From the NCBI RefSeq assembly GCF_000153325.1, contig NZ_CH724141.1, positions 445,185-509,184 of the forward strand: a stretch of DNA of 64,000 nt, given 5' to 3'. Under the pieces are notes generated by a model, which was given only the letters and a program-made list of their open reading frames with translations, ran no database searches and was not told the origin of the DNA. Shown here one piece after another: positions 1 to 64,000 of this stretch. The translations under genes were made by a program, and so were the position numbers. Positions within the stretch are counted from its first letter, which is position 1. Every line of letters starts with the position of its first letter. The stretch comes from Photobacterium sp. SKA34. Its GTDB lineage: Bacteria; Pseudomonadota; Gammaproteobacteria; Enterobacterales; Vibrionaceae.

Positions 1-807
1 CTTTTGCTCTAAAGGTTTTGCTGATAATGATTTTACAGAGCCATTTAGCTCAATACCTTGAGACGTCATATTCGCATCAAGAATGTTCATTGAGGGAGAA
101 CCAATGAATGTCGCAACAAATAAAGATGCTGGGTTGTCATAAATTTCTATCGGTGCCCCTACTTGCTCGACGTTACCTTTGTTCAACACTACTAACTTAT
201 CAGCCAGTGTCATTGCTTCTACCTGATCATGCGTAACGTATACAGATGTCGTACCAAGGCGACGTTGTAGCTTTTTGATTTCAAGGCGCATTTGAACACG
301 TAACTTAGCGTCGAGATTGGATAATGGCTCATCAAAGAGGAACACTTTAGGGTGCCTTACAATAGCTCGTCCCATAGCGACACGCTGACGTTGACCACCC
401 GATAATTGATTGGGCTTGCGATCCAATAAATGATCAAGTTCTAACATGGTCGCAGCTTCATTGACTAAGCGTTCAATCTCGTGCTTTGGCGTTTTACGGT
501 TACGTAAACCATAAGCCATGTTATTAAATACCGTCATATGGGGGTATAAGGCATAGTTTTGAAATACCATCGCAATATCACGCTCACCCGGTTCGAGATC
601 ATTGACCCTTGTCGTATCTATGCTTAAATCCCCTGATGATATTTCTTCAAGCCCTGCAATCATGCGAAGCAATGTTGATTTACCACAACCACTTGGACCA
701 ACTAATACCACCATTTCACCGTCTGAAATATCAAGGTTCAGTTCATGAATTGCTTTAAAACCATTTGGGTAAGATTTCGCAATTTTATTAAGCGTTAAAG
801 TAGACAT
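1..807 (-). CDS. ugpC: sn-glycerol-3-phosphate ABC transporter ATP-binding protein UgpC (partial)
   Basis: ATPase subunit that powers uptake of glycerol-3-phosphate and glycerophosphodiesters through UgpAE. The reverse-strand frame opens with ATG at 807 and stays open to the window edge (269 codons, C-terminus missing). Read from the DNA, it has a Walker A (GPSGCGKST), an ABC signature (LSGGQRQR) and a Walker B (VFLFDEP), in the MalK/UgpC order, followed by the start of the regulatory C-terminal domain. It starts directly after the ugpE stop, as the last gene of ugpB-A-E-C. MalK-type ATPases are alike, so the substrate call rests on its neighbours. Confidence 0.93.
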
Positions 808-1656
808 TTATTTCTCCGAATCAACTAGGCCTTTAACAAAGGCTTTTTGCATTGCTATAACAACAATGACTGGTGGTAACATTGCGATAATCGTGGTTGC
901 CATAATTTTGTTCCATTCAATGACGCCATCAACCACTCCCGTCATTTGCTTGATCGCCATGACGATAGTGAAATAATGGGTATCCGTCGTGATCAATAAC
1001 GGCCATAAATATTGGTTCCAACCGTAGATAAAAGTGATCACAAATAAGGCTGCGATATTGGTGCGTGATAATGGCAATAAAATATCGAAAAAGAATTTTA
1101 TTGGACCTGCACCATCAATACGTGCGGCTTCAACAAGTTCATTGGGAATCGTTAAAAAGAACTGCCTAAATAAGAACGTGGCTGTTGCACTAGCAATCAA
1201 TGGAATGGTTAAGCCTGAAAATGAATTCAACATCCCCAAATTACTGATCACCTCAAAAGTCGGCATAATACGCACTTCAACAGGTAACATCAGGGTAAAA
1301 AAGATCAACCAAAAAGCAATCATACGGCCACGAAAACGGAAGAAAACCACCGCATAAGCTGACATAATAGAGATTGATAATTTACCCACAGTGATACATA
1401 TCGCCATAATAAACGAGTTAAGTAATAGTCCATTTATGGATAATGACTTATCACTAAAAGCGGTATGCCCACTGAGTAAATCTTTAAAAATACTGAACCC
1501 AAGATCACCAAACCACAGAGGAGTACTTGTCGCGAAATCATGATTTTCGTGTGTCGTTGCCACAATGGCTAACCATACTGGTAACGCGATAGAGATCACG
1601 CCAAGTATCAACAATAGATGACAACAAAAATTAAAAAGAGGTCTTCTTTCTACCAT
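808..1656 (-). CDS. ugpE: sn-glycerol-3-phosphate ABC transporter permease UgpE
   Basis: Inner-membrane permease, 282 residues, about six hydrophobic segments, MalG-type. The EAA loop that contacts the ATPase is visible near residues 175-190 (EAARIDGAGPIKFF). Its ATG overlaps the ugpA stop by one base, so the two are translationally coupled. The family partner is UgpA; together they form the channel fed by UgpB. The assignment rests on full-length family resemblance and operon order. Confidence 0.93.
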   Translation of the reverse strand: MVERRPLFNFCCHLLLILGVISIALPVWLAIVATTHENHDFATSTPLWFGDLGFSIFKDLLSGHTAFSDKSLSINGLLLNSFIMAICITVGKLSISIMSAYAVVFFRFRGRMIAFWLIFFTLMLPVEVRIMPTFEVISNLGMLNSFSGLTIPLIASATATFLFRQFFLTIPNELVEAARIDGAGPIKFFFDILLPLSRTNIAALFVITFIYGWNQYLWPLLITTDTHYFTIVMAIKQMTGVVDGVIEWNKIMATTIIAMLPPVIVVIAMQKAFVKGLVDSEK

Positions 1657-2537
1657 TAGTACGCTACCTTCTTTTCAACATACTTAAATTGAATAACCGT
1701 TAATAAAGCAACCAATATCATTAGGATCACTGACTGTGCCGCTGAGCCACCTAAATCTAATCCAATAAAGCCATCATTAAATACCTTATAAACCAAGGTT
1801 GAGGTGCTATTACTTGGCCCGCCTTGTGTCATCGCATGAATAATCGCGAAGGTATCAAAAAAGGCGTACACAAAGTTCACGACTAGTAGGAAAAAGCTCG
1901 TTGGGGAAATCAGTGGGAAACTGATCGTTAAGAAGCGCTTAATTGGGCCACTGCCATCGATAGCTGCTGCTTCGTGTAATGATTTAGGGACAGATTGTAA
2001 TGCCGCTAAGAAGAACAGAAAGTTATAGCTGATTTGCTTCCAAGTCGAAGTAATGATCACCATCCACATCGCATGGCTGCCATTGAGTTTGGGATTCCAA
2101 TCTACGCCCAAGAAATGCAACATATCGGTAAACACACCAATCGTTGGATCAAATAAAAATAGCCACAATGAACCAGCAACAGCCGGTGCTACAGCGTAAG
2201 GCCAGATTAAGAATGTTCGATAGGCTAATGAGCCACGGATAATTTGCTCGGCTAATGCCGATAATATTAACGCGCAAACTAATGCTAATACGGCAACACT
2301 AATACTAAATTGAAGTGTCGTAAAAAAAGCATCTAAATAATTAGGATCATGAAACAGGTTCATGAAGTTTTCGAAACCAACAAATTCTTGGCTCATACCA
2401 AAAGCATCTTCAAGTAGAGATGATTGATAAATCGCTTGTCCTGCCGGCCAAATAAAGAACACAAACGTGATCAGAAGTTGTGGCGCAATAAGGAAAAACG
2501 GAAGCCATTTGTTTTTAAATACAACAGGGGATGACAT
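1656..2537 (-). CDS. ugpA: sn-glycerol-3-phosphate ABC transporter permease UgpA
   Basis: Inner-membrane permease of the MalF type with six hydrophobic segments and an EAA loop (EAAAIDGSGPIKRF) in the second half. The frame extends upstream to a TTG at 2582, but the family N-terminus (MSSPVVFKNKWLP) begins at the ATG at 2537, so I chose that start, giving about 293 residues. It lies between ugpB and ugpE on the minus strand and its stop overlaps the ugpE start. It pairs with UgpE to carry glycerol-3-phosphate across the inner membrane. Confidence 0.93.
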   Translation of the reverse strand: MSSPVVFKNKWLPFFLIAPQLLITFVFFIWPAGQAIYQSSLLEDAFGMSQEFVGFENFMNLFHDPNYLDAFFTTLQFSISVAVLALVCALILSALAEQIIRGSLAYRTFLIWPYAVAPAVAGSLWLFLFDPTIGVFTDMLHFLGVDWNPKLNGSHAMWMVIITSTWKQISYNFLFFLAALQSVPKSLHEAAAIDGSGPIKRFLTISFPLISPTSFFLLVVNFVYAFFDTFAIIHAMTQGGPSNSTSTLVYKVFNDGFIGLDLGGSAAQSVILMILVALLTVIQFKYVEKKVAY

Positions 2538-2617
2538 ACAAATACCAAAATAATACAGGCAAGGTGTATATCCCCCGCCCAAATTAGCGGGGGATGAATC
2601 TTAATCAAATCGTTGAA

Positions 2618-3928
2618 TTATGATTTTTGTGTTCTTTCAAAGCGACGAAGCTGTGCATCACCTCGGCTTTTCGCATTATCCAATGCTTCTTTTGCCGAAA
2701 TTTTACCCGCCCATACGGCTTCAAGTTCTTCATTAATAATGTCGCGTGTTTGTAAGAAGTTACCGAAGCGTAAGCCTTTTGAATTAACCGTAGGTGTTGT
2801 CGATGTCATTTGCTTAACAGCAACATCTGTACCTGGGTGAGTTTTGTAAAAGCCTTGCTTTTGGGTTAGTTCGTACGCTTTTTCTGTGATTGGCAAGTAA
2901 CCAGAGAATTGGTGCCAATCAGCTTGAACAGCAGGACTTGAAAGGTAGGTGAAAAACTTAGCAACACCTTTGTATTCTTCTTTTGAGTGTCCACGAAGTA
3001 CCCATAACGATGCACCACCAATAATAGTATTTTGTGGTTTTTTCACTAATTCATCATCATAAGGTAATTGTGCAACACCCACATCTACCCCTTTCATATT
3101 CTCTTGAATACCAGCCAGACCCGAAGATGATCCCATGGTCATCGCACACTCACCTGTATAGAAAAGCGGCATACCATCCGATTGACGACCACCATATTTA
3201 AATAGACCTTCTTTAGCCCACTTACCCATCTGTTCAACATGTTTAACGAAAGGCGCATTATTAAAGGTAAATGTGGTATCTACACCATCAAAACCATTAT
3301 TGTTTGTCGCCATTGCAACATTGTTTCTTGCACCAAAGTTTTCAATTTGAGTCCAAGACTGCCATGTTGTACTAAAACCACATTTAGCGCCTGAAGCAAT
3401 CAGCTTACGAGAATCTTCTTCTACTTCTTTCCATGTTTTCGGTGGGTTAGTAATACCCGCTTTAGCAAACATATCTTTGTTGTAATAAAGCACTGGGGTT
3501 GAACTATTAAATGGCATCGATAACATTTTGCCATCGTTGCTTGTGTAATAACTTGTTACGGCTGATAGATAATCGTTTTTGTTAAAAGGTTCTTTGGTAT
3601 CAGCCATTAGTTCATATACAGGATAAATCGCTTTCTTAGCTCCCATCATAGTGGCAGTACCCACTTCGAAAACTTGTACAATGGCAGGCTGCTCTTTCGC
3701 TCTAAATGCAGCAATTGCACCTGTCATCGTTTCGGCATAAGTACCTTTATAAACAGGTTTAATCTCGTATTCAGATTGGCTGGCATTAAAGTTGTCGGCA
3801 ATTTCATTTACCTTTTTACCTAATGCTCCACCCATAGCATGCCACCATTCAATTTCGGTCTTTGCTTGCACTTGTGTACTCATTAGCGCCGCTGCAACGG
3901 CAAGTCCTGCAATATGTTTAAAAGCCAT
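2618..3928 (-). CDS. ugpB: Periplasmic glycerol-3-phosphate-binding protein UgpB
   Basis: Substrate-binding protein of 436 residues. A Sec signal peptide is clear at residues 1-22 (ends ...MSTQVQA before KTEIEWWHAMGG), followed by the extracellular solute-binding family 1 fold. The WWHAMGG start and the later YNKDMFAKAG and GYLPITEKAYE stretches are typical of UgpB. First gene of the minus-strand ugpBAEC operon, 80 bases before ugpA. It captures glycerol-3-phosphate in the periplasm. The divergent promoter region upstream carries a perfect inverted repeat listed separately. Confidence 0.95.
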   Translation of the reverse strand: MAFKHIAGLAVAAALMSTQVQAKTEIEWWHAMGGALGKKVNEIADNFNASQSEYEIKPVYKGTYAETMTGAIAAFRAKEQPAIVQVFEVGTATMMGAKKAIYPVYELMADTKEPFNKNDYLSAVTSYYTSNDGKMLSMPFNSSTPVLYYNKDMFAKAGITNPPKTWKEVEEDSRKLIASGAKCGFSTTWQSWTQIENFGARNNVAMATNNNGFDGVDTTFTFNNAPFVKHVEQMGKWAKEGLFKYGGRQSDGMPLFYTGECAMTMGSSSGLAGIQENMKGVDVGVAQLPYDDELVKKPQNTIIGGASLWVLRGHSKEEYKGVAKFFTYLSSPAVQADWHQFSGYLPITEKAYELTQKQGFYKTHPGTDVAVKQMTSTTPTVNSKGLRFGNFLQTRDIINEELEAVWAGKISAKEALDNAKSRGDAQLRRFERTQKS

Positions 3929-3975
3929 TTTTATTCCTTGGAAACCATTTTTAACAAAAGCTGACGACTTAGTGG

Positions 3976-4023
3976 ATGTTCACTTCTTGTGTTCCAACCA
4001 CTCGTTTATTTTCAAGTGAACAT
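3976..4023. promoter_or_regulatory. Inverted repeat in the ugpB/ugpQ divergent promoter region, candidate DeoR-family operator
   Basis: ATGTTCACTT at 3976-3985 and its exact reverse complement AAGTGAACAT at 4014-4023 are separated by 28 bases. A related TTCA-TTTGAA element occurs near 4125. DeoR/GlpR-type repressors bind TTCG/TTCA-containing repeats, and a DeoR-family gene lies two genes away (4903). The repeat is seen; its function as operator is inferred. Confidence 0.5.
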
Positions 4024-4144
4024 TAGAAGCAAAAAGTGACATCTCGGTTACAGTTGCATGAAGTAAATAAGATTAAGGCTTTCAGAGTAGTTGTAATAAA
4101 ATTTTCATCAAACAAAGGGATAGTTCATTTGAAAATAACTACAT

Positions 4145-4870
4145 ATGGAAAAGAAAATGAAAATTACAGCTCACCGTGGTTTTTCGAGCTTAGCCCCTGA
4201 AAATACCCTTGCAGCGATGAAAGAAGCGATTAACTATGGCTGTGAGTGGATTGAAATTGACGTCCAATTAAGTGCTGATCACGTTCCTATGGTAATACAC
4301 GACAAGACGGTAAACCGTTGCAGTAACGGTAAAGGTGAAGTGAGAAACTTGTCTAAAATAGAACTAAAACAGCTAGATGCTGGCTCTTGGTTTAGCGATG
4401 ATTTTAATGGTGAATCCATACCGACATTAGAAGAAGTATTATTGCTAACAAGTGAAGCTAAGGTCGCGTTAAATATAGAATTAAAAATTCACACAGGAGA
4501 CTGTGTTCATTTATTATGTGAAAAAGTTGCTGAAGTGATTAGTAAGTTAAATATTGAACCTGAGTTGATGCTTTTCTCTAGTTTTGACCAATCAGCGCTA
4601 TTAGCCATAAAACAGCACCTTCCTCACGTTAGAAGAGGTCAATTGTGGGAAACGATCCCAAATAATCACGCTGATGTTTTGATAGAGCTAGACGCTTTTA
4701 GTGTTCATTGTAATTATCGTTATTTAACAGAAGAAAAAGCAAAAGCAGTAAAATATTTAGGTTATCAGCTTTACTGTTACACCCCGGACCAACCGGAACT
4801 TGTTGAAGATCACTGGCTATGGGGAGTTGATATGATGATCACCGATACGCCAAACCGTTACCTAGCATAA
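4145..4870 (+). CDS. ugpQ: Glycerophosphodiester phosphodiesterase UgpQ
   Basis: Cytosolic enzyme that hydrolyses glycerophosphodiesters to glycerol-3-phosphate and an alcohol. It is 241 residues, matching UgpQ-type enzymes, with the GDPD signatures: AHRGFSSLAPENT near residue 8, EIDVQLSADHVPMVIHD near 37, and a late YTPDQPE...GVDMMITDTPNRY. There is no signal peptide, so it acts on diesters imported by UgpBAEC. A second ATG at 4157 (MKITAHRG) is an equally good start. Divergent from ugpB and followed 32 bases later by the DeoR regulator. Confidence 0.92.
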   Translation: MEKKMKITAHRGFSSLAPENTLAAMKEAINYGCEWIEIDVQLSADHVPMVIHDKTVNRCSNGKGEVRNLSKIELKQLDAGSWFSDDFNGESIPTLEEVLLLTSEAKVALNIELKIHTGDCVHLLCEKVAEVISKLNIEPELMLFSSFDQSALLAIKQHLPHVRRGQLWETIPNNHADVLIELDAFSVHCNYRYLTEEKAKAVKYLGYQLYCYTPDQPELVEDHWLWGVDMMITDTPNRYLA

Positions 4871-4902
4871 AAATAATCAAATAGAGGATGGCAACATATT
4901 TC

Positions 4903-5661
4903 ATGGATGATTTAAGTACCCGTCAACAACAAATAATTACTTTAATACATAAGCAAGAATATTGCTCAATTGAAGAATTAGCGCAAAAGTTTGAAATAAC
5001 ACCACAAACCATCAGACGCGACATTAACTTACTTTGCCAACTAGGGATCACTATGCGTCACCATGGTGGCGTTGGTCTTCCTGTTACGTTAAGCAATCGA
5101 AGTTACGATGCAAGACAAATCACTAATAAAGACGAAAAACAAGAGATAGCAATAAACGTCGCTAAAGCTATCCCCAATGGGTGTACACTATTTTTAGGTA
5201 TCGGAACCACCATAGCGTGTATTGCTGAGCAATTAGTTAACCACCGAGAATTACGTGTAGTAACGAATAATTTTGAAGCTGCGCATACTCTCTCTAAGTT
5301 CGAAAATATAGAAACCTGGATACCCAGTGGAAGAATAAGAACAAATGGTGGTGATATTGTCGATGACACGGTACTCAATTACTTTAGTCAATTTGCAGCA
5401 GACATCGGTATCATTGGCTGTGCAGGTATCAGTGAATTACCTTATGCCTCCCCCCAAACCACTTATTCAGCAGAGAAAAAACAAGAAGTTGCGATGGAGC
5501 ATGAGCTAAGAGAGGCCAGAGTCAGTCAGGCTATTTTAGAGAATTCTCAACAAACTTGGTTAGTCGCAAATCATACGAAATGGCAACGCAAAGCCAGTAC
5601 AAAAGTAGCTCCTCTTTGCCAGTTTTATCGTGTATTTAGTAACAATTTCAAAGGAAATTGA
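4903..5661 (+). CDS. DeoR/GlpR-family transcriptional regulator
   Basis: About 252 residues. It has an N-terminal DeoR helix-turn-helix (STRQQQIITLIHKQEY then EELAQKFEITPQTIRRDI) and a C-terminal sugar-phosphate sensor domain with GIGTTIACIAEQL and the late GIIGCAGIS segment. It closely resembles GlpR, which senses glycerol-3-phosphate. With ugpQ it forms a unit divergent from ugpBAEC, so it probably represses or tunes these genes; that is inference. An upstream in-frame ATG at 4888 directly abuts the AGAGG ribosome site, so 4903 looks more likely. Confidence 0.85.
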   Translation: MDDLSTRQQQIITLIHKQEYCSIEELAQKFEITPQTIRRDINLLCQLGITMRHHGGVGLPVTLSNRSYDARQITNKDEKQEIAINVAKAIPNGCTLFLGIGTTIACIAEQLVNHRELRVVTNNFEAAHTLSKFENIETWIPSGRIRTNGGDIVDDTVLNYFSQFAADIGIIGCAGISELPYASPQTTYSAEKKQEVAMEHELREARVSQAILENSQQTWLVANHTKWQRKASTKVAPLCQFYRVFSNNFKGN

Positions 5662-5706
5662 TTTTAATTGATGTATACAATTGAACGTAAGTTAATAAAT
5701 AATATA

Positions 5707-5758
5707 AAAAAGCTATAAGTCGTTTTGCATATCATTACAAAACGACATTATTGCTTTT
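5707..5758. terminator. Bidirectional terminator-like hairpin between convergent genes
   Basis: GTCGTTTTG (5719-5727) pairs exactly with CAAAACGAC (5738-5746) over a 10-base loop. Outer AAAAGC/GCTTTT arms (5707-5712 and 5753-5758) extend it and supply A and T runs on both sides. It lies between the convergent DeoR and lipoprotein genes. Confidence 0.65.
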
Positions 5759-5777
5759 AGTTATATTTAAGCAAATG

Positions 5778-6356
5778 TTATTGAGTAAGCTCCGTACCAC
5801 AACGATAAGCATCAATAACAACTGAACTTGCTTTACCTTCCTTCGTATCAATCACTTTCGTGATGTGAAAGCGGTTACCACCTAACATGTAAGTTTTATT
5901 TGCGATCTCAGCGTCTAGATTATCAGTATTAGCACTTTTCACGACGTCAGTATCAATTAACGTACACTGCTTTTGATTCATATTTGAAATAATTAGTGGC
6001 TTAACATTTTCAGCACCAGGAAGAAGCTCTGAATCAGTTTTTTCAGTTGTTCTTTCATTACAGTTATATAACTCAGCAACAACACTGCTAGGACGTGAGC
6101 TCTTGGTATCCATAACCTCTATGACAGCAAAGTGATTACCACCCTTAGCATAAGTGACATTTTTTAGCTCACGATCAACATTATTTGGATGTGCATCTTT
6201 AATCGAGTGAGTAGCAATAATTTGGCACTTTTCTTCTTTTGCTAGAGCAGCTGAAATTGCCGTCACTTTATTGGCTTCCGGTGAAACATGTATTTTTCTT
6301 GTCACACAACCAGAGACTAATAAAAAACAAATTATTAAGAGGGTTATTTTTTTCAT
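5778..6356 (-). CDS. Lipoprotein with two tandem copies of a small Cys-containing domain
   Basis: 192 residues, with a lipobox signal peptide (LLVSGC, Cys at about 17), so probably outer-membrane or periplasm anchored. The rest is an internal duplication. Residues about 43-100 (CQIIATHSIKDAHPNN...VAELYNCN) match residues about 131-188 (CTLIDTDVVKSANTDN...IDAYRCG), each with a Cys at both ends that could form a disulfide, and a shared GGNxF core. It resembles DUF4156-like lipoprotein domains, but I do not recognise a function. Convergent with the DeoR gene. Confidence 0.75.
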   Translation of the reverse strand: MKKITLLIICFLLVSGCVTRKIHVSPEANKVTAISAALAKEEKCQIIATHSIKDAHPNNVDRELKNVTYAKGGNHFAVIEVMDTKSSRPSSVVAELYNCNERTTEKTDSELLPGAENVKPLIISNMNQKQCTLIDTDVVKSANTDNLDAEIANKTYMLGGNRFHITKVIDTKEGKASSVVIDAYRCGTELTQ

Positions 6357-6554
6357 GGTAATTATCGACGCTAATAAGATTATGTATATTCTAAGATAGC
6401 AAATTTACATCTTCAACCTAGCAACAGAACAAATTAATAACACCTAATATAAAATAATTTCACTTTTGACATTTTCACTACTTTTCAGTCTCTATAGAGC
6501 TAATCTTGATATATTTTTAAATAAACCGTTAACTTATTTTGCATAAACTAAGGT

Positions 6555-6773
6555 TCATTTCCCTGATTCAACCATCACCTTAATTGTGGACGCTTTTTCA
6601 AAGTGATCGAGCTGATGCGTTTTAATCCACCATTCAGCCGCCTCCATTAATAACTCAGGATCGTCATTTTTATTTTTGAAAAATGCGTAAAATGACACGC
6701 CTACATTTTCACCTTTACTGGCTATTTTCTTTTCGCACACGTTAATAATTTTATTTCTTAGTGATGCTCTCAT
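6555..6773 (-). CDS. Small conserved hypothetical protein (DUF6500-like)
   Basis: 72 residues, soluble, with the pattern MRxSLRxKIIxVCxKKIAxKGENVGVSFYAFF...LLMEAAxWWIxTHQLDHFEKA that I associate with the DUF6500 family of Vibrionaceae. No catalytic motif or signal peptide was seen. It stands alone, 66 bases upstream of the nucleotidyltransferase-like gene in transcription order, and could be co-transcribed with it. Function unknown. Confidence 0.65.
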   Translation of the reverse strand: MRASLRNKIINVCEKKIASKGENVGVSFYAFFKNKNDDPELLMEAAEWWIKTHQLDHFEKASTIKVMVESGK

Positions 6774-6840
6774 TATTTTCCTTTATTTTATTATTTATCA
6801 GCAGAGTTAGATTAAGGCATCTAATATTTCTTAATACCGA

Positions 6841-7374
6841 TTATACAACTTTCAAAGCAGGCCATTTCACTAACCATTGTTTTGACTTGACTCTATCTTC
6901 AAATATTTCGCGAGGTCTTTTGGCATTATATGTAATGCAGTAATTAAATAGAGATTCAAAACCAAATGCGGCAATGCATTCATATTGATCTTGACCTATT
7001 TGACGTACTGCAACAGCCGTTTCCTTTTCAGGCCAATAGCTCATTGCATTCATGGTACTTTGATACGGTTTATCATTATTTCGATTATGCATTATCGCTT
7101 GATTACGCACTTGCCAATTAAGATCGGGCATACATTTATTTAATTCTGCTTCATAATCTAAATAGGCGTTGGGATTTAATTCTTCAGGATCAAAATAGAT
7201 GACATCAATGTCATTTAAAGGGCTCGGTGATTTGAAATCATGTAATGCATCCCACACTAAATTTCTCACAAAACCGGCGGCAATGTAACACTGTGGTAAG
7301 CCCAACAAAGAGACATAATAAAGCGCCTCGGTTCTTACCGAATCTTGTTTTATTAATTCTACAATTTTGTCCAT
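6841..7374 (-). CDS. Nucleotidyltransferase-fold protein (DUF925-like)
   Basis: 177 residues. GFVRNLVWD near residue 34 and NDIDVIYFD near 54 give the G-x-R and DxD arrangement of the PF06042 (DUF925) nucleotidyltransferase-like family. The C-terminal FGFESLFNYCITYNAKRPREIFEDRVKSK... segment is also typical. The substrate of this family is unknown to me. A minus-strand gene in a run of small accessory genes. Confidence 0.75.
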   Translation of the reverse strand: MDKIVELIKQDSVRTEALYYVSLLGLPQCYIAAGFVRNLVWDALHDFKSPSPLNDIDVIYFDPEELNPNAYLDYEAELNKCMPDLNWQVRNQAIMHNRNNDKPYQSTMNAMSYWPEKETAVAVRQIGQDQYECIAAFGFESLFNYCITYNAKRPREIFEDRVKSKQWLVKWPALKVV

Positions 7375-7500
7375 TTTCCCTCACCAAAAGACATATATTC
7401 TTCAGAAAATCGCTTTGTTCCCCACTCTTAAAGTTGCACCTATAAACAATATTGAACCAAACGAAAATCACGTTGAAACCATAGTAGCGGTGTTCACAGA

Positions 7501-7797
7501 TTAGCAAGTGTAATCAAACACGATGATATCTTCGAGCAAAGGCCTAAACACTTGTTTCAAAGCATCGTGTTCAACATGCGGTAAATAATTTTGTCGGCCA
7601 CCTTCATCCGAAAACGTCATCAAAACCGAATGGGTATAACCTTTATTTTTATCTTCAGGACTATCATTTTCACCCCATTCTACCGATTCAACACCCTCGA
7701 TTTTCTCGGGTATTAGTTCGAACAAACCTTTGAGTTTTTCAATCTCGGATGCAGGTGACGACTCTTTGAATTTTATAAGTAATATATGCCTAATCAT
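7501..7797 (-). CDS. Dabb-family (stress-responsive alpha/beta barrel) protein
   Basis: 98 residues. The N-terminus IRHILLIKFKESSPASEIEKL, the central SVEWGEN and the end ...HVEHDALKQVFRPLLEDIIVFDY match the dimeric Dabb ferredoxin-like fold (PF07876). No catalytic residues are obvious, and members have diverse or unknown roles. Monocistronic on the minus strand. Confidence 0.8.
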   Translation of the reverse strand: MIRHILLIKFKESSPASEIEKLKGLFELIPEKIEGVESVEWGENDSPEDKNKGYTHSVLMTFSDEGGRQNYLPHVEHDALKQVFRPLLEDIIVFDYTC

Positions 7798-7905
7798 CTT
7801 TTCTTGTCCCTAATATTTAATACTGCAGCATAACCTACCTCATAGTGACACTGAGATAGAACAGGATTAAACAAAAAATTAGGCATGAAACAATGAAAAA
7901 CCGTA

Positions 7906-8577
7906 TTAAAATAAAACTTCAGCTATCATACGCAGAGCTAATAGCGTTAGTAATATCTTTATAATTTTAACGAGGATGGCATTATTTGCCTTAAAACGAA
8001 GCTTGGTACCTATATATGACCCCATCACAGCCCCTATAACCATAACAACAATGGCAGGCACATCAGTAAGTAGTTCCGAGGAAAGTACAAGGTATACGGG
8101 GATCTTGGCTAAATGACTGATAGACATAAACAGCGAACTGGTCGCTATGATTTCGTCTTTACACTTTAGCTGTTTCGTTAACACCGTCAAAGCAAGTGGG
8201 CCAGGAGCACCAATAACAAGCCCTAATCCTGTTTGTAGAAAACCGATCAAATAATAGTTTTCATACTTACTCACTGCTTTAGAAAAACGCGGATTCCATA
8301 AGTTAAGTAAAATATACAAACCGATACCCAATGGAACATAATCCATTGGTATATGAGACAAACCATAACCGATGACAAGTGAGCCTAGTACCGAACCAAT
8401 TAAGAAGCGTGGTAGCAGCCCCCACCTCACTTTATTAATTGAAAACAGCATCCTAGATGAGTTGCTTGCTAATTGAACAAGTCCGTGAGTAGGGATGATA
8501 AGGCTTGGCGCAAGAAATGAAGGTAGAAAGGCAATCAATAGCATACCACCACCAAACCCGACTACGGCAGCGATCAT
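7906..8577 (-). CDS. TauE/SafE-family membrane permease, start uncertain
   Basis: At least 223 residues and six or more hydrophobic segments. VVGFGGGMLLIAFLP, the PTHGLVQLASNSSR loop and GAPGPLALTVLTKQL are typical of TauE/SafE sulfite/organosulfonate exporters. Oddity: beginning at the ATG at 8577 cuts the first membrane segment in half. The frame continues upstream with hydrophobic codons (VIEIILGILALVTS) and an AGGGA ribosome site near 8630, but no ATG, GTG or TTG lies there. Either a rare start (ATC/ATT) is used or the start was lost. Confidence 0.75.
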   Translation of the reverse strand: MIAAVVGFGGGMLLIAFLPSFLAPSLIIPTHGLVQLASNSSRMLFSINKVRWGLLPRFLIGSVLGSLVIGYGLSHIPMDYVPLGIGLYILLNLWNPRFSKAVSKYENYYLIGFLQTGLGLVIGAPGPLALTVLTKQLKCKDEIIATSSLFMSISHLAKIPVYLVLSSELLTDVPAIVVMVIGAVMGSYIGTKLRFKANNAILVKIIKILLTLLALRMIAEVLF

Positions 8578-8687
8578 AGAAGTAACTAAAGCAAGTATCC
8601 CTAATATAATTTCGATAACAGTACTTCCCTTGTAATGTTATTTAACGTGCGTGCTAATGAGGTAAATAAGTAACATCCACGTTGGTT

Positions 8688-9128
8688 TTATTGTGATAAG
8701 GATGGTTTAAGCATGTATACAAACGCTTTGTCTTGCCCAGTAATCTCGAAACCAAACCTTTTATATAGTTGCCCCACCCGGTTTCCTTGTAAATAACTCA
8801 GCTTAATAGGTAATGATTTTTGGTTAGCTAATTCAATAACAGTTTTCAATACTTGGCTACCAATGCCTTTACCCTGATACTTTGGTAACAAGAAAAAACG
8901 ACAAAAGTACAGATGTTCAGCGTGGAATTGCACAAGGTAGCTCCCCACTGCGACTCCGTCGACTTCGATTATGATTGGTTTTTCCTCGTCCCATTCTTCG
9001 TGATGAATTTTTCTTTGAACATTTTCGTTCCAACCAAAGACAGCTTTAATCGGTTCAAATTCTGCTGATTTCTTAAGTTCGAACAGGAACTCATAATCAC
9101 TGTTTTCTGCTTGACGGGTTGTGTACAT
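8688..9128 (-). CDS. GNAT-family N-acetyltransferase
   Basis: 146 residues with the acetyl-CoA-binding GNAT core: the LYFCRFFLLPKYQGKGIGSQVLKTVIELA segment carries the Q/R-x-x-G-x-G/A motif (residues about 80-105), and LYKRFGFEITG closes the fold. The substrate cannot be read from the sequence. Monocistronic on the minus strand, with a promoter region of about 130 bases upstream. Confidence 0.85.
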   Translation of the reverse strand: MYTTRQAENSDYEFLFELKKSAEFEPIKAVFGWNENVQRKIHHEEWDEEKPIIIEVDGVAVGSYLVQFHAEHLYFCRFFLLPKYQGKGIGSQVLKTVIELANQKSLPIKLSYLQGNRVGQLYKRFGFEITGQDKAFVYMLKPSLSQ

Positions 9129-9262
9129 CTAACTCTCCAAACCTACAACTACAGATAACTCATCATTCCTTGCTGATAGATGCCAAATGCTAGTGAACAA
9201 TCTACACAGCAAATGGCATGGCAGCATGGTGAAGTCTAATTCTAGCTAATTAATATTAATTA

Positions 9263-10276
9263 TTAATAACTTGAGGATTTCGAACAAACTAGATAATCAA
9301 AGCCATTATCAACGAGAGAATCTTCCATAATAGAAATCACTTGCCGACTCGTTTTTTTACACATGACATCCGAATAATTGATCTTGTTTAGAATTAGCGA
9401 AGATATATGCTCAATTTCGTATTCAAACCCACCTCCGCTAACAACCTCTGAAATTTGTGTTTGCTCACCTTTAAACGATATGTCGATTTTCTTTGGGTTC
9501 CACCATTTGTTATGAATAACGATTTCTAGTTCAGGCCCTCGAATGATGGCTTCTCGTTTGAGATCACGCGTGATCGATGCGCAAATTTCACCATTTATCT
9601 GACCATCAAACTTAAACACAACATTTTCATCGACTTCACTTTGGTTATTATCATTAACGTATTCGACAGTTGGTTTCTCTATAGGACTATTTGTTAATCG
9701 ACACAAATCAGCATAAAACCAGAGACCGTATACACCAACATCTAAAGTCGCCCCGCCACATAACTTTGGATTAAATAAGTGCCAATCATTATCGAACTCA
9801 TGCCAATTACCAAATGAAGCTTCTATAGCGTTAATTTCTACCTTGTTTTCTTTTATAAACTGCTTCATTGCTTGATAAGCGGGAAATGCGACTGTTTTCA
9901 TTGCTTCAGCTAAAAGTAACCCTTTTTCTTCAGCAAGTGTCGACATAGCATCCCAATCTTGTAAGTTCGTGAATGCTGGTTTCTCTACAAGAACATGCTT
10001 TCCTTTATTTAAAAATAATTCAACCAAGCCTTTATGAAATGGGTGAATAGTCGCGATATAGACAATATCTACATTAGCGTCGTTTGCGAGTTCTGTGTAG
10101 GAACCATAACTTCTTTGGCAACCATATTGATTTGAAAAGCTATCAGCTCGCTGTTTATCTCGTGCCGCAACAGCATAGAGTTCAGCATTGTCGACTTGCA
10201 TAGTCAGGTCTGAAACAAAGCGATGTGCAATTTTACCAAGCCCTGCAATACCCCAGCATGCTTTCTGATTATTCAA
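9263..10276 (-). CDS. Gfo/Idh/MocA-family oxidoreductase
   Basis: 337 residues. The N-terminal Rossmann fold starts WGIAGLGKIAHRFV (GxGxxA/G), and the family signature EKPAFTN lies near residue 97. The family reduces or oxidises sugars, inositols or biliverdin with NAD(P). It is separated by only four bases from the upstream DMT gene at 10281, so the three minus-strand genes 11188-9263 look like one operon opposite a LysR regulator. The substrate is unknown. Confidence 0.85.
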   Translation of the reverse strand: MNNQKACWGIAGLGKIAHRFVSDLTMQVDNAELYAVAARDKQRADSFSNQYGCQRSYGSYTELANDANVDIVYIATIHPFHKGLVELFLNKGKHVLVEKPAFTNLQDWDAMSTLAEEKGLLLAEAMKTVAFPAYQAMKQFIKENKVEINAIEASFGNWHEFDNDWHLFNPKLCGGATLDVGVYGLWFYADLCRLTNSPIEKPTVEYVNDNNQSEVDENVVFKFDGQINGEICASITRDLKREAIIRGPELEIVIHNKWWNPKKIDISFKGEQTQISEVVSGGGFEYEIEHISSLILNKINYSDVMCKKTSRQVISIMEDSLVDNGFDYLVCSKSSSY

Positions 10277-10280
10277 CTTA

Positions 10281-10724
10281 TTATCCTTTAATGTTTGCTT
10301 TCTGGTCTTGTCCGCGTTTAGTGACCAATATTCCCATAAGGATACACAAAATACCCAATAAAGGGGTGAGCTCTACACCATTACTGATAGCATCCCAAAC
10401 AACTCCAGTCAGCAATTGACCGGTTATAACAAGTATTACTGTCAGCGTTGCGCCGACTTTTGATAACACATAACTATTAAGAGCGACAAACAAAGCCCCC
10501 ATTACACCGCCAAGCCAAGCTATCACAGGAGCATCCATAATAGTTTCAACCGGAACAGTAGATGTAAAATAAACGACAAGACTCAGAAAAATAAACCCTA
10601 CAACATGATTCCCAAACGATGCATAAAATGCGCTGGTATCCTGACTAAGTCTTCCATTAAGCACTCGGCAAAAACTGATGCAACAACCATTCAATAGTGC
10701 AAGAAATATAACTAGCGTCATCAT
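10281..10724 (-). CDS. YdcZ-family DMT inner-membrane protein, second subunit
   Basis: 147 residues, five hydrophobic stretches, resembling the DUF606/YdcZ group of drug/metabolite transporters. The protein contains NGRLSQDTSAFYASFGNHVVGF and GVMGALFVALNSYVLSKVGATL, family-typical half-transporter features. Its start overlaps the stop of the paralogous gene at 10724, which suggests a two-subunit (hetero-dimeric) transporter. The cargo is unknown. Confidence 0.8.
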   Translation of the reverse strand: MMTLVIFLALLNGCCISFCRVLNGRLSQDTSAFYASFGNHVVGFIFLSLVVYFTSTVPVETIMDAPVIAWLGGVMGALFVALNSYVLSKVGATLTVILVITGQLLTGVVWDAISNGVELTPLLGILCILMGILVTKRGQDQKANIKG

Positions 10725-11188
10725 TACCCCCTACCGAATAATGTCATTAAGCAACCTGCTACCATCAACATTAATGCAATAAAATCATTAGAATTCATTG
10801 CGCGTTTAGCCAAACCAAATAAGCCAAAAGAATCGCAAACAAGTCCAAACAGCACCTGACCTGCCATGATCAGTGCGAGTGAACCAGACAATCCCAATGG
10901 ACTATTAACAGTAATCGCAGCCAAAATCACAGTGAAAGCGCCTGGTATACCTCCTAAATAAGCCCAAATTGGGGTTTTAGTTTTAGGTAATAACGATATT
11001 TTTTTCCCAATTAAGATACTGGCGATCATCAATACAATAAGAGAGACCACAGCACCGATGCCATGTGCAACCCAAGATGCAAGTAAAGGGGAGCTAAAAA
11101 ATGCCATATGACTATTAAGTGCGATCATACTGGCGAGTGTTACTCCCCCAGCTATCGCTAGAGATAAATGAAATGGTTGAGTTTTCAT
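10724..11188 (-). CDS. YdcZ-family DMT inner-membrane protein, first subunit
   Basis: About 154 residues when begun at the ATG at 11188 (MKTQPFHLSLAIAGG). An in-frame ATG at 11290 exists but adds a non-hydrophobic stretch unlike the family. Five hydrophobic segments and LGGIPGAFTVILAAITVNSPLG are typical of YdcZ/DUF606. It forms a pair with the following gene, a known arrangement for this family. Divergent from the LysR gene at 11297, which probably controls it. Confidence 0.8.
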   Translation of the reverse strand: MKTQPFHLSLAIAGGVTLASMIALNSHMAFFSSPLLASWVAHGIGAVVSLIVLMIASILIGKKISLLPKTKTPIWAYLGGIPGAFTVILAAITVNSPLGLSGSLALIMAGQVLFGLVCDSFGLFGLAKRAMNSNDFIALMLMVAGCLMTLFGRG

Positions 11189-11296
11189 ATTATTTTTCCA
11201 ATGGTTATCCGTTGGGATGCAATATATAGCGTTTCTTTTGTATTGATAATCCGTTATATTTTGAACTCTTTGTTTCCTATAAGTTAACAATATTAG

Positions 11297-12196
11297 ATGG
11301 ACACATTTTCAACCATTCCCATATTCACAGCCGTTGTAGAATTGGGCAGCTTTTCCGAAGCAAGCCGCAAACTCGGAATAACCAAGTCAGCGGTAAGCAA
11401 ACGAATTAGCGCATTAGAGACCCACCTAGGTGCTAAGCTTATTCAACGGACGACACGGAAACTAAGCTTAACTGAGGCTGGAGAGCAATATTACAGCTAC
11501 ATACATAGAGCAAAATCTTTGGTCAATGAAGGTGAGGATGCTATAAGCAGCCTTCAGGGCTCTCCCAAAGGTCACCTCAAAGTAAGCGTTCCTATGGTAT
11601 TCGGCGAGCTTCATATTGCCCCTTTACTCAGTGAGTTTTTACGTCTTTATCCAGATATAAAACTGAATTTATCTATGGATGATAAAGTCGTTGATTTAGT
11701 AAAAGATGGATTGGATATGACACTTAGAATCGGGGCATTATCTGATTCAAATTTAGTGGCTCGTAAGTTATCGCCGTGTCACAGCGTACTTTGCGCATCA
11801 CCTGAATACCTTGAAAAATACGGAACACCAACAGCGCTAAACGATCTAAAACAACATAACTGTTTATATTATTCTTATTTCAGATCTGGCATAGAGTGGA
11901 CTTTTTATGGTCCCAGCGGCTTAGAACGAATTAGGCCAGAAGGTAACATTCAGGTAAATAACAGTAATGTTCTAAAACAACTGATGCTTGATGATGTTGG
12001 GATCTGCCAAATGCCACTTTTCCTTGTTGAACATGAGATAGCTAACGGCACGCTAATTCCAATATTGGAACAATATCGGTTACCCGAACATGGCATATAC
12101 GCTGTATATCCTGAACGTGCATTTATGCCAGCAAAATTGAAGGTATTTCTTGATTATTTAGAACAAAAATTGAGTGATAAAAGCCAGATTTGGTAA
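11297..12196 (+). CDS. LysR-family transcriptional regulator
   Basis: 299 residues. The N-terminal LysR helix-turn-helix spans residues about 3-60 (FTAVVELGSFSEASRKLGIT, KSAVSKRISALE, then LIQRTTRKLSLTEAG), followed by the substrate-binding-like effector domain (LKVSVPMVFGELHIAPLL...). It is divergent from the YdcZ pair and the Gfo/Idh/MocA gene, the usual layout for a LysR regulator and its target operon. The effector is not predictable. Confidence 0.9.
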   Translation: MDTFSTIPIFTAVVELGSFSEASRKLGITKSAVSKRISALETHLGAKLIQRTTRKLSLTEAGEQYYSYIHRAKSLVNEGEDAISSLQGSPKGHLKVSVPMVFGELHIAPLLSEFLRLYPDIKLNLSMDDKVVDLVKDGLDMTLRIGALSDSNLVARKLSPCHSVLCASPEYLEKYGTPTALNDLKQHNCLYYSYFRSGIEWTFYGPSGLERIRPEGNIQVNNSNVLKQLMLDDVGICQMPLFLVEHEIANGTLIPILEQYRLPEHGIYAVYPERAFMPAKLKVFLDYLEQKLSDKSQIW

Positions 12197-12228
12197 TAAG
12201 CTTCAGTCTAACTGGAAAAGAGGTAATG

Positions 12229-12258
12229 ATGAGTTAGCCGAATAGACTAACTCATTTA
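12229..12258. terminator. Hairpin between convergent LysR and oxidoreductase genes
   Basis: ATGAGTTAG (12229-12237) and CTAACTCAT (12247-12255) form a perfect 9-bp stem with a 9-base loop, followed by TTTA. It sits 33 bases after the LysR stop, so it is a likely plus-strand terminator. The T tail is short. Confidence 0.55.
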
Positions 12259-12463
12259 TAAACATATACTTGTCAGTATATTTGATATATACATTTAATG
12301 AATGACTAAAAGTATAATGCAACCAGTTTCTAAAACTGTTTAACCAGACAAAATTGAAGGGTTGGAACTCACAAGCATAGAAAATGATAAATAATAGGTT
12401 AATTCACCTTTATTCAATGAGTCGCTGTGTGTTACATCAACGTCACGTTTGTTAAAATCTGAA

Positions 12464-13486
12464 TTAATATTTAATAGCCGTTTTTCCAATTGACGCAGCA
12501 CTTTCAATACGCTGGTGTGCTTCTTTTAACGTCTCGACACTAAAACCATTCAATGTTGAGGTAAGTATTGACTTAATACGTCCAGCATCAATCAAGTTTG
12601 CAGTTTGGCATAAGATATCTTGTTGCTTCTGAATATCATCAGTATTAAACAGTGAGCGAGTGAACATAAACTCCCAAATAAAACCTACGGATTTACCTTG
12701 TAGTGCTGATAGATCAACGCCACCATCAAATTCTACAATTGAACTGATCATGCCTTGTGGAGCAATCAGCTCGACCATTGCATCCCAGTGACCTTTGGTA
12801 TCAGCAACGTTTAAAATATAGTCAACATACTTAATGCCCTGCTCACGAGCAGACTCCACTAGGTTACGGTGATTCACAACATGGTCAGCGCCCATTTCCC
12901 TCACCCACAGTTCAGTCTCTGGCCTTGAAGCCGTTGCAATAACAGTCAGGTTAGTTAGCTGTTTCGCCAATTGAATAGTAATAGAGCCAACACCACCAGC
13001 CCCACCAATAATCAGGATAGATTTCTTTTCTTCTGGGCGGATACGCAGGCGATCAAATAAAGCCTCCCAACCAGTCAGCGTCGCTAGAGGCATGACTGCC
13101 GCAGATTCATCGGATAGACTTTTTGGTGCGTGAGCTGTAATTCGGTAATCTACCGCTTGGTATTCGGCGTTTGCCCCCATGCGAGTCACATCACCTGCGT
13201 AATAAACACGGTCTCCAATTTCAAAGCCTTCTACATTGTTACCTTTAGCAATTACTTCGCCTACTGCGTCGTAGCCTAATACTTTTGGGGTTTCTAATGT
13301 TTTGTCTTTTGCGTTACGGATCCGAATTTTTGCATCTGCTGGGTTAATAGAGGTTGCACTCACTTTTACAAGCAGATCATTTTCTTTCAAGTCTGGAAGG
13401 TTAGTTTCAAATTCAAATAAGCTATCTTGCTCATTAATCGCAAGTGATTGAGTAAAACCAATTGCTTTCATTGTTAATGGTGACAT
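12464..13486 (-). CDS. Quinone-reductase-like medium-chain dehydrogenase (zinc-type ADH family)
   Basis: 340 residues. An N-terminal GroES-like domain (VSATSINPADAKIR, GYDAVGEVIAKGNNVEGFEIGDRV) is followed by a Rossmann domain with IIGGAGGVGSITIQLAKQL (nucleotide-binding glycine motif near residue 160). The structural-zinc cysteine cluster is absent, as in the quinone oxidoreductase branch. AAAGGAG sits just before the ATG at 13486. A LysR gene is divergent at 14182, with a gene remnant between them. Physiological substrate unknown. Confidence 0.87.
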   Translation of the reverse strand: MSPLTMKAIGFTQSLAINEQDSLFEFETNLPDLKENDLLVKVSATSINPADAKIRIRNAKDKTLETPKVLGYDAVGEVIAKGNNVEGFEIGDRVYYAGDVTRMGANAEYQAVDYRITAHAPKSLSDESAAVMPLATLTGWEALFDRLRIRPEEKKSILIIGGAGGVGSITIQLAKQLTNLTVIATASRPETELWVREMGADHVVNHRNLVESAREQGIKYVDYILNVADTKGHWDAMVELIAPQGMISSIVEFDGGVDLSALQGKSVGFIWEFMFTRSLFNTDDIQKQQDILCQTANLIDAGRIKSILTSTLNGFSVETLKEAHQRIESAASIGKTAIKY

Positions 13487-13599
13487 TATTCATTCTCCTT
13501 TGATTAGACACATTCAACCTAGAGAATTTTTACTCCAGATAAACCGCCTAATTTTTAAATTGTATTTAAGCTGTATTTGATAACCACACGACTCAACGG

Positions 13600-13874
13600 T
13601 GTAGTGAAGGGATACTTTTCTACTAGTTCAGTGAGATCACGCCCTGTGTAACCAACCACTCATGCGTAAGATTCATAGTGAAGTCCAAGCTCGATTAATG
13701 GTATAACCTCTTCAACATTCGACTTATAGATACCATGGCTCGACGGTAACCAAGCAGAAGAGAGAAGACTCACTCAACTTCGAATCCCATGGTTTTCAAT
13801 ACATTGGTAATTAATAACGTTGTCGTGCGATGAAAAGACAACTCTGTTACACCAATTTTAATCCTTTTATCCAT
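13600..13874 (-). pseudogene. Remnant of an OpuAC-type glycine betaine-binding protein gene
   Basis: From an ATG at 13874 the reverse strand reads MDKRIKIGVTELSFHR followed by TNVLKTMGFEVE and then a stop. In a second frame it resumes with SSAWLPSSHGIYKSNVEE and VIPLIELGLHYESYA, then TGA at 13660-13662. These pieces are in the order expected for a soluble OpuAC-domain protein, with an internal deletion, a frameshift and no C-terminal half. Further downstream coding-like codons continue to about 13580. The family call is from memory of the SAWLP/GIYK/ELGLHYE pattern. The gene is clearly broken. Confidence 0.5.
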
Positions 13875-14181
13875 TGATCTTTTTTCTTAAGGTGGCGTGG
13901 GGTTTAGAATACAAGGTCAAATACCAATAAAAAACAGCCTAAAATTTGAATAATTATCAAAAAAAAATTGATAATAACGAGCTTAACTTTCTTTATATTG
14001 TGTTGAAGCAGACTGCTTAGATGCTTCTATGACAGATAAGTTATTAACAATTAAAAGCAACCTTTAATTTAAATGATTATCAAATGTCATTTGATAATTT
14101 ATTGCCCTGTCGCGACGACTACTTTATAAGTAGTGAAATTCAGTAATTACTGATGCCCTCTTTACCAGTAAAGGCCTAGTT
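13875..14181. other. Intergenic region upstream of the second LysR gene
   Basis: About 300 AT-rich bases between the remnant and the LysR gene. ATTATCAA/TTGATAAT elements recur (near 13950-13970 and 14073-14098: GATTATCAAATG, then CATTTGATAAT), including an inverted pair ATTATCAAATG/CATTTGATAAT about 5 bases apart at 14073-14098. This could be an operator for the LysR protein. No gene seen. Confidence 0.4.
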
Positions 14182-15099
14182 ATGCTTTTAGAAGATCTAC
14201 AAGTCATTTTAAAAGTGGCGGAGTTTCGCAGTATCACAGCCGCCGCAACAAATTTAGATATGCGTACCGCAACGGCTAGTGCCGCCGTTAAACGTGTTGA
14301 AGCATACCTTGGTGTCGAAATTTTTGTGCGTAGCACACGCCATTTGAGGTTATCTTCAGCGGGAGAGCGCTATTTACCTCAGTGTGAAGAAGCGCTAAAA
14401 ATGCTTGAGCATGCCAAAGTGAATATGCAGGAAGAGCTGGGCATTATTGACGGTGAAATCCGTATCGCACTATCGTCTGATTTAGGACGAAACCTCGTCA
14501 CCCCTTGGTTAGATGAGTTTTTACTTCAATACCCAAATGTATCTCTGCGTTCAAGTATTAGTGACAGCAATATTGATTTCTATAGGGATTCAGTCGACAT
14601 GGCTCTGCGCTATGGTTCGCCAACAGATCAGAATGTGTATGGCTTTAAGATCTGTGACGTTCCAAGAGTGGTATGTGCAAGCCCGAGCTACCTAGCTGAA
14701 CATAACATACCAACGCACCCAAGTGATTTACTAGAGCACAATGCACTCTTTTATCAGCTATATGATGTTTTGCAAAATGAATGGCTGTTTAGCAATGAGG
14801 AAACGACTCATAAAGTAAAGCTCAAGGGTAACAGGGCTTCAAATGATGGCGATCTTGTTAGACGCTGGTGTGTTGCAGGTAAAGGAGTCGCAATTAAATC
14901 TAGCCTTGATATGTCTGACGACCTTCTTGCAGAGCGGGTAGTGAGTATGATGCAAGAATACAAAACCACACCGACGGAACTGTGGTTGGTCTGTCCCAGC
15001 CGTCAGTCAGTCACCCCAACAGTTAGACTATTAAGAGATTTGTTTAGGAATAAAACAAAGACGATTCTAGAACAGTTAAATGAAATAGGGGCAATTTAA
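14182..15099 (+). CDS. LysR-family transcriptional regulator
   Basis: 305 residues. The HTH is at residues about 3-60 (LEDLQVILKVAEFRSITAAA..., IFVRSTRHLRLSSAGERYL) and the effector domain follows (IRIALSSDLGRNLVTPWLDEF). Divergent from the quinone-reductase-like gene across a decayed gene, so that enzyme is a plausible target. An extended inverted repeat around 14073-14098 upstream could be its autoregulatory site. Confidence 0.9.
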   Translation: MLLEDLQVILKVAEFRSITAAATNLDMRTATASAAVKRVEAYLGVEIFVRSTRHLRLSSAGERYLPQCEEALKMLEHAKVNMQEELGIIDGEIRIALSSDLGRNLVTPWLDEFLLQYPNVSLRSSISDSNIDFYRDSVDMALRYGSPTDQNVYGFKICDVPRVVCASPSYLAEHNIPTHPSDLLEHNALFYQLYDVLQNEWLFSNEETTHKVKLKGNRASNDGDLVRRWCVAGKGVAIKSSLDMSDDLLAERVVSMMQEYKTTPTELWLVCPSRQSVTPTVRLLRDLFRNKTKTILEQLNEIGAI

Positions 15100-15234
15100 G
15101 ATACGGACTATGCCTTAAATCAGTATCTCTATACCTAGTAAATAAAATATATCCACTCCCCGAAAGCGACCACGGTACATTTAGGTAATTTGCTTTATTT
15201 AGTCTGCTAAGTATTAATACGTACTGACTGAGGG

Positions 15235-15266
15235 AAAAAAAGCCCACTCAAAGTAATAAGTGGGCT
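15235..15266 (-). terminator. Intrinsic terminator for the GNAT gene at 15443
   Basis: On the minus strand AGCCCACT (15266-15259) pairs with AGTGGGCT (15248-15241) over a 10-base loop and runs straight into seven T residues (15241-15235). This is a classic factor-independent terminator. The rest of 15100-15442 shows no gene. Confidence 0.8.
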
Positions 15267-15442
15267 GAAATGATAAGTTTAATATGCGCAAAAAGAATGA
15301 GCGCAGTTTCATATTATCCTTTTCTAAAATAAATTTAAATATTAATCATGTATTTAATAGTAAAGCTATTTATACCCACTGCCGTGTTGGCTAATATTTG
15401 GATATAAACGATTTAGACGTCTTGCGCTAAACCGCCATAGCC

Positions 15443-15991
15443 TTAGTAGTTTTCGGTCACACTGTTACGGCTTAACCCGTATATTACATGATCAACTACT
15501 CGATCATTTAATCTCTCAGCTCGAGTTATGATGCCCTCTTGCTTGAAACCCAAACGCTCACAAACACTACGGCTAGCTTGATTATCGACCGCCGCTGATA
15601 TTTCAACTTTCTGCATATTCAGCTCTGTGAAAGCGTAGTTAATAAGCTTTGATAGTGACTTACTGACAATACCCTTACCTTGTAAATCACGACGTAACCA
15701 GTAGCCAATTTCTACCTTTTGTAAATCGTGGTTGATGGTATTAAAGCTAATATTACCGGCCACTTCACTTTTAAACATTATTGCACAAACGAGTGATTTA
15801 CCGTCTGCATATTCGTGTAATGACTTCTTGATAAAGCTCAGGAAGAACTCTTCATTTTTTGCATGAGGCGGCCAAGCTAACCATTCACTTAAATAGTCAC
15901 GCTGATTGGAGACAATAGCGAGATATTTGGACGCAAATTTAGGCTCAACGAGCGCAAGTGCTAAATCCTCTTCAACTTCCATTTTAAACAT
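15443..15991 (-). CDS. RimJ/RimL-type GNAT acetyltransferase
   Basis: 182 residues. The fold of ribosomal-protein-serine/alanine acetyltransferases is visible: VEIGYWLRRDLQGKGIVSKSLSKLINYAF with the RxxQGKGI acetyl-CoA loop near residue 95, then KVEISAAVDNQASRSVCERLGFKQEGI. The actual acceptor (ribosomal protein or other amine) is not predictable. Alternative ATG three codons in. A strong terminator lies about 180 bases downstream. Confidence 0.85.
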   Translation of the reverse strand: MFKMEVEEDLALALVEPKFASKYLAIVSNQRDYLSEWLAWPPHAKNEEFFLSFIKKSLHEYADGKSLVCAIMFKSEVAGNISFNTINHDLQKVEIGYWLRRDLQGKGIVSKSLSKLINYAFTELNMQKVEISAAVDNQASRSVCERLGFKQEGIITRAERLNDRVVDHVIYGLSRNSVTENY

Positions 15992-16223
15992 GATTTCCCT
16001 CTTAAAAAATCTAGCTTTCTATCCGATGACTATCCGTTTTTTAAATTCTCATAATGTTGCCTTTTTTTGACAAAAAGACAATTGGATAGCAAAAGTAAAA
16101 ATGAATTAGGTCGCTCTATGTGGTATGACTTTGACGTCTGCTAGCTTCAGAAAATTTTTTAGTAGGACAAAAACTAATCAACCGTGTATAAATAAGTAAA
16201 AGGTCCACCAAACAATGGTGCAG

Positions 16224-16463
16224 TTAAAGGTGTTTTACTAACGGCTTTTGCATTGGAATACAATCTAAACTAATACCTCTTGGTGAATGATAGGTAGATA
16301 GTTTCTCCCCTATAAACCCACATGAGCGATAGAAAGGCGCCGCATTTATCGTGGATTCTAATTTCAGTAACAATAGGCCATTTTCTTTAGCCAAGTTTTC
16401 CAATAAAGTAATTAACACACTATTACATAATCTAAAGTTCAAACGTAGAATGTTCGTGGGCAA
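16224..16463 (-). pseudogene. C-terminal fragment of a GNAT acetyltransferase
   Basis: The frame has only a TTG start and encodes the last part of a GNAT fold: ENLAKENGLLLLKLESTINAAPFYRSCGF (last alpha/beta units) and HSPRGISLDCIPMQK. The acetyl-CoA-binding loop and the N-terminal half are absent. Upstream of 16463 the same frame reaches a stop within 12 codons and no matching N-terminal half is present before the next gene. It is therefore a truncated remnant rather than a working enzyme. Confidence 0.65.
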
Positions 16464-16582
16464 ATAAATACCAACTTGTTCAGATGTATATTATTTACCA
16501 CGGCTCATTTCAGTGCCTATTAACCGACAATAGAAACAAGACTACAATGTATTACCCTTGTTTAATTACTTTGTTATATGTT

Positions 16583-16987
16583 CTAAGCACATAGTAAATC
16601 AAGGTGCTTTAGCTTTTTGTAGCGTAATGCTATAGATATACAATGTGACAACTCTTTAGTTGGTACATGGTCGCCAAGCTTAAATATTAATGCTCGATTA
16701 CCTTCATACTCAAAGGTCTTTCCGTATACCTCTTTAAAGGTATCAACTAAGGTTGTTTGGCAGTGGAAGTAAATACGATATTCATTTGGAAATTTGGGTT
16801 TCCAGTCATATCTAATAGTGCTTCCAGTTTTAGAAATATAACTTGGCTCTCCCCACTTTAGTGTTTCAATTAAATCAGCAATCCCATTTTCATTTGCTGT
16901 ATTTATGATAAGTGAACGAATAACTAAGAGAGACTCTGTTACTTCATCAGGATACGTTTCAAATTTTTGTTTAACACTTAAATCCAT
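16583..16987 (-). CDS. DUF1801-family protein
   Basis: 134 residues. FETYPDEVTESLLVIRSLI, LIETLKWGEPSYISKTGSTIRYDWK and YRIYFHCQTTLVDTFKEVYG match the DUF1801/YdhG-like family, whose structure resembles a small steroid-binding-like fold. Molecular function is not established to my knowledge. Single gene on the minus strand. Confidence 0.75.
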   Translation of the reverse strand: MDLSVKQKFETYPDEVTESLLVIRSLIINTANENGIADLIETLKWGEPSYISKTGSTIRYDWKPKFPNEYRIYFHCQTTLVDTFKEVYGKTFEYEGNRALIFKLGDHVPTKELSHCISIALRYKKLKHLDLLCA

Positions 16988-17137
16988 TCGTTTTATCCTA
17001 TAAACAAGAACATATCACGCTTATTTAAAATATGGGCAGTACTACCCCATTTATTTAAGCACTAAAGTGTCACTAAAAAACAATGTATTGGAGTGCAATC
17101 TTATCCACTTTCCGATAACACACATAAATGTTTACGG

Positions 17138-17521
17138 TTACAAGTTAATAGTATCTGTTGGGTGATTGATCCCATCGTAAATTTTGACGGGCTCTAAATC
17201 ATAAGGATTAACGCCATCAAGACATGCAACATTAATTGCAAATTGATGGGGATTAGAACGTCTTTGATGATGAGTATATATACCACAAGTCTTACAAAAG
17301 TAGTGTTTAGCAGTATTAGTGTTAAATTGATAAAGGGTTAAGTTATCTTCCCCCTTTATGATCTTTAGGTTTTCAAGTAATACAGAAGCAGCTATAGCAC
17401 CACGTTTTCGACACATAGAACATGAACAACGACGAGGATCTTCTAATCCGTTTGGCAGGGTCAGCTCTAACTCCACTGCTCCACAATGACATTTTGCAAT
17501 GTGAATTCCTTTAATTTCCAT
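17138..17521 (-). CDS. GFA/CENP-V-domain protein (Mss4-like zinc fold)
   Basis: About 127 residues from the ATG at 17521. The longer frame to 17611 adds an unlikely leader. Zinc-ligand cysteines are visible as CHCGAVE near residue 9, CSCSMCRKRG near 35 and FCKTCGIYTHH near 70. This is the glutathione-dependent formaldehyde-activating (GFA) fold, although most members of this family have unproven substrates. The ribosome site at 17521 is weak. It lies next to the TDT transporter gene (96 bases downstream of it). Confidence 0.82.
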   Translation of the reverse strand: MEIKGIHIAKCHCGAVELELTLPNGLEDPRRCSCSMCRKRGAIAASVLLENLKIIKGEDNLTLYQFNTNTAKHYFCKTCGIYTHHQRRSNPHQFAINVACLDGVNPYDLEPVKIYDGINHPTDTINL

Positions 17522-17617
17522 ATTTAACCGCCATATCGATTTATCAACAGAAATACAAAATTTAATATGACTACTTTTATTCTTAACAGCGTTGTTTCGC
17601 AAGCCTAGCAATTTACT

Positions 17618-18583
17618 TTAAATCGCTTTTTTTATGCTTTCAAATCTACCATAAAAAATAACGAATCGAGTACACACATACATCACCACCAACGTGGCAA
17701 TAATAAGCTCGAAATATGCTAACTGATTAATTTGATGTACATATTGGGCAGGTATGCCTTGCAATTCCATCCAATGAGCTAATTTATACAAAGCAGTAGA
17801 GCCGATAACCATAGGAAACGTGAAGGACGCAAAACTCGCGTTAAACGGCAACCTAAGTAACCTGAAAAACGCGCAATAAATAACACTTGTTAATAGAATT
17901 GCGATACCAAATAAAATGCCTACCAGTACTGGGGAAGGCTGCTCTATCAAACTTAAGTAACCTGCTAAAGTTGCACTTGCCGGTGCTGCAAGTATCGCAA
18001 TAGTTGGCTTTTCAGTGTCAGCGATGGGATCAGTAAAAAGCAAACGGTAGAACATGAGAGGTAGCATGACTACGCAGGCCGCCGTTCCAAATAATAACGC
18101 GACATGAGCAATTGGTGCTAAATCAGATCGCCCAGAAAAAGTAACGTCCGCAACAATAATTCCAACAGGAGGAATAAACCAACTTGGCACCATGTGATGT
18201 AATTTGAAACTTTTGATTCGATGATAAACAAACGTGATCATGAAAATCACATGCATCATGATAGCAAATAGCCAAATGCTATCGCCGACAGTTGGATTAA
18301 ATTCTCCAATAGAATGAGAAACTATCATTAGCGCCATGGCAAACGTTGGAAGAACACTTCCAATCACAGGGTGAGCAAGCTCGGATTTTAACTGTTTAGG
18401 ATGAAGGCAAAACTTGATGAATAAAATAAACAACAGAGAACATGCAATTGCTGCGGTAAACCACTTAGAGAGGCCATTGAAAGTGTATGCATTCTCCCAA
18501 CACCAACCGAGACTTCCCACTCCCAGTGCAAGACCAGCAATGGATGTTGGAGCATAAAGAAGTTTCTCTTTTGCCGATTTCAT
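17618..18583 (-). CDS. TDT-family (TehA/SLAC1-like) transporter
   Basis: 321 residues with about ten hydrophobic helices, the fold of tellurite-resistance/dicarboxylate TDT channels. Typical parts are APTSIAGLALGVGSLGWCWEN at the start, VPSWFIPPVGIIVADV in the middle, and FASFTFPMVIGSTALYKLA late. The family exports or conducts dicarboxylates or inorganic anions; the substrate here is unknown. The last accessory gene before the flagellar cluster. Confidence 0.8.
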   Translation of the reverse strand: MKSAKEKLLYAPTSIAGLALGVGSLGWCWENAYTFNGLSKWFTAAIACSLLFILFIKFCLHPKQLKSELAHPVIGSVLPTFAMALMIVSHSIGEFNPTVGDSIWLFAIMMHVIFMITFVYHRIKSFKLHHMVPSWFIPPVGIIVADVTFSGRSDLAPIAHVALLFGTAACVVMLPLMFYRLLFTDPIADTEKPTIAILAAPASATLAGYLSLIEQPSPVLVGILFGIAILLTSVIYCAFFRLLRLPFNASFASFTFPMVIGSTALYKLAHWMELQGIPAQYVHQINQLAYFELIIATLVVMYVCTRFVIFYGRFESIKKAI

Positions 18584-18922
18584 TATAGACAGCCCAATTC
18601 CTCATAAGCATTAAGATAGATTTTATATACCACTTAAAAGTGCAAATCAACCATATAAAAACCAATCTGCAACCTTACACGCACCAATAAATTACATAAT
18701 AAACATACCATTAACTTTTATAGGGATTTAGATGAGAGCGTGATGCTTATATAAAATATGATTAAAGGGGGTATTTACGAGTATTGAATAGTGATAACGG
18801 CTTTATTGTTTTTTCATTAAAACGACAAGTAACAGAACGCGTATATTTATTTTAAATGGGGTTTGGTTATAAGACTATTGACTCAAATAAATATTCAATA
18901 ATATCTCCTTGTAATTAACATT
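18584..18922. other. Intergenic region between TDT gene and fliJ
   Basis: About 340 AT-rich bases. It must hold the promoter of the TDT gene and the end of the fliEFGHIJ transcript. I see no coding frame with family character, no clear stem-loop plus T tract and no repeats. Confidence 0.5.
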
Positions 18923-19366
18923 TCAGACCTTCCGCTTTTTATGCCGCAAGTTAATCAACTCTTCTAACTGCTTTTGATCTTTACGGGCTTGTTCATATTG
19001 TTGCTTGGCAAGCCACCGTTTTTTTACTTCTTCAAAGCGTTTTACTTGTTGGTTGCTGACTTGTAATTGCTGTTTACTGTGATCACACTCCGCGCTCATG
19101 ATTGCTTGCTCGTGCTGATGATGATCAATCATGGTCGTTAACTGTGACGTTAATTGATTGCTGTTATTTAACATTGCACTGTTAATCGTAGAGCCTTGTG
19201 GTTGATCAGCCCCCATATAATGCTGTTTTAACTGACCTAATAACTGTAGTTGTTGTTGATAGTTATCCACTTGCTGGCGCTGCTGCTGGTAAACAACACT
19301 GAGTTTATCGCGTTTTTGCTCTGATAGTCGTTGTAATTGCTCAACAGCTTTGACTGGCAAATTCAT
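18923..19366 (-). CDS. fliJ: Lateral flagellar export protein FliJ
   Basis: 147 residues, almost entirely charged/Gln-rich coiled coil (QQQRQQVDNYQQQLQLLGQL...), as expected for FliJ, the general chaperone and stalk protein of the FliI ATPase. Sequence identity within the FliJ family is low, so the call rests on length, coiled-coil character and position after fliI in fliEFGHIJ. Last gene of the motY-lafK-fliEFGHIJ unit. Confidence 0.85.
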   Translation of the reverse strand: MNLPVKAVEQLQRLSEQKRDKLSVVYQQQRQQVDNYQQQLQLLGQLKQHYMGADQPQGSTINSAMLNNSNQLTSQLTTMIDHHQHEQAIMSAECDHSKQQLQVSNQQVKRFEEVKKRWLAKQQYEQARKDQKQLEELINLRHKKRKV

Positions 19367-19403
19367 GGTTTATTCTTGCTCCATTTCCTAAAACACGGTG
19401 CGG

Positions 19404-20753
19404 TTATGGTGCTGACGAATTGGGTTGATTTACTGAAAACAAGTTGGCTAATTGAGTTAAGCTCGCTTGGTAATCACAGTGTTCAGTTACAGGCTGCTGT
19501 AAGAACTGTTTAAGCTGGGGTTGCATCATTACCGCTTGATCTAATTCAGGATCCTGTCCTTGCTGATACCCTCCTAATGGTAATAACTCTTTTACTTGCT
19601 GATAGTTAGCATTTAACTGCCTAAATTGGTTAGCAACAGTGACATGAGCTTGTTCGGTACAATTGCTCATACATCGGCTGATGGAAGCATTGATATCAAT
19701 TGCAGGATAATGCCCTTGCTCTGCCAATGTGCGAGATAACACAATATGACCATCTAAAATGGCGCGTGCCGAATCCACTACAGGATCTTGCTGATCGTCC
19801 CCTTCTGCTAACACGGTATAAATCGCGGTTAAGCTGCCGTTGGGATTCTCTCCGTTACCAGCACGTTCTAATAATTGTGGTAATAAACTAAATACTGACG
19901 GTGGATAACCCCGAGAGGCTGGCGGCTCTCCTAATGCGAGTGCAATTTCACGCTGAGCCATTGCATATCGGGTCAATGAGTCCATCAGTAGCAATACGTC
20001 TTTACCTTGATCACGAAAATATTCGGCAACACGGTGACAAAGCTTGGTAGCACGTAAGCGCATGAGTGGTGATTCATCAGCAGGCGCAGCGATGATCACC
20101 GCACGTTTACGTCCTTCTTCACCTAAGCTACGCTCAATAAATTCACGGACTTCTCGACCTCGTTCACCAATCAGCCCTACCACAATAATATCGGCGGCAG
20201 TGTATTTGGTGATCATCCCCATCAAGACACTTTTACCTACGCCACTGCCAGCCATTAAGCCAATTCGCTGACCTTTACCAACAGTCAATAAACCATTAAT
20301 CGCTTTAATACCAACATCTAACGGTGATTCAACTGGCTGGCGTTTCATTGGGTTAATAGGCTTTGGTTCTAACGATAAACACTCACCACCTTGTAACGGT
20401 AATCCATTATCTAGCGGCTCTCCTAGCCCATTAACCACCCGACCAATCCACTTGTGGCTAACATTCACTGTACTGCCACCTTGAATTGGGATCACCTTAG
20501 CACCTGCGTATAATCCACCGAGTTGGCGAACTGGCATTAAATACGCAATATTGTGATCAAAACCGACCACTTGTGCTTCAATCTGCTCACCATCATCAGC
20601 CACGATTAAACAACGTTGATCGAGTTTAAAACGACAGCCCACGGCTTGTAGCATTAAACCATTCACTTTTACTAACCGCCCTGTGACCCGTGCAATAGGC
20701 ACGCTATCAAGAGCGGCAAGTGCGGTTAAACTATCCGCCTGAAGACGATTCAT
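19404..20753 (-). CDS. fliI: Lateral flagellum-specific ATPase FliI
   Basis: ATPase of the flagellar type III export apparatus, about 449 residues. Walker A GSGVGKS near residue 170 and Walker B LLLMDSLTRYAMAQREIALALGEPP near 250, with the ASRGYPPSVF segment of the family. AAGGAG sits six bases before the ATG at 20753, so I prefer that to an ATG at 20774. It overlaps the fliH end by 23 bases, indicating coupling. Partners are FliH and FliJ. Confidence 0.95.
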   Translation of the reverse strand: MNRLQADSLTALAALDSVPIARVTGRLVKVNGLMLQAVGCRFKLDQRCLIVADDGEQIEAQVVGFDHNIAYLMPVRQLGGLYAGAKVIPIQGGSTVNVSHKWIGRVVNGLGEPLDNGLPLQGGECLSLEPKPINPMKRQPVESPLDVGIKAINGLLTVGKGQRIGLMAGSGVGKSVLMGMITKYTAADIIVVGLIGERGREVREFIERSLGEEGRKRAVIIAAPADESPLMRLRATKLCHRVAEYFRDQGKDVLLLMDSLTRYAMAQREIALALGEPPASRGYPPSVFSLLPQLLERAGNGENPNGSLTAIYTVLAEGDDQQDPVVDSARAILDGHIVLSRTLAEQGHYPAIDINASISRCMSNCTEQAHVTVANQFRQLNANYQQVKELLPLGGYQQGQDPELDQAVMMQPQLKQFLQQPVTEHCDYQASLTQLANLFSVNQPNSSAP

Positions 20754-21528
20754 GCGGATCTCCTTGTTCAACACGGATTGGGGTATCTAACGGTTGATTC
20801 TGCTCAACTAAATGTAGCTGAACATTCTCGATACAGGCTTCTAGTCGCGCATCACAACCCACATCAGCCTCTGCGTTATCTGTTATCAGCTGACAACCGC
20901 CGACGGGTAATACGGGATTAGCAATCAACTTCCAAGACTCAGGTAAGCTCTTATTGATGGTATGGATCCGATCAATATCTTGCGGGTTAAGTTCAATGAT
21001 GATCTTTTCAGTTTTACCAGGAATCGCATCCAGCGCTTCTTCTACTAAAGCAAGAATTTGCTGTGGCATTAATGTCAGTTCAGCCCGAATAACCTGTTGC
21101 GACACTTTTTGAACCAAGTCGCAAATGAGCTGACGTTGTTGTTTGTCTTTTTCTTGTTGCCATTGTTCTAATTCAAACAAGATTTTCTCAACCGGTTTTA
21201 CAGCTTGGCTAAATATCTCTCGTCCTGTTTGCTCACCTTGTCCATAACCTTGTTGGAAACCGTCTTTTTGCCCTTCGATAACACCTTGAACACGACCTTG
21301 CTCAACACCTTGGTTAAACCCTTCGTCATAGCCTTTGTTTAAACCTTGTTGAAAACCTTCATCCAATTTTTGTTGTAATTCAAACTGGCTGTCTTGCCAA
21401 TTGATAGCAGGATCAACATCACCTAATCCATCATTAAAACCATGATTCACAGGCTCTGCCACAGGAGGAAAACGATGAGGTCGATATTGCCCCGGTGATA
21501 ACTGATGTATTTTTACTTTTTTCATCAT
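20731..21528 (-). CDS. fliH: Lateral flagellar assembly protein FliH
   Basis: About 265 residues. Near residues 58-95 is the glycine-repeat helix typical of FliH (repeated G-x-x-x-G: GFQQGLNKGYDEGFNQGVEQ and onward). It is followed by the coiled region and the FliI-binding C-terminal domain. FliH holds FliI inactive and docks it at the C-ring. Its ATG overlaps the fliG stop (ATGA). Gln-rich like its neighbours. Confidence 0.92.
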   Translation of the reverse strand: MMKKVKIHQLSPGQYRPHRFPPVAEPVNHGFNDGLGDVDPAINWQDSQFELQQKLDEGFQQGLNKGYDEGFNQGVEQGRVQGVIEGQKDGFQQGYGQGEQTGREIFSQAVKPVEKILFELEQWQQEKDKQQRQLICDLVQKVSQQVIRAELTLMPQQILALVEEALDAIPGKTEKIIIELNPQDIDRIHTINKSLPESWKLIANPVLPVGGCQLITDNAEADVGCDARLEACIENVQLHLVEQNQPLDTPIRVEQGDPHESSSGG

Positions 21529-22562
21529 CACTCCACCGTCATTTCCTGATAGAGCTGAAGATCAATCTCGCCAATTTCTGCCAGCTCACGTACTTGATCC
21601 ATAATGGCATTACGGGCGCGTTCTACTTCACTCACAGGTACTGCACCTTTTAGTGCCATTTCATCTTCTAGGGTTTTAACCATACGCTGTGGCATTGAAC
21701 GTTTAATCGCTTGTTGTAAGCTGATCTCAGCACCTTTTAACGCAATCACCCAAGTAGCAACAGGGATTTCTTGTACCAGCCTATCCATGGTTGATTCTTT
21801 CTGGCGACCTAGCACCATAAAGTCAAACATGTTGGTTTCAATTTCGTCCACCATTTCTTCATCATGTAAACGAAGTAATTCCATTAATTGGCCGCGATCA
21901 CCTTCGAAACGGTTGATAATATCGGCAACTTGCTTGGTACCTAAAATAGGTGCATTTTGTGCTTGAGACATATGGGCAATGCAACGTTCAATTAAATCAT
22001 GTAAGTCAGCTGCAACATCATGATCTATTTCATCGAGTTGCGCGACGCGATAAAGCAGTTCGTCATGGTAATCTACAGGCATTTTCGCCAACACTTTCGA
22101 TGAGGTTTCTGGCGGTAAGTAGGCTAAGAATATCGCCTGCATTTGTGGGTGTTCTTGGCTGACGTATTTAGCCAATAATTCTGCATCCACCCATTGTAAT
22201 CGTTGCATGTTATTACGTAGTTCATCACCGTAGATGTTATTAAGTAACCCTTTGGCTAAATCATTACCCAACGCTTTACGCAAGGTATTTGAAAGGTATT
22301 CTTTTGATGCGCCACGAATACCACTGTGAGCACGAAAGTCTTCAAAAAAGTGCTGGATCACCCCTCTCGCACTATCACTTTGAATACCACTTAATGCCGC
22401 CATAGAAAGGGTGACACGCTGAACTTCGTCACGGGAAAAGTGCTTCAATACCTCAGCGGCAGCATCTTCTCCCATACCCAACAACACTACTGCTGTTTTA
22501 TCAACATAAGTCAGTGCTGGGGCTTTACTTTCCGTCTGATTTTTTGTTTGTGATTGACTCAT
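21528..22562 (-). CDS. fliG: Lateral flagellar motor switch protein FliG
   Basis: C-ring rotor protein of about 344 residues that meets the stator. The EHPQ motif (VSQEHPQMQAIFLAYLPPE) lies near residue 124, and the charged C-terminal torque helix region (LVQEIPVATWVIALKGAE...IKRSMPQRMVKTLEDEM) is present with the family's charged residues. The ATG at 22562 has a GGGTGA ribosome site. It overlaps the end of fliF by 38 bases. Confidence 0.95.
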   Translation of the reverse strand: MSQSQTKNQTESKAPALTYVDKTAVVLLGMGEDAAAEVLKHFSRDEVQRVTLSMAALSGIQSDSARGVIQHFFEDFRAHSGIRGASKEYLSNTLRKALGNDLAKGLLNNIYGDELRNNMQRLQWVDAELLAKYVSQEHPQMQAIFLAYLPPETSSKVLAKMPVDYHDELLYRVAQLDEIDHDVAADLHDLIERCIAHMSQAQNAPILGTKQVADIINRFEGDRGQLMELLRLHDEEMVDEIETNMFDFMVLGRQKESTMDRLVQEIPVATWVIALKGAEISLQQAIKRSMPQRMVKTLEDEMALKGAVPVSEVERARNAIMDQVRELAEIGEIDLQLYQEMTVE

Positions 22563-24273
22563 TAACATTCACCCATTGTTTTAAGACTTCAGCAACACGC
22601 TCTGGCTCTTCGGTTGAAATAAGCTGTAAGTGTTTAAGTTGGATTTCTAACGGCGACCCCTGTGGTGGCAGCAAGTCATTGCTGGCATTAAAGGCGTTAT
22701 TAGTGGCGTCTATCCCTTTCGCGGCTAAACGCTCATTTAAGGTTTCTTCGTGCTCTTGCTCTTCGCGAGTTTGCAAGCTTTCATCGTAAGAATGTGCAGT
22801 ATCCTCTTCAGCAAAAGTTAACTCATCACGTCGACGATCTAATCCTGTTAAATGACTAATAAGCTTTCTTAGCACGAAGAAGATCATCGATAAACCGAGA
22901 ATACCGCCGATCATGTAGCGCAATGGTTGTTGTACTGTAGGATCTTGCCACCACGGAATAGCAGGTGGCGCATCAATCGCAATCGGCGTAAAGTTGAAGC
23001 TTAAAATACTCAAACTATCGCCACGATCAGCACTGATCCCGACTGCATCTTTGATCATATTGCTAATTTGCTGTGTTTCCGCTTCTGTCCATGCTTTACC
23101 ATTTGGCGCAGCCGTAGAATTAAGCAACACAGAGACATTGAGTTTATTTAATTTACCTTGTTGGTATTGGGTATGGCGAACACTACTGCCTAAGGCATAT
23201 TGACGATTAATTTCCGTTCGTTCATTGGTATTTTTACTGTCTTTGTTCTCTTCTTCGCCAGTAACGGGTGGCTTGTTACTCAATGAACCTGGCACACCTA
23301 AAGCAATATTATCAATACTGTTATTTTCAATACGGTGCTCGTTTTTCACCACTGGCGTTGAATCAACAACCTCTTTGGTTTCTTGTACATGGCTAAAATC
23401 AAGATCAGCAGCGACTTGCACGCGGTAATTACTTGGCCCAACAATAGGCGTTAGCATATCAGCGGCTCGTTGTATCACCTGATTTTCAAGATTCTTTTGA
23501 TAATCTAGGTACTTAGCATTCACTTTACCCATTTCAGCCGAGCCAATATCTGCACTGAGTAAACGCCCGTATTGATCAACAACTGAAACATTTTCTGTCT
23601 TCATCCCTGTTACACTGCCAGTAACAAGGTTAATGATGGCTTCAACTTGCTCAGTTTTTAGATCTTCACCCGGTTTTAACTCAACCATTACTGACGCTGT
23701 TGGGGCTTCCGCATTGTGGCGAACAAATAAGGTTTTTCGTGGAATAGCTAAGTGAACACGGGCATTGGCGATAGCATCAAGGGCAATAATAGTACGCACT
23801 AACTCGCCTTCCAATCCATGACGATAACGTGCGGTTTCCATGAACTGGCTGGTTCCTAACGACGAATCTTCTTTTAACGAATCAAGCCCTGTGGGTAACT
23901 TGGCTTTGATCCCTTTTGCTGCCAGTAACATTCTGATTTTCGCGACTTCACTTTCCGCCACCAGCACTTGTCCGTTGGCTTCTTGTAAACGGTAAGGGAT
24001 ACCTTCTGTTTCTAATACCGAGATAATTTCACCACTATCAAAACGTTCTTGCTGCCCATATAACGGGCGGTAATTTTGACTTGAACTCCATAACGCCACC
24101 ACAATAATGGCAGCTACAATCGCAGCAAGCACAGCAGACAAAACTAGATTGCGCTGACTGCTGTGCCAAAGGTTTTTAAGATTTTTCATATACGGATTTG
24201 AAGACAACGCACTGGAAGCGGTTGAACCTGTTGCCGTATTTGTCATCGATGGTTGGGCAATGATTTCAGACAT
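22525..24273 (-). CDS. fliF: Lateral flagellar MS-ring protein FliF
   Basis: 582 residues. A membrane segment lies near residue 43-65 (LVLSAVLAAIVAAIIVVALW) and another near 445-465 (YMIGGILGLSMIFFVLRKL). Between them are the ring-building motifs, including NYRPLYGQQ, ARVHLAIPRKTLFVR, and the RIENNSIDNIALGVPGSLSN-type segment. The cytoplasmic C-terminus ends with the FliG-binding stretch (PERVAEVLKQWVNVNE). FliF is the base on which export gate and rotor assemble. Confidence 0.95.
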   Translation of the reverse strand: MSEIIAQPSMTNTATGSTASSALSSNPYMKNLKNLWHSSQRNLVLSAVLAAIVAAIIVVALWSSSQNYRPLYGQQERFDSGEIISVLETEGIPYRLQEANGQVLVAESEVAKIRMLLAAKGIKAKLPTGLDSLKEDSSLGTSQFMETARYRHGLEGELVRTIIALDAIANARVHLAIPRKTLFVRHNAEAPTASVMVELKPGEDLKTEQVEAIINLVTGSVTGMKTENVSVVDQYGRLLSADIGSAEMGKVNAKYLDYQKNLENQVIQRAADMLTPIVGPSNYRVQVAADLDFSHVQETKEVVDSTPVVKNEHRIENNSIDNIALGVPGSLSNKPPVTGEEENKDSKNTNERTEINRQYALGSSVRHTQYQQGKLNKLNVSVLLNSTAAPNGKAWTEAETQQISNMIKDAVGISADRGDSLSILSFNFTPIAIDAPPAIPWWQDPTVQQPLRYMIGGILGLSMIFFVLRKLISHLTGLDRRRDELTFAEEDTAHSYDESLQTREEQEHEETLNERLAAKGIDATNNAFNASNDLLPPQGSPLEIQLKHLQLISTEEPERVAEVLKQWVNVNESITNKKSDGK

Positions 24274-24276
24274 AAG

Positions 24277-24648
24277 TTACACCGGCATCTTCATAACATC
24301 TTCAAATGACGCAACCACTTTATTACGCACTTGCATGAGAGCAGAAAAAGATAAACTGGCTTTTTGGCTTGCCACCATCGCGCCTACCAAGTCGTCACTT
24401 TTCCCTAATTCAACCGCTGTAACTTTGTCACTGGCGATTTTTTGATGTTGATTAACGGTATTTAAAACTCCTGTCATAGCTTGCGAAAATGACAATGGCG
24501 AAACCGCAAACTGTGTATTGGTTGCTTCGACCTGCGTAAGATTAGGTTTTACGATGAAATCAGCTTGAGTTCGTTGCTGCATCTGCTGCATTTTATCAAG
24601 CATGAGTTGTTCAGATGATACAGACGGTAGCGAATTATTTGTGCTCAT
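24277..24648 (-). CDS. fliE: Lateral flagellar MS-ring/rod junction protein FliE
   Basis: 123 residues. The C-terminal half (SQAMTGVLNTVNQHQKIASD..., LVGAMVASQKASLSFSALMQVRNKVVASFEDVMKMPV) has the FliE signature ending in an FE/YxExMxMxV pattern. FliE connects the MS ring to the rod. It is directly upstream of fliF (3 bases apart) and 12 bases after lafK. Confidence 0.93.
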   Translation of the reverse strand: MSTNNSLPSVSSEQLMLDKMQQMQQRTQADFIVKPNLTQVEATNTQFAVSPLSFSQAMTGVLNTVNQHQKIASDKVTAVELGKSDDLVGAMVASQKASLSFSALMQVRNKVVASFEDVMKMPV

Positions 24649-24660
24649 TTAACTCTCCTT

Positions 24661-26010
24661 TTATGCCGCAGAACCTAATACAGCATCGATGTCTATTCCT
24701 TGTTCACGCATCGCGGCTAACTTGTAACGCAGTGCGCGAGTAGTAACGCCCAATTGCTGAGCCGTCTTAGTTCGGTTACCACCGAATTGTTTAAGAATTT
24801 TTATAATGTATTGAAACTCTGCCATTTTCTTCGCTTCTACCCGACCATTCCCTGCCTCAGTTTGAGGTAAAGATGGCGCAGCATTAGGATCAATCGGCAA
24901 CATTAAATCTTGTGCAGTAATGAAATCACCATGGCGCATCACCAAGGCTCGTTGCATGACATTTTCTAACTCACGGATATTGCCCGGCCAATGGTATTTA
25001 GATAATGCAAAACACGCATCTTCCGACAACTGACAAGCACTTCCCATTTGATATTTATTTATGAAAAATCGCGCAAGAGGGAGAATATCAGCGCTACGAT
25101 CTCGCAGTGATGGCCAATGCAACGGCAGTACATCTAAGCGGTAATAAAGATCTTCTCGGAACGTCCCTTTTTGAATTTCTACACGAAGATCTTTATTGGT
25201 TGACGCTATTACGCGAATATCCAATGGAACGGTTTTATGACTACCCACTTTTTCTACTTCACGCTCTTGCAACACACGCAATAATTTAGCTTGAAGACTG
25301 GGTGACATTTCAGCAATTTCATCTAATAAAATCGTACCGCCATTGGCCTCTTCAAATTTACCGGTTTGCGTTTGTGTCGCGCCAGTAAAAGCTCCTTTCA
25401 CATGACCAAACAACACCGCTTCGAGCATAGATTCAGGAATAGCTGCACAGTTAACGGCAACAAAAGACGCATTTGAACGAGATGAATGTTGGTGGACATA
25501 TTGCGCTAACACTTCTTTCCCTGTGCCAGATTCACCCGTGATCAATACTGTCGCATTTGTCCCCGCTGCACGGTGCGCTAACTGCAACACTTGCTTACTA
25601 CGCCACGATTCCACCACGATATTGGTTAATGGTTTATCTAATGCTTCAACACGTGAGAGCAAGCCCAGTAACTGTTCAGATTCAAAAGGACGAAGTAAAT
25701 AATCGGTTGCACCTGCCTTCATTGCTTCTGCCGCCATCATTCCTTGCGCCTGATCAACAATAGCAATAGAAATAGGCGTGGATGAACGATTAGTCGCTAC
25801 AGCTTTTTGATGGAATTGACGAATAAAATCGGTAAGTGAGATATCTGTGATATGCGAGCTAACTAAAGTAATAGCTGAGCGAGATTGATATAACGCGGCA
25901 CGCCCAGAAGTGAAATGATTTACGCTATAACCGTTGCCTTCAAGCACAGCAATAATTTGGTTTGCTGCACTTTCGTTTGGCTCGACTAATTGAATATTGT
26001 TAGGCTGCAT
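24661..26010 (-). CDS. lafK: Sigma-54-dependent lateral flagellar activator LafK
   Basis: 449 residues. Residues 1-120 form a receiver-like domain in which the phospho-acceptor position holds Ser (LVSSHITDIS), so it is probably not phosphorylated, as in FlrA/FleQ-type regulators. The AAA+ core has Walker A GESGTGKE (159-166), the sigma-54-contacting GAFTGA loop (206-211) and Walker B GGTILLDE (224-231). A Fis-type HTH ends the protein (NRTKTAQQLGVTTRALRYKL). LafK activates class-2 lateral flagellar operons in Vibrio; several -24/-12 elements in this window fit. Its ATG overlaps the motY stop. Confidence 0.93.
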   Translation of the reverse strand: MQPNNIQLVEPNESAANQIIAVLEGNGYSVNHFTSGRAALYQSRSAITLVSSHITDISLTDFIRQFHQKAVATNRSSTPISIAIVDQAQGMMAAEAMKAGATDYLLRPFESEQLLGLLSRVEALDKPLTNIVVESWRSKQVLQLAHRAAGTNATVLITGESGTGKEVLAQYVHQHSSRSNASFVAVNCAAIPESMLEAVLFGHVKGAFTGATQTQTGKFEEANGGTILLDEIAEMSPSLQAKLLRVLQEREVEKVGSHKTVPLDIRVIASTNKDLRVEIQKGTFREDLYYRLDVLPLHWPSLRDRSADILPLARFFINKYQMGSACQLSEDACFALSKYHWPGNIRELENVMQRALVMRHGDFITAQDLMLPIDPNAAPSLPQTEAGNGRVEAKKMAEFQYIIKILKQFGGNRTKTAQQLGVTTRALRYKLAAMREQGIDIDAVLGSAA

Positions 26011-26906
26011 TAGCTACCCTTCCTTTTTACTGCATCTTCCTTGCGAATAGCGCGAATAGTCACGCGACGATTTTTAGCTTTTCCATCTTGGGTATTGTTA
26101 TTTGCTACAGGATAGCGAGAGCCATGAGAGCGAATTTCCATCAGCGATGAACGCACACCATTTTCACGCAGAATGCTAGCTACATCGTCAGCACGAACTT
26201 TTGAAATCTGTAAATTGGTAACATTGGATCCAACATTGTCTGTGTGTCCATCAATTAATACACGTTTGACATTTTTGTCATATTTTAAGTAACTCGCTAA
26301 ATCAGCCAAGATTTCATTTTGCGATGAACTAACCACTCGTTGACCCAACCTAAATTGCAATACCACGTCTCTCGCATCTCGGTATGCCATTGCAGGTAAT
26401 TTAGCTCGACACAGATTAAAATCAGCCATAGCATGGGCCATATTTACTGAAGGAACTGTTACATCAAACGTGTTGTTTTGATTCGACGATAACAGCCTTA
26501 CTCCTAACCAATTACCTTGCGCCATAGCTTCAAGTAAGGTTTCAATATCATTATAAAAAAACACTTTCCCTGATTTTTTAGCTACCCCTACTTCATCGAC
26601 GGTGATAGGCGCAGTATTCAATGCCCAAGGGGACTGTACTTGGCTTAATATGGCACGCTCATAAGGTGCTTTTACATGGTCGCTTTGTACCTGTATGCCA
26701 AGTGGCTTCTTAGGTTTAGCAACAAAAGTAATTGCTCCAAATTGGCTAATTTTTTGACTCAATGAACAACTAAATTTATCACCTTTATATTACCACGAAA
26801 CAAGATCCATCGATAAAAATAACTCTTTAGCGACAGTGTTAATGGGAACGAATAAAGCAATAAAAATTGAAGATATAAAAATAACCGTATGTTTTATGAG
26901 TGTCAT
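26010..26906 (-). pseudogene. motY: Lateral MotY stator-ring protein gene interrupted by an in-frame TAA
   Basis: From an ATG at 26906, behind a GAGGTGA ribosome site, the frame encodes a signal peptide (MTLIKHTVIFISSIFIALF...) and reaches LSMDLVSW, then TAA at 26792-26790. Without any frame change it continues YKGDKFSCSLSQKISQFGAI and runs to 26010, giving a 298-codon gene, the usual MotY size. The C-terminal OmpA domain is intact (RVLIDGHTDNVGSN, KNRRVTIRA). MotY forms the T-ring that anchors the stators. A Gln codon (CAA) is the likely ancestor of the stop. Restart at an internal TTG (26762) would lack the signal peptide. Upstream of lafK; polarity on lafK-fliE is possible. Confidence 0.85.
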
Positions 26907-26937
26907 AATAAGCACTCACCTCTACCTATTAATCTCA

Positions 26938-26953
26938 TGCTTTATTATAGCCA
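26938..26953 (-). promoter_or_regulatory. Candidate sigma-54 promoter for motY-lafK-fliEFGHIJ
   Basis: Minus strand reads TTGGCTATAATAAAGCA: GG and GC separated by exactly ten bases (GG at 26952-26951, GC at 26940-26939). It lies 32 bases before the motY ATG at 26906, leaving a short leader and a good ribosome site. The -24 box (TGGC) fits; the -12 box (AAGC) is imperfect. If real, LafK would activate its own operon. Confidence 0.45.
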
Positions 26954-27360
26954 AATAATTTAATAGCAATTTTATATTTAACCATTATATTCTCACACTT
27001 GAATATATCTATTTAATAATAATAGAAAACAAGTCGAATAAATATTATTTGACGCTTTTAAAGACATTTTTTTGACGATCATGATGACGATTAAATATTA
27101 TACTAAAGTCTAATGTTATTTCATTATTAATCATGTGGTTAGCCTTTAATTATTATTTGGTTTAATTTCATCATAATCGAAGTTTTTTAAATTTAAACAT
27201 TAAAACAATTTTTATTTCATCGAATCCTAATGGTATGAACTAAAGTCACATTTTTGATCTTAAATGTTTTTAATTTATATCTTCATAGTTATAAACACGA
27301 TAAACATATTTATATATTACGAATAAACATCAACTACACTTTATTTTTAACCACTTAATT
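26954..27360. other. Very AT-rich divergent intergenic region between motY-lafK and fliM
   Basis: About 400 bases with almost no G+C-rich stretch, many A/T tracts, short TTTGACG/GACGAT repeats near 27049-27090 and CGATAAACAT/CGAATAAACAT copies near 27298-27330. I find no GG-N10-GC element on the plus strand here, so the fliM operon promoter is probably not sigma-54 type or lies elsewhere. Such a region is a plausible site for H-NS and master regulators. No gene seen. Confidence 0.5.
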
Positions 27361-28185
27361 ATGATAACTATGGAATATATAAAATCAGATTTTGACAAAA
27401 GATATCCCATATTGAATGTGGAATTACTAGGAAAACCTATTCATATAATCAAAGATGAATTAGCTAATATTTTAAGTGATTCATTGCTGGGGTTGACTGA
27501 CCAAATACAAAAATGGGTGAAAACCCATGAACTGACGATGTCGGTTACTAGTATTGATTTTCAATCCCCAAAACAGGGACAACACACAGCATTTACGGTG
27601 GCCCATAATGATGGTGGTATGATGAATTTCCGCTGTTCTGCACCGCTGCTTATTGCACTCGCCGATCGTTTTTATCACTCGCCAGTAAATCGCCTAAATA
27701 GTGTTAAGAGTCAGGTGATTACAAAAAGTGATTTACGTTTACAAGAACGGATAGGACAACTTTTTTCAGCCCAGGTAGCACCTGAAGAGATGTGGCAAGC
27801 CTGTGATAGTTCACTATCAGATGATATCGGCTTAGTCATTCAACTTTCCGTTACCTGTGAAGAAACGATTGGCGACATTATTATCTGTATTGATTCGGCA
27901 TTAATTCAAACATTAACCAGTGTTATTGGCTTACAACCCACCTCTGAACTTAATGCGCTCTTTAGCCAGCAACTTGAATCGACCAAAGTCAAACTCAACA
28001 CAGTTTTATGTGAAAAACAGATGCCTTTGGACCAAGTATTGCAGCTAAAGCCCGGTGATATCTTCGATATTGATTTAATGCAATCCTCAACGATCAGTAT
28101 CGGTCAAGAGTACTTATTTAACGGCCATGTCGCAGAGCAAAACGGACAACTTGTTTTAATCATCAATACCAGTAAGGACACATAA
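27361..28185 (+). CDS. fliM: Lateral flagellar motor switch protein FliM
   Basis: 274 residues, shorter than polar FliM (about 330-350). The middle domain (SMSVTSIDF-like MSVTSIDFQSP, LIALADRFYHSP) and the SpoA-like C-terminus (QVLQLKPGDIFDI...YLFNGHVAEQNGQLVLII) are recognisable. The N-terminal CheY-P binding motif (LSQDEIDALL type) of chemotaxis-linked FliM is absent, and 12 codons further upstream the frame closes. The start could also be the second ATG at 27370; neither has a good ribosome site. First gene of fliMNPQR-flhBA. Confidence 0.9.
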   Translation: MITMEYIKSDFDKRYPILNVELLGKPIHIIKDELANILSDSLLGLTDQIQKWVKTHELTMSVTSIDFQSPKQGQHTAFTVAHNDGGMMNFRCSAPLLIALADRFYHSPVNRLNSVKSQVITKSDLRLQERIGQLFSAQVAPEEMWQACDSSLSDDIGLVIQLSVTCEETIGDIIICIDSALIQTLTSVIGLQPTSELNALFSQQLESTKVKLNTVLCEKQMPLDQVLQLKPGDIFDIDLMQSSTISIGQEYLFNGHVAEQNGQLVLIINTSKDT

Positions 28186-28187
28186 GC

Positions 28188-28553
28188 ATGAGCGATATTA
28201 ACGAATCCGATCTATTTAATGGTGATGACCTTAATTTTGACGATCTTCAGCTAGAACAATTTGATGAAACACCTCAACTCGATAACAGCATGTCACAACG
28301 TAGCTTAAGTTTTTTCAAAAAGATCCCCGTAACAGTCACTCTTGAAGTCTCAAGCACAGAAATCTCATTAGGTGAGTTAATGAAAGCCGGTGAAGGCAGT
28401 GTTATTGAACTAGATAAACTCAACGGTGAGCCGCTTGATGTGAAAGTGAATGGTTCGCTGATGGGCCATGCCGAAGTGGTTGTGATCAATGAGAAATATG
28501 GCCTACGGCTAATTGATGTCGTCGAATCACCTCTTAACACCATGGATAGTTAA
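28188..28553 (+). CDS. fliN: Lateral flagellar motor switch protein FliN
   Basis: 121 residues with a short acidic N-terminus and a SpoA domain: FFKKIPVTVTLEVSSTEISLGELMKAGEGSVIELDKLNGEPLDVKVNGSLMGHAEVVVINEKYGLRLIDVV. FliN forms the bottom of the C-ring with FliM and binds FliH. It begins two bases after the fliM stop, so it is in the same operon. Confidence 0.94.
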   Translation: MSDINESDLFNGDDLNFDDLQLEQFDETPQLDNSMSQRSLSFFKKIPVTVTLEVSSTEISLGELMKAGEGSVIELDKLNGEPLDVKVNGSLMGHAEVVVINEKYGLRLIDVVESPLNTMDS

Positions 28554-28556
28554 CCA

Positions 28557-29348
28557 ATGATCGCTCAGGGATACCACTTACTGACGAAAACATGTCAACA
28601 GCGCCATTGTTTGTATTTGCTTACATTGTTGCTTATTGCTCTTGGCGTACTGTTTTCTTCGGCTGCAGAAGCCAATAGTGGGCTGAACTTCTTGACCGTT
28701 ACAGATGATCAAGGCGAGCAAGAATACAGTGTGAAATTACAGATCTTGTTGTTAATGACAGCACTGAGTTTTATCCCTGCCTTTCTGTTAATGGCGACCA
28801 GTTTTACCCGCATCATTATCGTACTTTCTATTTTGCGCCAAGCATTGGGTTTACAACAAAGCCCACCAAATAGAATACTGGTGGGTATCGCTCTCTCTTT
28901 GACCATTTTGATCATGCGTCCGGTCTGGACTGATGTATACGATAATGCCTTTGTCCCCTATGACAATGGCGATATCACTCTTTTACAAGCCTTTGATACT
29001 GCCGAAAAACCTGTTCGTGATTTCATGTTAAAACAAACCCATCAAAGTGCTTTAGAGCAAATGATGCGTATTGCCAACGAACCTCTAGATCAGGATGTAG
29101 AGAATATTTCTTTTGCTATCGTGCTCCCCGCTTTTGTGATCAGTGAGCTTAAAACAGCGTTTCAAATTGGCTTTATGTTGTTCATTCCTTTTCTGATCAT
29201 CGATTTGGTGGTGGCCAGTGTTTTAATGGCAATGGGTATGATGATGCTATCGCCACTGATCATTTCTTTGCCTTTCAAACTCATTGTATTTGTTCTTGCT
29301 GATGGCTGGACCATGACGGTCGGTTCGTTATCTGCCAGCTTTGGATAA
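28557..29348 (+). CDS. fliP: Lateral flagellar export gate protein FliP
   Basis: 263 residues. A cleavable signal peptide (ends LFSSAAEA, about residue 39) precedes the mature protein with four membrane helices, as for FliP. Core motifs FLLMATSFTRIIIVLSILRQALG and LPAFVISELKTAFQIGFMLFIPFLIIDLVVASVLMAMGMMM are present. FliP, FliQ and FliR form the export gate. The N-terminal leader is somewhat long. Confidence 0.95.
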   Translation: MIAQGYHLLTKTCQQRHCLYLLTLLLIALGVLFSSAAEANSGLNFLTVTDDQGEQEYSVKLQILLLMTALSFIPAFLLMATSFTRIIIVLSILRQALGLQQSPPNRILVGIALSLTILIMRPVWTDVYDNAFVPYDNGDITLLQAFDTAEKPVRDFMLKQTHQSALEQMMRIANEPLDQDVENISFAIVLPAFVISELKTAFQIGFMLFIPFLIIDLVVASVLMAMGMMMLSPLIISLPFKLIVFVLADGWTMTVGSLSASFG

Positions 29349-29365
29349 AGCAAAGAAAGGAGTAA

Positions 29366-29638
29366 ATGATGACCCCAGAGCTAGCAGTAAACCTATTCTC
29401 TAACGCGGTGTGGATCATCATCAATATGGTGATGGTGTTAGTAATACCAGGTTTATTAGTCGGTTTAGTGATTGCCGTTTTTCAAGCTGCGACCCAGATC
29501 AACGAGCAAACCTTAAGTTTTCTACCCCGTTTAATTATGACGTTGCTAATGGTGATTTTTGCCGGACATTGGATGCTGAGGCGCTTAATGGAGTTATTTG
29601 ATTACTTATTTCATAACATTCCGGGAATGATTGGCTAA
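29366..29638 (+). CDS. fliQ: Lateral flagellar export gate protein FliQ
   Basis: 90 residues, two hydrophobic helices (VWIIINMVMVLVIPGLLVGLVIAVFQAATQINEQTLSFLPRL... and LIMTLLMVIFAGHWML), the standard FliQ size and pattern. It starts after an AAGGAG site and its stop TAATG overlaps the fliR ATG. Confidence 0.95.
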   Translation: MMTPELAVNLFSNAVWIIINMVMVLVIPGLLVGLVIAVFQAATQINEQTLSFLPRLIMTLLMVIFAGHWMLRRLMELFDYLFHNIPGMIG

Positions 29639-30414
29639 TGGTAATCTCATTTGCAGAGCTAAACGCCCTTCTCGCCCAGTTTTGGTGGCCGTTTTTTCGC
29701 ATTGGGGCTGCCATGTTAGCCATGCCATTTTTCGGTGATGCGTTAATCCCTATTTGGGTTCGCGCTTTGTTAGCACTTGCTATTAGTTTTATTGCAGCTC
29801 CTCTTATGCCAGCGATGCCCACTACAGATTTACTTTCTTTATCAGCACTTATGTTGGCGTTTGAACAAGCTATATGGGGAGTTTTATTTGGCTTAATTAT
29901 CCATTTCTTATTTTCAATTATGACACTACTTGGTCAGATCATTTCACTACAAATGGGATTAGGTATGGCTATCATGAATGATCCCGTTAATGGAGTATCT
30001 GTCGCTATTCTAGGGCGAATGTTTTTACTTTTTTCGACCCTATTGTTTCTTGCCTTAGATGGACATTTGCTAGTAATCGATATTTTGGTTCAAAGCTTTA
30101 CCTCTTGGCCTGTTGGTAGTGGTTTAGCACTTTCATCGGTGAAGCAAATACTCACTCTTTTTGGTTGGATGTTCAGTTCAGCGCTTGCGATTGCTTTACC
30201 TGCCATTGTTTCCATGCTTCTGGCTAATATAAGTTTCGGGGTAATGAACCGCGCCGCGCCAAGTTTAAACGTCTACGCCCTCGGTTTTCCTATGACCATG
30301 TTGTTAGGTTTATTTAGTGTCTTAATTTCAGTTAGCGGTGTACCTACACGCTATGCTGAATTAGTCCATTACACCTTAGATCAGCTCCAAATTTATATTT
30401 CGGGGGGTGCATGA
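29638..30414 (+). CDS. fliR: Lateral flagellar export gate protein FliR
   Basis: 258 residues and six hydrophobic segments, including FFRIGAAMLAMPFFGDALIP near the start and GQIISLQMGLGMAIMNDPVNG near residue 100. Forms the top of the FliPQR gate and contacts FlhB. The stop overlaps the flhB ATG by four bases. Confidence 0.95.
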   Translation: MVISFAELNALLAQFWWPFFRIGAAMLAMPFFGDALIPIWVRALLALAISFIAAPLMPAMPTTDLLSLSALMLAFEQAIWGVLFGLIIHFLFSIMTLLGQIISLQMGLGMAIMNDPVNGVSVAILGRMFLLFSTLLFLALDGHLLVIDILVQSFTSWPVGSGLALSSVKQILTLFGWMFSSALAIALPAIVSMLLANISFGVMNRAAPSLNVYALGFPMTMLLGLFSVLISVSGVPTRYAELVHYTLDQLQIYISGGA

Positions 30415-31538
30415 GTCAGTCAACTTCACAAGATAAAACTGAAAAAGCGACCCCACAGAAGATCCGAAAAGCCCGTGAGCAGGGTCAAATCCCACGCGCA
30501 AAAGACTTCACTGCCGCCACAATTTTTATTGCGGTTATCGTTTTCTTTTATTTCCAAATTGACGTTATTTGGCAAGCGCTTAATGGCGTATTTAAATTAA
30601 ACATGACAATGTCTCGTGATGATTTACGCTCACCTTGGCTTGCCATTGAAGCGTTAGGCACAAGCTTAGCCATTATCATTCAATTACTACTGCCATTATT
30701 TGGATTAATTCTAATCACCGCTATCGCCAGCAGTTTACTGATTGGTGGTTGGCTATTCTACCCTGCAGGCATATTGCCAAAATTATCAAAAATTGATCCT
30801 ATTGCAGGGATAAAACGGATGTTTTCAACTCGTTCTTTGGTCGAACTTTTAAAATCAACACTCAAAGTGTGTGTGATTTTTCTGCTGTTATATCTCTACC
30901 TTGATACCAACTTAAGTCGCTTATTAGGTATGCAAAACTTACCGCTTAAGCAAGGCGTATCGTTAATTATGACCATTCTCTTTCATGGCATTTTGCTAAT
31001 GGGTATCGCGCTGTTTCTTTTTGGTTTAATCGATATTCCGTACCAAAAGTGGGAGCACGCCAAAGAACTAAAAATGACGAAACAAGAACTTAAGGAGGAA
31101 TTTAAAACGAATGAAGGTAATCCTGAGATCAAGCAACGCATTCGTCAAATTCAACAACAATTCGCTCGTAGACAAATTGATAAAGCAGTGCCTAAAGCTG
31201 ATGTGGTGATCGTTAATCCAACCCATTATGCCGTTGCGATTAAATACGATACTACGCTGTCTGAAGCGCTCTTTGTGGTAGCAAAAGGCATAGACGAAAC
31301 GGCAATGCATATTCAAACCATCGCCAAACAACACGATGTTGAGATCTTACATTCACCGCCATTAACGCGTGCGATTTATCACAGTACCCAAATTGAGCAA
31401 GCGATCCCAAGTCAACTCTATGTCGCCGTAGCTCATATATTAACTTATGTTTTACAGCTTAAAGCCTTTCGAAAAGGTAAAGGAAATCAACCACAAACGT
31501 TACCTAATTTTATTATCCCAAAACATTTACAGCATTAA
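30411..31538 (+). CDS. flhB: Lateral flagellar export specificity switch protein FlhB
   Basis: 375 residues. The N-terminus DKTEKATPQKIRKAREQGQIPRAKD is the family signature, followed by four membrane helices. The autocleavage motif NPTH is present (VVIVNPTHYAVAIKYD, near residue 265) in the cytoplasmic domain. It switches export from rod/hook to filament substrates together with FliK. The stop is followed 39 bases later by the flhA start. Confidence 0.96.
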   Translation: MSQSTSQDKTEKATPQKIRKAREQGQIPRAKDFTAATIFIAVIVFFYFQIDVIWQALNGVFKLNMTMSRDDLRSPWLAIEALGTSLAIIIQLLLPLFGLILITAIASSLLIGGWLFYPAGILPKLSKIDPIAGIKRMFSTRSLVELLKSTLKVCVIFLLLYLYLDTNLSRLLGMQNLPLKQGVSLIMTILFHGILLMGIALFLFGLIDIPYQKWEHAKELKMTKQELKEEFKTNEGNPEIKQRIRQIQQQFARRQIDKAVPKADVVIVNPTHYAVAIKYDTTLSEALFVVAKGIDETAMHIQTIAKQHDVEILHSPPLTRAIYHSTQIEQAIPSQLYVAVAHILTYVLQLKAFRKGKGNQPQTLPNFIIPKHLQH

Positions 31539-31577
31539 TTTCAGCGCATTTTTACCGGATTGGATGAAGGACTTCTC

Positions 31578-33671
31578 ATGTTAAATTGGCTCACAACTCT
31601 CAAACAGTCGAGTAAAGGTTATATCGGTATTCCTATCGCCTTACTGATGATCCTGGCAATGGTGATTTTGCCACTGCCTCCTATGCTGCTCGATGCCTTA
31701 TTCACCTTTAATATTGTCTTGGCAATCTTGGTATTGTTAGTCAGTACCACAGCTAAAAGGCCGTTAGACTTTTCTGTTTTTCCCACCATTCTATTAGTCG
31801 CAACATTAATGCGACTCACTTTGAATGTGGCCTCAACACGAATTGTATTACTGGAAGGTCACAATGGTAGCGATTCAGCAGGTAAAGTGATCCAAGCTTT
31901 TGGTGAAGTCGTTATTGGCGGTAACTATGTTGTGGGTATGGTGATTTTCGTGATTTTAATGATCATCAACTTTGTGGTTATCACTAAAGGTGGTGAACGT
32001 ATTTCTGAGGTGGCAGCTCGTTTCACCCTCGATGCCCTACCTGGTAAACAAATGGCGATAGATGCGGATTTAAACGCTGGCATTATTGACCAAAATCAAG
32101 CTAAACAGCGCCGTCGTGATGTTGCCAATGAAGCGGATTTTTACGGTTCAATGGACGGTGCTTCAAAGTTCGTTCGTGGTGATGCCATTGCAGGTTTATT
32201 GATCCTATTTATCAATATCATCGGTGGTATCAGTATCGGTGTTTTTGAATACGGACTCAGCGCTTCTGATGCTTTTAAAACTTACGCCTTACTGACCATT
32301 GGTGATGGTCTTGTCGCGCAAATTCCTTCACTGCTGTTAGCAACCTCTGCCGCTATTATTGTGACTCGCATTAATGATAGCGATGATGATATGACGCAAG
32401 CTATGCAGAACCAATTGCTTGCCTCACCTGCGACATTATTCACTGTGGCATCTGTGATGGCAATCATAGGTATTGTGCCAGGCATGCCGCACTTGGCATT
32501 TTTCAGCTTTGCCGCAGTGTTAGCCTTTGCGGGCTGGCGACAGTATAAAAAGCCTCACCACCACCAGCAACTTGATGAGGTTGAAGCCGTTTCTCAAGCC
32601 ATGCAACTCGACCACGAAACGCCATTAACATGGGATGATATTCCTCATGTTCAAAGTATGTCGTTATCGCTCGGTTTTCGTTTAGTCCACCTGGTTAATA
32701 AAGAACAAGGCGCGCCACTCACCCAACGTATTCGGGGGGTTCGAAAAAATCTCTCTGAACAAGTCGGCTATTTACTGCCTGAAGTAAATATTCGCGACAA
32801 CCTTAGCTTAAAGCCGAATCACTATACTATTGCCGTTCATGGCGAGATCATTGAACAAGGTAGCATTGAGCCTGAACGTTTAATGGCCATTGCCGTGGGT
32901 GATACCTATGGTGAAATAGATGGCATCCTTGGACATGATCCTGCTTATCAACTTCCTGCGGTATGGATTGAAAATAGCAACAAAGCAAAGGCCTTGAACA
33001 TGGGTTACCAAGTGGTTGATGATGCAACGGTAATTGCTACTCACTTAAGTAAAGTGATGAAAGTGCATTTATCCGATTTGTTTACCCATGATGATGTGGA
33101 TTTTATTAATCAACGTTTGGCGCAGCAGGCCCCCAAATTGGCTGAAAGTTTAAGTGCTGCATTAACGCCCGCTCAGCAACTTAAGGTGTATCGCCAATTA
33201 CTAATCGATCAAGTGCCACTTAAAGATATCCGTACCATTGCCAATACCATGTTAGAAGCATCTGAAAACACCAAAGACCCAATCTTAATTGCTGCTGATG
33301 TGCGTTGCAGCTTACGCCGTACCTTGGTGAACCTACTCAATGGTGATAAGAAAGATCTTAACGTGTATGCCCTATCAGATGAACTTGAGCAAATGTTATT
33401 GACATCACTTCAACAGGCACAAGCCAGTGGCAATGTAATGTTAGATAGTTTTCCGATTGAACCGAATATTTTAAGCCAATTTCAACAAAATATGCCACTT
33501 GCGAAGCAACAGTTAAAACAACAAGGTGCTGCCCCTGTTTTACTCGTGATGCCACAATTACGGCCACTGCTATCTCGCTATGCGCGAACTTTCGCCCAAG
33601 GCTTAGCGGTATTGTCTTATAACGAAGTTCCTGAAAATAAGAATATCAATATTATTGGCAACTTAGGTTAA
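31578..33671 (+). CDS. flhA: Lateral flagellar export protein FlhA
   Basis: About 697 residues. The N-terminal half has eight hydrophobic helices and the FHIPEP-family signature (RISEVAARFTLDALPGKQMAIDADLNAG). The C-terminal half is the large cytoplasmic ring-forming domain. The ATG at 31578 follows GAAGGA; the TTG at 31560 is less likely. FlhA forms the nonameric platform for substrate docking. It is the last export gene before the EAL-like gene and the flagellin gene. Confidence 0.95.
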   Translation: MLNWLTTLKQSSKGYIGIPIALLMILAMVILPLPPMLLDALFTFNIVLAILVLLVSTTAKRPLDFSVFPTILLVATLMRLTLNVASTRIVLLEGHNGSDSAGKVIQAFGEVVIGGNYVVGMVIFVILMIINFVVITKGGERISEVAARFTLDALPGKQMAIDADLNAGIIDQNQAKQRRRDVANEADFYGSMDGASKFVRGDAIAGLLILFINIIGGISIGVFEYGLSASDAFKTYALLTIGDGLVAQIPSLLLATSAAIIVTRINDSDDDMTQAMQNQLLASPATLFTVASVMAIIGIVPGMPHLAFFSFAAVLAFAGWRQYKKPHHHQQLDEVEAVSQAMQLDHETPLTWDDIPHVQSMSLSLGFRLVHLVNKEQGAPLTQRIRGVRKNLSEQVGYLLPEVNIRDNLSLKPNHYTIAVHGEIIEQGSIEPERLMAIAVGDTYGEIDGILGHDPAYQLPAVWIENSNKAKALNMGYQVVDDATVIATHLSKVMKVHLSDLFTHDDVDFINQRLAQQAPKLAESLSAALTPAQQLKVYRQLLIDQVPLKDIRTIANTMLEASENTKDPILIAADVRCSLRRTLVNLLNGDKKDLNVYALSDELEQMLLTSLQQAQASGNVMLDSFPIEPNILSQFQQNMPLAKQQLKQQGAAPVLLVMPQLRPLLSRYARTFAQGLAVLSYNEVPENKNINIIGNLG

Positions 33672-33703
33672 TCCATTCCCGTGAAATAGAACGAGGACGC
33701 TCT

Positions 33704-34528
33704 ATGACAATTCAACACACATTAAACACGATGGACGAACTTTACAGTTATATTCAAAGTATTGTCCCATCGTTAACCCGCAATAACGACGATGCGATCC
33801 TACTTGATGCATTCGAGCAAAACGATGTTCGTCATGTGTGTCAGGCAATTCGTGAAACCACCACCAATCAAGTTACCTACCAACATCTAACATTACGTTT
33901 TGGTAGCAATAACGAACAAAGTGTTTACCAATTTGATGTTTCTAAACCTGTACAGTTTTTGTTTGATCTCTACAGCTTATATTTAGCCATCCGCCATATT
34001 GAGTTTCAGCTATCGACTTTCCATAAAGATATTATTAATCCGTTGGTGGTCCCGATAAACTCAGAAACGCTATCATGGCCTATTGGACAAGGCTTTATTA
34101 ATCAGGTATTTCAACATCATTCCGTTGCTATGCAATACATTATTCCCTGTGTTCAGCTTCATGACATGGAAAATAGTGAATGCCATAACATGATGACATT
34201 GAATGCAAATTTAGAATCATTAAAAAAGAAAGCAGTAAAACTCTGGATAGATATTATTCCACCCACCCGCTATTTAGAGACAATAAATAACATTAAACCT
34301 GACGCAATTAAAACATCCCATATTCTTAATGACGACCATAAACGTTCAGGTCTGATTCCTGTCATCCGCTTTATACGTAAAAACAACACTTTATTTATTG
34401 CGGGACGGGTGGGTAGCCAGCATGAGTTAAAACAATATCGACTACTTGGTGCGCAATATTATTTCGGTTACGTCAGTGATATACCGATATCAGTATCAAT
34501 GAAAAAACACGTAGCGAATAATAATTAA
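33704..34528 (+). CDS. Catalytically degenerate EAL-domain protein (LafV-like) next to lafA
   Basis: 274 residues, no membrane segment. The overall order of an EAL phosphodiesterase is visible but its key residues are gone. The EAL position reads QHL (60-62), the DDFGTG position reads IDIIPPT (182-188), the AEGVE position reads AGRVGS (233-238), and QGY/QGF reads FGY. The final AGRVGSQHELKQYRLLGAQY segment aligns with the last EAL helix. It therefore probably does not cleave c-di-GMP and may bind protein partners, as YdiV does. An EAL-domain LafV has, to my recollection, been reported in Vibrio parahaemolyticus in the lateral operon. It sits 32 bases after flhA. Confidence 0.65.
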   Translation: MTIQHTLNTMDELYSYIQSIVPSLTRNNDDAILLDAFEQNDVRHVCQAIRETTTNQVTYQHLTLRFGSNNEQSVYQFDVSKPVQFLFDLYSLYLAIRHIEFQLSTFHKDIINPLVVPINSETLSWPIGQGFINQVFQHHSVAMQYIIPCVQLHDMENSECHNMMTLNANLESLKKKAVKLWIDIIPPTRYLETINNIKPDAIKTSHILNDDHKRSGLIPVIRFIRKNNTLFIAGRVGSQHELKQYRLLGAQYYFGYVSDIPISVSMKKHVANNN

Positions 34529-34578
34529 ATAAAAAACCATGACTTTTATACCTCAACAGCCCTTTAAAGATTAATGAA

Positions 34579-34617
34579 GTTTTCTTATCTAATAATATTA
34601 ATAATTAATAAGAAAAC
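34579..34617. repeat. Perfect inverted repeat between the EAL-like gene and lafA
   Basis: GTTTTCTTAT (34579-34588) and ATAAGAAAAC (34608-34617) are exact reverse complements around a 19-base AT loop. It may end the fliM-flhA-EAL transcript, but there is no clear T tract; it could also be a regulator site ahead of lafA. Confidence 0.45.
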
Positions 34618-34688
34618 CTCATTTATTTGGCTCAATATCAAATTTATCCCCCTATTCTGTTATTTTTTGAAAATATTAAAAATAAAAA

Positions 34689-34717
34689 TTAATGATCTTT
34701 TCCAACTGACCGCATAG
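34689..34717 (+). promoter_or_regulatory. Weak sigma-28-like promoter candidate for lafA
   Basis: TTAA at 34689 and ACCGCATA at 34709-34716 are spaced 16 bases apart, loosely resembling the TAAA-N15-GCCGATAA pattern read by FliA/LafS. The mismatches are several. It lies about 50 bases before the lafA ATG, which is the right distance. Confidence 0.25.
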
Positions 34718-34767
34718 ATACATTGAGCAGGAAATACCTCGATAGATTGATTACAAGGAGAACTATC

Positions 34768-35637
34768 ATGGCTCTATCTATGCACACCAATTACGCATCA
34801 CTGGTTACACAAAATACACTGAGCAATACTAGCAATTTGTTAAACACAGCAATGGAACGTTTAAGTACTGGTTACCGTGTAAATTCAGCCGCAGATGATG
34901 CTGCTGGTCTTCAAATCGCAACTCGTCTAGATGCGCAAACTCGTGGCATGTCAGTAGCTATGCGTAACTCGCAAGACGGTATTTCAATGATGCAAACCGC
35001 TGAAGGTGCATTTGATGAAATGACTAACATCGTATACCGCATGAATGACCTTGCAACACAGGCATCAAACGGCACAGTATCAGCAAACGACCGAACAGCG
35101 CTTGATGCAGAATTCCAACAGCTTGGTGAAGAGCTTGCCAACGTAATGGCATCAACCAGCTTCGGTGGACAAGATATATTAACCGATGCCGGCTCATTTG
35201 GTGCAGCCGCAGTTAACTTCCAAATTGGTACTCAATCAGGTGATCAACTTGCGGTTGATGTATCTACTGAAGTACAAGCAGTGAATGCAACCATTGGTCT
35301 TGGAGGCGCATTAACTCTAGGTGATTTGACTTCTGAAGCCAACGCACAAACAGCACTAAATACTCTAACAGGTGCTAACGGTGAAGCAGGTTTACTGAAA
35401 GAAATTGGTGATGCACGTTCTGCACTGGGTGCCAACATTAACCGCCTTGACCACACCATCACTAACCTAGGCAACATGGTTGAGAATGTATCTGCAGCCA
35501 AAGGTCGTATTGTTGATGCTGACTTTGCAGTGGAATCTTCAAGCATGACTAAAAACCAAATGTTAATGCAAGCGGGTACGACTGTACTTTCACAAACTAA
35601 CCAGTTACCGGGTATGGCAATGTCACTACTTCGCTAA
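34768..35637 (+). CDS. lafA: Lateral flagellin LafA
   Basis: 289 residues from the ATG at 34768 behind AAGGAGAA (an upstream in-frame start at 34723 adds a non-flagellin leader). The conserved N-terminal D0/D1 helices ([20 protein letters not shown]..., [22 protein letters not shown]) and the C-terminal helices ([46 protein letters not shown]) are intact. The middle is short, typical of lateral flagellins. Only one flagellin gene is present in the window. A strong terminator follows. Confidence 0.96.
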
Positions 35638-35656
35638 ACTTTGTTTTCTTTCTCCT

Positions 35657-35681
35657 AAGCCTCCTTCGTGGAGGCTTTTTT
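35657..35681 (+). terminator. Intrinsic terminator after lafA
   Basis: AGCCTCC (35658-35664) pairs with GGAGGCT (35670-35676) over a 5-base loop, followed by a run of T to 35681. It makes lafA monocistronic. Confidence 0.92.
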
Positions 35682-35841
35682 GTAACCAGTAGATGTCAAT
35701 AAATCGGAATTTAGTAAATCAAGCTGTTGGTTGACGGAACATAGGAATAAAGCAGGAAATAACAAACGGAAGTCACTTTTCCGCCACCTAATCTAACAAT
35801 CATAACCAACTGTTTTTAAATGATTTATATAGAAGTTTTTT

Positions 35842-35857
35842 TGGCATGGCTCTTGCG
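35842..35857 (+). promoter_or_regulatory. Sigma-54 promoter of the lafB-fliSTKL-lafS-lafTU operon
   Basis: TGGCATGGCTCTTGCG matches the TGGCAC-N5-TTGC consensus with one mismatch in the -24 box and exact spacing. TTGC lies at 35853-35856, 30 bases before the lafB ATG, with AAGGAG between. The operon contains lafS, so sigma-28 would be made under LafK/sigma-54 control. Confidence 0.75.
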
Positions 35858-35886
35858 AATATAGCTAGTCACTTAAGGAGCATTAG

Positions 35887-37221
35887 ATGAATACAATTGA
35901 TCCAGCGCAAATGGCACGTAACCTTGCAACGGCAGATACACAAAAATTCCAACAACGCGCCCAATTTCAAGCAGATAAATACCAAAGCCAATTAACTGCA
36001 CTGGGAAAAGTAGAATCTGCCCTACGTGATTTTCGCTCAACGATTCAGGACATTAACAGCTCAACAACCAGTATTATTCAAAATAAAGCCACGTTGAGTG
36101 ACGACAATCATTTTACGGTTAATGCGAATGCTCAAGCGTTAAGTGGCAGTTATCAGATCTTTGTTGAACAAATTGCCAGTGCGCACCAGGTAAAAACAGG
36201 GATGCCAGCGAATTTAGATTCAACAACGTCAGTACCTAACACAGGAACACTTTCATTCACTATTGATGGTCAAACCCTTGATCTCGATCTGTCGACAATA
36301 GATAGCGATGGTGATGGGCAATCCACGATATCAGAGCTCACAACGGCGATTAATAACCACCCCGATAACCCCGGAGTCAATGCCACGCTAGTTCGTACCA
36401 GTGGGCAAACTCATTTTATGCTATCAAGCACCGAAACGGGCGTTGCAAATACTTTAAGTGTTAGCGCAAGCACAGGCACAACATGGTTTGATGATGCTTT
36501 TACTAACTTAACTGAAATAAGTGCACCACAAGACGCAGTGATTTGGCTCGGTGCTGAAACTACCGGCTTAAAACTGACCAACAGCAGTAATACATTTTCA
36601 AATGTCATTGATGGTATTGATATCACTGCAACCAAAGCACAAACCTCTGGTGACCCTGCTCTTTCCATGGCTATCGATACCGATCAAGACGCTACTTTAG
36701 AGCAAGTTAACGCTTTCATAGAAAGCTATAACAAGGTGATGAGTACCCTTGATAGTTATACCCAGACCGGATCAGCAGACACTAAACGCGGAGCACTAGC
36801 GAATGACCCTACCCTTCGATCTATTGAATCACAATTAAACAATTTATTACGTGATCAATTTGAAGGAAAAAGATTGTCAGAAATTGGGATTAGCCTTAAT
36901 CGCGAAGGCAAACTCGAAGTCGATAAAGATAGCTTTAAAAACGCACAACAAACCATGGGGGCGACCATTGAGTCCATGTTTAACGGCGACGGAAATTTAC
37001 TCGATTCATTAGAGGATTCACTCAAACCTTTTCTCCAGTTCTCTTCAGGGATGTTCACTTCTCGCAAAGAAGCATTACGGAGCAACATCGACCGTATCGA
37101 CGATAAACAAGTCGCTCTCGATCGTAAATACGACATGACTTACACCCGCTACCTCAAACAATTCACCCAGATGAATCAAATCATGACCCAAATGCAGCAA
37201 ACCCAAGGCTTATTTGGTTAA
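35887..37221 (+). CDS. lafB: Lateral flagellar filament cap protein LafB (FliD)
   Basis: 444 residues. The Gly-rich N-terminal D0 region and the central FliD domains (e.g. GSYQIFVEQIASAHQVKTG, GDPALSMAIDTDQDAT) are followed by the C-terminal FliD region (LSEIGISLNREGKLEVDKDSFK... MQQTQGLFG). FliD caps the growing filament. First gene of the late operon after a sigma-54 promoter. Confidence 0.94.
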   Translation: MNTIDPAQMARNLATADTQKFQQRAQFQADKYQSQLTALGKVESALRDFRSTIQDINSSTTSIIQNKATLSDDNHFTVNANAQALSGSYQIFVEQIASAHQVKTGMPANLDSTTSVPNTGTLSFTIDGQTLDLDLSTIDSDGDGQSTISELTTAINNHPDNPGVNATLVRTSGQTHFMLSSTETGVANTLSVSASTGTTWFDDAFTNLTEISAPQDAVIWLGAETTGLKLTNSSNTFSNVIDGIDITATKAQTSGDPALSMAIDTDQDATLEQVNAFIESYNKVMSTLDSYTQTGSADTKRGALANDPTLRSIESQLNNLLRDQFEGKRLSEIGISLNREGKLEVDKDSFKNAQQTMGATIESMFNGDGNLLDSLEDSLKPFLQFSSGMFTSRKEALRSNIDRIDDKQVALDRKYDMTYTRYLKQFTQMNQIMTQMQQTQGLFG

Positions 37222-37234
37222 AAGGAGTACAACA

Positions 37235-37630
37235 ATGTTAATGCAAGATGCAGGTTTTAATTCATATCAACAAGTCGACTTGGATGCACAAGCCGCTTCA
37301 GCTTCCCCCCATCAATTGGTTTTGATGCTGATCGATGGCTTTCAAGATGAACTTATCCGTGCACAAGGACATATCGAAGCCAAACGATTGGACGCTAAAG
37401 GGATCAGTATTAATAAATGCATGAATATATTAATTGGGCTAGATAGTGCATTAGATTTGGAACTTGGCGGCGAAGTTGCAGCCAACTTGCATGACCTTTA
37501 TGAATTTTGTCAACTTGAACTTTACCAAGCAAGTATCAAAAACGATATCTCCCACCTCGATAATGTCACTTTAGTGATGAACAACATTCGAGAAGGCTGG
37601 CAAGGGTTTGGACAGCATGCAGCCAAATAA
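37235..37630 (+). CDS. lafC: Lateral flagellin chaperone FliS (LafC)
   Basis: About 131 residues, helical. The FliS signature is visible: NSYQQVDLDAQAASASPHQLVLMLIDGFQDELIRAQGHI, then KGISINKCMNILIGLDSALDLELGGEVAANLHDLYEFC. FliS keeps flagellin unfolded for export. The ATG at 37235 follows AAGGAG. Its end overlaps the fliT-like gene by 14 bases. Confidence 0.94.
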   Translation: MLMQDAGFNSYQQVDLDAQAASASPHQLVLMLIDGFQDELIRAQGHIEAKRLDAKGISINKCMNILIGLDSALDLELGGEVAANLHDLYEFCQLELYQASIKNDISHLDNVTLVMNNIREGWQGFGQHAAK

Positions 37631-37919
37631 TTCCATATCGCTCAACATGCTCACCGCAAAAATTCAGCAAGCTGCTGAGACTGAAAATTGGTCTCGCTTA
37701 CAGCAGCTTGATGATGTGTTACGTACGCTGTTATTACCGCTAAAATCGAAACCTAAAACAGCGCAACAGCAAGTACAAATAGCAGCGTTAATGGCTGCAC
37801 ATCGCCAAGCATATCTTGCGTTACAACAAGCACAACAAATACTGCAACAAAAAATAGCAACTGCTGACAAGGAAAAAGAACGCCTTGACGCTTATCAGTC
37901 AACCAACGGTAAGGAGTGA
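37617..37919 (+). CDS. lafD: FliT-like export chaperone (LafD)
   Basis: About 100 residues from the ATG at 37617, all helical and Gln/Ala-rich (WSRLQQLDDVLRTLLLPLKS..., RQAYLALQQAQQILQQKIATAD). It has the size and position of FliT/LafD, the FliD chaperone, but the sequence is poorly conserved. The call depends on its place between fliS and fliK. Confidence 0.7.
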   Translation: MQPNNSISLNMLTAKIQQAAETENWSRLQQLDDVLRTLLLPLKSKPKTAQQQVQIAALMAAHRQAYLALQQAQQILQQKIATADKEKERLDAYQSTNGKE

Positions 37920-37922
37920 ACG

Positions 37923-39023
37923 ATGTTAATTAATACTGCGCTCACCAAAATTGACAATGTATCGTCATCATCTGATATCAAACAAGCAGGGATGCTTGAT
38001 GAACTCTCAGACGCTACATTAGAGCAAGAAGGTTTCTCGAAAACATTACAAACATTTTCCCAGCAAGGCGAAAGTACTTTACCAGAGCTGCTATTAGGCA
38101 ATGCAAATGCAACAGATCTTGAACAGCGAGACCCAACAACAATGTCGCAACATCAAGCATTGCTGCCTGAACCGCCTAGTGAAATTGAAGCCAATATAAC
38201 CACTTCAATCGTTGGTGGTTTTTCACTTGATCACCTTGCTAAACTGCCAGATATACCGACAGCTACAAGCTCACTGTCCCCTGCTTTATTTAAGCAGCAA
38301 CCAGTTCTTACGAGTGTAATACCAAGCTCTCATCGAGTGCTTGACGGTGTCAAAATATCAGCGATTAACCATGCAAACAATCCTATTAAGGAAGTAATAA
38401 CACCACTAACAATAACTTCACTACCAAGTTTAGCCTTAGAAAAAATCTCATCGTTGAACACGGTAAAAACACCGGTTTTCAATGGTGAAATGCCCGCTGC
38501 ACAATCGGTTCAAAACCTTACAGCAGTCGAACAAGTTTTATCTGCTCAGGCACAAACACAAACCAACATAACGGTTAATCGTGTGAATTGGGCTCCTATA
38601 AGTATTGATCCTCAATCTCCACAATGGGGTGAGAAAATGCTGAATATTCTTCAAGATCGCGTTTCTCTTCAAGCGACACAAAACATGCAAGAAGCACGTA
38701 TTCGTTTAGATCCACCTGATCTTGGCAAACTTGATCTGATCGTCAAAATGGATGGCGATAAGTTGAATGTTCAAATCAGTGCCAATAACAATGCAGTACG
38801 TGATGCACTTAACCAAGTATCAGAACGTTTACGTCATGATCTCCAACAGCAGTTTGTCAGTGTCGACGTCAACATCAGTCATGACAAGCAACATTCCCAT
38901 TCAGATCAAACCGCACAACATTCAACCCAAGATGATAACGATCATAGGGTAATCACTTCCTCGTCATCATCAGACGTTGAAACATCGACAACCAATGAGC
39001 ATTGGTTATCTACGCTCGCATAA
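37923..39023 (+). CDS. lafE: Lateral hook-length control protein FliK (LafE)
   Basis: 366 residues. The long low-complexity N-terminal ruler part is followed by a conserved C-terminal domain (WGEKMLNILQDRVSLQATQNMQEARIRLDPPDLGKLDLIVKMDGDKLNVQISANNNAVRDALNQVSERLRHDLQQQ) with the PxxLGxLxV-like core that contacts FlhB. Starts after AAGGAG directly behind the FliT-like gene. Confidence 0.9.
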   Translation: MLINTALTKIDNVSSSSDIKQAGMLDELSDATLEQEGFSKTLQTFSQQGESTLPELLLGNANATDLEQRDPTTMSQHQALLPEPPSEIEANITTSIVGGFSLDHLAKLPDIPTATSSLSPALFKQQPVLTSVIPSSHRVLDGVKISAINHANNPIKEVITPLTITSLPSLALEKISSLNTVKTPVFNGEMPAAQSVQNLTAVEQVLSAQAQTQTNITVNRVNWAPISIDPQSPQWGEKMLNILQDRVSLQATQNMQEARIRLDPPDLGKLDLIVKMDGDKLNVQISANNNAVRDALNQVSERLRHDLQQQFVSVDVNISHDKQHSHSDQTAQHSTQDDNDHRVITSSSSSDVETSTTNEHWLSTLA

Positions 39024-39044
39024 TTTTTCTTATTTAGGATCAGG

Positions 39045-39533
39045 ATGATGACTAATAAAAAAACGTTTACTAATCTCTTAATCATATTGCTGATAAGCAT
39101 TATTGTTGCTGTCGTCACTTTTAGCGCTACTCTATGGTATAGCCAACAAAATAAGTCCTCCGCAAATACGAACACATGGTTCACAACATTATTTCAATCT
39201 GAACCAAAAGCCACGGCACAACCTGCCTTTCATCCTCTCGATAAAGTCATCGTAAGCGTAAAAGGAGAACGTCAATCTCATTATGTGATGATTGAACTTG
39301 CCGTACAAACCCACTATCCCGAACGTATGAAACAAATCGATAGCTACATGCCGCTCGTTCGCAATGCATTACTCAAAATGTTCAGTAAGAAAAAGTACGA
39401 AGAGTTACAAAACCAGCAATCTATCGATCAATTACAGCAAGAAGTAAAACAAACCCTGACCGCTGCCTTTGCCAATACTACGTTCGCTCGTGATATCGAT
39501 GATGTGCTTTTTACCAAATACGTCATTCAATAA
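39045..39533 (+). CDS. lafF: Lateral flagellar FliL (LafF)
   Basis: 162 residues with one N-terminal membrane segment (LLIILLISIIVAVVTFSATLWY) and a periplasmic domain ending in the FliL pattern (RNALLKMFSKKKYEEL...EVKQTLTAAF...DDVLFTKYVIQ). FliL supports stator torque near MotAB. Located 21 bases after fliK and 10 before lafS. Confidence 0.9.
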   Translation: MMTNKKTFTNLLIILLISIIVAVVTFSATLWYSQQNKSSANTNTWFTTLFQSEPKATAQPAFHPLDKVIVSVKGERQSHYVMIELAVQTHYPERMKQIDSYMPLVRNALLKMFSKKKYEELQNQQSIDQLQQEVKQTLTAAFANTTFARDIDDVLFTKYVIQ

Positions 39534-39543
39534 TGAGGTGAGT

Positions 39544-40272
39544 ATGCTTGATCACAACCCAACCACTCACTATGACCTAGATACAGCTCCATCGCCGCAA
39601 CAGCATCATATTGATGAAGATTTATTAATCCGTAATCACCTTGTTTTAGTGAAGCGCGTGGTAAATCAACTCCGTCACCATACTAGCTCACATTGCAGTT
39701 ATGAAGACATGCAACAAATTGGATTAATTGGACTATTAGAAGCTGCGCGACGTTATGGAAATGTCGAGGATCCTCAATTTCCTGCTTTTGCCGTATGTCG
39801 TATTCGTGGTGCGATTTTAGACGAACTGAGACGACTAGATTGGCGTTCACGTCACACACGCCAGCAAGCTCATGAGCTTAATGACATCACCCGTGACTTA
39901 ATGAAGCAACTTGGCCGACAGCCAACAGAAGCTGAGATCACGTCTGCACTTGGCATTGATAGTGAAAATTATCAGCTACGTTTACAAGCCTGTATGGCAA
40001 GTGAAATGCAAAGCCTTGACCAACTGTTAGAGGCAGGTAAAGAGCTAGATGCACCGCTGGAATATAACGGTGTTGAACATGAACATATGCGTCGCACACT
40101 GGAATATGCTTTAACACAATTATCAAGACGAGAGCAGTTGTTGCTGACCCTGTTTTATCAACATGAGCTAAATCTGCATGAGATCGCATTAGTGCTAGAC
40201 CTTACTCCACCCCGTATTTGTCAGCTGCATAAACAAGCACTGAAATCCCTCAATCACTCTTTATCGGCTTAG
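39544..40272 (+). CDS. lafS: Lateral flagellar sigma-28 factor LafS (FliA type)
   Basis: 242 residues from the ATG at 39544 (GAGGTG ribosome site); the longer frame is spurious. Regions 2, 3 and 4 of sigma-28 are present: RNHLVLVKRVVNQLRHH, DMQQIGLIGLLEAARRYG, FPAFAVCRIRGAILDELRRLDW and the C-terminal QLSRREQLLLTLFYQHELNLHEIALVLDLTPPRICQLHKQALKSL. It transcribes late lateral genes and is held by FlgM (58332). Confidence 0.94.
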   Translation: MLDHNPTTHYDLDTAPSPQQHHIDEDLLIRNHLVLVKRVVNQLRHHTSSHCSYEDMQQIGLIGLLEAARRYGNVEDPQFPAFAVCRIRGAILDELRRLDWRSRHTRQQAHELNDITRDLMKQLGRQPTEAEITSALGIDSENYQLRLQACMASEMQSLDQLLEAGKELDAPLEYNGVEHEHMRRTLEYALTQLSRREQLLLTLFYQHELNLHEIALVLDLTPPRICQLHKQALKSLNHSLSA

Positions 40273-40281
40273 GAGCTGTAT

Positions 40282-41139
40282 ATGCAAAAGTTTATCGGTG
40301 CCATCATCATTATTATTTGTGTATTTGGTGGCTATGTTTGGGCTGGCGGAAATTTACGTGCTATTTGGCAACCTGCTGAATTGTTAATTATTGCCGGAGC
40401 AACTTTGGGATCCTTGATCATTGGTAATCCACCGCATGTATTAAAGGAAATGCGCCAACAATTTCGTCAAATACTCTCGCCTCGTAATAATGAGGCTCAG
40501 TACTACATGGAATTGATGGCATTACTACAAACCTTGCTTGATACCGTTCGTAATAAAGGTTTTAAAGCACTCGATGAGCATATTGAGTCGCCTCAAAGCA
40601 GCACAATTTTCAATCGTTACCCTCTCATTAAGAACGATCATCATGTTATTTCTTTCATTACAGACAATTTACGTTTAATGGCAATGGGACAAATGTCGCC
40701 TTATGAACTTGAAGGGTTATTAGAACAAGAAATCAGTGCAATAGAAGAAGACTTACTCTTGCCTTCGCGTTCTATGCAACGCACCGCAGAAGCCTTACCT
40801 GGATTTGGTATTTTGGCAGCGGTGATGGGGATAATTATTACCATGCAAGCCATTGATGGCTCTATCGCCATGATTGGCTATCACGTTGCAGCCGCATTAG
40901 TCGGTACTTTTCTTGGGATTTTTGGCTGTTATTGCATTCTTGATCCTGCCAGTAATGCCATGGCACAGCGTGTTAAACGCAATATGTCGGCATTTGAATG
41001 TATAAGAGCAACACTTGTCGCCTATGTCGCTAAAAAGCCGACCTTATTAGCTATTGACGCAGGAAGAAAACATATTCAGCTAGACATTAAACCTACATTT
41101 AACGAAATGGAGAAGTGGCTAACTGAACAGGAGGTATAA
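40282..41139 (+). CDS. lafT: Lateral flagellar stator protein LafT (MotA)
   Basis: 285 residues, four membrane helices, of the E. coli-type MotA length. The cytoplasmic loop has the rotor-contacting charged residues (LGS..NPPHVLKEMRQQFRQIL; ALPGFGILAAVMGIIITMQAI; AAALVGTFLGIFGCYCIL). Forms the proton channel with LafU, whose ATG overlaps its stop. Confidence 0.95.
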   Translation: MQKFIGAIIIIICVFGGYVWAGGNLRAIWQPAELLIIAGATLGSLIIGNPPHVLKEMRQQFRQILSPRNNEAQYYMELMALLQTLLDTVRNKGFKALDEHIESPQSSTIFNRYPLIKNDHHVISFITDNLRLMAMGQMSPYELEGLLEQEISAIEEDLLLPSRSMQRTAEALPGFGILAAVMGIIITMQAIDGSIAMIGYHVAAALVGTFLGIFGCYCILDPASNAMAQRVKRNMSAFECIRATLVAYVAKKPTLLAIDAGRKHIQLDIKPTFNEMEKWLTEQEV

Positions 41140-42134
41140 TGCAGAACACAGAGCAGATCGTCTTTAAACGTGCAGTAAAACGACATTCACATCAACAACA
41201 CGGTGGCGCATGGAAAGTCGCTTTTGCTGATTTTATGATTGCTCTTATGGCACTTTTTCTAGTGCTTTGGCTTTTGCAAGTTGTTGACGAAAAAGAGCGA
41301 ACAGCTATTGTTGCTTACTTTAATAACTCCAGTGTTTTTGATGAAGGTTCTGGCAATCCTTTCGATACTGACAATAGCCCATCCCCTATTGATTTTGGCG
41401 GTGATGCAGCCGATATGAGTGCTCAAAATGCCGCTATGACAATGAAGTCTATTTACAATGGTAATGGTAACGGTCCAGAAAGTGATGCTTTAATCCCTGG
41501 TAGTTTTGAAACTCAAGAACAACTTTCCATTTTAGCATCTGTTGTTGAAGAGACTGCTAAACAGGTTTCAGCACAAGGCAATATTGCAATTGATATTACT
41601 CCACAAGGATTAAGAGTTACTTTACAAGATGATTTTAAACAAAATATGTTTCATCGAGGTAATGCGAATTTAACGCCTTTTTTTGAGGATGTCTTGCTCA
41701 CTATCGCTCCTATTTTCAAACAGATAAGTAATTCAATTATTATCAGTGGTCATACTGACGCCACACAATTTAAAAATCGATTTAGTCGCCAAACAAATTG
41801 GGAACTCTCTTCGTCACGTGCAAATGTTGCGAGACAAACATTGATATCAGGCGGCATGCCAAGTGATCGAGTTTTGCAAGTCGCGGGCATGGCAGAGCGA
41901 GCGCTATTAAATAAACAAGATCCAAGTGCCAGTGAAAATCGTCGTATAGAACTATTTGTCTTGACCACATCTGCAGCTAATGTTGTAGATGCGCTATTTG
42001 GAAAAGGTGCTCCAGAAAGTATTATAAAAGCACAAGATGATACGCGTTTAAAGAAACCCGTATTGCGAAGTGACTTAATAAACCTTTCAATACCAACAAC
42101 GAAAAGTGCGCCACCAACTATGTCTAACTTTTAA
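41139..42134 (+). CDS. lafU: Lateral flagellar stator protein LafU (MotB)
   Basis: 331 residues. One N-terminal membrane helix contains the essential channel aspartate (D31 in VAFADFMIALMALFLVLW). The C-terminal OmpA/MotB peptidoglycan-binding domain is complete (IIISGHTDATQFKNRFSRQTNW, LSSSRANVARQ, ENRRIELFVL). Last gene of the lateral motor operon; MotY (broken here) would anchor this stator. Confidence 0.95.
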   Translation: MQNTEQIVFKRAVKRHSHQQHGGAWKVAFADFMIALMALFLVLWLLQVVDEKERTAIVAYFNNSSVFDEGSGNPFDTDNSPSPIDFGGDAADMSAQNAAMTMKSIYNGNGNGPESDALIPGSFETQEQLSILASVVEETAKQVSAQGNIAIDITPQGLRVTLQDDFKQNMFHRGNANLTPFFEDVLLTIAPIFKQISNSIIISGHTDATQFKNRFSRQTNWELSSSRANVARQTLISGGMPSDRVLQVAGMAERALLNKQDPSASENRRIELFVLTTSAANVVDALFGKGAPESIIKAQDDTRLKKPVLRSDLINLSIPTTKSAPPTMSNF

Positions 42135-42202
42135 GTTATATTTTATTAATATGGTCAACGTACCCAGCATAAAACGATACTTTTTTAGTGGATATTTAAC
42201 TA

Positions 42203-42496
42203 ATGAATTATACAGAATTAAAACAGCGGAAAGCTGATAACTTACAAAAAACCTTTCTTTGGTTAATTGTTATCGACTATATACTGCTGTCTTTTTTTCT
42301 GTTTCAACTGTCGGCCCTAAATTTAAGGGCGGGTACAGTTATTAGCTTATTGTTGATTTTCTATAATGGACTACTTGCTTTTTTTTGTTTCCATCGCGCC
42401 AATCGAATAGACGATGGTTATATTATATATCCAATAATTTCAGCAATTCTACTTGCGTTTATTTGCTTTCTTTATTTCTTTTTCTTAGTTGCTTAG
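42203..42496 (+). CDS. Small membrane protein of unknown function
   Basis: 97 residues with three hydrophobic segments (FLWLIVIDYILLSFFLFQLSAL, VISLLLIFYNGLLAFFCF, YPIISAILLAFICFLYFFF) and a basic start. Not recognised. It sits 68 bases after lafU on the same strand, so it could be read with the motor operon, but nothing ties it to flagella. Its end overlaps the opposite-strand gene below by 38 bases. Confidence 0.55.
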   Translation: MNYTELKQRKADNLQKTFLWLIVIDYILLSFFLFQLSALNLRAGTVISLLLIFYNGLLAFFCFHRANRIDDGYIIYPIISAILLAFICFLYFFFLVA

Positions 42497-42770
42497 AGCT
42501 GACGATGCAAAAACTGACTAAAGCTTTTCCAAGCCAAAAGCTGATAACAAACAACACCATCAAAAAGACACTGCTACATGCATGCGACCACACAGCAGAT
42601 AAACGAAAGAAATAACCAAAGCTAAAAGCAATGCCATTGAATGCTTCAAGCGGCATCTGTAACCACGGCGTATTAGTTGAGTGTCCTATTGCTGCAACCA
42701 CACAAACTAAAATAATGCAGGCAATACATAAGCCCAATTTATTTTCGACATGCTTCATTTTATTCATCAC
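42459..42770 (-). CDS. Small membrane protein of unknown function
   Basis: 103 residues with two to three hydrophobic stretches (GLCIACIILVCVVAAIG, FNGIAFSFGYFF, VFLMVLFVISFWLGKALVSF) and a charged C-terminus. Not recognised. Tail-to-tail overlap with the previous gene. Alternative ATGs lie two and five codons in. The opposite-strand overlap lowers confidence that both are expressed. Confidence 0.5.
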   Translation of the reverse strand: MMNKMKHVENKLGLCIACIILVCVVAAIGHSTNTPWLQMPLEAFNGIAFSFGYFFRLSAVWSHACSSVFLMVLFVISFWLGKALVSFCIVSSKQLRKRNKESK

Positions 42771-42883
42771 CCTATATTCGTTAGTGTGTTTTTATAGACG
42801 AATATGTGACTTTTCTTGATATGATTTCAGTATTAATTGATGTAATCCAATAAAATAGATAGGAAAACACAAACGTATAGAAT

Positions 42884-42931
42884 CTAAAACGGGTTACCCA
42901 ACAGTAACCATTAATCACTGCTGGATGACCC
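42884..42931 (-). terminator. Imperfect terminator hairpin after the methyltransferase gene
   Basis: On the minus strand GGGTCATCCAGCAGT and ACTGTTGGGTAACCC (42931-42891) form a long imperfect stem, followed by GTTTTAG. It lies immediately downstream of the gene ending at 42940. Confidence 0.5.
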
Positions 42932-42939
42932 TTTAATCG

Positions 42940-43692
42940 TTACTTCTTCACACACACGACGATCGCATTACCTGATTCCCCATTCCAAGGAATTAGTTTC
43001 TCGTAATCATGTTCAAACATATGAACATCAAAATATGGCTCAAGTAGCGCTTGAAGTTCAATAAAGCTCACCGCAACCATTGGATGCTCATCATGCCAAA
43101 TTTCAGTATTGAGTGTATCCGCTTTTTCAATACTCAATTTCAGCGCTTGTTTTTCACCTTCACCTTGATAATACCAACCAGAGCTGAAAGTAAAGCGGCT
43201 GTTATCATGTTCAACACTGTGGCTGACAAAGTAACTGTTGTTGATTAAGTTCTTTTCAACCGCATTGAAACAAAATATACCATCTTCTTTTAACGCCGCA
43301 TGTGCACTTTCAATACAACGCGTTAAATTGGCAAGACCATCGCTGTAATGAATGGAATACAAGAAACAGGTGATCAAATCCAATGGCTGATCAACGTTAA
43401 ATTCACACATATTCTGCAAAACAAAGGAGGCTTCTGGACAGCGAAGCTTTGCTAGATCCAGCATTGGCTGATTGATATCTAAACCAGTACTTTGAAAGCC
43501 ATGGTCAATAAAGTGACGAACATGAGGGCCTGTACCACAGGCTAGATCTAGATGTCGCGTACCTTTATTACCAAAAAGCTGGTGAAGGCGACGAATAGAC
43601 TCGGCTTGAGCTTGATAATTAATATCAGCACACATTAAATCGTAGTAAGAAGATAGATCTGTATACAGCGCTGTAGAAGTGATTGTTGCCAA
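42940..43692 (-). CDS. Class I SAM-dependent methyltransferase
   Basis: 250 residues. The SAM-binding motif I is HLDLACGTGPHVRHF (residues about 43-57), with GLDINQPMLDLAK as motif II and ITCFLYSIHY around motif IV. The substrate cannot be told; it resembles small-molecule methyltransferases. Stands alone in the block of non-flagellar genes within the lateral cluster. Confidence 0.85.
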   Translation of the reverse strand: MATITSTALYTDLSSYYDLMCADINYQAQAESIRRLHQLFGNKGTRHLDLACGTGPHVRHFIDHGFQSTGLDINQPMLDLAKLRCPEASFVLQNMCEFNVDQPLDLITCFLYSIHYSDGLANLTRCIESAHAALKEDGIFCFNAVEKNLINNSYFVSHSVEHDNSRFTFSSGWYYQGEGEKQALKLSIEKADTLNTEIWHDEHPMVAVSFIELQALLEPYFDVHMFEHDYEKLIPWNGESGNAIVVCVKK

Positions 43693-44064
43693 TATCTTAT
43701 ACCGTGTAGGGTTATTAACTGGCGCGGATAGTATAGTAATTGACGCCTGTTAAAAAACACGGATTTTTATCATTACGATAAATTTTATTCACCAACAATA
43801 TAAAAAGTAATATTAATTGAGCGCATCCCTTTAATCACAGTTCTAACAACACTGGATTATTTACATCCACTTACAAATTAAACTGAGGGCTCCCCTTGTA
43901 TGCCTAGTTATTAATCACATAGGATAGAGACATACCTTTATAGGTTAATTTAATCATAAAACAATAAATTAAATATTATTTCAATATATAACAACACCAA
44001 AAGCTTATTACTCAAACTTTCGTTTTTCAATTTTCATACGCTGGTGAAATATAAAGGAATAATT
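43693..44064. other. Intergenic region with no gene seen
   Basis: About 370 AT-rich bases between the divergent methyltransferase and small hypothetical genes. It presumably holds both promoters. No coding frame, hairpin with T tract or clear repeat was recognised. Confidence 0.5.
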
Positions 44065-44349
44065 ATGACGATTAAATTTCAGTTTTTCACACTTAATAAC
44101 GACAGAAGTCAATTTACATTTCTTGACATGTCATCATCGACATTTCATAAAGAAAAGGAGATTTTACTCTCTCAAAATTATGAAGTTTTAGATGATATTA
44201 TTTATGCAAAGACTAGTGAAGAAGCCGTTGAGCACTACAAATCTGATTACATATATGTATTAGAAGAAACTACAAAAGCTATAAATCCACTTTATTCTCT
44301 TATACTGTTTATCATCGAATCTACGCGAGCTTATTTTAAACGTAAGTAA
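44065..44349 (+). CDS. Hypothetical protein
   Basis: 94 residues starting MTIKFQFFTLNNDRSQF behind AAGGAA; a longer frame from 44044 is less likely. Soluble N-terminal part and a weakly hydrophobic C-terminal stretch (NPLYSLILFIIES). Not recognised. It precedes the SDR gene by 71 bases on the same strand. Confidence 0.6.
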   Translation: MTIKFQFFTLNNDRSQFTFLDMSSSTFHKEKEILLSQNYEVLDDIIYAKTSEEAVEHYKSDYIYVLEETTKAINPLYSLILFIIESTRAYFKRK

Positions 44350-44420
44350 CTAAAATAAAACTATTTAGCTAAACTCATCGTATTATTGTTTTATAATTTC
44401 AATTCGATGGGTTTTACTTT

Positions 44421-45128
44421 ATGAATATATTGATAATTGGTGGTACAGGCGGCATTGGCTCAGCTTTGATCAACTTATTAATAAACCAAAACACTGAAAA
44501 CACGATTCATAGTACATACCATATTACACAGCCTGAACTGATGCACCCTCAACTCACTTGGTATCAAGTCGATGTCAGTAAAGATTCTGATGTGGCCGAG
44601 TTATCAGAAACCGTTAACCAGCTTGATATCGTGATCAATGCGGTTGGCATGTTACACAGTGGCGATATGATGCCAGAAAAAACTATTACTCAATTTGATA
44701 GTGATTTTTTCAATCAAAATATCTCAACGAACGTATTACCTACTCTGCTCATCGCTAAGCACTTATCTCCTAAATTAAAATCAAAAACATTGAATTACTT
44801 TGTTACTGTTTCAGCAAAAATTGGCAGTATTGAAGACAATAATTTAGGTGGATGGATAAGTTACCGAAGCTCAAAAGCAGCCTTAAATATGGCTTTGAAA
44901 ACCATTAGTATTGAATGGAAAAATAAAAAGTTTAATACCTGTGTATTCGCTTTTCATCCCGGCACTACAGACACTAACTTATCAAAGCCTTTTCAGCGCA
45001 ACGTACCTGAAGGTAATTTACAGACGCCCGAAAAAGTCGCTGCAGCATTAATTAACTTGCTACAGCGACTGAGCTTAAAAGATAATGGAAAATTCTTTAG
45101 CTACGATGGCACTGAAATTCCATGGTAA
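44421..45128 (+). CDS. Short-chain dehydrogenase/reductase (SDR family)
   Basis: 235 residues. The nucleotide-binding motif GGTGGIGSALI is at residues 8-18, the NAVG motif near 74, and the active-site Tyr/Lys pattern in SYRSSKAALNM near 153-163. Resembles C-factor/CsgA-type SDR proteins. Substrate unknown. Convergent with the permease gene, only 4 bases apart. Confidence 0.88.
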   Translation: MNILIIGGTGGIGSALINLLINQNTENTIHSTYHITQPELMHPQLTWYQVDVSKDSDVAELSETVNQLDIVINAVGMLHSGDMMPEKTITQFDSDFFNQNISTNVLPTLLIAKHLSPKLKSKTLNYFVTVSAKIGSIEDNNLGGWISYRSSKAALNMALKTISIEWKNKKFNTCVFAFHPGTTDTNLSKPFQRNVPEGNLQTPEKVAAALINLLQRLSLKDNGKFFSYDGTEIPW

Positions 45129-45132
45129 AGAT

Positions 45133-46032
45133 TTAAAATATCCAGCTATATAAGTAGCCTGAACTCATAGCCATGGTTAAAACAACCGTAACAAAAGCAA
45201 TAATCATTGGTGTTTTAAATATTGATTTCAATAAGATAACTTCTGTTAAACTTGCGCCAGCACTACCAATAATTAATGCCATCACCGCCCCTAATCCCAT
45301 TCCTTTTGCAGCTAATGCGGCACTTAACGGAATGACGGCTTCTGCGCGAATATATAATGGAATACCAATGACAGCCGCTACCGGAATTGCAAATGGATTA
45401 TTATCACTTGCGATTTTCGCGATGAATTCAGTTGGCATAAAACCGTAAATTAATGAGCCAATAGCGATACCACCGATTAGGTACGGCAGTACTTTTTTGA
45501 AGTCTTTCCATGTTGTATTCCAGATTTTTTTCCATTTATTGGTTTCAACTTTCGCCCCACCACAGCTTTTAGCACCACATGACGATTCAGGTTCAATATA
45601 GGCTTCTGACTTTACAAAGCGTTCAAAATTGAGCTTTTCTAATAGCACGCCGGCAATAACAGACACTCCCATCGCCACCACAAAATAGAATGCCGCAACT
45701 TTAATACCAAAGGTTACAACAAATAAACCAATGATTACGGGGTTAAGCAGTGGACTTGCTAAAAGGAACACTATCATAGTTCCAAAACCCGCTTTAGCTC
45801 TAAGTAATCCTTTTAAAAACGGGATTGTCGAACAAGAACAAAACGGAGTAATAGCTGCTAATAATGCAGCAACAACATAACCCTTACCTTTCTTTCCACT
45901 TAATATTCTCTGAATTTTTGCTGGTGGAATATAACTTTGTAACACACCAACCAAAAAGCTAATCAACAAAAACAATAGCGTTAACTCAGTCGCTAAGAAG
46001 AGGAACATCTCTAACGTATCTTTTAACATCAC
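45133..46032 (-). CDS. DUF318/ArsP-type permease (metal or organoarsenic efflux)
   Basis: 299 residues with about eight hydrophobic helices. The family hallmark is the cysteine pair in ITPFCSCSTIPFLKGLL near residue 62. A Cys-rich cytoplasmic loop (SSCGAKSCGGAK) near 165 could bind metal. Members include ArsP (methylarsenite efflux) and related Cu/Zn exporters; the substrate is not settled. Divergent from an ArsR-type regulator, with duplicated operator-like elements between them. Confidence 0.82.
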   Translation of the reverse strand: MMLKDTLEMFLFLATELTLLFLLISFLVGVLQSYIPPAKIQRILSGKKGKGYVVAALLAAITPFCSCSTIPFLKGLLRAKAGFGTMIVFLLASPLLNPVIIGLFVVTFGIKVAAFYFVVAMGVSVIAGVLLEKLNFERFVKSEAYIEPESSCGAKSCGGAKVETNKWKKIWNTTWKDFKKVLPYLIGGIAIGSLIYGFMPTEFIAKIASDNNPFAIPVAAVIGIPLYIRAEAVIPLSAALAAKGMGLGAVMALIIGSAGASLTEVILLKSIFKTPMIIAFVTVVLTMAMSSGYLYSWIF

Positions 46033-46049
46033 AACACCTAAGACTATAC

Positions 46050-46121
46050 TTCTAGAATAATCGAAATATAATTGATCTTTATTGGATAGATCAAGTTATT
46101 TCTAGTATTATCGAAATATAA
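46050..46121. repeat. Two direct operator-like repeats between permease and ArsR genes
   Basis: TTCTAGAATAATCGAAATAT (46050-46069) and TTCTAGTATTATCGAAATAT (46100-46119) are near-identical copies 50 bases apart. Each has imperfect dyad symmetry (ATTTC..GAAAT in the second). Probable binding sites of the adjacent ArsR repressor. Confidence 0.6.
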
Positions 46122-46141
46122 ATTCAGTAAGGGTAGCAACA

Positions 46142-46438
46142 ATGGATACAGAGATCATCGCTAAAGCATTGAAAGAGTTAGGACATCCGACACGATTGAT
46201 GATTTACAAAACAGTAATTAGAGCAGGTCATCAAGGTATTGCTGTTGGAGGGTTACAAGAAAAGCTTTCCGTTCCTGGCTCAACCCTCTCTCATCATATT
46301 GCTGGGCTGGCCTCTGCAGGGCTCATATCACAACGTAGGGAAGGACGGACTTTGTTTTGTGTCGCTGAATATCAGAAACTGGATTCAGTAATTACGTATC
46401 TAAAAGATGAATGTTGCGCAGACGAAAATCAAAAATAA
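46142..46438 (+). CDS. ArsR-family metalloregulator
   Basis: 98 residues. Winged helix-turn-helix: LKELGHPTRLMIYKTVIRAG..., LQEKLSVPGSTLSHHIAGLASAGLISQRREGRTLFCVA. The C-terminus has a Cys pair (DECCADE), a likely metal- or metalloid-sensing site. Divergent from the permease, which it probably represses until the ligand binds. Confidence 0.88.
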   Translation: MDTEIIAKALKELGHPTRLMIYKTVIRAGHQGIAVGGLQEKLSVPGSTLSHHIAGLASAGLISQRREGRTLFCVAEYQKLDSVITYLKDECCADENQK

Positions 46439-46455
46439 ACGTGTAGTAAGTGGCA

Positions 46456-47505
46456 TTATTTCAATAAAGCGACAACCGTATGACGATGTACATTCGCTTG
46501 TGCTGCTAAAGAGCGATACGTTGCACTAAATTGCTGGTTTCCAGCCCCCGAGAGTTGGCTTAGCTTATCTTCTACTTGCTTAACATCTCCCAGTGACGTG
46601 TTTGCCTTCGCCGCTGCCATTTGTTTCGCCAGTGAAGCCTGATATGCTTTTATATCATCAAGGCTTTGCTGCACTTGTCGTAAATGTTGGTTCACTTGCA
46701 CTAATGCATCACGAATTTTCTCACGATTATTTAATGTAAATTGTCCATCTTCGATACCTTCGGGTTCAGGCTTAATCGTCAGTGTATTGGCCTGCCCAGC
46801 AGGGTATCGGTGTCCTTGACCAATTACTTGTACCTTTCCTTCCAACCCTTGAAAGCCTTCTTCATTGGTTCGAAATAATATATCTCCATTATCTTGCTGA
46901 GATGCTCTTAACCCAAAGGGGATAACATTGCGATCAACTTGCGATACTAGTGCTTTATCGCTCAGTTTCGCATCCATGTTCACAACAACCGTTCCTAACT
47001 GTGGAAAGCTTAATTTAATCAGCTCACTGTGCTCTCGCTGACGCTGAACATTCAGACCGGGAACAGAAAATGTACGTGTTATTGGTCTATGAATATTAAC
47101 TTTAAGTTCAGCATCAATAACCCGAAGACCGTCACTCTTAGCATTATTCAATGTGTGTTTTATCGAATCAAGGTGATGATTAGCATTGTTTTGAGCTGAC
47201 GGAGAAACAACGCGTTGAGCAATAAGCTCAGTACTTAAGATCTTCTTTATGGCTTGTAAGTCACGACCTACAACACTTAAAGCTTGTTGCGCTATTTGTA
47301 CCGATGTTACTTGCTGTTGTCCTTTAGCTAGTAGGGTTTTTGAAACAGAAAATCCATCTTGTTGGTAACTTAATTGTTTTAATTCAGAGCCAGAGACTTT
47401 TTTGGTATCAACTTTGTCTGCCACTGACGGAACAATAGCCGCTTTCTTATTCGCACTAGTAAAATTTATACTCTGCGTTCTGACTTCTGATGTACTTGTA
47501 ACCAT
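46456..47505 (-). CDS. Flagellin/hook-associated-like protein downstream of flgL (LafW-like)
   Basis: 349 residues. The N-terminal helix (GFSVSKTLLAKGQQQVTSVQIAQQALSVVGRDLQAIKKIL) and C-terminal helix (NQQFSATYRSLAAQANVHRHTVVALLK) look like the D0/D1 ends of axial flagellar proteins, while the middle is unusual. The gene lies 14 bases after flgL. In E. coli Flag-2, lafW, a presumed hook-associated protein, occupies this place; I infer homology only from position and type. Confidence 0.55.
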   Translation of the reverse strand: MVTSTSEVRTQSINFTSANKKAAIVPSVADKVDTKKVSGSELKQLSYQQDGFSVSKTLLAKGQQQVTSVQIAQQALSVVGRDLQAIKKILSTELIAQRVVSPSAQNNANHHLDSIKHTLNNAKSDGLRVIDAELKVNIHRPITRTFSVPGLNVQRQREHSELIKLSFPQLGTVVVNMDAKLSDKALVSQVDRNVIPFGLRASQQDNGDILFRTNEEGFQGLEGKVQVIGQGHRYPAGQANTLTIKPEPEGIEDGQFTLNNREKIRDALVQVNQHLRQVQQSLDDIKAYQASLAKQMAAAKANTSLGDVKQVEDKLSQLSGAGNQQFSATYRSLAAQANVHRHTVVALLK

Positions 47506-47519
47506 AATTCTTTGCTGCC

Positions 47520-48422
47520 TTACAATCGATTAAACAATGAAAGGTCGTTAATTTTCATGTAGCTTGCCTGTGTTGCCTGAAGCGCAGCCATATAATTATT
47601 TAAGCGAACCGACGCTTCACCATAGTCCAACGCTTCTAAATCATTGGTTACCGCTTCAACAAATAACTTATTATCGCCATGGCTGGTTTCCATTAAATCT
47701 AAATTATTATGACGCCCACCAATATCGGTTACTGCTGCTAATACATTATCATGCGTCGTATCTAGGGTATTTAACGTTGCTTGTAAGGTGTTATTGATAT
47801 TTACTGTCGGGGCTTGTAACTCGGTTATAGCAGCGTCAATCTGATTTAAGATATTGTTACCGCCAAGATCGAGAATTTCTTGTGAAGCAAAGTTTGCTTC
47901 CATCGTAACGCCTTTGGCTACCGTCACTACGCGCTTATCGCTATTACCTTCAAAAATATAGCCACCAGCAGGTTGTGATGTAATAGCTGGGACATCACTT
48001 TGAGTCCCAGAGAAAAGGTAATTTCCTTCTTCATCTTGGACGTTAAATGAAGACATAAAAGCATCGCGTAAACTGACTAATTTATTAGCATAACTTTCTC
48101 TATCAGCATCTGATAAAGCGCCATTTGACGCTAATAGCAAGGAGTCTCGCATGTCCTTAATTGTGTCACTTGCCGCCATTAAGTGAACTTCTTGCGATGA
48201 CAACGCTGTTTTCACATTACTAATGTTATCTTGGTACTGATTTATCGCGCTATTTTCACGGTCTAAATTCAGTAAGTTGATAGAATCTATTGGATTATCA
48301 GATAATTTTAGTAAGCGCTGACCTGTCGACATCTGCGCTAACACTTCACCTAAGCCTTGATTATTTTTTGATAAGCTGGTTAACATTAGCTGACTAAATT
48401 GCGTATCACTGACTCTCATCAT
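47520..48422 (-). CDS. flgL: Lateral hook-filament junction protein FlgL (HAP3)
   Basis: 300 residues. The N-terminus (MRVSDTQFSQLMLTSLSKNNQGLGEVLAQMSTGQRLLKLSDNPIDSINLLNLDREN) and the C-terminus (VTNDLEALDYGEASVRLNNYMAALQATQASYMKINDLSLFNRL) are typical. FlgL joins hook to filament together with FlgK. Starts seven bases after flgK; the broken flgK upstream could reduce its expression. Confidence 0.93.
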   Translation of the reverse strand: MMRVSDTQFSQLMLTSLSKNNQGLGEVLAQMSTGQRLLKLSDNPIDSINLLNLDRENSAINQYQDNISNVKTALSSQEVHLMAASDTIKDMRDSLLLASNGALSDADRESYANKLVSLRDAFMSSFNVQDEEGNYLFSGTQSDVPAITSQPAGGYIFEGNSDKRVVTVAKGVTMEANFASQEILDLGGNNILNQIDAAITELQAPTVNINNTLQATLNTLDTTHDNVLAAVTDIGGRHNNLDLMETSHGDNKLFVEAVTNDLEALDYGEASVRLNNYMAALQATQASYMKINDLSLFNRL

Positions 48423-48429
48423 TCATCCC

Positions 48430-49797
48430 TTACAATAATCGTAATACTGAGTCGAACAGTTCATTAGCTGTACTGATCACTTTCATATTTGCTTGATAAG
48501 CATTGGTAAATGTCATTAGGTTTGCCGCTTCTTCATCACTGTTAACCGCACTTAAATTATCTCGTGCAGCGTTGGCTTGACTAAATAAGGTTTCTGCGGC
48601 TTTTTGATCAACTGCGGCTTGTCGCGTTTCTATTGCCGTTTTACCCACCATTGAGGCAAATGCATCATTTAAAGTAACACTACCTAACCCAGTTATCGTC
48701 ATTGGTTTAGTCGACAAATCAATCAAGTCTTGTAATACATCGCTGTTGCCCGGTGCTCCGTCAGAAGAGAGAGCAAGTTCTGCGGGTTTTATCGCTGTGA
48801 TATCAAGACTGGACGCTGGCGAATTAGGATCAAATGAAAACAATGCTTGGCCTGGATCACCATTTAAATCAGTACCAGTCGCTAAAACCTGATTAAATTC
48901 AGTTGCTAGGTTTTGAGCCATCTCATCAAGGGCTTGCTGGGTTGGTTTTAAAGTATCTTTAAGGTAATTATCAAACGCCCCTAATTGTCCACCTAACTCA
49001 CCTGTAACTGCAAAAGTTTGCCCAGAAAAATCAATTTCAATGTTCTTAATAAACGGCTCATTAACTATCGGAGTAGATTTTAATTGCGCAGCATCACTGC
49101 CTAAAATCAAGGGCTGACCAGATGCTAGGGTAACTTGTAAGCTACCATCTAGTTGCTGGGTTGAACTGATTTCTACCACTTCTGAAAGTTGTTTAATTAA
49201 TACATCACGTTCATCAATAAGCTGAGAAGGATTACCACCTGTCGCTTGTGTCTCAACAACGCGATGGTTTATATCAGCAATATTGCTCATTAAACTGTTA
49301 GCATGATCAATAGACGCCGTAGCCTTGTCACTGATACGGTTACCTTGACCATGTAAAGATTCCTATAAGGTATTAAAGCGACGAGATAATGCTTTAGCTT
49401 CATTAATAATTTGCTGGCGATTAGGGGTAGATTCCGGTTTTAGCGTGGCGTCATTTAACGCCGAATATAAAGAATCAAGACCAGCACTAATATTAAAGCC
49501 CTCTCCACCTAATAAGCTTTCGAGCATCGTCATACTGTCTAAATTCGCATTGCTTGCAGCTTGTTGACTGGTTGCAGCCCATGTTTGTTTTACAATAAAT
49601 TGATCTGAAATACGACGTATACTGGCAACTTCAACACCACTTCCCGCGCTTAATATATTGTTACCTGCAAGAGCGCTCATCATAGCCTGCTGTCGACTAA
49701 ACCCTGGCGTATTAACATTAGCAACATTATGAGCAGTGACATCAAGCGCCGTTTTATTAGCATTTAACCCTGTTAAACCAATATTAATCATATTCAT
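48430..49797 (-). pseudogene. flgK: Lateral hook-filament junction protein gene flgK with an in-frame TAG
   Basis: From an ATG at 49797 (AAGGAG site) the frame encodes a normal FlgK N-terminus (MNMINIGLTGLNANKTALDV, NVANVNTPGFSRQQAM) to ALSRRFNTL, then TAG at 49365-49363. It continues in the same frame (ESLHGQGNRISDKATASID...) and through the FlgK middle to the C-terminus (AANLMTFTNAYQANMKVIST then ANELFDSVLRLL). The gap between the two open parts (72 bases) is a multiple of three. Without the stop the gene has 455 codons. CAG (Gln) is the likely ancestor. HAP1 is normally required for filament attachment, so this lesion should block lateral filaments unless suppressed. Confidence 0.88.
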
Positions 49798-49802
49798 AGC
49801 GA

Positions 49803-50285
49803 TTACTGCTCCTTGTAAGATTGCAATGATTGTTGAAAAGCAGTACACGTTCGCATTGCCAATTGATTGGCTGCTTTATTGTTAACAGGCTTTAGTGTGT
49901 CTTGTTTTTCTACTTCTTTATGAGTTAATGCGGCACTATTGTGAACATCATTAAATCCTTGGCTAGGATTTAACTGTTTCATTAACATTACTTTAATACC
50001 TGTTTGCTGTTGTTTTGCCATTTCAATTGCCAACTGACCATCATAAAAATCGCGATAGACGCTCTGTTGTTTACTGGAAAATGGATTATCTTCATCAGCC
50101 AAGACATCACTGCTACTTCGCATTTTGCGTAAGACCATTTGTAAAAACATCGCTTCAAATTGTCCTGCCACCACCTCTAAACCTTGCTCATCAGATAGCG
50201 AATGTTTGATTTTCTGCAAACCATTATTATCATGATATAGAACATTATTTTTGCTCATTGCACTGATATTGTCGTCGAATTTCAT
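49803..50285 (-). CDS. flgJ: Lateral flagellar rod-cap protein FlgJ (single-domain)
   Basis: 160 residues: the N-terminal rod-capping domain only (VVAGQFEAMFLQMVLRKMRSSSDVL... FYDGQLAIEMAKQQQTGIKVMLMKQL). The C-terminal peptidoglycan hydrolase domain of E. coli-type FlgJ is absent. A separate lytic transglycosylase is encoded at 59121, at the other end of the flg genes. Sits five bases before flgK. Confidence 0.92.
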   Translation of the reverse strand: MKFDDNISAMSKNNVLYHDNNGLQKIKHSLSDEQGLEVVAGQFEAMFLQMVLRKMRSSSDVLADEDNPFSSKQQSVYRDFYDGQLAIEMAKQQQTGIKVMLMKQLNPSQGFNDVHNSAALTHKEVEKQDTLKPVNNKAANQLAMRTCTAFQQSLQSYKEQ

Positions 50286-50294
50286 CTAACTCTC

Positions 50295-51416
50295 CTAAAT
50301 CACTACCAGCTCTGCATTCAATGCGCCTGCTTCATGTAGCGCCTGCAAAATAGACATGAGATCATCAGGTGACGCACCTAAGCTGTTCACAGCATTAACT
50401 ATAGTATTAAGCTCAGTCCCTTCAGGCCAAATGTACATTTGTGCCTCATCTTGGTTAATATCAACATTAGAATTATTCACTCGTTCTGTTGTGCCTTGAC
50501 TAAAAGCATTAGGCTGGCTGATTTGATCGCTCTCTGAAATCGTTACAGTAAGGTTGCCGTGACTCACAGCCGCTTCACTAACACGGACATTTTTGCCAAC
50601 CACAACCGTTCCTGTTCTCGCATTAAACACCACCCGCGCAGCTTTTCTCCCTGTCATCACTTTTAAATCTTCCAACATCGACATAAAAGTCACCCGTTGT
50701 TGTAAGTCTTGCGGCGCACGCATTTCAACTCGACCTTTACTGATCGCAGTCGCTACTTTTGGACCGAAGGTAGCGTTTATTGCACGGGAAATATTTTTCG
50801 CTGTGGTAAAACTTGGTTGGCGTAAATTTAACGTGACTATGCTGCTGTTATTAAAGTCCGTCGGTATTTCTCGCTCTAACGTTGCACCATTAGGAATTCG
50901 CCCTGTTGTTGGTGTATTGACCGTGATTTTTGAACCACTTTGTCCTTCTGCTTTTACCCCACCAACAACCACATTACCCTGTGCAACAGCGTACACTTCA
51001 CCATCAATACCTCTAAGTGGCGTCAATAATAAAGTACCGCCACGTAGGCTTTTTGCATCACCAATAGATGAAACAACAATATTGAGTTCTTGACCAGGCC
51101 CCGCCATTGCTTCAACGGTAGCAGTAACACTCACTGAGGCGACATTTTTAAGCTTTGGATCGATCCTATCGCCAATTTGTACTCCAAATTGACGTAGCAT
51201 ATTGGTGATAGACTGGCTGGTAAATTTCACTTGATTTCGATCACCTGAGCCATCGAGACCAACCACCAAGCCATAACCCACTAACTGATTTGAGCGTATG
51301 CCTTGCACATCCACTAAATCCATCATAGGTACTGCTGTTTTAGCGCTAACGTTAAACGGCATCCAACCAAACGTCACACACAAAAAAGACAGGATAAAAT
51401 AAACCATTTTTTTCAT
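50295..51416 (-). CDS. flgI: Lateral flagellar P-ring protein FlgI
   Basis: About 373 residues from the ATG at 51416, which overlaps the flgH stop (TAATG). Signal peptide ([25 protein letters not shown]). Family motifs [43 protein letters not shown], and the end [33 protein letters not shown]. Forms the ring in the peptidoglycan layer. Confidence 0.96.
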
Positions 51417-52084
51417 TAGAAAGGCATCCATGGGCTAGTGAAAAATTGTGTTAACCAGCCTGCAGCATTGCTATCAGCCAGTGCACCTCTGCCTGAATAA
51501 GTGATCCTCGCATCACCAATACGCTGAGAAGACACTTGGTTATGACGATTAACATCATCAACCCGAACCACGCCCGTTAAGCGTATGTATTCATCCCCTT
51601 GGTTAAGTCGAATCCACTTTTCGCCACGGATCATTAACACGCCATTAGGTAATACCTTATGTACGGTGACAGTGATTGCCCCTTGCAACTTATTCCCTTG
51701 AGTACTGGCAGCTGTGCCATCAAAACCACGATCACCGCTGACACTGGCAGACAGATCATCAAAAGTTTTATTACCTAATGTCGGTGCCGCAAATTCAATA
51801 GAAGAGGATTTACCAAACTTAGTATTGGCTTTTTTGCTTGACTGCGTTTGCTCGTCCAACTCCACCGTTAATACATCGCCGACCCGATAGGCACGGCGAT
51901 CTTGAAACAAGGTCATCGAATAATTATGGCGATACAAGCTGCCATGCTTGGCTTCAGGTAAGCTGTAATCAAGATCCGGTGGCGCGAATGCAGCATCATT
52001 AGGCTCGGGCGGAATAAACTCTTCACGCACCGAACAACCTGATACAAAAGAGAGTAAACATAGCAGCATTAAAAGCGTCTTCAT
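51416..52084 (-). CDS. flgH: Lateral flagellar L-ring lipoprotein FlgH
   Basis: About 222 residues from the ATG at 52084 (AAGGAG site; a GTG at 52090 is less likely). Lipobox in [13 protein letters not shown]. Conserved FlgH parts: [31 protein letters not shown] and [66 protein letters not shown]. Forms the outer-membrane ring. Confidence 0.96.
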
Positions 52085-52093
52085 CCTCACTCC

Positions 52094-52879
52094 TTACACG
52101 GCTTGAGCGACAAATTTCAGCATGTCATCAGCGGCAGAAACAACTTTGGCATTCATTTCATAAGCGCGTTGAGTGGTGATCATATCAACCATTTCTTCAA
52201 CCACTTGCACGTTAGAACCTTCTAGCGCACCTTGCTTCAAACTGCCTGCGCCATCAATTCCTGCAATCATCTCTTGCGGCTGACCACTGGCTTGTGTCTC
52301 TTTATAAAGGTTACCGCCAACAGCTTCTAAGCCTGCTGGATTGATAAATTTCGCCAAGGTAATTTGTCCCAACTCTTGCGGCTGAGGATCCCCTGCAAGC
52401 GTCGCAGTTACAATGCCATCAACGCCAATTGATATCGTATTGGCTTCTTCAGGTATTTGAATTTGCGGTTGAAGTGGCAGACCTTGTCCATTCACCATTA
52501 AACCTTCAGAGTTAACGTGAAACTGTCCATTACGGCTAAACATTACTTCACCATCGGAATTTTCTATTTGGAAAAAGCCCGAGCCCATAACAGCAAGATC
52601 CAACTGTTGTTGGGTATTTTGTGAATTCCCTTGAGTAAACACTTTTTGTGTGCCAACTACACGCACACCACTACCAAGCTGTACTCCACTCGGCAATTGA
52701 TTTAACTGATCAACCTGCGCGCCTGGTTGACGTTGTATGCTATAAAACAAATCTTCAAAAACAACACGATCACGTTTAAACCCTACCGTATTAACATTGG
52801 CAAGGTTGTTGGAAATAGCAGTCATTTTTGTATCTTGTGCTGCCATTCCTGTTTTACTGACCCAAAGTGCTGAATGCAT
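52094..52879 (-). CDS. flgG: Lateral flagellar distal rod protein FlgG
   Basis: 261 residues, with the conserved rod N-terminus (MHSALWVSKTGMAAQDTKMTAISNNLANVNTVGFKRDRVVFEDLFY) and C-terminus (GSLKQGALEGSNVQVVEEMVDMITTQRAYEMNAKVVSAADDMLKF). Full-length. In flgBCDEFGHIJKL order, nine bases before flgH. Confidence 0.96.
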   Translation of the reverse strand: MHSALWVSKTGMAAQDTKMTAISNNLANVNTVGFKRDRVVFEDLFYSIQRQPGAQVDQLNQLPSGVQLGSGVRVVGTQKVFTQGNSQNTQQQLDLAVMGSGFFQIENSDGEVMFSRNGQFHVNSEGLMVNGQGLPLQPQIQIPEEANTISIGVDGIVTATLAGDPQPQELGQITLAKFINPAGLEAVGGNLYKETQASGQPQEMIAGIDGAGSLKQGALEGSNVQVVEEMVDMITTQRAYEMNAKVVSAADDMLKFVAQAV

Positions 52880-52914
52880 GATGACTCTCCTTGTAATTAT
52901 GTTTACCTACGTGA

Positions 52915-53646
52915 TTAACGTGGGTTCATTAAGCGGGTTCCAGCTTGTGCTAAGGTTTCTGCGGTTTTCATCATTCGCACTTGCATTTCAAAGTTACGAG
53001 TTAGCGACATCACACTAACGAGCTCATTAATCGCCGACACGTTACTGCCTTCCAAATGCCCTGCCGTCATCGCTACACTCGGGTCTTGAGCAAAAAATTG
53101 ATCATTCACTGGATGTAATAAGCCATCACTCTGTTTTTGAAGTTGATTAAACTCCGGATTAACCAACTTTAATTGTCCAACTTCAAGTTCGGCACCTCCA
53201 CCTAGCGGCACGATTGACACAACGCCCTTATCGCTAATATCAACCGCTTGATGCTCAGGTAGCACTAAGGCTTCTCCTTCTGACATCAAAGGAAAACCGT
53301 TAACTCGCATCATGCCTTGATCATCAACACGAATATTACCGGCACGGGTATAGGCTTCATTACCAGCGACAGTTTGTACGGTAAAAAAACCATCACCATT
53401 AATAGCAATATCTAGTGCGCGTCCCGTTTTGATCACATCCCCAGCATCAAAGCGTGTCGCTGCTGAGTTAGTCACAACCATGGTGCGACCATCAAACCCC
53501 GCGCCCTGTAACGGGATACTTTTCACTCGCTCCATATCCGCACGAAAACCCGCCGTATCCGCATTTGATAAGTTATTTGAGCGCACGTGCTGCGCTTTCA
53601 TCACTCGGCTTGCGCCACTTGTCGCGGTATATAAAAAACTATCCAT
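52915..53646 (-). CDS. flgF: Lateral flagellar proximal rod protein FlgF
   Basis: 243 residues, with the rod motifs MDSFLYTATSGASRVMKAQHVRSNNLSNADTAGFRADM and the C-terminal EGSNVSAINELVSVMSLTRNFEMQVRMMKTAETL. Transcribed between flgE and flgG. Confidence 0.95.
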   Translation of the reverse strand: MDSFLYTATSGASRVMKAQHVRSNNLSNADTAGFRADMERVKSIPLQGAGFDGRTMVVTNSAATRFDAGDVIKTGRALDIAINGDGFFTVQTVAGNEAYTRAGNIRVDDQGMMRVNGFPLMSEGEALVLPEHQAVDISDKGVVSIVPLGGGAELEVGQLKLVNPEFNQLQKQSDGLLHPVNDQFFAQDPSVAMTAGHLEGSNVSAINELVSVMSLTRNFEMQVRMMKTAETLAQAGTRLMNPR

Positions 53647-53658
53647 AGTTGCCTCTTA

Positions 53659-54855
53659 CTACACCGCGTTAAAGAGTGATTGAGTTAATTTGTCAGATGT
53701 TGAAATAGTCTTTGCATTTGCTTGATAGTTACGTTGAGCAGTCATTAGACTTACTAATTCACTCGTCAGGTCAACATTTGATCCCTCCAATGCGCCAGCA
53801 ACTAATCCACCTAAGGTACCCGTACTTGGCGCACCATTAACAGGAGCACCCGAGCTGAAACTTTGGATCCAAGAAGTGCCATTGGTTTTTACCAATCCTT
53901 GAGGGTTTGCAAAGTCAGCCAGCATCACCTGACCTTGCAACTGAGATTGACCATTAGTGTATGCGGCAAACACCATGCCGTTATCTTCAACACGCACACC
54001 AGCCAGCTCACCCGAGGTATACCCATTAGGTGCATTGGTACTTACACCAAAGTTCGCGCCAAACTGAGTCGTACCTGCAATATCAATGTTAATATTCGCC
54101 GCATCTGCACCTGCAGGAATGAAATTCACGGCAAAAGGTGCCGTTGGTGATTGCAATGTACCGTCGGTATTAAAAACAACATTTTGGGTTTGCGTCGGTG
54201 TAGCCGCGCCATCAACGACTACATTCACCTGCCACTCATTGGCATTAGTTTTGGTGAAATACTGTGTAACAGTGTGAGGGTTGCCTAAAGAGTCATAAAC
54301 TTTTGAGGTATAAGAAGAGTTAAAGCTGTCAGTAGCATTAGGATCGAAGGGATTAATAGCAGGATCAATAACACTAGAACGGGCATCTAAGTTAGCCACA
54401 AAAGCAAGCTCATCTGTCGCTTTTGCTGGCAGTGAAGCGGTGGTGATTTTTAAATTCCCTACCGCGCCTGCTTGTAAATTGTTATTCGCATCAACTGTAT
54501 AGCCTTGAAGCTTGGCGCCGTTATTACTAACAATATTATTATCTTTATCTGAGCCAAACACACCTGAACGTGTATATAAGGTTTGCCCAGTAAGATCTTT
54601 AGTAACAAAAAAACCGCTTCCCGAAATCGCCAAGTCTAAAGGTCGCCCTGTCCCTGTAATTGAACCTGTTTTATCAAAGTTCTGTGAAATAGCGGCAACT
54701 TCAACCCCTCCTGCTTGCATACCATTGTATACCGCTGAAAATTCAGTACGTGACTCTTTAAAGCCTGAGGTAGAAACATTGGCAATGTTATTACTAATGG
54801 TATTTAACTGAATATTGGTTGCGTCTAATCCACTTAATGCGATATCAAAACTCAT
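53659..54855 (-). CDS. flgE: Lateral flagellar hook protein FlgE
   Basis: 398 residues. The N-terminus (MSFDIALSGLDATNIQLNTISNNIANVSTSGFKESRTEF) and the C-terminus (EGSNVDLTSELVSLMTAQRNYQANAKTISTSDKLTQSLFNAV) are the hook signatures; the middle domain is of normal size. Hook assembly should be possible here even if filament attachment is not. Confidence 0.95.
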   Translation of the reverse strand: MSFDIALSGLDATNIQLNTISNNIANVSTSGFKESRTEFSAVYNGMQAGGVEVAAISQNFDKTGSITGTGRPLDLAISGSGFFVTKDLTGQTLYTRSGVFGSDKDNNIVSNNGAKLQGYTVDANNNLQAGAVGNLKITTASLPAKATDELAFVANLDARSSVIDPAINPFDPNATDSFNSSYTSKVYDSLGNPHTVTQYFTKTNANEWQVNVVVDGAATPTQTQNVVFNTDGTLQSPTAPFAVNFIPAGADAANINIDIAGTTQFGANFGVSTNAPNGYTSGELAGVRVEDNGMVFAAYTNGQSQLQGQVMLADFANPQGLVKTNGTSWIQSFSSGAPVNGAPSTGTLGGLVAGALEGSNVDLTSELVSLMTAQRNYQANAKTISTSDKLTQSLFNAV

Positions 54856-54925
54856 AACATCCTCTTTTATTTAATTCCTTGAATACTTTCGTTAATGATT
54901 TTAAAAAAACGAAAGTTAAAATGGC

Positions 54926-55606
54926 TTACTCGCCAAACTGGCTAATTTGATAGAAAGGCACTTGACCAATACCTTCAACATTCACTAAGGCAGCACCACC
55001 ATTAGAAGGAACTCGAACTTGCGAAACTTCTCCTGCTAATAAAACACTGGGTTGTGGTAAGTCTTTTTCCACTTCAATACTGATTTGATATTTCCCTTTT
55101 GCTAAGTCCAACGCGTTAGGATCAATCGTAAATTCCACATCACCTTTATTTTTTGGACCTAAGGGCATAATTTTCTGATTGCCTAATTGGTCTGTTAAAA
55201 CTATCGAAACCGTGTTCGATGCATGATTTAGTTCAATCCGCCCTTTTTGTTGTTTATCGTCGGCTAGTTCGATTTCAGAGCCTTCAACATAAACAGTTTG
55301 TCCAACTAACCCTGCCGTCGACAAAACTTGCATGTTATCCAGTAAAACCATACTGTTTTGCATCAACTTGGCCATATTCTCTGTACTTTCAACCTGAGAA
55401 AATTGCGCCAATTGCCCGACATACTCAGTACCATCAAGTGGATTTAACGGGTCTTGGTTTTGGATTTGTGCCACCATCAAATTAATAAATTCATTTTTTA
55501 ATGAGTTAGCATCGTTAGCATTATTTGGGTTACCGGCTACTGACATATTGGTAGATTCAATCGCAGGCACATCCGTACTAAGTGCATTAAATTGTGCAAT
55601 GGTCAT
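54926..55606 (-). CDS. flgD: Lateral flagellar hook-cap (scaffold) protein FlgD
   Basis: 226 residues. N-terminal motif LKNEFINLMVAQIQNQDPLNPLDGTEYVGQLAQFSQVEST followed by the FlgD beta domain. Its ATG overlaps the flgC stop (ATGA). It caps the growing hook and is later released. Confidence 0.95.
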   Translation of the reverse strand: MTIAQFNALSTDVPAIESTNMSVAGNPNNANDANSLKNEFINLMVAQIQNQDPLNPLDGTEYVGQLAQFSQVESTENMAKLMQNSMVLLDNMQVLSTAGLVGQTVYVEGSEIELADDKQQKGRIELNHASNTVSIVLTDQLGNQKIMPLGPKNKGDVEFTIDPNALDLAKGKYQISIEVEKDLPQPSVLLAGEVSQVRVPSNGGAALVNVEGIGQVPFYQISQFGE

Positions 55607-56040
55607 CAGTTACCCTCACCTAAACGAAGCAACCCTTGCTGCATACTTTTTACATTACTCAACACTTCAACATTGGTTTCAAAACTGCGTGTTGCTGACA
55701 TCATGTCAGCCATTTCTGCAACTACATCTATATCAGGGTAATAAACATACCCCTCTTCATTGGCGAGTGGGTTACTCGGTTCAAAACGTTTTTCCGCGTC
55801 TCCAGCATGTTGTACGACATCCATAATGCGTACTTCAGCACTTGGGTAATCTGCTTGTTCTCCTGTTAATTGAGTTTTGTTGTAAACTGTAGCAAATACA
55901 GGTTTTAACGCCTTGTAAGCATCGTCGGGATTGGCTGCAACAGCATCGGCATTCGCTAGATTACTAGCGACAGTATTTAAACGTATGGTTTGTGCATTCA
56001 TTGCTGAACCCGCAATGGAATAAATATCAGTAAATGCCAT
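55606..56040 (-). CDS. flgC: Lateral flagellar rod protein FlgC
   Basis: 144 residues, with FlgC motifs MAFTDIYSIAGSAMNAQTIRLNTVASNLANADAV, a central SNPLANEEGYVYYPDIDVVAEMADMMSATRSFETNVEVLSNVKS. Two bases after flgB. Confidence 0.95.
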   Translation of the reverse strand: MAFTDIYSIAGSAMNAQTIRLNTVASNLANADAVAANPDDAYKALKPVFATVYNKTQLTGEQADYPSAEVRIMDVVQHAGDAEKRFEPSNPLANEEGYVYYPDIDVVAEMADMMSATRSFETNVEVLSNVKSMQQGLLRLGEGN

Positions 56041-56042
56041 TG

Positions 56043-56405
56043 TTAACGTCCTTTAATTACGGCAGCTAAACCCTTAAACTTCATATTCATAAACGTTAAG
56101 CTGCTCTGAAAATCCATGTTATTTTTAGTAAACTTTGCTTGCTCGACACTAAGCTCTACCGTATTGCCATCTTTCGAGTTTTGGTAAGGCACAGCGTAAC
56201 CATCAGACACCACCAGTTGTGTCGGAGCTTTTTGTACTTTTCCAACCCCTATTTGACTTGCGATGGCATCAAAGCGAATATCTTTTGCTAGGTATCCAGG
56301 GGTATCTACATTTGCTAAATTACTGGCAAGCACCTTGGCTCTTTGCACTCGAAAATCGAGCGTTTGAGGATGAACACCGAGTGCATTTTCAAAACTTATT
56401 GACAT
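56043..56405 (-). CDS. flgB: Lateral flagellar rod protein FlgB
   Basis: About 120 residues from the ATG at 56405 (AAAGGAG site); the longer frame to 56492 is spurious. Starts MSISFENALGVHPQTLDFRVQRAKVLASNLANVDTPGYLAKDI and ends SSLTFMNMKFKGLAAVIKGR. First gene of the flgB-L operon, behind a sigma-54-like element. Confidence 0.94.
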   Translation of the reverse strand: MSISFENALGVHPQTLDFRVQRAKVLASNLANVDTPGYLAKDIRFDAIASQIGVGKVQKAPTQLVVSDGYAVPYQNSKDGNTVELSVEQAKFTKNNMDFQSSLTFMNMKFKGLAAVIKGR

Positions 56406-56453
56406 TAACCACTCCTTTGACAGTACAACCAAGATTGTAATAGAGAGGATTAA

Positions 56454-56469
56454 TCCAAAATACGTGCCA
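56454..56469 (-). promoter_or_regulatory. Sigma-54-like promoter of flgBCDEFGHIJKL
   Basis: Minus strand TGGCACGTATTTTGGA (56469-56454): the -24 box TGGCAC is perfect and the spacing is exact, but the -12 box is TTGG instead of TTGC. It ends 49 bases before the flgB ATG (56405). Confidence 0.55.
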
Positions 56470-56765
56470 AAACATTTAGCATATATTATCAATAGCTTAC
56501 GTTTAAATACGGAAAGTTAACTTCCCATAGGGGAAATAATCGGAAAGGAAATAACACGAATTAGCCAACTAAATGTAATTGTTCCTCTGATACTATTAAT
56601 GAATCCATTCAAAACTTAATAGTAATTTTTATTTTTTAATATCTATATCTCAACATTTAAACAAAAGAAATATATAGGCAAACCTGTATAAAAAGCTTGA
56701 CTACATACTAGGTAAGAAGTTATTTTCCGCTTTCAAATTACTCCCCCACATAGAAGTATGAGTAT

Positions 56766-56781
56766 TGGCACTAATTTTGCT
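56766..56781 (+). promoter_or_regulatory. Consensus sigma-54 promoter upstream of a small secreted protein and flgA
   Basis: TGGCACTAATTTTGCT (56766-56781) matches the TGGCAC-N5-TTGC consensus exactly. The ATG of the small gene lies 38 bases after the -12 GC, with a GAGGAAA ribosome site between. The remaining bases of 56470-56765 show no gene. Confidence 0.85.
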
Positions 56782-56818
56782 TATGATTACTAATACAAAA
56801 AAACTTATCGAGGAAAAA

Positions 56819-57049
56819 ATGTTTAAATTTATATTTAGTTTTATTTTATTATGTTTATCTCAATCAAGTTTTAGTGAAGAGATAACCATAACATTTATTG
56901 GGAAAGTAACGGAACCGACAAAAAGAATAACATCCAGTAAAATCATTAAGATAGAAAACATCAAATCAGATAAAAGTCGTTTTAGTATCAAAGAAGAAAA
57001 CATACCATCAAATCCTTTAGCAAAGTTATATATCATGACTTACTATTGA
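56819..57049 (+). CDS. Small secreted protein of unknown function in the lateral flagellar regulon
   Basis: 76 residues from the ATG at 56819 behind GAGGAAA. N-terminal signal peptide (MFKFIFSFILLCLSQSSFS) is followed by about 57 residues rich in Lys/Ile (EEITITFIGKVTEPTKRITS...). The mature protein has no Cys and no recognised domain; GKVTEPT faintly recalls the start of pilin-type beta proteins. It sits between a perfect sigma-54 promoter and flgA, so it is probably a LafK-controlled periplasmic or exported protein. Function unknown. Confidence 0.6.
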   Translation: MFKFIFSFILLCLSQSSFSEEITITFIGKVTEPTKRITSSKIIKIENIKSDKSRFSIKEENIPSNPLAKLYIMTYY

Positions 57050-57169
57050 TACTAAGTTAATATTTAAAAGAGCACTCTTAAACCTAAATAATATATTAAA
57101 TCATAAGGTTATTATCTAATTCCTTTAGTAGAAAGTGACTATTAAAGGCATACTAACTTAACATTAATA

Positions 57170-57982
57170 ATGCAACTAAGAGTGAAAATTTTGAAGAGAT
57201 TTGAATTAGAGTCAAACCCGGTAAATAAAGAATTTTTGATTTTAACGTATTTAATAATTCTACTTTTTTTTTCACCTTTCAGAGTTTTTGCTGATAACTT
57301 ACAAGAAGTTAAATTAACAAACTCAAATAGAGTTAATATACAGAAGATTAAAAAAACCTTAGTCGGCGAAATAAAAAATGAGATCCAGCATTACAGTGAT
57401 ATTCATGGCTGGAAAAAAGTGGTTCCGAATATAAAGGTTAATATTCCGAAGGCCATAACATCATTACCTCAATGCCCAGCACCTGTTCGTTTTACTGCAC
57501 AAGATAATCAGCAACAGCCCATTGGACGCTTAAAAAAACAAATAACGTGTGAAAGCTCAACTGTAAACTGGCGACTCAATGCTACGGTTTACGTCCAATT
57601 AACACTTCCAGTAATGGTCGCCCGCACTTTAATCCATCGTGACGAGATTATTACAAGGGACATGCTCGACAGCAAAAAACTGCAGCTTAAAGCTCCTAAA
57701 AGCATCATCACCAATGTAGATCAAGTGATAGGCTTACATACCAACCGTCGAATTCGCCAAGGACAACTGATTACTGAAAACTTGTTAAAAAAGCCGTTTT
57801 TAATCAATAAAGGGGATCAAGTACTGATTGTCGCTAAGAAGGGTAAGTTTGAAGCATCAACCAAGGGAGTGGCGTTAGATCATGGAAAAATGAAAGAACA
57901 AATAAAAGTGGAGAATACAGCGAATCAAAAAGTCATTCATGCTCGTGTTTTTGCGCAGGGAAAAGTGGAAACAATATTTTGA
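57170..57982 (+). CDS. flgA: Lateral flagellar P-ring chaperone FlgA
   Basis: Up to 270 residues. The SAF-domain C-terminus is clear (VARTLIHRDEIITRDMLDSKKLQLKAPKSIITNVDQVIGLHTNRRIRQGQLITENLL... KGDQVLIVAKKG). The start is unsure. The ATG at 57170 lacks a ribosome site and adds 23 residues ahead of the hydrophobic signal segment (LILTYLIILLFFSPFRVFA); a TTG near 57236 would give a standard signal peptide. FlgA guides FlgI assembly in the periplasm. Confidence 0.87.
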   Translation: MQLRVKILKRFELESNPVNKEFLILTYLIILLFFSPFRVFADNLQEVKLTNSNRVNIQKIKKTLVGEIKNEIQHYSDIHGWKKVVPNIKVNIPKAITSLPQCPAPVRFTAQDNQQQPIGRLKKQITCESSTVNWRLNATVYVQLTLPVMVARTLIHRDEIITRDMLDSKKLQLKAPKSIITNVDQVIGLHTNRRIRQGQLITENLLKKPFLINKGDQVLIVAKKGKFEASTKGVALDHGKMKEQIKVENTANQKVIHARVFAQGKVETIF

Positions 57983-58331
57983 GTATCTCACTTATAAATA
58001 ACGATTGATTATTAAGTCAATCAGCATTTTTTCCGCTCTTTATCAAAACACTGATAAATCTTTTTCAAGGTTTCTTCTGAGGCCGATCGATTTCTATATC
58101 CATGAACTTGATCTATCGTATAAGGTATAGAAGTATTTTTGTTAATGCTAATACTATCTTCATCCTTTTAGGATAAGGATTAGTAAAACCGAAAGCCAAT
58201 TTCGCTGTGCTCACAGAATTTTGATATTAAATAATATTTTTCGATAAAAATGATGAAATTCTCTTTTCTTATTTAATTTTTCTGTGTGGTTGGTCGCCCA
58301 AGTAAATTAAGCAACTTGTGTAGGAATATAA
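57983..58331. other. Intergenic region between flgA and flgM
   Basis: About 350 bases. The minus strand has a 43-codon open stretch (58021-58152) that looks coding-like (IDQVHGYRNRSASEE then a stop) but has no start codon and stops on both sides. It may be a gene remnant. No sigma-54 element was found before flgM. Confidence 0.35.
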
Positions 58332-58616
58332 ATGATGAAAATTGATAAAATTGCAACCGCGCAGTTTCCCCATACTCAGCTAAAATCACCAGAGCAACAA
58401 CCAAGTGCTCAGCCCGTTAAAAGTAACGTCATCAATACATCCACCACTATCGACAGCCAACTGTTAGCGCAAGCGCAACAACCGCTAAGTGCCCTACCTG
58501 ATGTTGATATGGCAAAAGTTGAACAGATCAAAAACGCCCTAAATCGTGGCGAGATCAACTTAGATATCGAAGCACTTTCAAGCGCGATTTTGCAATTTCA
58601 TACCGGTCATGAATAA
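58332..58616 (+). CDS. flgM: Lateral anti-sigma-28 factor FlgM
   Basis: 94 residues. Disordered N-terminus, then the FlgM helix region: VDMAKVEQIKNALNRGEINLDIEALSSAILQFH. FlgM binds LafS until it is exported through the completed hook-basal body. It starts flgM-flgN-slt. Confidence 0.88.
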   Translation: MMKIDKIATAQFPHTQLKSPEQQPSAQPVKSNVINTSTTIDSQLLAQAQQPLSALPDVDMAKVEQIKNALNRGEINLDIEALSSAILQFHTGHE

Positions 58617-58646
58617 GCATATTGCTAATGTTATAGGGAGCAAAAC

Positions 58647-59114
58647 ATGCCTACCCCCCACAATAAACAACAAATGATCACTGTGCTTATAAAAGATATT
58701 CAGTGCGATATTGCTGATTACCGCCAGCTTTATAAACTAATGCTACAGCAGCACCAATGCTATTTGAAATTTGATGGCGTATTACTTTCTCAACTAACGG
58801 AACAACAACTGCCTCTGCTTAACCAACTTACACAACGAAGCCAACAGCGCACACAACAACTACACAAGCTCGGCTTATCCATTAATAATCAAAGCATGAA
58901 TAAACTGATCCATGCTTTACCACATGCAATACAGAGTAAACTTCAGCAACAATGGCAGACCTTAGAAACGCTGGTAAAACAGTGCCATGACTTAAATCAG
59001 CGTAACGGGATATTATCAGCTAACTTCAGCGAATTGCTCAATCAAGTGTATGCTCAAATGCCTCAACAAAATGACAATAACGCCTATAGCACACCGAACT
59101 TAATGCAGTATTAA
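58647..59114 (+). CDS. flgN: Lateral flagellar export chaperone FlgN
   Basis: 155 residues, helical and Gln-rich (DIQCDIADYRQLYKLMLQQHQC..., LTQRSQQRTQQLHKLGLSIN..., CHDLNQRNGILSANFSELLNQVYAQM). The NGxLxxxN-like end matches FlgN, the chaperone of FlgK and FlgL. Directly after flgM (30 bases). Confidence 0.82.
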   Translation: MPTPHNKQQMITVLIKDIQCDIADYRQLYKLMLQQHQCYLKFDGVLLSQLTEQQLPLLNQLTQRSQQRTQQLHKLGLSINNQSMNKLIHALPHAIQSKLQQQWQTLETLVKQCHDLNQRNGILSANFSELLNQVYAQMPQQNDNNAYSTPNLMQY

Positions 59115-59120
59115 AGGCTA

Positions 59121-59921
59121 ATGAGGTATTATTTGGGCAATAAAAAATGCACTATCCTCTCTCTACCTCTCAGTATGTTCATCATGCTGATTTCGTTATT
59201 GTTAGCCAACACTAGCCAAGCTGTCACAACAATACCTCCCAAGTACAAAGCAAAATTTGAACAGCAGGTTAGTATACATTACCAACGGTTATCACCCCAT
59301 AAACAAGTGATCGATAAACAGTTCACGCGCCATAAGCCTACCGTTCAACATATTATCAAGCAGCTTGATGCCAAAAAGCTGCCGCGCAGTCTGGTCTTAA
59401 TTCCAATGATTGAATCGACATTCGATCGTCATGCAGTCTCTCATGCAAAGGCGGCTGGACTTTGGCAGCTCATGCCCGCAACAGCAAAACGATTTGGCTT
59501 AACTGTCTCAAATACTAAAGATGAAAGATTCAATATTGCACGTAGTACCGATGCTGCAATGCAATATCTGATCTTTCTCTATAACAAATTTGATCAAGAT
59601 CTAAAGCTGACTTTAGCCGCTTATAATTCAGGGGAAGGACGTGTACAACGTGCATTAAAACGTGTCGTTGATAAACATTTTTCAGCGTTACGCTTGCCTA
59701 ATGAAACCGTTGATTACGTGCATAAGTTTTATGCTTTAGAAAAGCTGGTCGATCTTAATGCTTTAGCAAGCTCAATACCGAGAACTCACTCTCCCTTCGC
59801 TATCAGTGCAGTATCTATTAATAATGATGTCGTGTTTCTAAAACAATTATTTGAAACCAAAACAGTTATTAATATGAAACCCATAAAGCCAATAATTACG
59901 CTTAAATCTTTATCAGACTAA
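59121..59921 (+). CDS. Lytic transglycosylase (SLT family) linked to lateral flagella
   Basis: 266 residues with an N-terminal signal segment (SLPLSMFIMLISLLLANTSQA) and an SLT domain. The catalytic Glu is in IPMIESTFD (E98), with AAGLWQLMPATAKRFGL and AAYNSGEGRVQRAL as in MltD-type enzymes. It lacks the LysM repeats of MltD. It starts six bases after flgN, and the window's FlgJ has no hydrolase domain, so it probably opens the peptidoglycan for the lateral rod. Inference from context. Confidence 0.82.
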   Translation: MRYYLGNKKCTILSLPLSMFIMLISLLLANTSQAVTTIPPKYKAKFEQQVSIHYQRLSPHKQVIDKQFTRHKPTVQHIIKQLDAKKLPRSLVLIPMIESTFDRHAVSHAKAAGLWQLMPATAKRFGLTVSNTKDERFNIARSTDAAMQYLIFLYNKFDQDLKLTLAAYNSGEGRVQRALKRVVDKHFSALRLPNETVDYVHKFYALEKLVDLNALASSIPRTHSPFAISAVSINNDVVFLKQLFETKTVINMKPIKPIITLKSLSD

Positions 59922-60020
59922 TCTAAAGATAAAAAACATTAGTTAATCAGCAGGTTGCTAGTTGAAATAAACGTTAGGAGAAAAAGGAAATAGGTGAAAA
60001 TTCAAGCTAAGTAACAAAAA

Positions 60021-60218
60021 TTATGGTAATAACAGAGGAAGCTTACGGCGCCCAAAAATCTGAGAGCATAACGTTATTTGCTTCTCAGATACTTGGTCAT
60101 AATTTATAAGGCTTTGATATAAATTGCTAAGGTAGTCTCGTTCCCAATTGCTTAACTTTTCAGAATTGAGTAATAATGCATCATTAATCTTCTGGGCAAT
60201 TAATGAGCTATTGATCAT
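60021..60218 (-). CDS. Small hypothetical protein
   Basis: 65 residues from the ATG at 60218 (a GTG at 60227 is in frame). It begins MINSSLIAQKINDALLLNSE, continues with WERDYLSNLYQSLINYDQVS and ends basic (GRRKLPLLLP). Not recognised. Its ATG overlaps the stop of the 50-residue gene upstream (ATGA), which supports both being translated together. Confidence 0.55.
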   Translation of the reverse strand: MINSSLIAQKINDALLLNSEKLSNWERDYLSNLYQSLINYDQVSEKQITLCSQIFGRRKLPLLLP

Positions 60219-60367
60219 AGCTCCCACTCTTTATCCCATTCGCGCTGCATTTGTAAGTTTTCAATTCGCTCGCGAACGCTCACTTTTCTTTCAGCTGCCT
60301 TTGGTGCTACTTTTTTCTTTGCTTTAGTTTCTGTGCTTGTACGTTTGGCGTCAGTTTGCTTAGTCAT
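60215..60367 (-). CDS. Small basic protein (DUF3545-like)
   Basis: 50 residues, starts MTKQTDAKRTSTETKAKKKV, with an Lys/Ala-rich N-terminus and a charged end (VRERIENLQMQREWDKEWEL) that loosely resembles DUF3545 proteins. An AAGAGAGA-like site precedes the ATG at 60367. Overlaps the next small gene by four bases. Confidence 0.55.
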   Translation of the reverse strand: MTKQTDAKRTSTETKAKKKVAPKAAERKVSVRERIENLQMQREWDKEWEL

Positions 60368-60773
60368 GAATGTCTCTCTTAATACATAATCGTAAATAGC
60401 TATATCGGTAGATAATTAAATGTTGCAGTTATCAAACAATAAAAGTGCATGATATGGAAAGGTATTGATTAACTAGGAGGTCAATATACAGCTTTGATAT
60501 TGAAATTATTCAATTTATTAAAAGTAATATAAAGACTTGTTTACATAATACCAAAATTATTGCATAACTTCCACACAAACATTTTCTCTCGCATTTGTAA
60601 ACTGATTTTTCAACCAAATACCTTGTAGTTAGTTAACGTAGAAAATTGAATTATTATTAACGACAACAAGGAAGAGGAAAACTTCACAAATCAGTAAGTT
60701 AACACTAACCCAACAACAAGCGCAGGCGAATGCTACGATAATACGAAATTAGATGAAGAAGAGTAGGTAATAA
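60368..60773. other. Intergenic region upstream of the PhzF gene
   Basis: About 400 AT-rich bases between divergent units. An AGGAGG-like site near 60475 has no frame behind it. No hairpin with T tract or repeat was found. Confidence 0.5.
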
Positions 60774-61583
60774 ATGGACATCGAGATCTATCAAGTTGAT
60801 GCTTTTACTAATGAAATATTTAAAGGCAACCCTGCGGGTGTTTGCATTACAAAAGAAACGTTATCGGAAGATTTAATGCTATCTATTGCTGCTGAAATGG
60901 CAGTATCCGAAACCGCTTTTTTATCATTAAATAACATGGTCTTAAAATGGTTCACGCCTCAATCGGAAGTCAAATTATGCGGTCATGGTACGCTTTCTGT
61001 TGCTCATATTTTAAAAGAAAAAAAGCTGTTTAACGTTAATGATACCGTGACATTTAATACCCTATCAGGGGCATTAACGGCCTTAATTAAATCATTAGCC
61101 ATAGAGCTCGATTTTCCGGCACCAATACTTGATTTAAATATCACACCATCCACAGAATTGTTAGCGTCTTTAGGCATTGAAGCTACACATGTTATTGCTT
61201 ATGGTATTTTTGATTCAAAAATATTCATTGAAGTTGATAACGAAGAGATTGTTTTAAATCTTACGCCAAACTTTGATCGCTTAAAAAAAATTGATGGTCG
61301 TGGCGTATTAATTACCGCATTAACCCAACGCGATGATCTTGATTTTATCTCTCGCTTTTTTGCCCCTTGGGTTGGCGTTAATGAAGATCCTGTAACAGGT
61401 TCAGCACACTGTGCTTTAACACTTTATTGGTCAGAAAAGCTCAATAAAGTGAAACTTAATGGTTATCAAGCATCAGTGCGTGGTGGATATGTCAGCACCG
61501 AGTTATTACCCAATAAACGTATAAAACTCATCGGCTCTGCTATTACTACCATGAGAGGCACAATGCAATTACCTAGTATATAA
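60774..61583 (+). CDS. PhzF-family isomerase/epimerase-like protein
   Basis: 269 residues. It shows the PhzF pattern: IYQVDAFTNEIFKGNPAGVC at the start, the catalytic-Glu segment AVSETAFL near residue 45, KLCGHGTLSVAH near 68 and NEDPVTGSAHCALTLYW near 205. The family isomerises small metabolites (as PhzF does in phenazine synthesis), but here it is isolated and the substrate is unknown. Confidence 0.87.
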   Translation: MDIEIYQVDAFTNEIFKGNPAGVCITKETLSEDLMLSIAAEMAVSETAFLSLNNMVLKWFTPQSEVKLCGHGTLSVAHILKEKKLFNVNDTVTFNTLSGALTALIKSLAIELDFPAPILDLNITPSTELLASLGIEATHVIAYGIFDSKIFIEVDNEEIVLNLTPNFDRLKKIDGRGVLITALTQRDDLDFISRFFAPWVGVNEDPVTGSAHCALTLYWSEKLNKVKLNGYQASVRGGYVSTELLPNKRIKLIGSAITTMRGTMQLPSI

Positions 61584-61704
61584 CGACATCTGGTATATAC
61601 GGTATTTAGTAGGTGGCACACGATTGGAAAACATAAGATAGCAATGCCGTTTTGAGGTATAATGCGGCATTGAGTTACTTAAAGATAACTGTGTTTTTCA
61701 AGCT

Positions 61705-61995
61705 ATGAACATCCCAATTAAAAATGAAACCACGCCTGAAGTCTCTTGCTCTAACTGTAAAGCCTGCTGCTGCCGTTTAGAGGTTATGATTATCTCAGAT
61801 ACAGGTGTACCAGAAAGACATATCAAACGAGATATGTGGGGAAGTGAAACTATGCTTCGACTCGCTGATGGTTGGTGCTCTGCTCTTGATAGAGAGACCT
61901 TCATGTGTACGATTTATGAAAACCGTCCTTGGATTTGCCGCGAATTTGAAATGGGCTCTTACGAATGTGTTGATGAGCGAACTGAATTTCTATAG
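61705..61995 (+). CDS. YkgJ-family cysteine-cluster protein
   Basis: 96 residues with a CxxCxxCCC cluster (SCSNCKACCCRLEV, residues about 12-26), and later single Cys (WCSALDRE, FMCTIYENRPWICREFEMGSYEC). This pattern suits a zinc- or iron-binding YkgJ fold (PF03692). Convergent with the yceI gene; a hairpin at 62004-62040 lies between them. Confidence 0.8.
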   Translation: MNIPIKNETTPEVSCSNCKACCCRLEVMIISDTGVPERHIKRDMWGSETMLRLADGWCSALDRETFMCTIYENRPWICREFEMGSYECVDERTEFL

Positions 61996-62003
61996 CTCTA
62001 TAA

Positions 62004-62040
62004 CGAGTTAGCGCTTACCTTTTATATAAAAGCTAACTCG
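62004..62040. terminator. Hairpin between convergent YkgJ-like and YceI genes
   Basis: CGAGTTAGC (62004-62012) and GCTAACTCG (62032-62040) form a perfect 9-bp stem with a 19-base AT loop. There is no strong T tract on either side. Confidence 0.45.
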
Positions 62041-62054
62041 CCTATCTTACTCAA

Positions 62055-62645
62055 TTAAAGACGGATCCCTTCAACATTGAGCTCTAACTCTACTTCTGTA
62101 GAAGCAGGACCTAAGTTTGTTTTAATATCATAGTCTTTTAATGTAATCATTGTGGTACCAACAAACCCTCGACGATAGCCCCCCCACGGATCATTACCTG
62201 CACCAACATGTTTAACATCAATCGTAACCGGTTTAGTCACGCCGTTTAACGTTAAATCACCCGTCATGGTAGCTTTTCCATCGCCTAACTCTTTAAAAGA
62301 ACTGCTAACAAACGTTGCTTCTGGAAACTTATCAACATTTAAAAAATCACTGCTACGTAAATGTTTATCACGTTCAGCATGGTTGGAGTCCACACTCGCC
62401 GTTGCTATATTCACTTTAACTTTTGATGCTTCAGGCTGCTTTTCATCATAGCTAAACTCACCATCAAAGGTATTAAAACGCCCTACCAACCAACTGTAAC
62501 CAAGATGCTGGATCCGAAATTGAATCGATGCATGTGAGCCCGTAGTATCGATTTTATAATCATCGGCTAACGCAACAGATGACATGCTAGCCGCAGCAAA
62601 AAGTGTGCAAGGAATAAAAGATCTTAGTAGGCGTTTTTTCATCAT
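62055..62645 (-). CDS. YceI-family periplasmic lipid/isoprenoid-binding protein
   Basis: 196 residues. Signal peptide ([15 protein letters not shown], about residue 27), then the YceI beta-barrel: [71 protein letters not shown]. Binds polyisoprenoids or amphiphiles. Downstream of the cytochrome b561 gene (43 bases), the usual yceJ-yceI pairing. Confidence 0.92.
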
Positions 62646-62688
62646 AATCTCCGTTTATGTAGTAATACGTCTTATCAAATTATTATCA

Positions 62689-63234
62689 TTATGCTTTGCC
62701 TAGCATGCGTTTTAACGTGTTATCTTTATCTATAAAGTGATGTTTTAACGCACCAATGGCATGTAAAAGTGCAAAACTTATTAGCGCACAAGCACCATAC
62801 CAGTGAATAGTACCGGCAATATCTTCTTGATTTTTAATACTTGTAAGCGTTGCTGGAATATCAAATACACCAAAGATACTGATCGCTCTTCCATCTGCCG
62901 TTGAGATCAAGTAACCACTGAACATCACCACAAATAACAACAGATACAATAGCCAATGCGTTTTTTGTGCGAGCCATTGTTCCCATTTAGCATGACTAGA
63001 AAGGGGGACTGGTGCGACAGTTAGTGTTCTGAATAGCATTCTCACGATCAACACAAAGAATAAGATCAAACCAATACTTTTATGGCTATCAGGCGCAGTT
63101 TTATACCAAGCATGATAATAATTTAAATCAACCATCCACCAGCCAAGCGCAAATAATCCAACTACAGTCAGCGCAACCAACCAGTGAAGAAAAATAATCA
63201 TGGGATTCCAATTTTTATTTGGTATTTTTTTCAT
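62689..63234 (-). CDS. Cytochrome b561-family protein (YceJ-type)
   Basis: 181 residues and four membrane helices with His ligands (IIFLHWLVALTVVGLFALGWW; SHKSIGLILFFVLIVRML; HWLLYLLLFVVMFSGYLIS; HWYGACALISFALLHAIGALKHHF). Heme-b electron carrier of the inner membrane, usually partnered with YceI-type proteins. Likely first gene of the two-gene operon. Confidence 0.9.
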   Translation of the reverse strand: MKKIPNKNWNPMIIFLHWLVALTVVGLFALGWWMVDLNYYHAWYKTAPDSHKSIGLILFFVLIVRMLFRTLTVAPVPLSSHAKWEQWLAQKTHWLLYLLLFVVMFSGYLISTADGRAISIFGVFDIPATLTSIKNQEDIAGTIHWYGACALISFALLHAIGALKHHFIDKDNTLKRMLGKA

Positions 63235-63485
63235 GGTTATTTGCTCGATGAGGAAAGCTGTTTAAGTATAATAAACAAAACGGTAACAATTTATTAACCA
63301 GATTTGTAAGTAATTGTGTATAACAACACAATATTTATTCGTATGAAAAATAAAAAGGAATACTTACCTGCAAAACGTTAACGCTATTTCGCATAAAAAA
63401 CACTCACGAAACCCGTGTTCAGGATTGCTAAATATGAGTGATAACGGATAATAACGCACTTGTTTCCTTACTCGTATTCAGTGTT

Positions 63486-64000
63486 ATGCGCCTTGATAAA
63501 TTTATTTGTAAAAGTACTCAACTCACTAAAGCAGAGGCCATTGAGCGAATACATGCTGGCGATATTAACGTCAACAGTGCAGTAATTATTAATGAAGCAA
63601 CACAAGTACATGAGAGCAATACCGTTATCATGGATGGCAAAAGGCTAATTGCACGTGAATTTCGCTATATCCTAATACATAAACCTGCGGGAACTATCTG
63701 CTCAAACATTGATGAAGTTTACCCTTCTCTATTTAACTACCTTGATGTTGACAATATCGCTGAGTTACATATTGCAGGACGTTTAGATGCTGATACCATG
63801 GGAATGGTACTGATCACTGATAATGGACGTTGGTCATTTAACATCACCTCACCGAATCAAAAATGCAGTAAAGTTTATCGAGTTGGTTTATCTCGAGATA
63901 TTACGGCAGACGTGGCGGAAAAATTTAAAGCGGGGATAAAGTTACAAGGCGCACAAAAGTTAACCGCACCTGCACTATTAACTATTATTTCAGCGAAAGA
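63486..64000 (+). CDS. RsuA/RluB-type 16S/23S rRNA pseudouridine synthase (partial)
   Basis: At least 171 residues from the ATG at 63486, cut by the window edge. An S4 RNA-binding domain (MRLDKFICKSTQLTKAEAIERIHAGDINVN) precedes the catalytic domain with the essential Asp in AGRLDADTMGMVLITDNG near residue 100. The order matches RsuA (16S pseudouridine 516). RluB/E/F relatives cannot be excluded without the C-terminus. Confidence 0.85.
   Translation, partial: MRLDKFICKSTQLTKAEAIERIHAGDINVNSAVIINEATQVHESNTVIMDGKRLIAREFRYILIHKPAGTICSNIDEVYPSLFNYLDVDNIAELHIAGRLDADTMGMVLITDNGRWSFNITSPNQKCSKVYRVGLSRDITADVAEKFKAGIKLQGAQKLTAPALLTIISAK

Follow-up and report, generated by a model that had tools for sequence, protein, structure and literature searches.

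In Vibrio alginolyticus VIO5, a stop at codon 64 of motY2 is held responsible for the loss of the lateral flagella, and the authors of that study suggest that the stop affects the translation of lafK (PMC10956519). MotY is needed by the lateral stator of V. parahaemolyticus, as stated in PMC4960245. FlgK makes up the junction layer on top of the hook, in 11 copies in Salmonella (PMC12221982), and a Salmonella flgK deletion leads to secretion of flagellin monomers (PMC5386592). A table of V. fischeri motility mutants gives 0 in its flgK row and 56 in its flgL row (PMC3948606). In S. piezotolerans, which has two FlgL proteins, neither is reported to compensate for the other (PMC5178100). For the P. 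angustum/leiognathi clade, our search of the open-licence literature found no paper dedicated to lateral flagella.

Here, we describe a 64,000-nucleotide stretch of Photobacterium sp. SKA34 (henceforth the window; G000:C7:445185-509184), which carries a lateral flagellar gene set in which both flgK and motY are interrupted by in-frame stop codons. We consider it very likely that the lateral flagellum of this strain has recently been lost through at least two nonsense mutations, a TAG at codon 145 of flgK and a TAA at codon 39 of motY. The window lies well inside a 1.72-Mb contig of a 4.99-Mb genome (18 contigs, 99.97 percent completeness). Its flgK shares 92.2 percent DNA identity with that of Photobacterium sp. 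Ph5, 91.4 percent with both P. angustum ATCC 25915 and Photobacterium sp. GB-56, and 84.8 percent with P. lucens, which places the genome in the P. angustum/leiognathi clade. At the protein level, the top identity is 92 percent both for the FlgK piece (among the matches listed, the best 120 of 509 proteins) and for the MotY piece (likewise, the best 120 of 399), in comparisons against 90 percent clusters that hide their individual members.

Results and Discussion

An Amber Codon Interrupts Lateral flgK

The flgK region contains the following features:

48430..49797, minus strand: lateral flgK, interrupted; Pfam domains; six clade relatives have the 455-codon frame uninterrupted
49363..49365, minus strand: in-frame TAG at flgK codon 145; of 109 aligned FlgK loci, none but this one has a stop inside
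47520..48422, minus strand: lateral flgL, open; TIGR02550 above cut-off; start 7 bases past the flgK end

A first-pass annotation of this DNA had placed an amber stop inside lateral flgK, in the frame read from 49797 on the minus strand, with the FlgK sequence and C-terminus preserved beyond it and FlgL read downstream, and our analysis bears out each of these points. The TAG occupies 49365-49363, and the same frame then continues for 310 further codons and reaches its normal end at 48430 without meeting another stop. Pfam assigns Flg_bb_rod and FlgK_D1 profile positions 1-56 to the part before the TAG, and FlgK_D1 positions 59-233 and Flg_bbr_C to the part beyond it, such that the TAG splits the FlgK_D1 match at profile positions 56/59. 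The N-terminal rod motif, FlgK_D1, and Flg_bbr_C are hence all present in a frame of about 455 codons, which sits between a flgJ-like frame (50285-49803) and flgL (48422-47520, with its family model above cut-off); what is absent is an uninterrupted reading frame. When FlgK of an intact relative is aligned with solved FlgK chains (9go6), the alignment covers residues 2-323 and 339-453, so the stop at codon 145 falls early in the first aligned stretch.

We note that the gene directly downstream of flgL (46456-47505, minus strand, 349 codons) is matched by neither NCBIfam nor Pfam at 1e-3. In Plesiomonas, a published table places a Maf-5 of 349 residues next to the lateral FlgL (PMC4481668), which this gene resembles in place and length only.

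A FlgK of the matching length class occurs in 37 of 52 Photobacterium genomes (our own included, counted from rows), and the window's is the only one of the 37 with an internal stop, which places this stop beyond chance. Codon 145 was aligned across 109 usable loci out of 110, with some genomes entered twice and the window's own locus included, and reads serine in 44, threonine in 31, asparagine in 24, alanine in 3, aspartate, glycine, and tyrosine in 2 each, and a stop in 1. The six clade relatives, in all of which flgK is open, share one common serine codon that differs from the TAG of the window at two bases, so that at least two substitutions separate the window from its relatives at this position. 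The earlier expectation that relatives would carry CAG (glutamine) here did not hold, as glutamine is found in none of the 109 loci, and with the relatives' serine codon two bases away, a single-step history from CAG to TAG is not right.

A Second Stop Lies in Lateral motY

The first-pass annotation attributed the predicted defect to the nonsense lesion in lateral flgK; that lesion stands, but the interpretation was incomplete, as lateral motY, which heads another gene row, also contains a stop:

26010..26906, minus strand: lateral motY, interrupted; MotY_N and OmpA past the stop; six clade relatives have the 301-codon frame uninterrupted
26790..26792, minus strand: in-frame TAA at motY codon 39; frame read from 26906
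24661..26010, minus strand: lafK-type sigma-54 activator, open; Pfam Sigma54_activat; one-base overlap between its start and the end of motY

The TAA lies past a hydrophobic leader (judged from the sequence by eye) and about a dozen further residues, and this leader is likely a signal peptide. Beyond the stop, a 250-residue open reading frame that begins with TTG at 26762 retains MotY_N, from profile position 21, together with OmpA, so that signal peptide, MotY_N, and OmpA do not share a single uninterrupted frame, the stop at codon 39 coming between them. The one-base overlap of motY with lafK is present both in the window and in the relative G003. Since a Shine-Dalgarno-like stretch belonging to lafK itself is also present, any silencing of lafK by the motY stop is uncertain.

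Independent motY stops were considered for G012, G037, and G038, in each of which one TGA had been flagged, and were rejected, as after realignment none fell within the matched 241-244 query residues. Lateral flgK and motY are both open in P. angustum ATCC 25915. In a further relative, G021 (L203), motY is matched at C1:431 kb and flgK at C1:1325 kb, and the lateral set thus seems to be split in that genome.

The Remaining Lateral Genes Compared Are Open

The other parts of the lateral gene set are as follows:

18923..24648, minus strand: remaining genes of the motY-lafK row, open; a family model names fliF; fliE, fliG, fliH, fliI, and fliJ by order and size only
49803..56492, minus strand: rest of the flgB-flgJ row, open; flgC, flgE, and flgI models above cut-off, flgJ below, others by order and size
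27361..33671, plus strand: fliM-flhA row of the lateral set, open; family models name flhB and flhA, order and size the others
34723..35637, plus strand: lafA, lateral flagellin, open; NF038071 above cut-off
35887..42134, plus strand: fliD-lafU row, open; sigma-28 type factor above cut-off, FliD and LafU models below

Family models score above their cut-offs for LafA, the sigma-28 type factor, FlgL, FlgE, FlhB, FlhA, FliF, FlgI, and FlgC, and Pfam recovers the sigma-54 activator, MotY, and FlgA; the models for FliD, LafU, and FlgJ fall below cut-off, and the other lateral names rest on order and size. With LafA, a LafK-type activator, a sigma-28 type factor, MotY, and a structural set (some of it named by order and size only), the window carries a laf system, and a separate polar system is indicated by a second FlgK on another contig.

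We examined 36 lateral genes in the window, each of which has an open counterpart in G003. A comparison of 75 frames of G003 with the window left 59 matched and 16 unmatched, and of 67 frames of the second relative, G021, 35 were likewise unmatched; flgA, matched by G003 only in part, and the unmatched flgM and flgN lie outside the comparison. The G003 frames flagged seven in-frame stops, of which two are mid-gene by position, namely those in flgK and lateral motY; among the G003-matched frames of the window, there are no others. Of the flagged stops not kept, one, at residue 51 of a 95-residue open reading frame, is antisense to the gene at 2618-3928, and those at 242/243, 5/153, 15/113, and 8/277 are start or end differences.

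As a control, we used 75 G003 frames of at least 100 codons from the polar region, of which 69 were matched in the window's genome, none with a stop and two shorter at the start. Two stops in 36 lateral genes do not differ significantly from none in 69 polar-region frames (Fisher p 0.12), so that a selective decay of the lateral system is suggested by the function of the genes hit and is not proven by these counts.

Several other observations concern these regions. The gene at 33704-34528 (plus strand), between flhA and lafA, has an EAL-domain match below the Pfam cut-off (27.6 vs 31.3 bits). The synonymous divergence dS of fliD (35887-37221, plus strand) is 0.84 to G003 and 0.14 to G002, and that of lafU (41139-42134, plus strand) is 1.4 to G003, with 0.14 for its neighbor, a mosaic that looks as if stretches had been exchanged. 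On the polar side, the FlgK frames of the clade (C4:167.9-170.2 kb in the window's genome; L196, L209, and L210) span 780-781 codons, and the full-length matches among the other polar-type FlgK rows listed span 631-722 codons.

Both Lesions Are Probably Young

Past the flgK stop, the codon changes private to the window comprise 4 nonsynonymous and 17 synonymous ones, as compared to 6 and 47, respectively, when summed over six relatives, and relaxed selection is not detected in this comparison (Fisher p 0.46). In the case of motY, the private changes past the stop comprise 4 nonsynonymous and 6 synonymous ones, against 3 and 13 across the whole gene in four relatives, and relaxation is again not detected (Fisher p 0.37); these motY counts omit two of the six clade relatives, both of them open, namely L198 (other start and length) and L201 of G002 (anchor missing). 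The flgK dN/dS is 0.067 between the window and G003 and 0.057 between the window and G021, and among relatives it is 0.082 for G003-G021 and 0.292 for G003-G002, the last from very few changes. Rough age bounds, which assume a neutral N/S of 3.0, are at most 0.14 of the private branch for the flgK lesion and at most 0.40 for that of motY. As neither gene shows relaxation, both lesions are probably recent, judging from codon changes, and the first-pass claim of a recent flgK lesion holds at this strength.

We note, however, that undetected relaxation is compatible with a recent loss and equally with genes in use or with errors. The stops are read from the assembled sequence, and selection looks intact downstream of both, as would also be the case for a whole lateral system in which one or both stops arose from an error in sequencing or assembly. 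Two separate stops within one functional system, well inside a long contig, argue against such errors, as does the absence of any stop in the 69 compared polar-region frames. The flgK codon is, moreover, two bases away from that of the relatives, even if a true silent change combined with one error could produce this. Taking these points together, we regard sequencing or assembly error as improbable and retain recent loss as the preferred explanation.

No Suppressor tRNA Was Found

Constraint beyond the flgK TAG could also be maintained if readthrough yielded a little FlgK, sufficient for a few junctions, and the number of FlgK copies required is indeed small (the Salmonella structure has 11; PMC12221982). 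The first-pass annotation had named a high-fidelity amber-suppressor tRNA as one observation that would speak against a lesion. ARAGORN typing of 32 genome stretches gave 137 tRNAs, none with a CTA or TTA anticodon. Behind these stretches stands an Rfam tRNA search in which 150 of 387 candidates were scored, with 136 matches, and whole-genome scans for anticodon-loop patterns were therefore added. The CTA-type scan gave nine hits, which were all run, one being a tRNA-Arg(tct) and eight no tRNA. The TTA-type scan gave 46 hits, of which 30 with loci went through ARAGORN and showed no TTA anticodon; the other 16, without a locus, were not singly run, one of them lying inside an ARAGORN-typed stretch. 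We thus reject amber or ochre suppression on the basis of both the typing and the pattern scans.

With respect to stop usage, TAG terminates 5 of 55 open reading frames of at least 150 codons in the window, presumably including the flgK TAG itself, versus 7 of 60 in the polar region. Programmed readthrough is not indicated either, as there is no suppressor tRNA by these searches and the stop occurs in 1 of 109 aligned loci and in no relative examined. In addition, motY is also interrupted, and by a stop of a different kind (TAA rather than TAG), and a recent origin of the lesion explains the constraint past the TAG equally well. We therefore give readthrough very little credence as compared to a true loss of function.

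We also observe that, in the window's genome, the starts of C5 and C18 (L176 and L195) have tRNA matches at identical offsets (906-979 and 1027-1099), and that there are long tandem tRNA rows, for example at C4:1-2200.

Predicted Consequences for the Lateral Flagellum

Under recent loss, the 144-residue FlgK piece would lack most of D1 and the C-terminal part, and no hook-filament junction would be expected to form. The polar FlgK is unlikely to substitute for it, as polar and lateral FlgK in this genome share about 29 percent identity and the FlgL pair of S. piezotolerans does not cross-compensate. The MotY product would consist of the signal peptide and about a dozen residues, and the lateral motor would be predicted to fail. 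Given that motY lies ahead of lafK and overlaps it, less of the activator may be translated as well, leaving much of the lateral regulon silent. Few or no lateral filaments and no swarming would result, with swimming kept, and on these sequence grounds the strain is probably one that does not swarm.

The fate of the lateral flagellin is less clear-cut. The first-pass annotation suggested that LafA may be exported without filaments being built; with the motY stop upstream of lafK, this becomes just one possibility, and LafA is perhaps hardly made. The likeliest outcome is one of these two, export without filaments or near-absence of LafA, and we favor neither. It is possible, if tentatively so, that the flgK lesion is the decisive one, with the motY stop sparing lafK expression such that LafA is produced and exported without being assembled into a filament; this reading is one version of our preferred explanation, with which its probability overlaps. 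The Shine-Dalgarno-like stretch of lafK, the open lafA, sigma-28 type factor, and export genes, and the flagellin monomers secreted by the Salmonella flgK deletion (PMC5386592) are all in line with it, whereas VIO5, with its motY2 stop, is without lateral flagella, for which its authors suggest reduced lafK translation (PMC10956519).

We can also envisage a naturally arisen equivalent of VIO5, in which the motY stop came first, lowering lafK translation and silencing the lateral regulon, after which flgK decayed unselected; this order is a guess that we consider doubtful, and the codon counts leave the order of the two stops undecided. Were it correct, the loss of a second flagellum could begin at the motY-lafK head of the regulon.

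Whichever of these versions applies, a conspicuous lesion is not necessarily the only one that matters, as the motY stop alters the phenotype that would be predicted from flgK. As an ordinary loss of function, the case mainly warns against inferring swarming from the mere presence of the genes.

Comparison with Known Systems

The window appears to capture a second flagellar system at an early stage of decay, with two stops, a gene set that is otherwise open, and a polar region that is intact in the frames compared. A close likeness is to VIO5, which also has a polar flagellum and an early stop in lateral motY, where the lafK operon begins (PMC10956519). VIO5, however, was obtained with EMS in the laboratory and was observed to lack lateral flagella (PMC10956519), whereas the window is part of a genome sequence and has a second stop, in flgK.

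The Flag-2 locus of E. coli 042 is similar in being a near-complete secondary locus, probably inactivated by a lesion, next to an intact primary system, but there a single gene is affected, by a frame shift in the rod gene lfgC, rather than two by nonsense lesions in flgK and motY (PMC2808357). Across the Enterobacterales, Flag-2 has likewise been lost as a second flagellum, and repeatedly so, through deletions and phage insertion where the window has point lesions (PMC6993521). Finally, lateral flagella are already described as variable within one Photobacterium species, P. profundum, of which strain 3TCK lacks the whole lateral cluster, unlike the window, in which the cluster is retained (PMC1239915).
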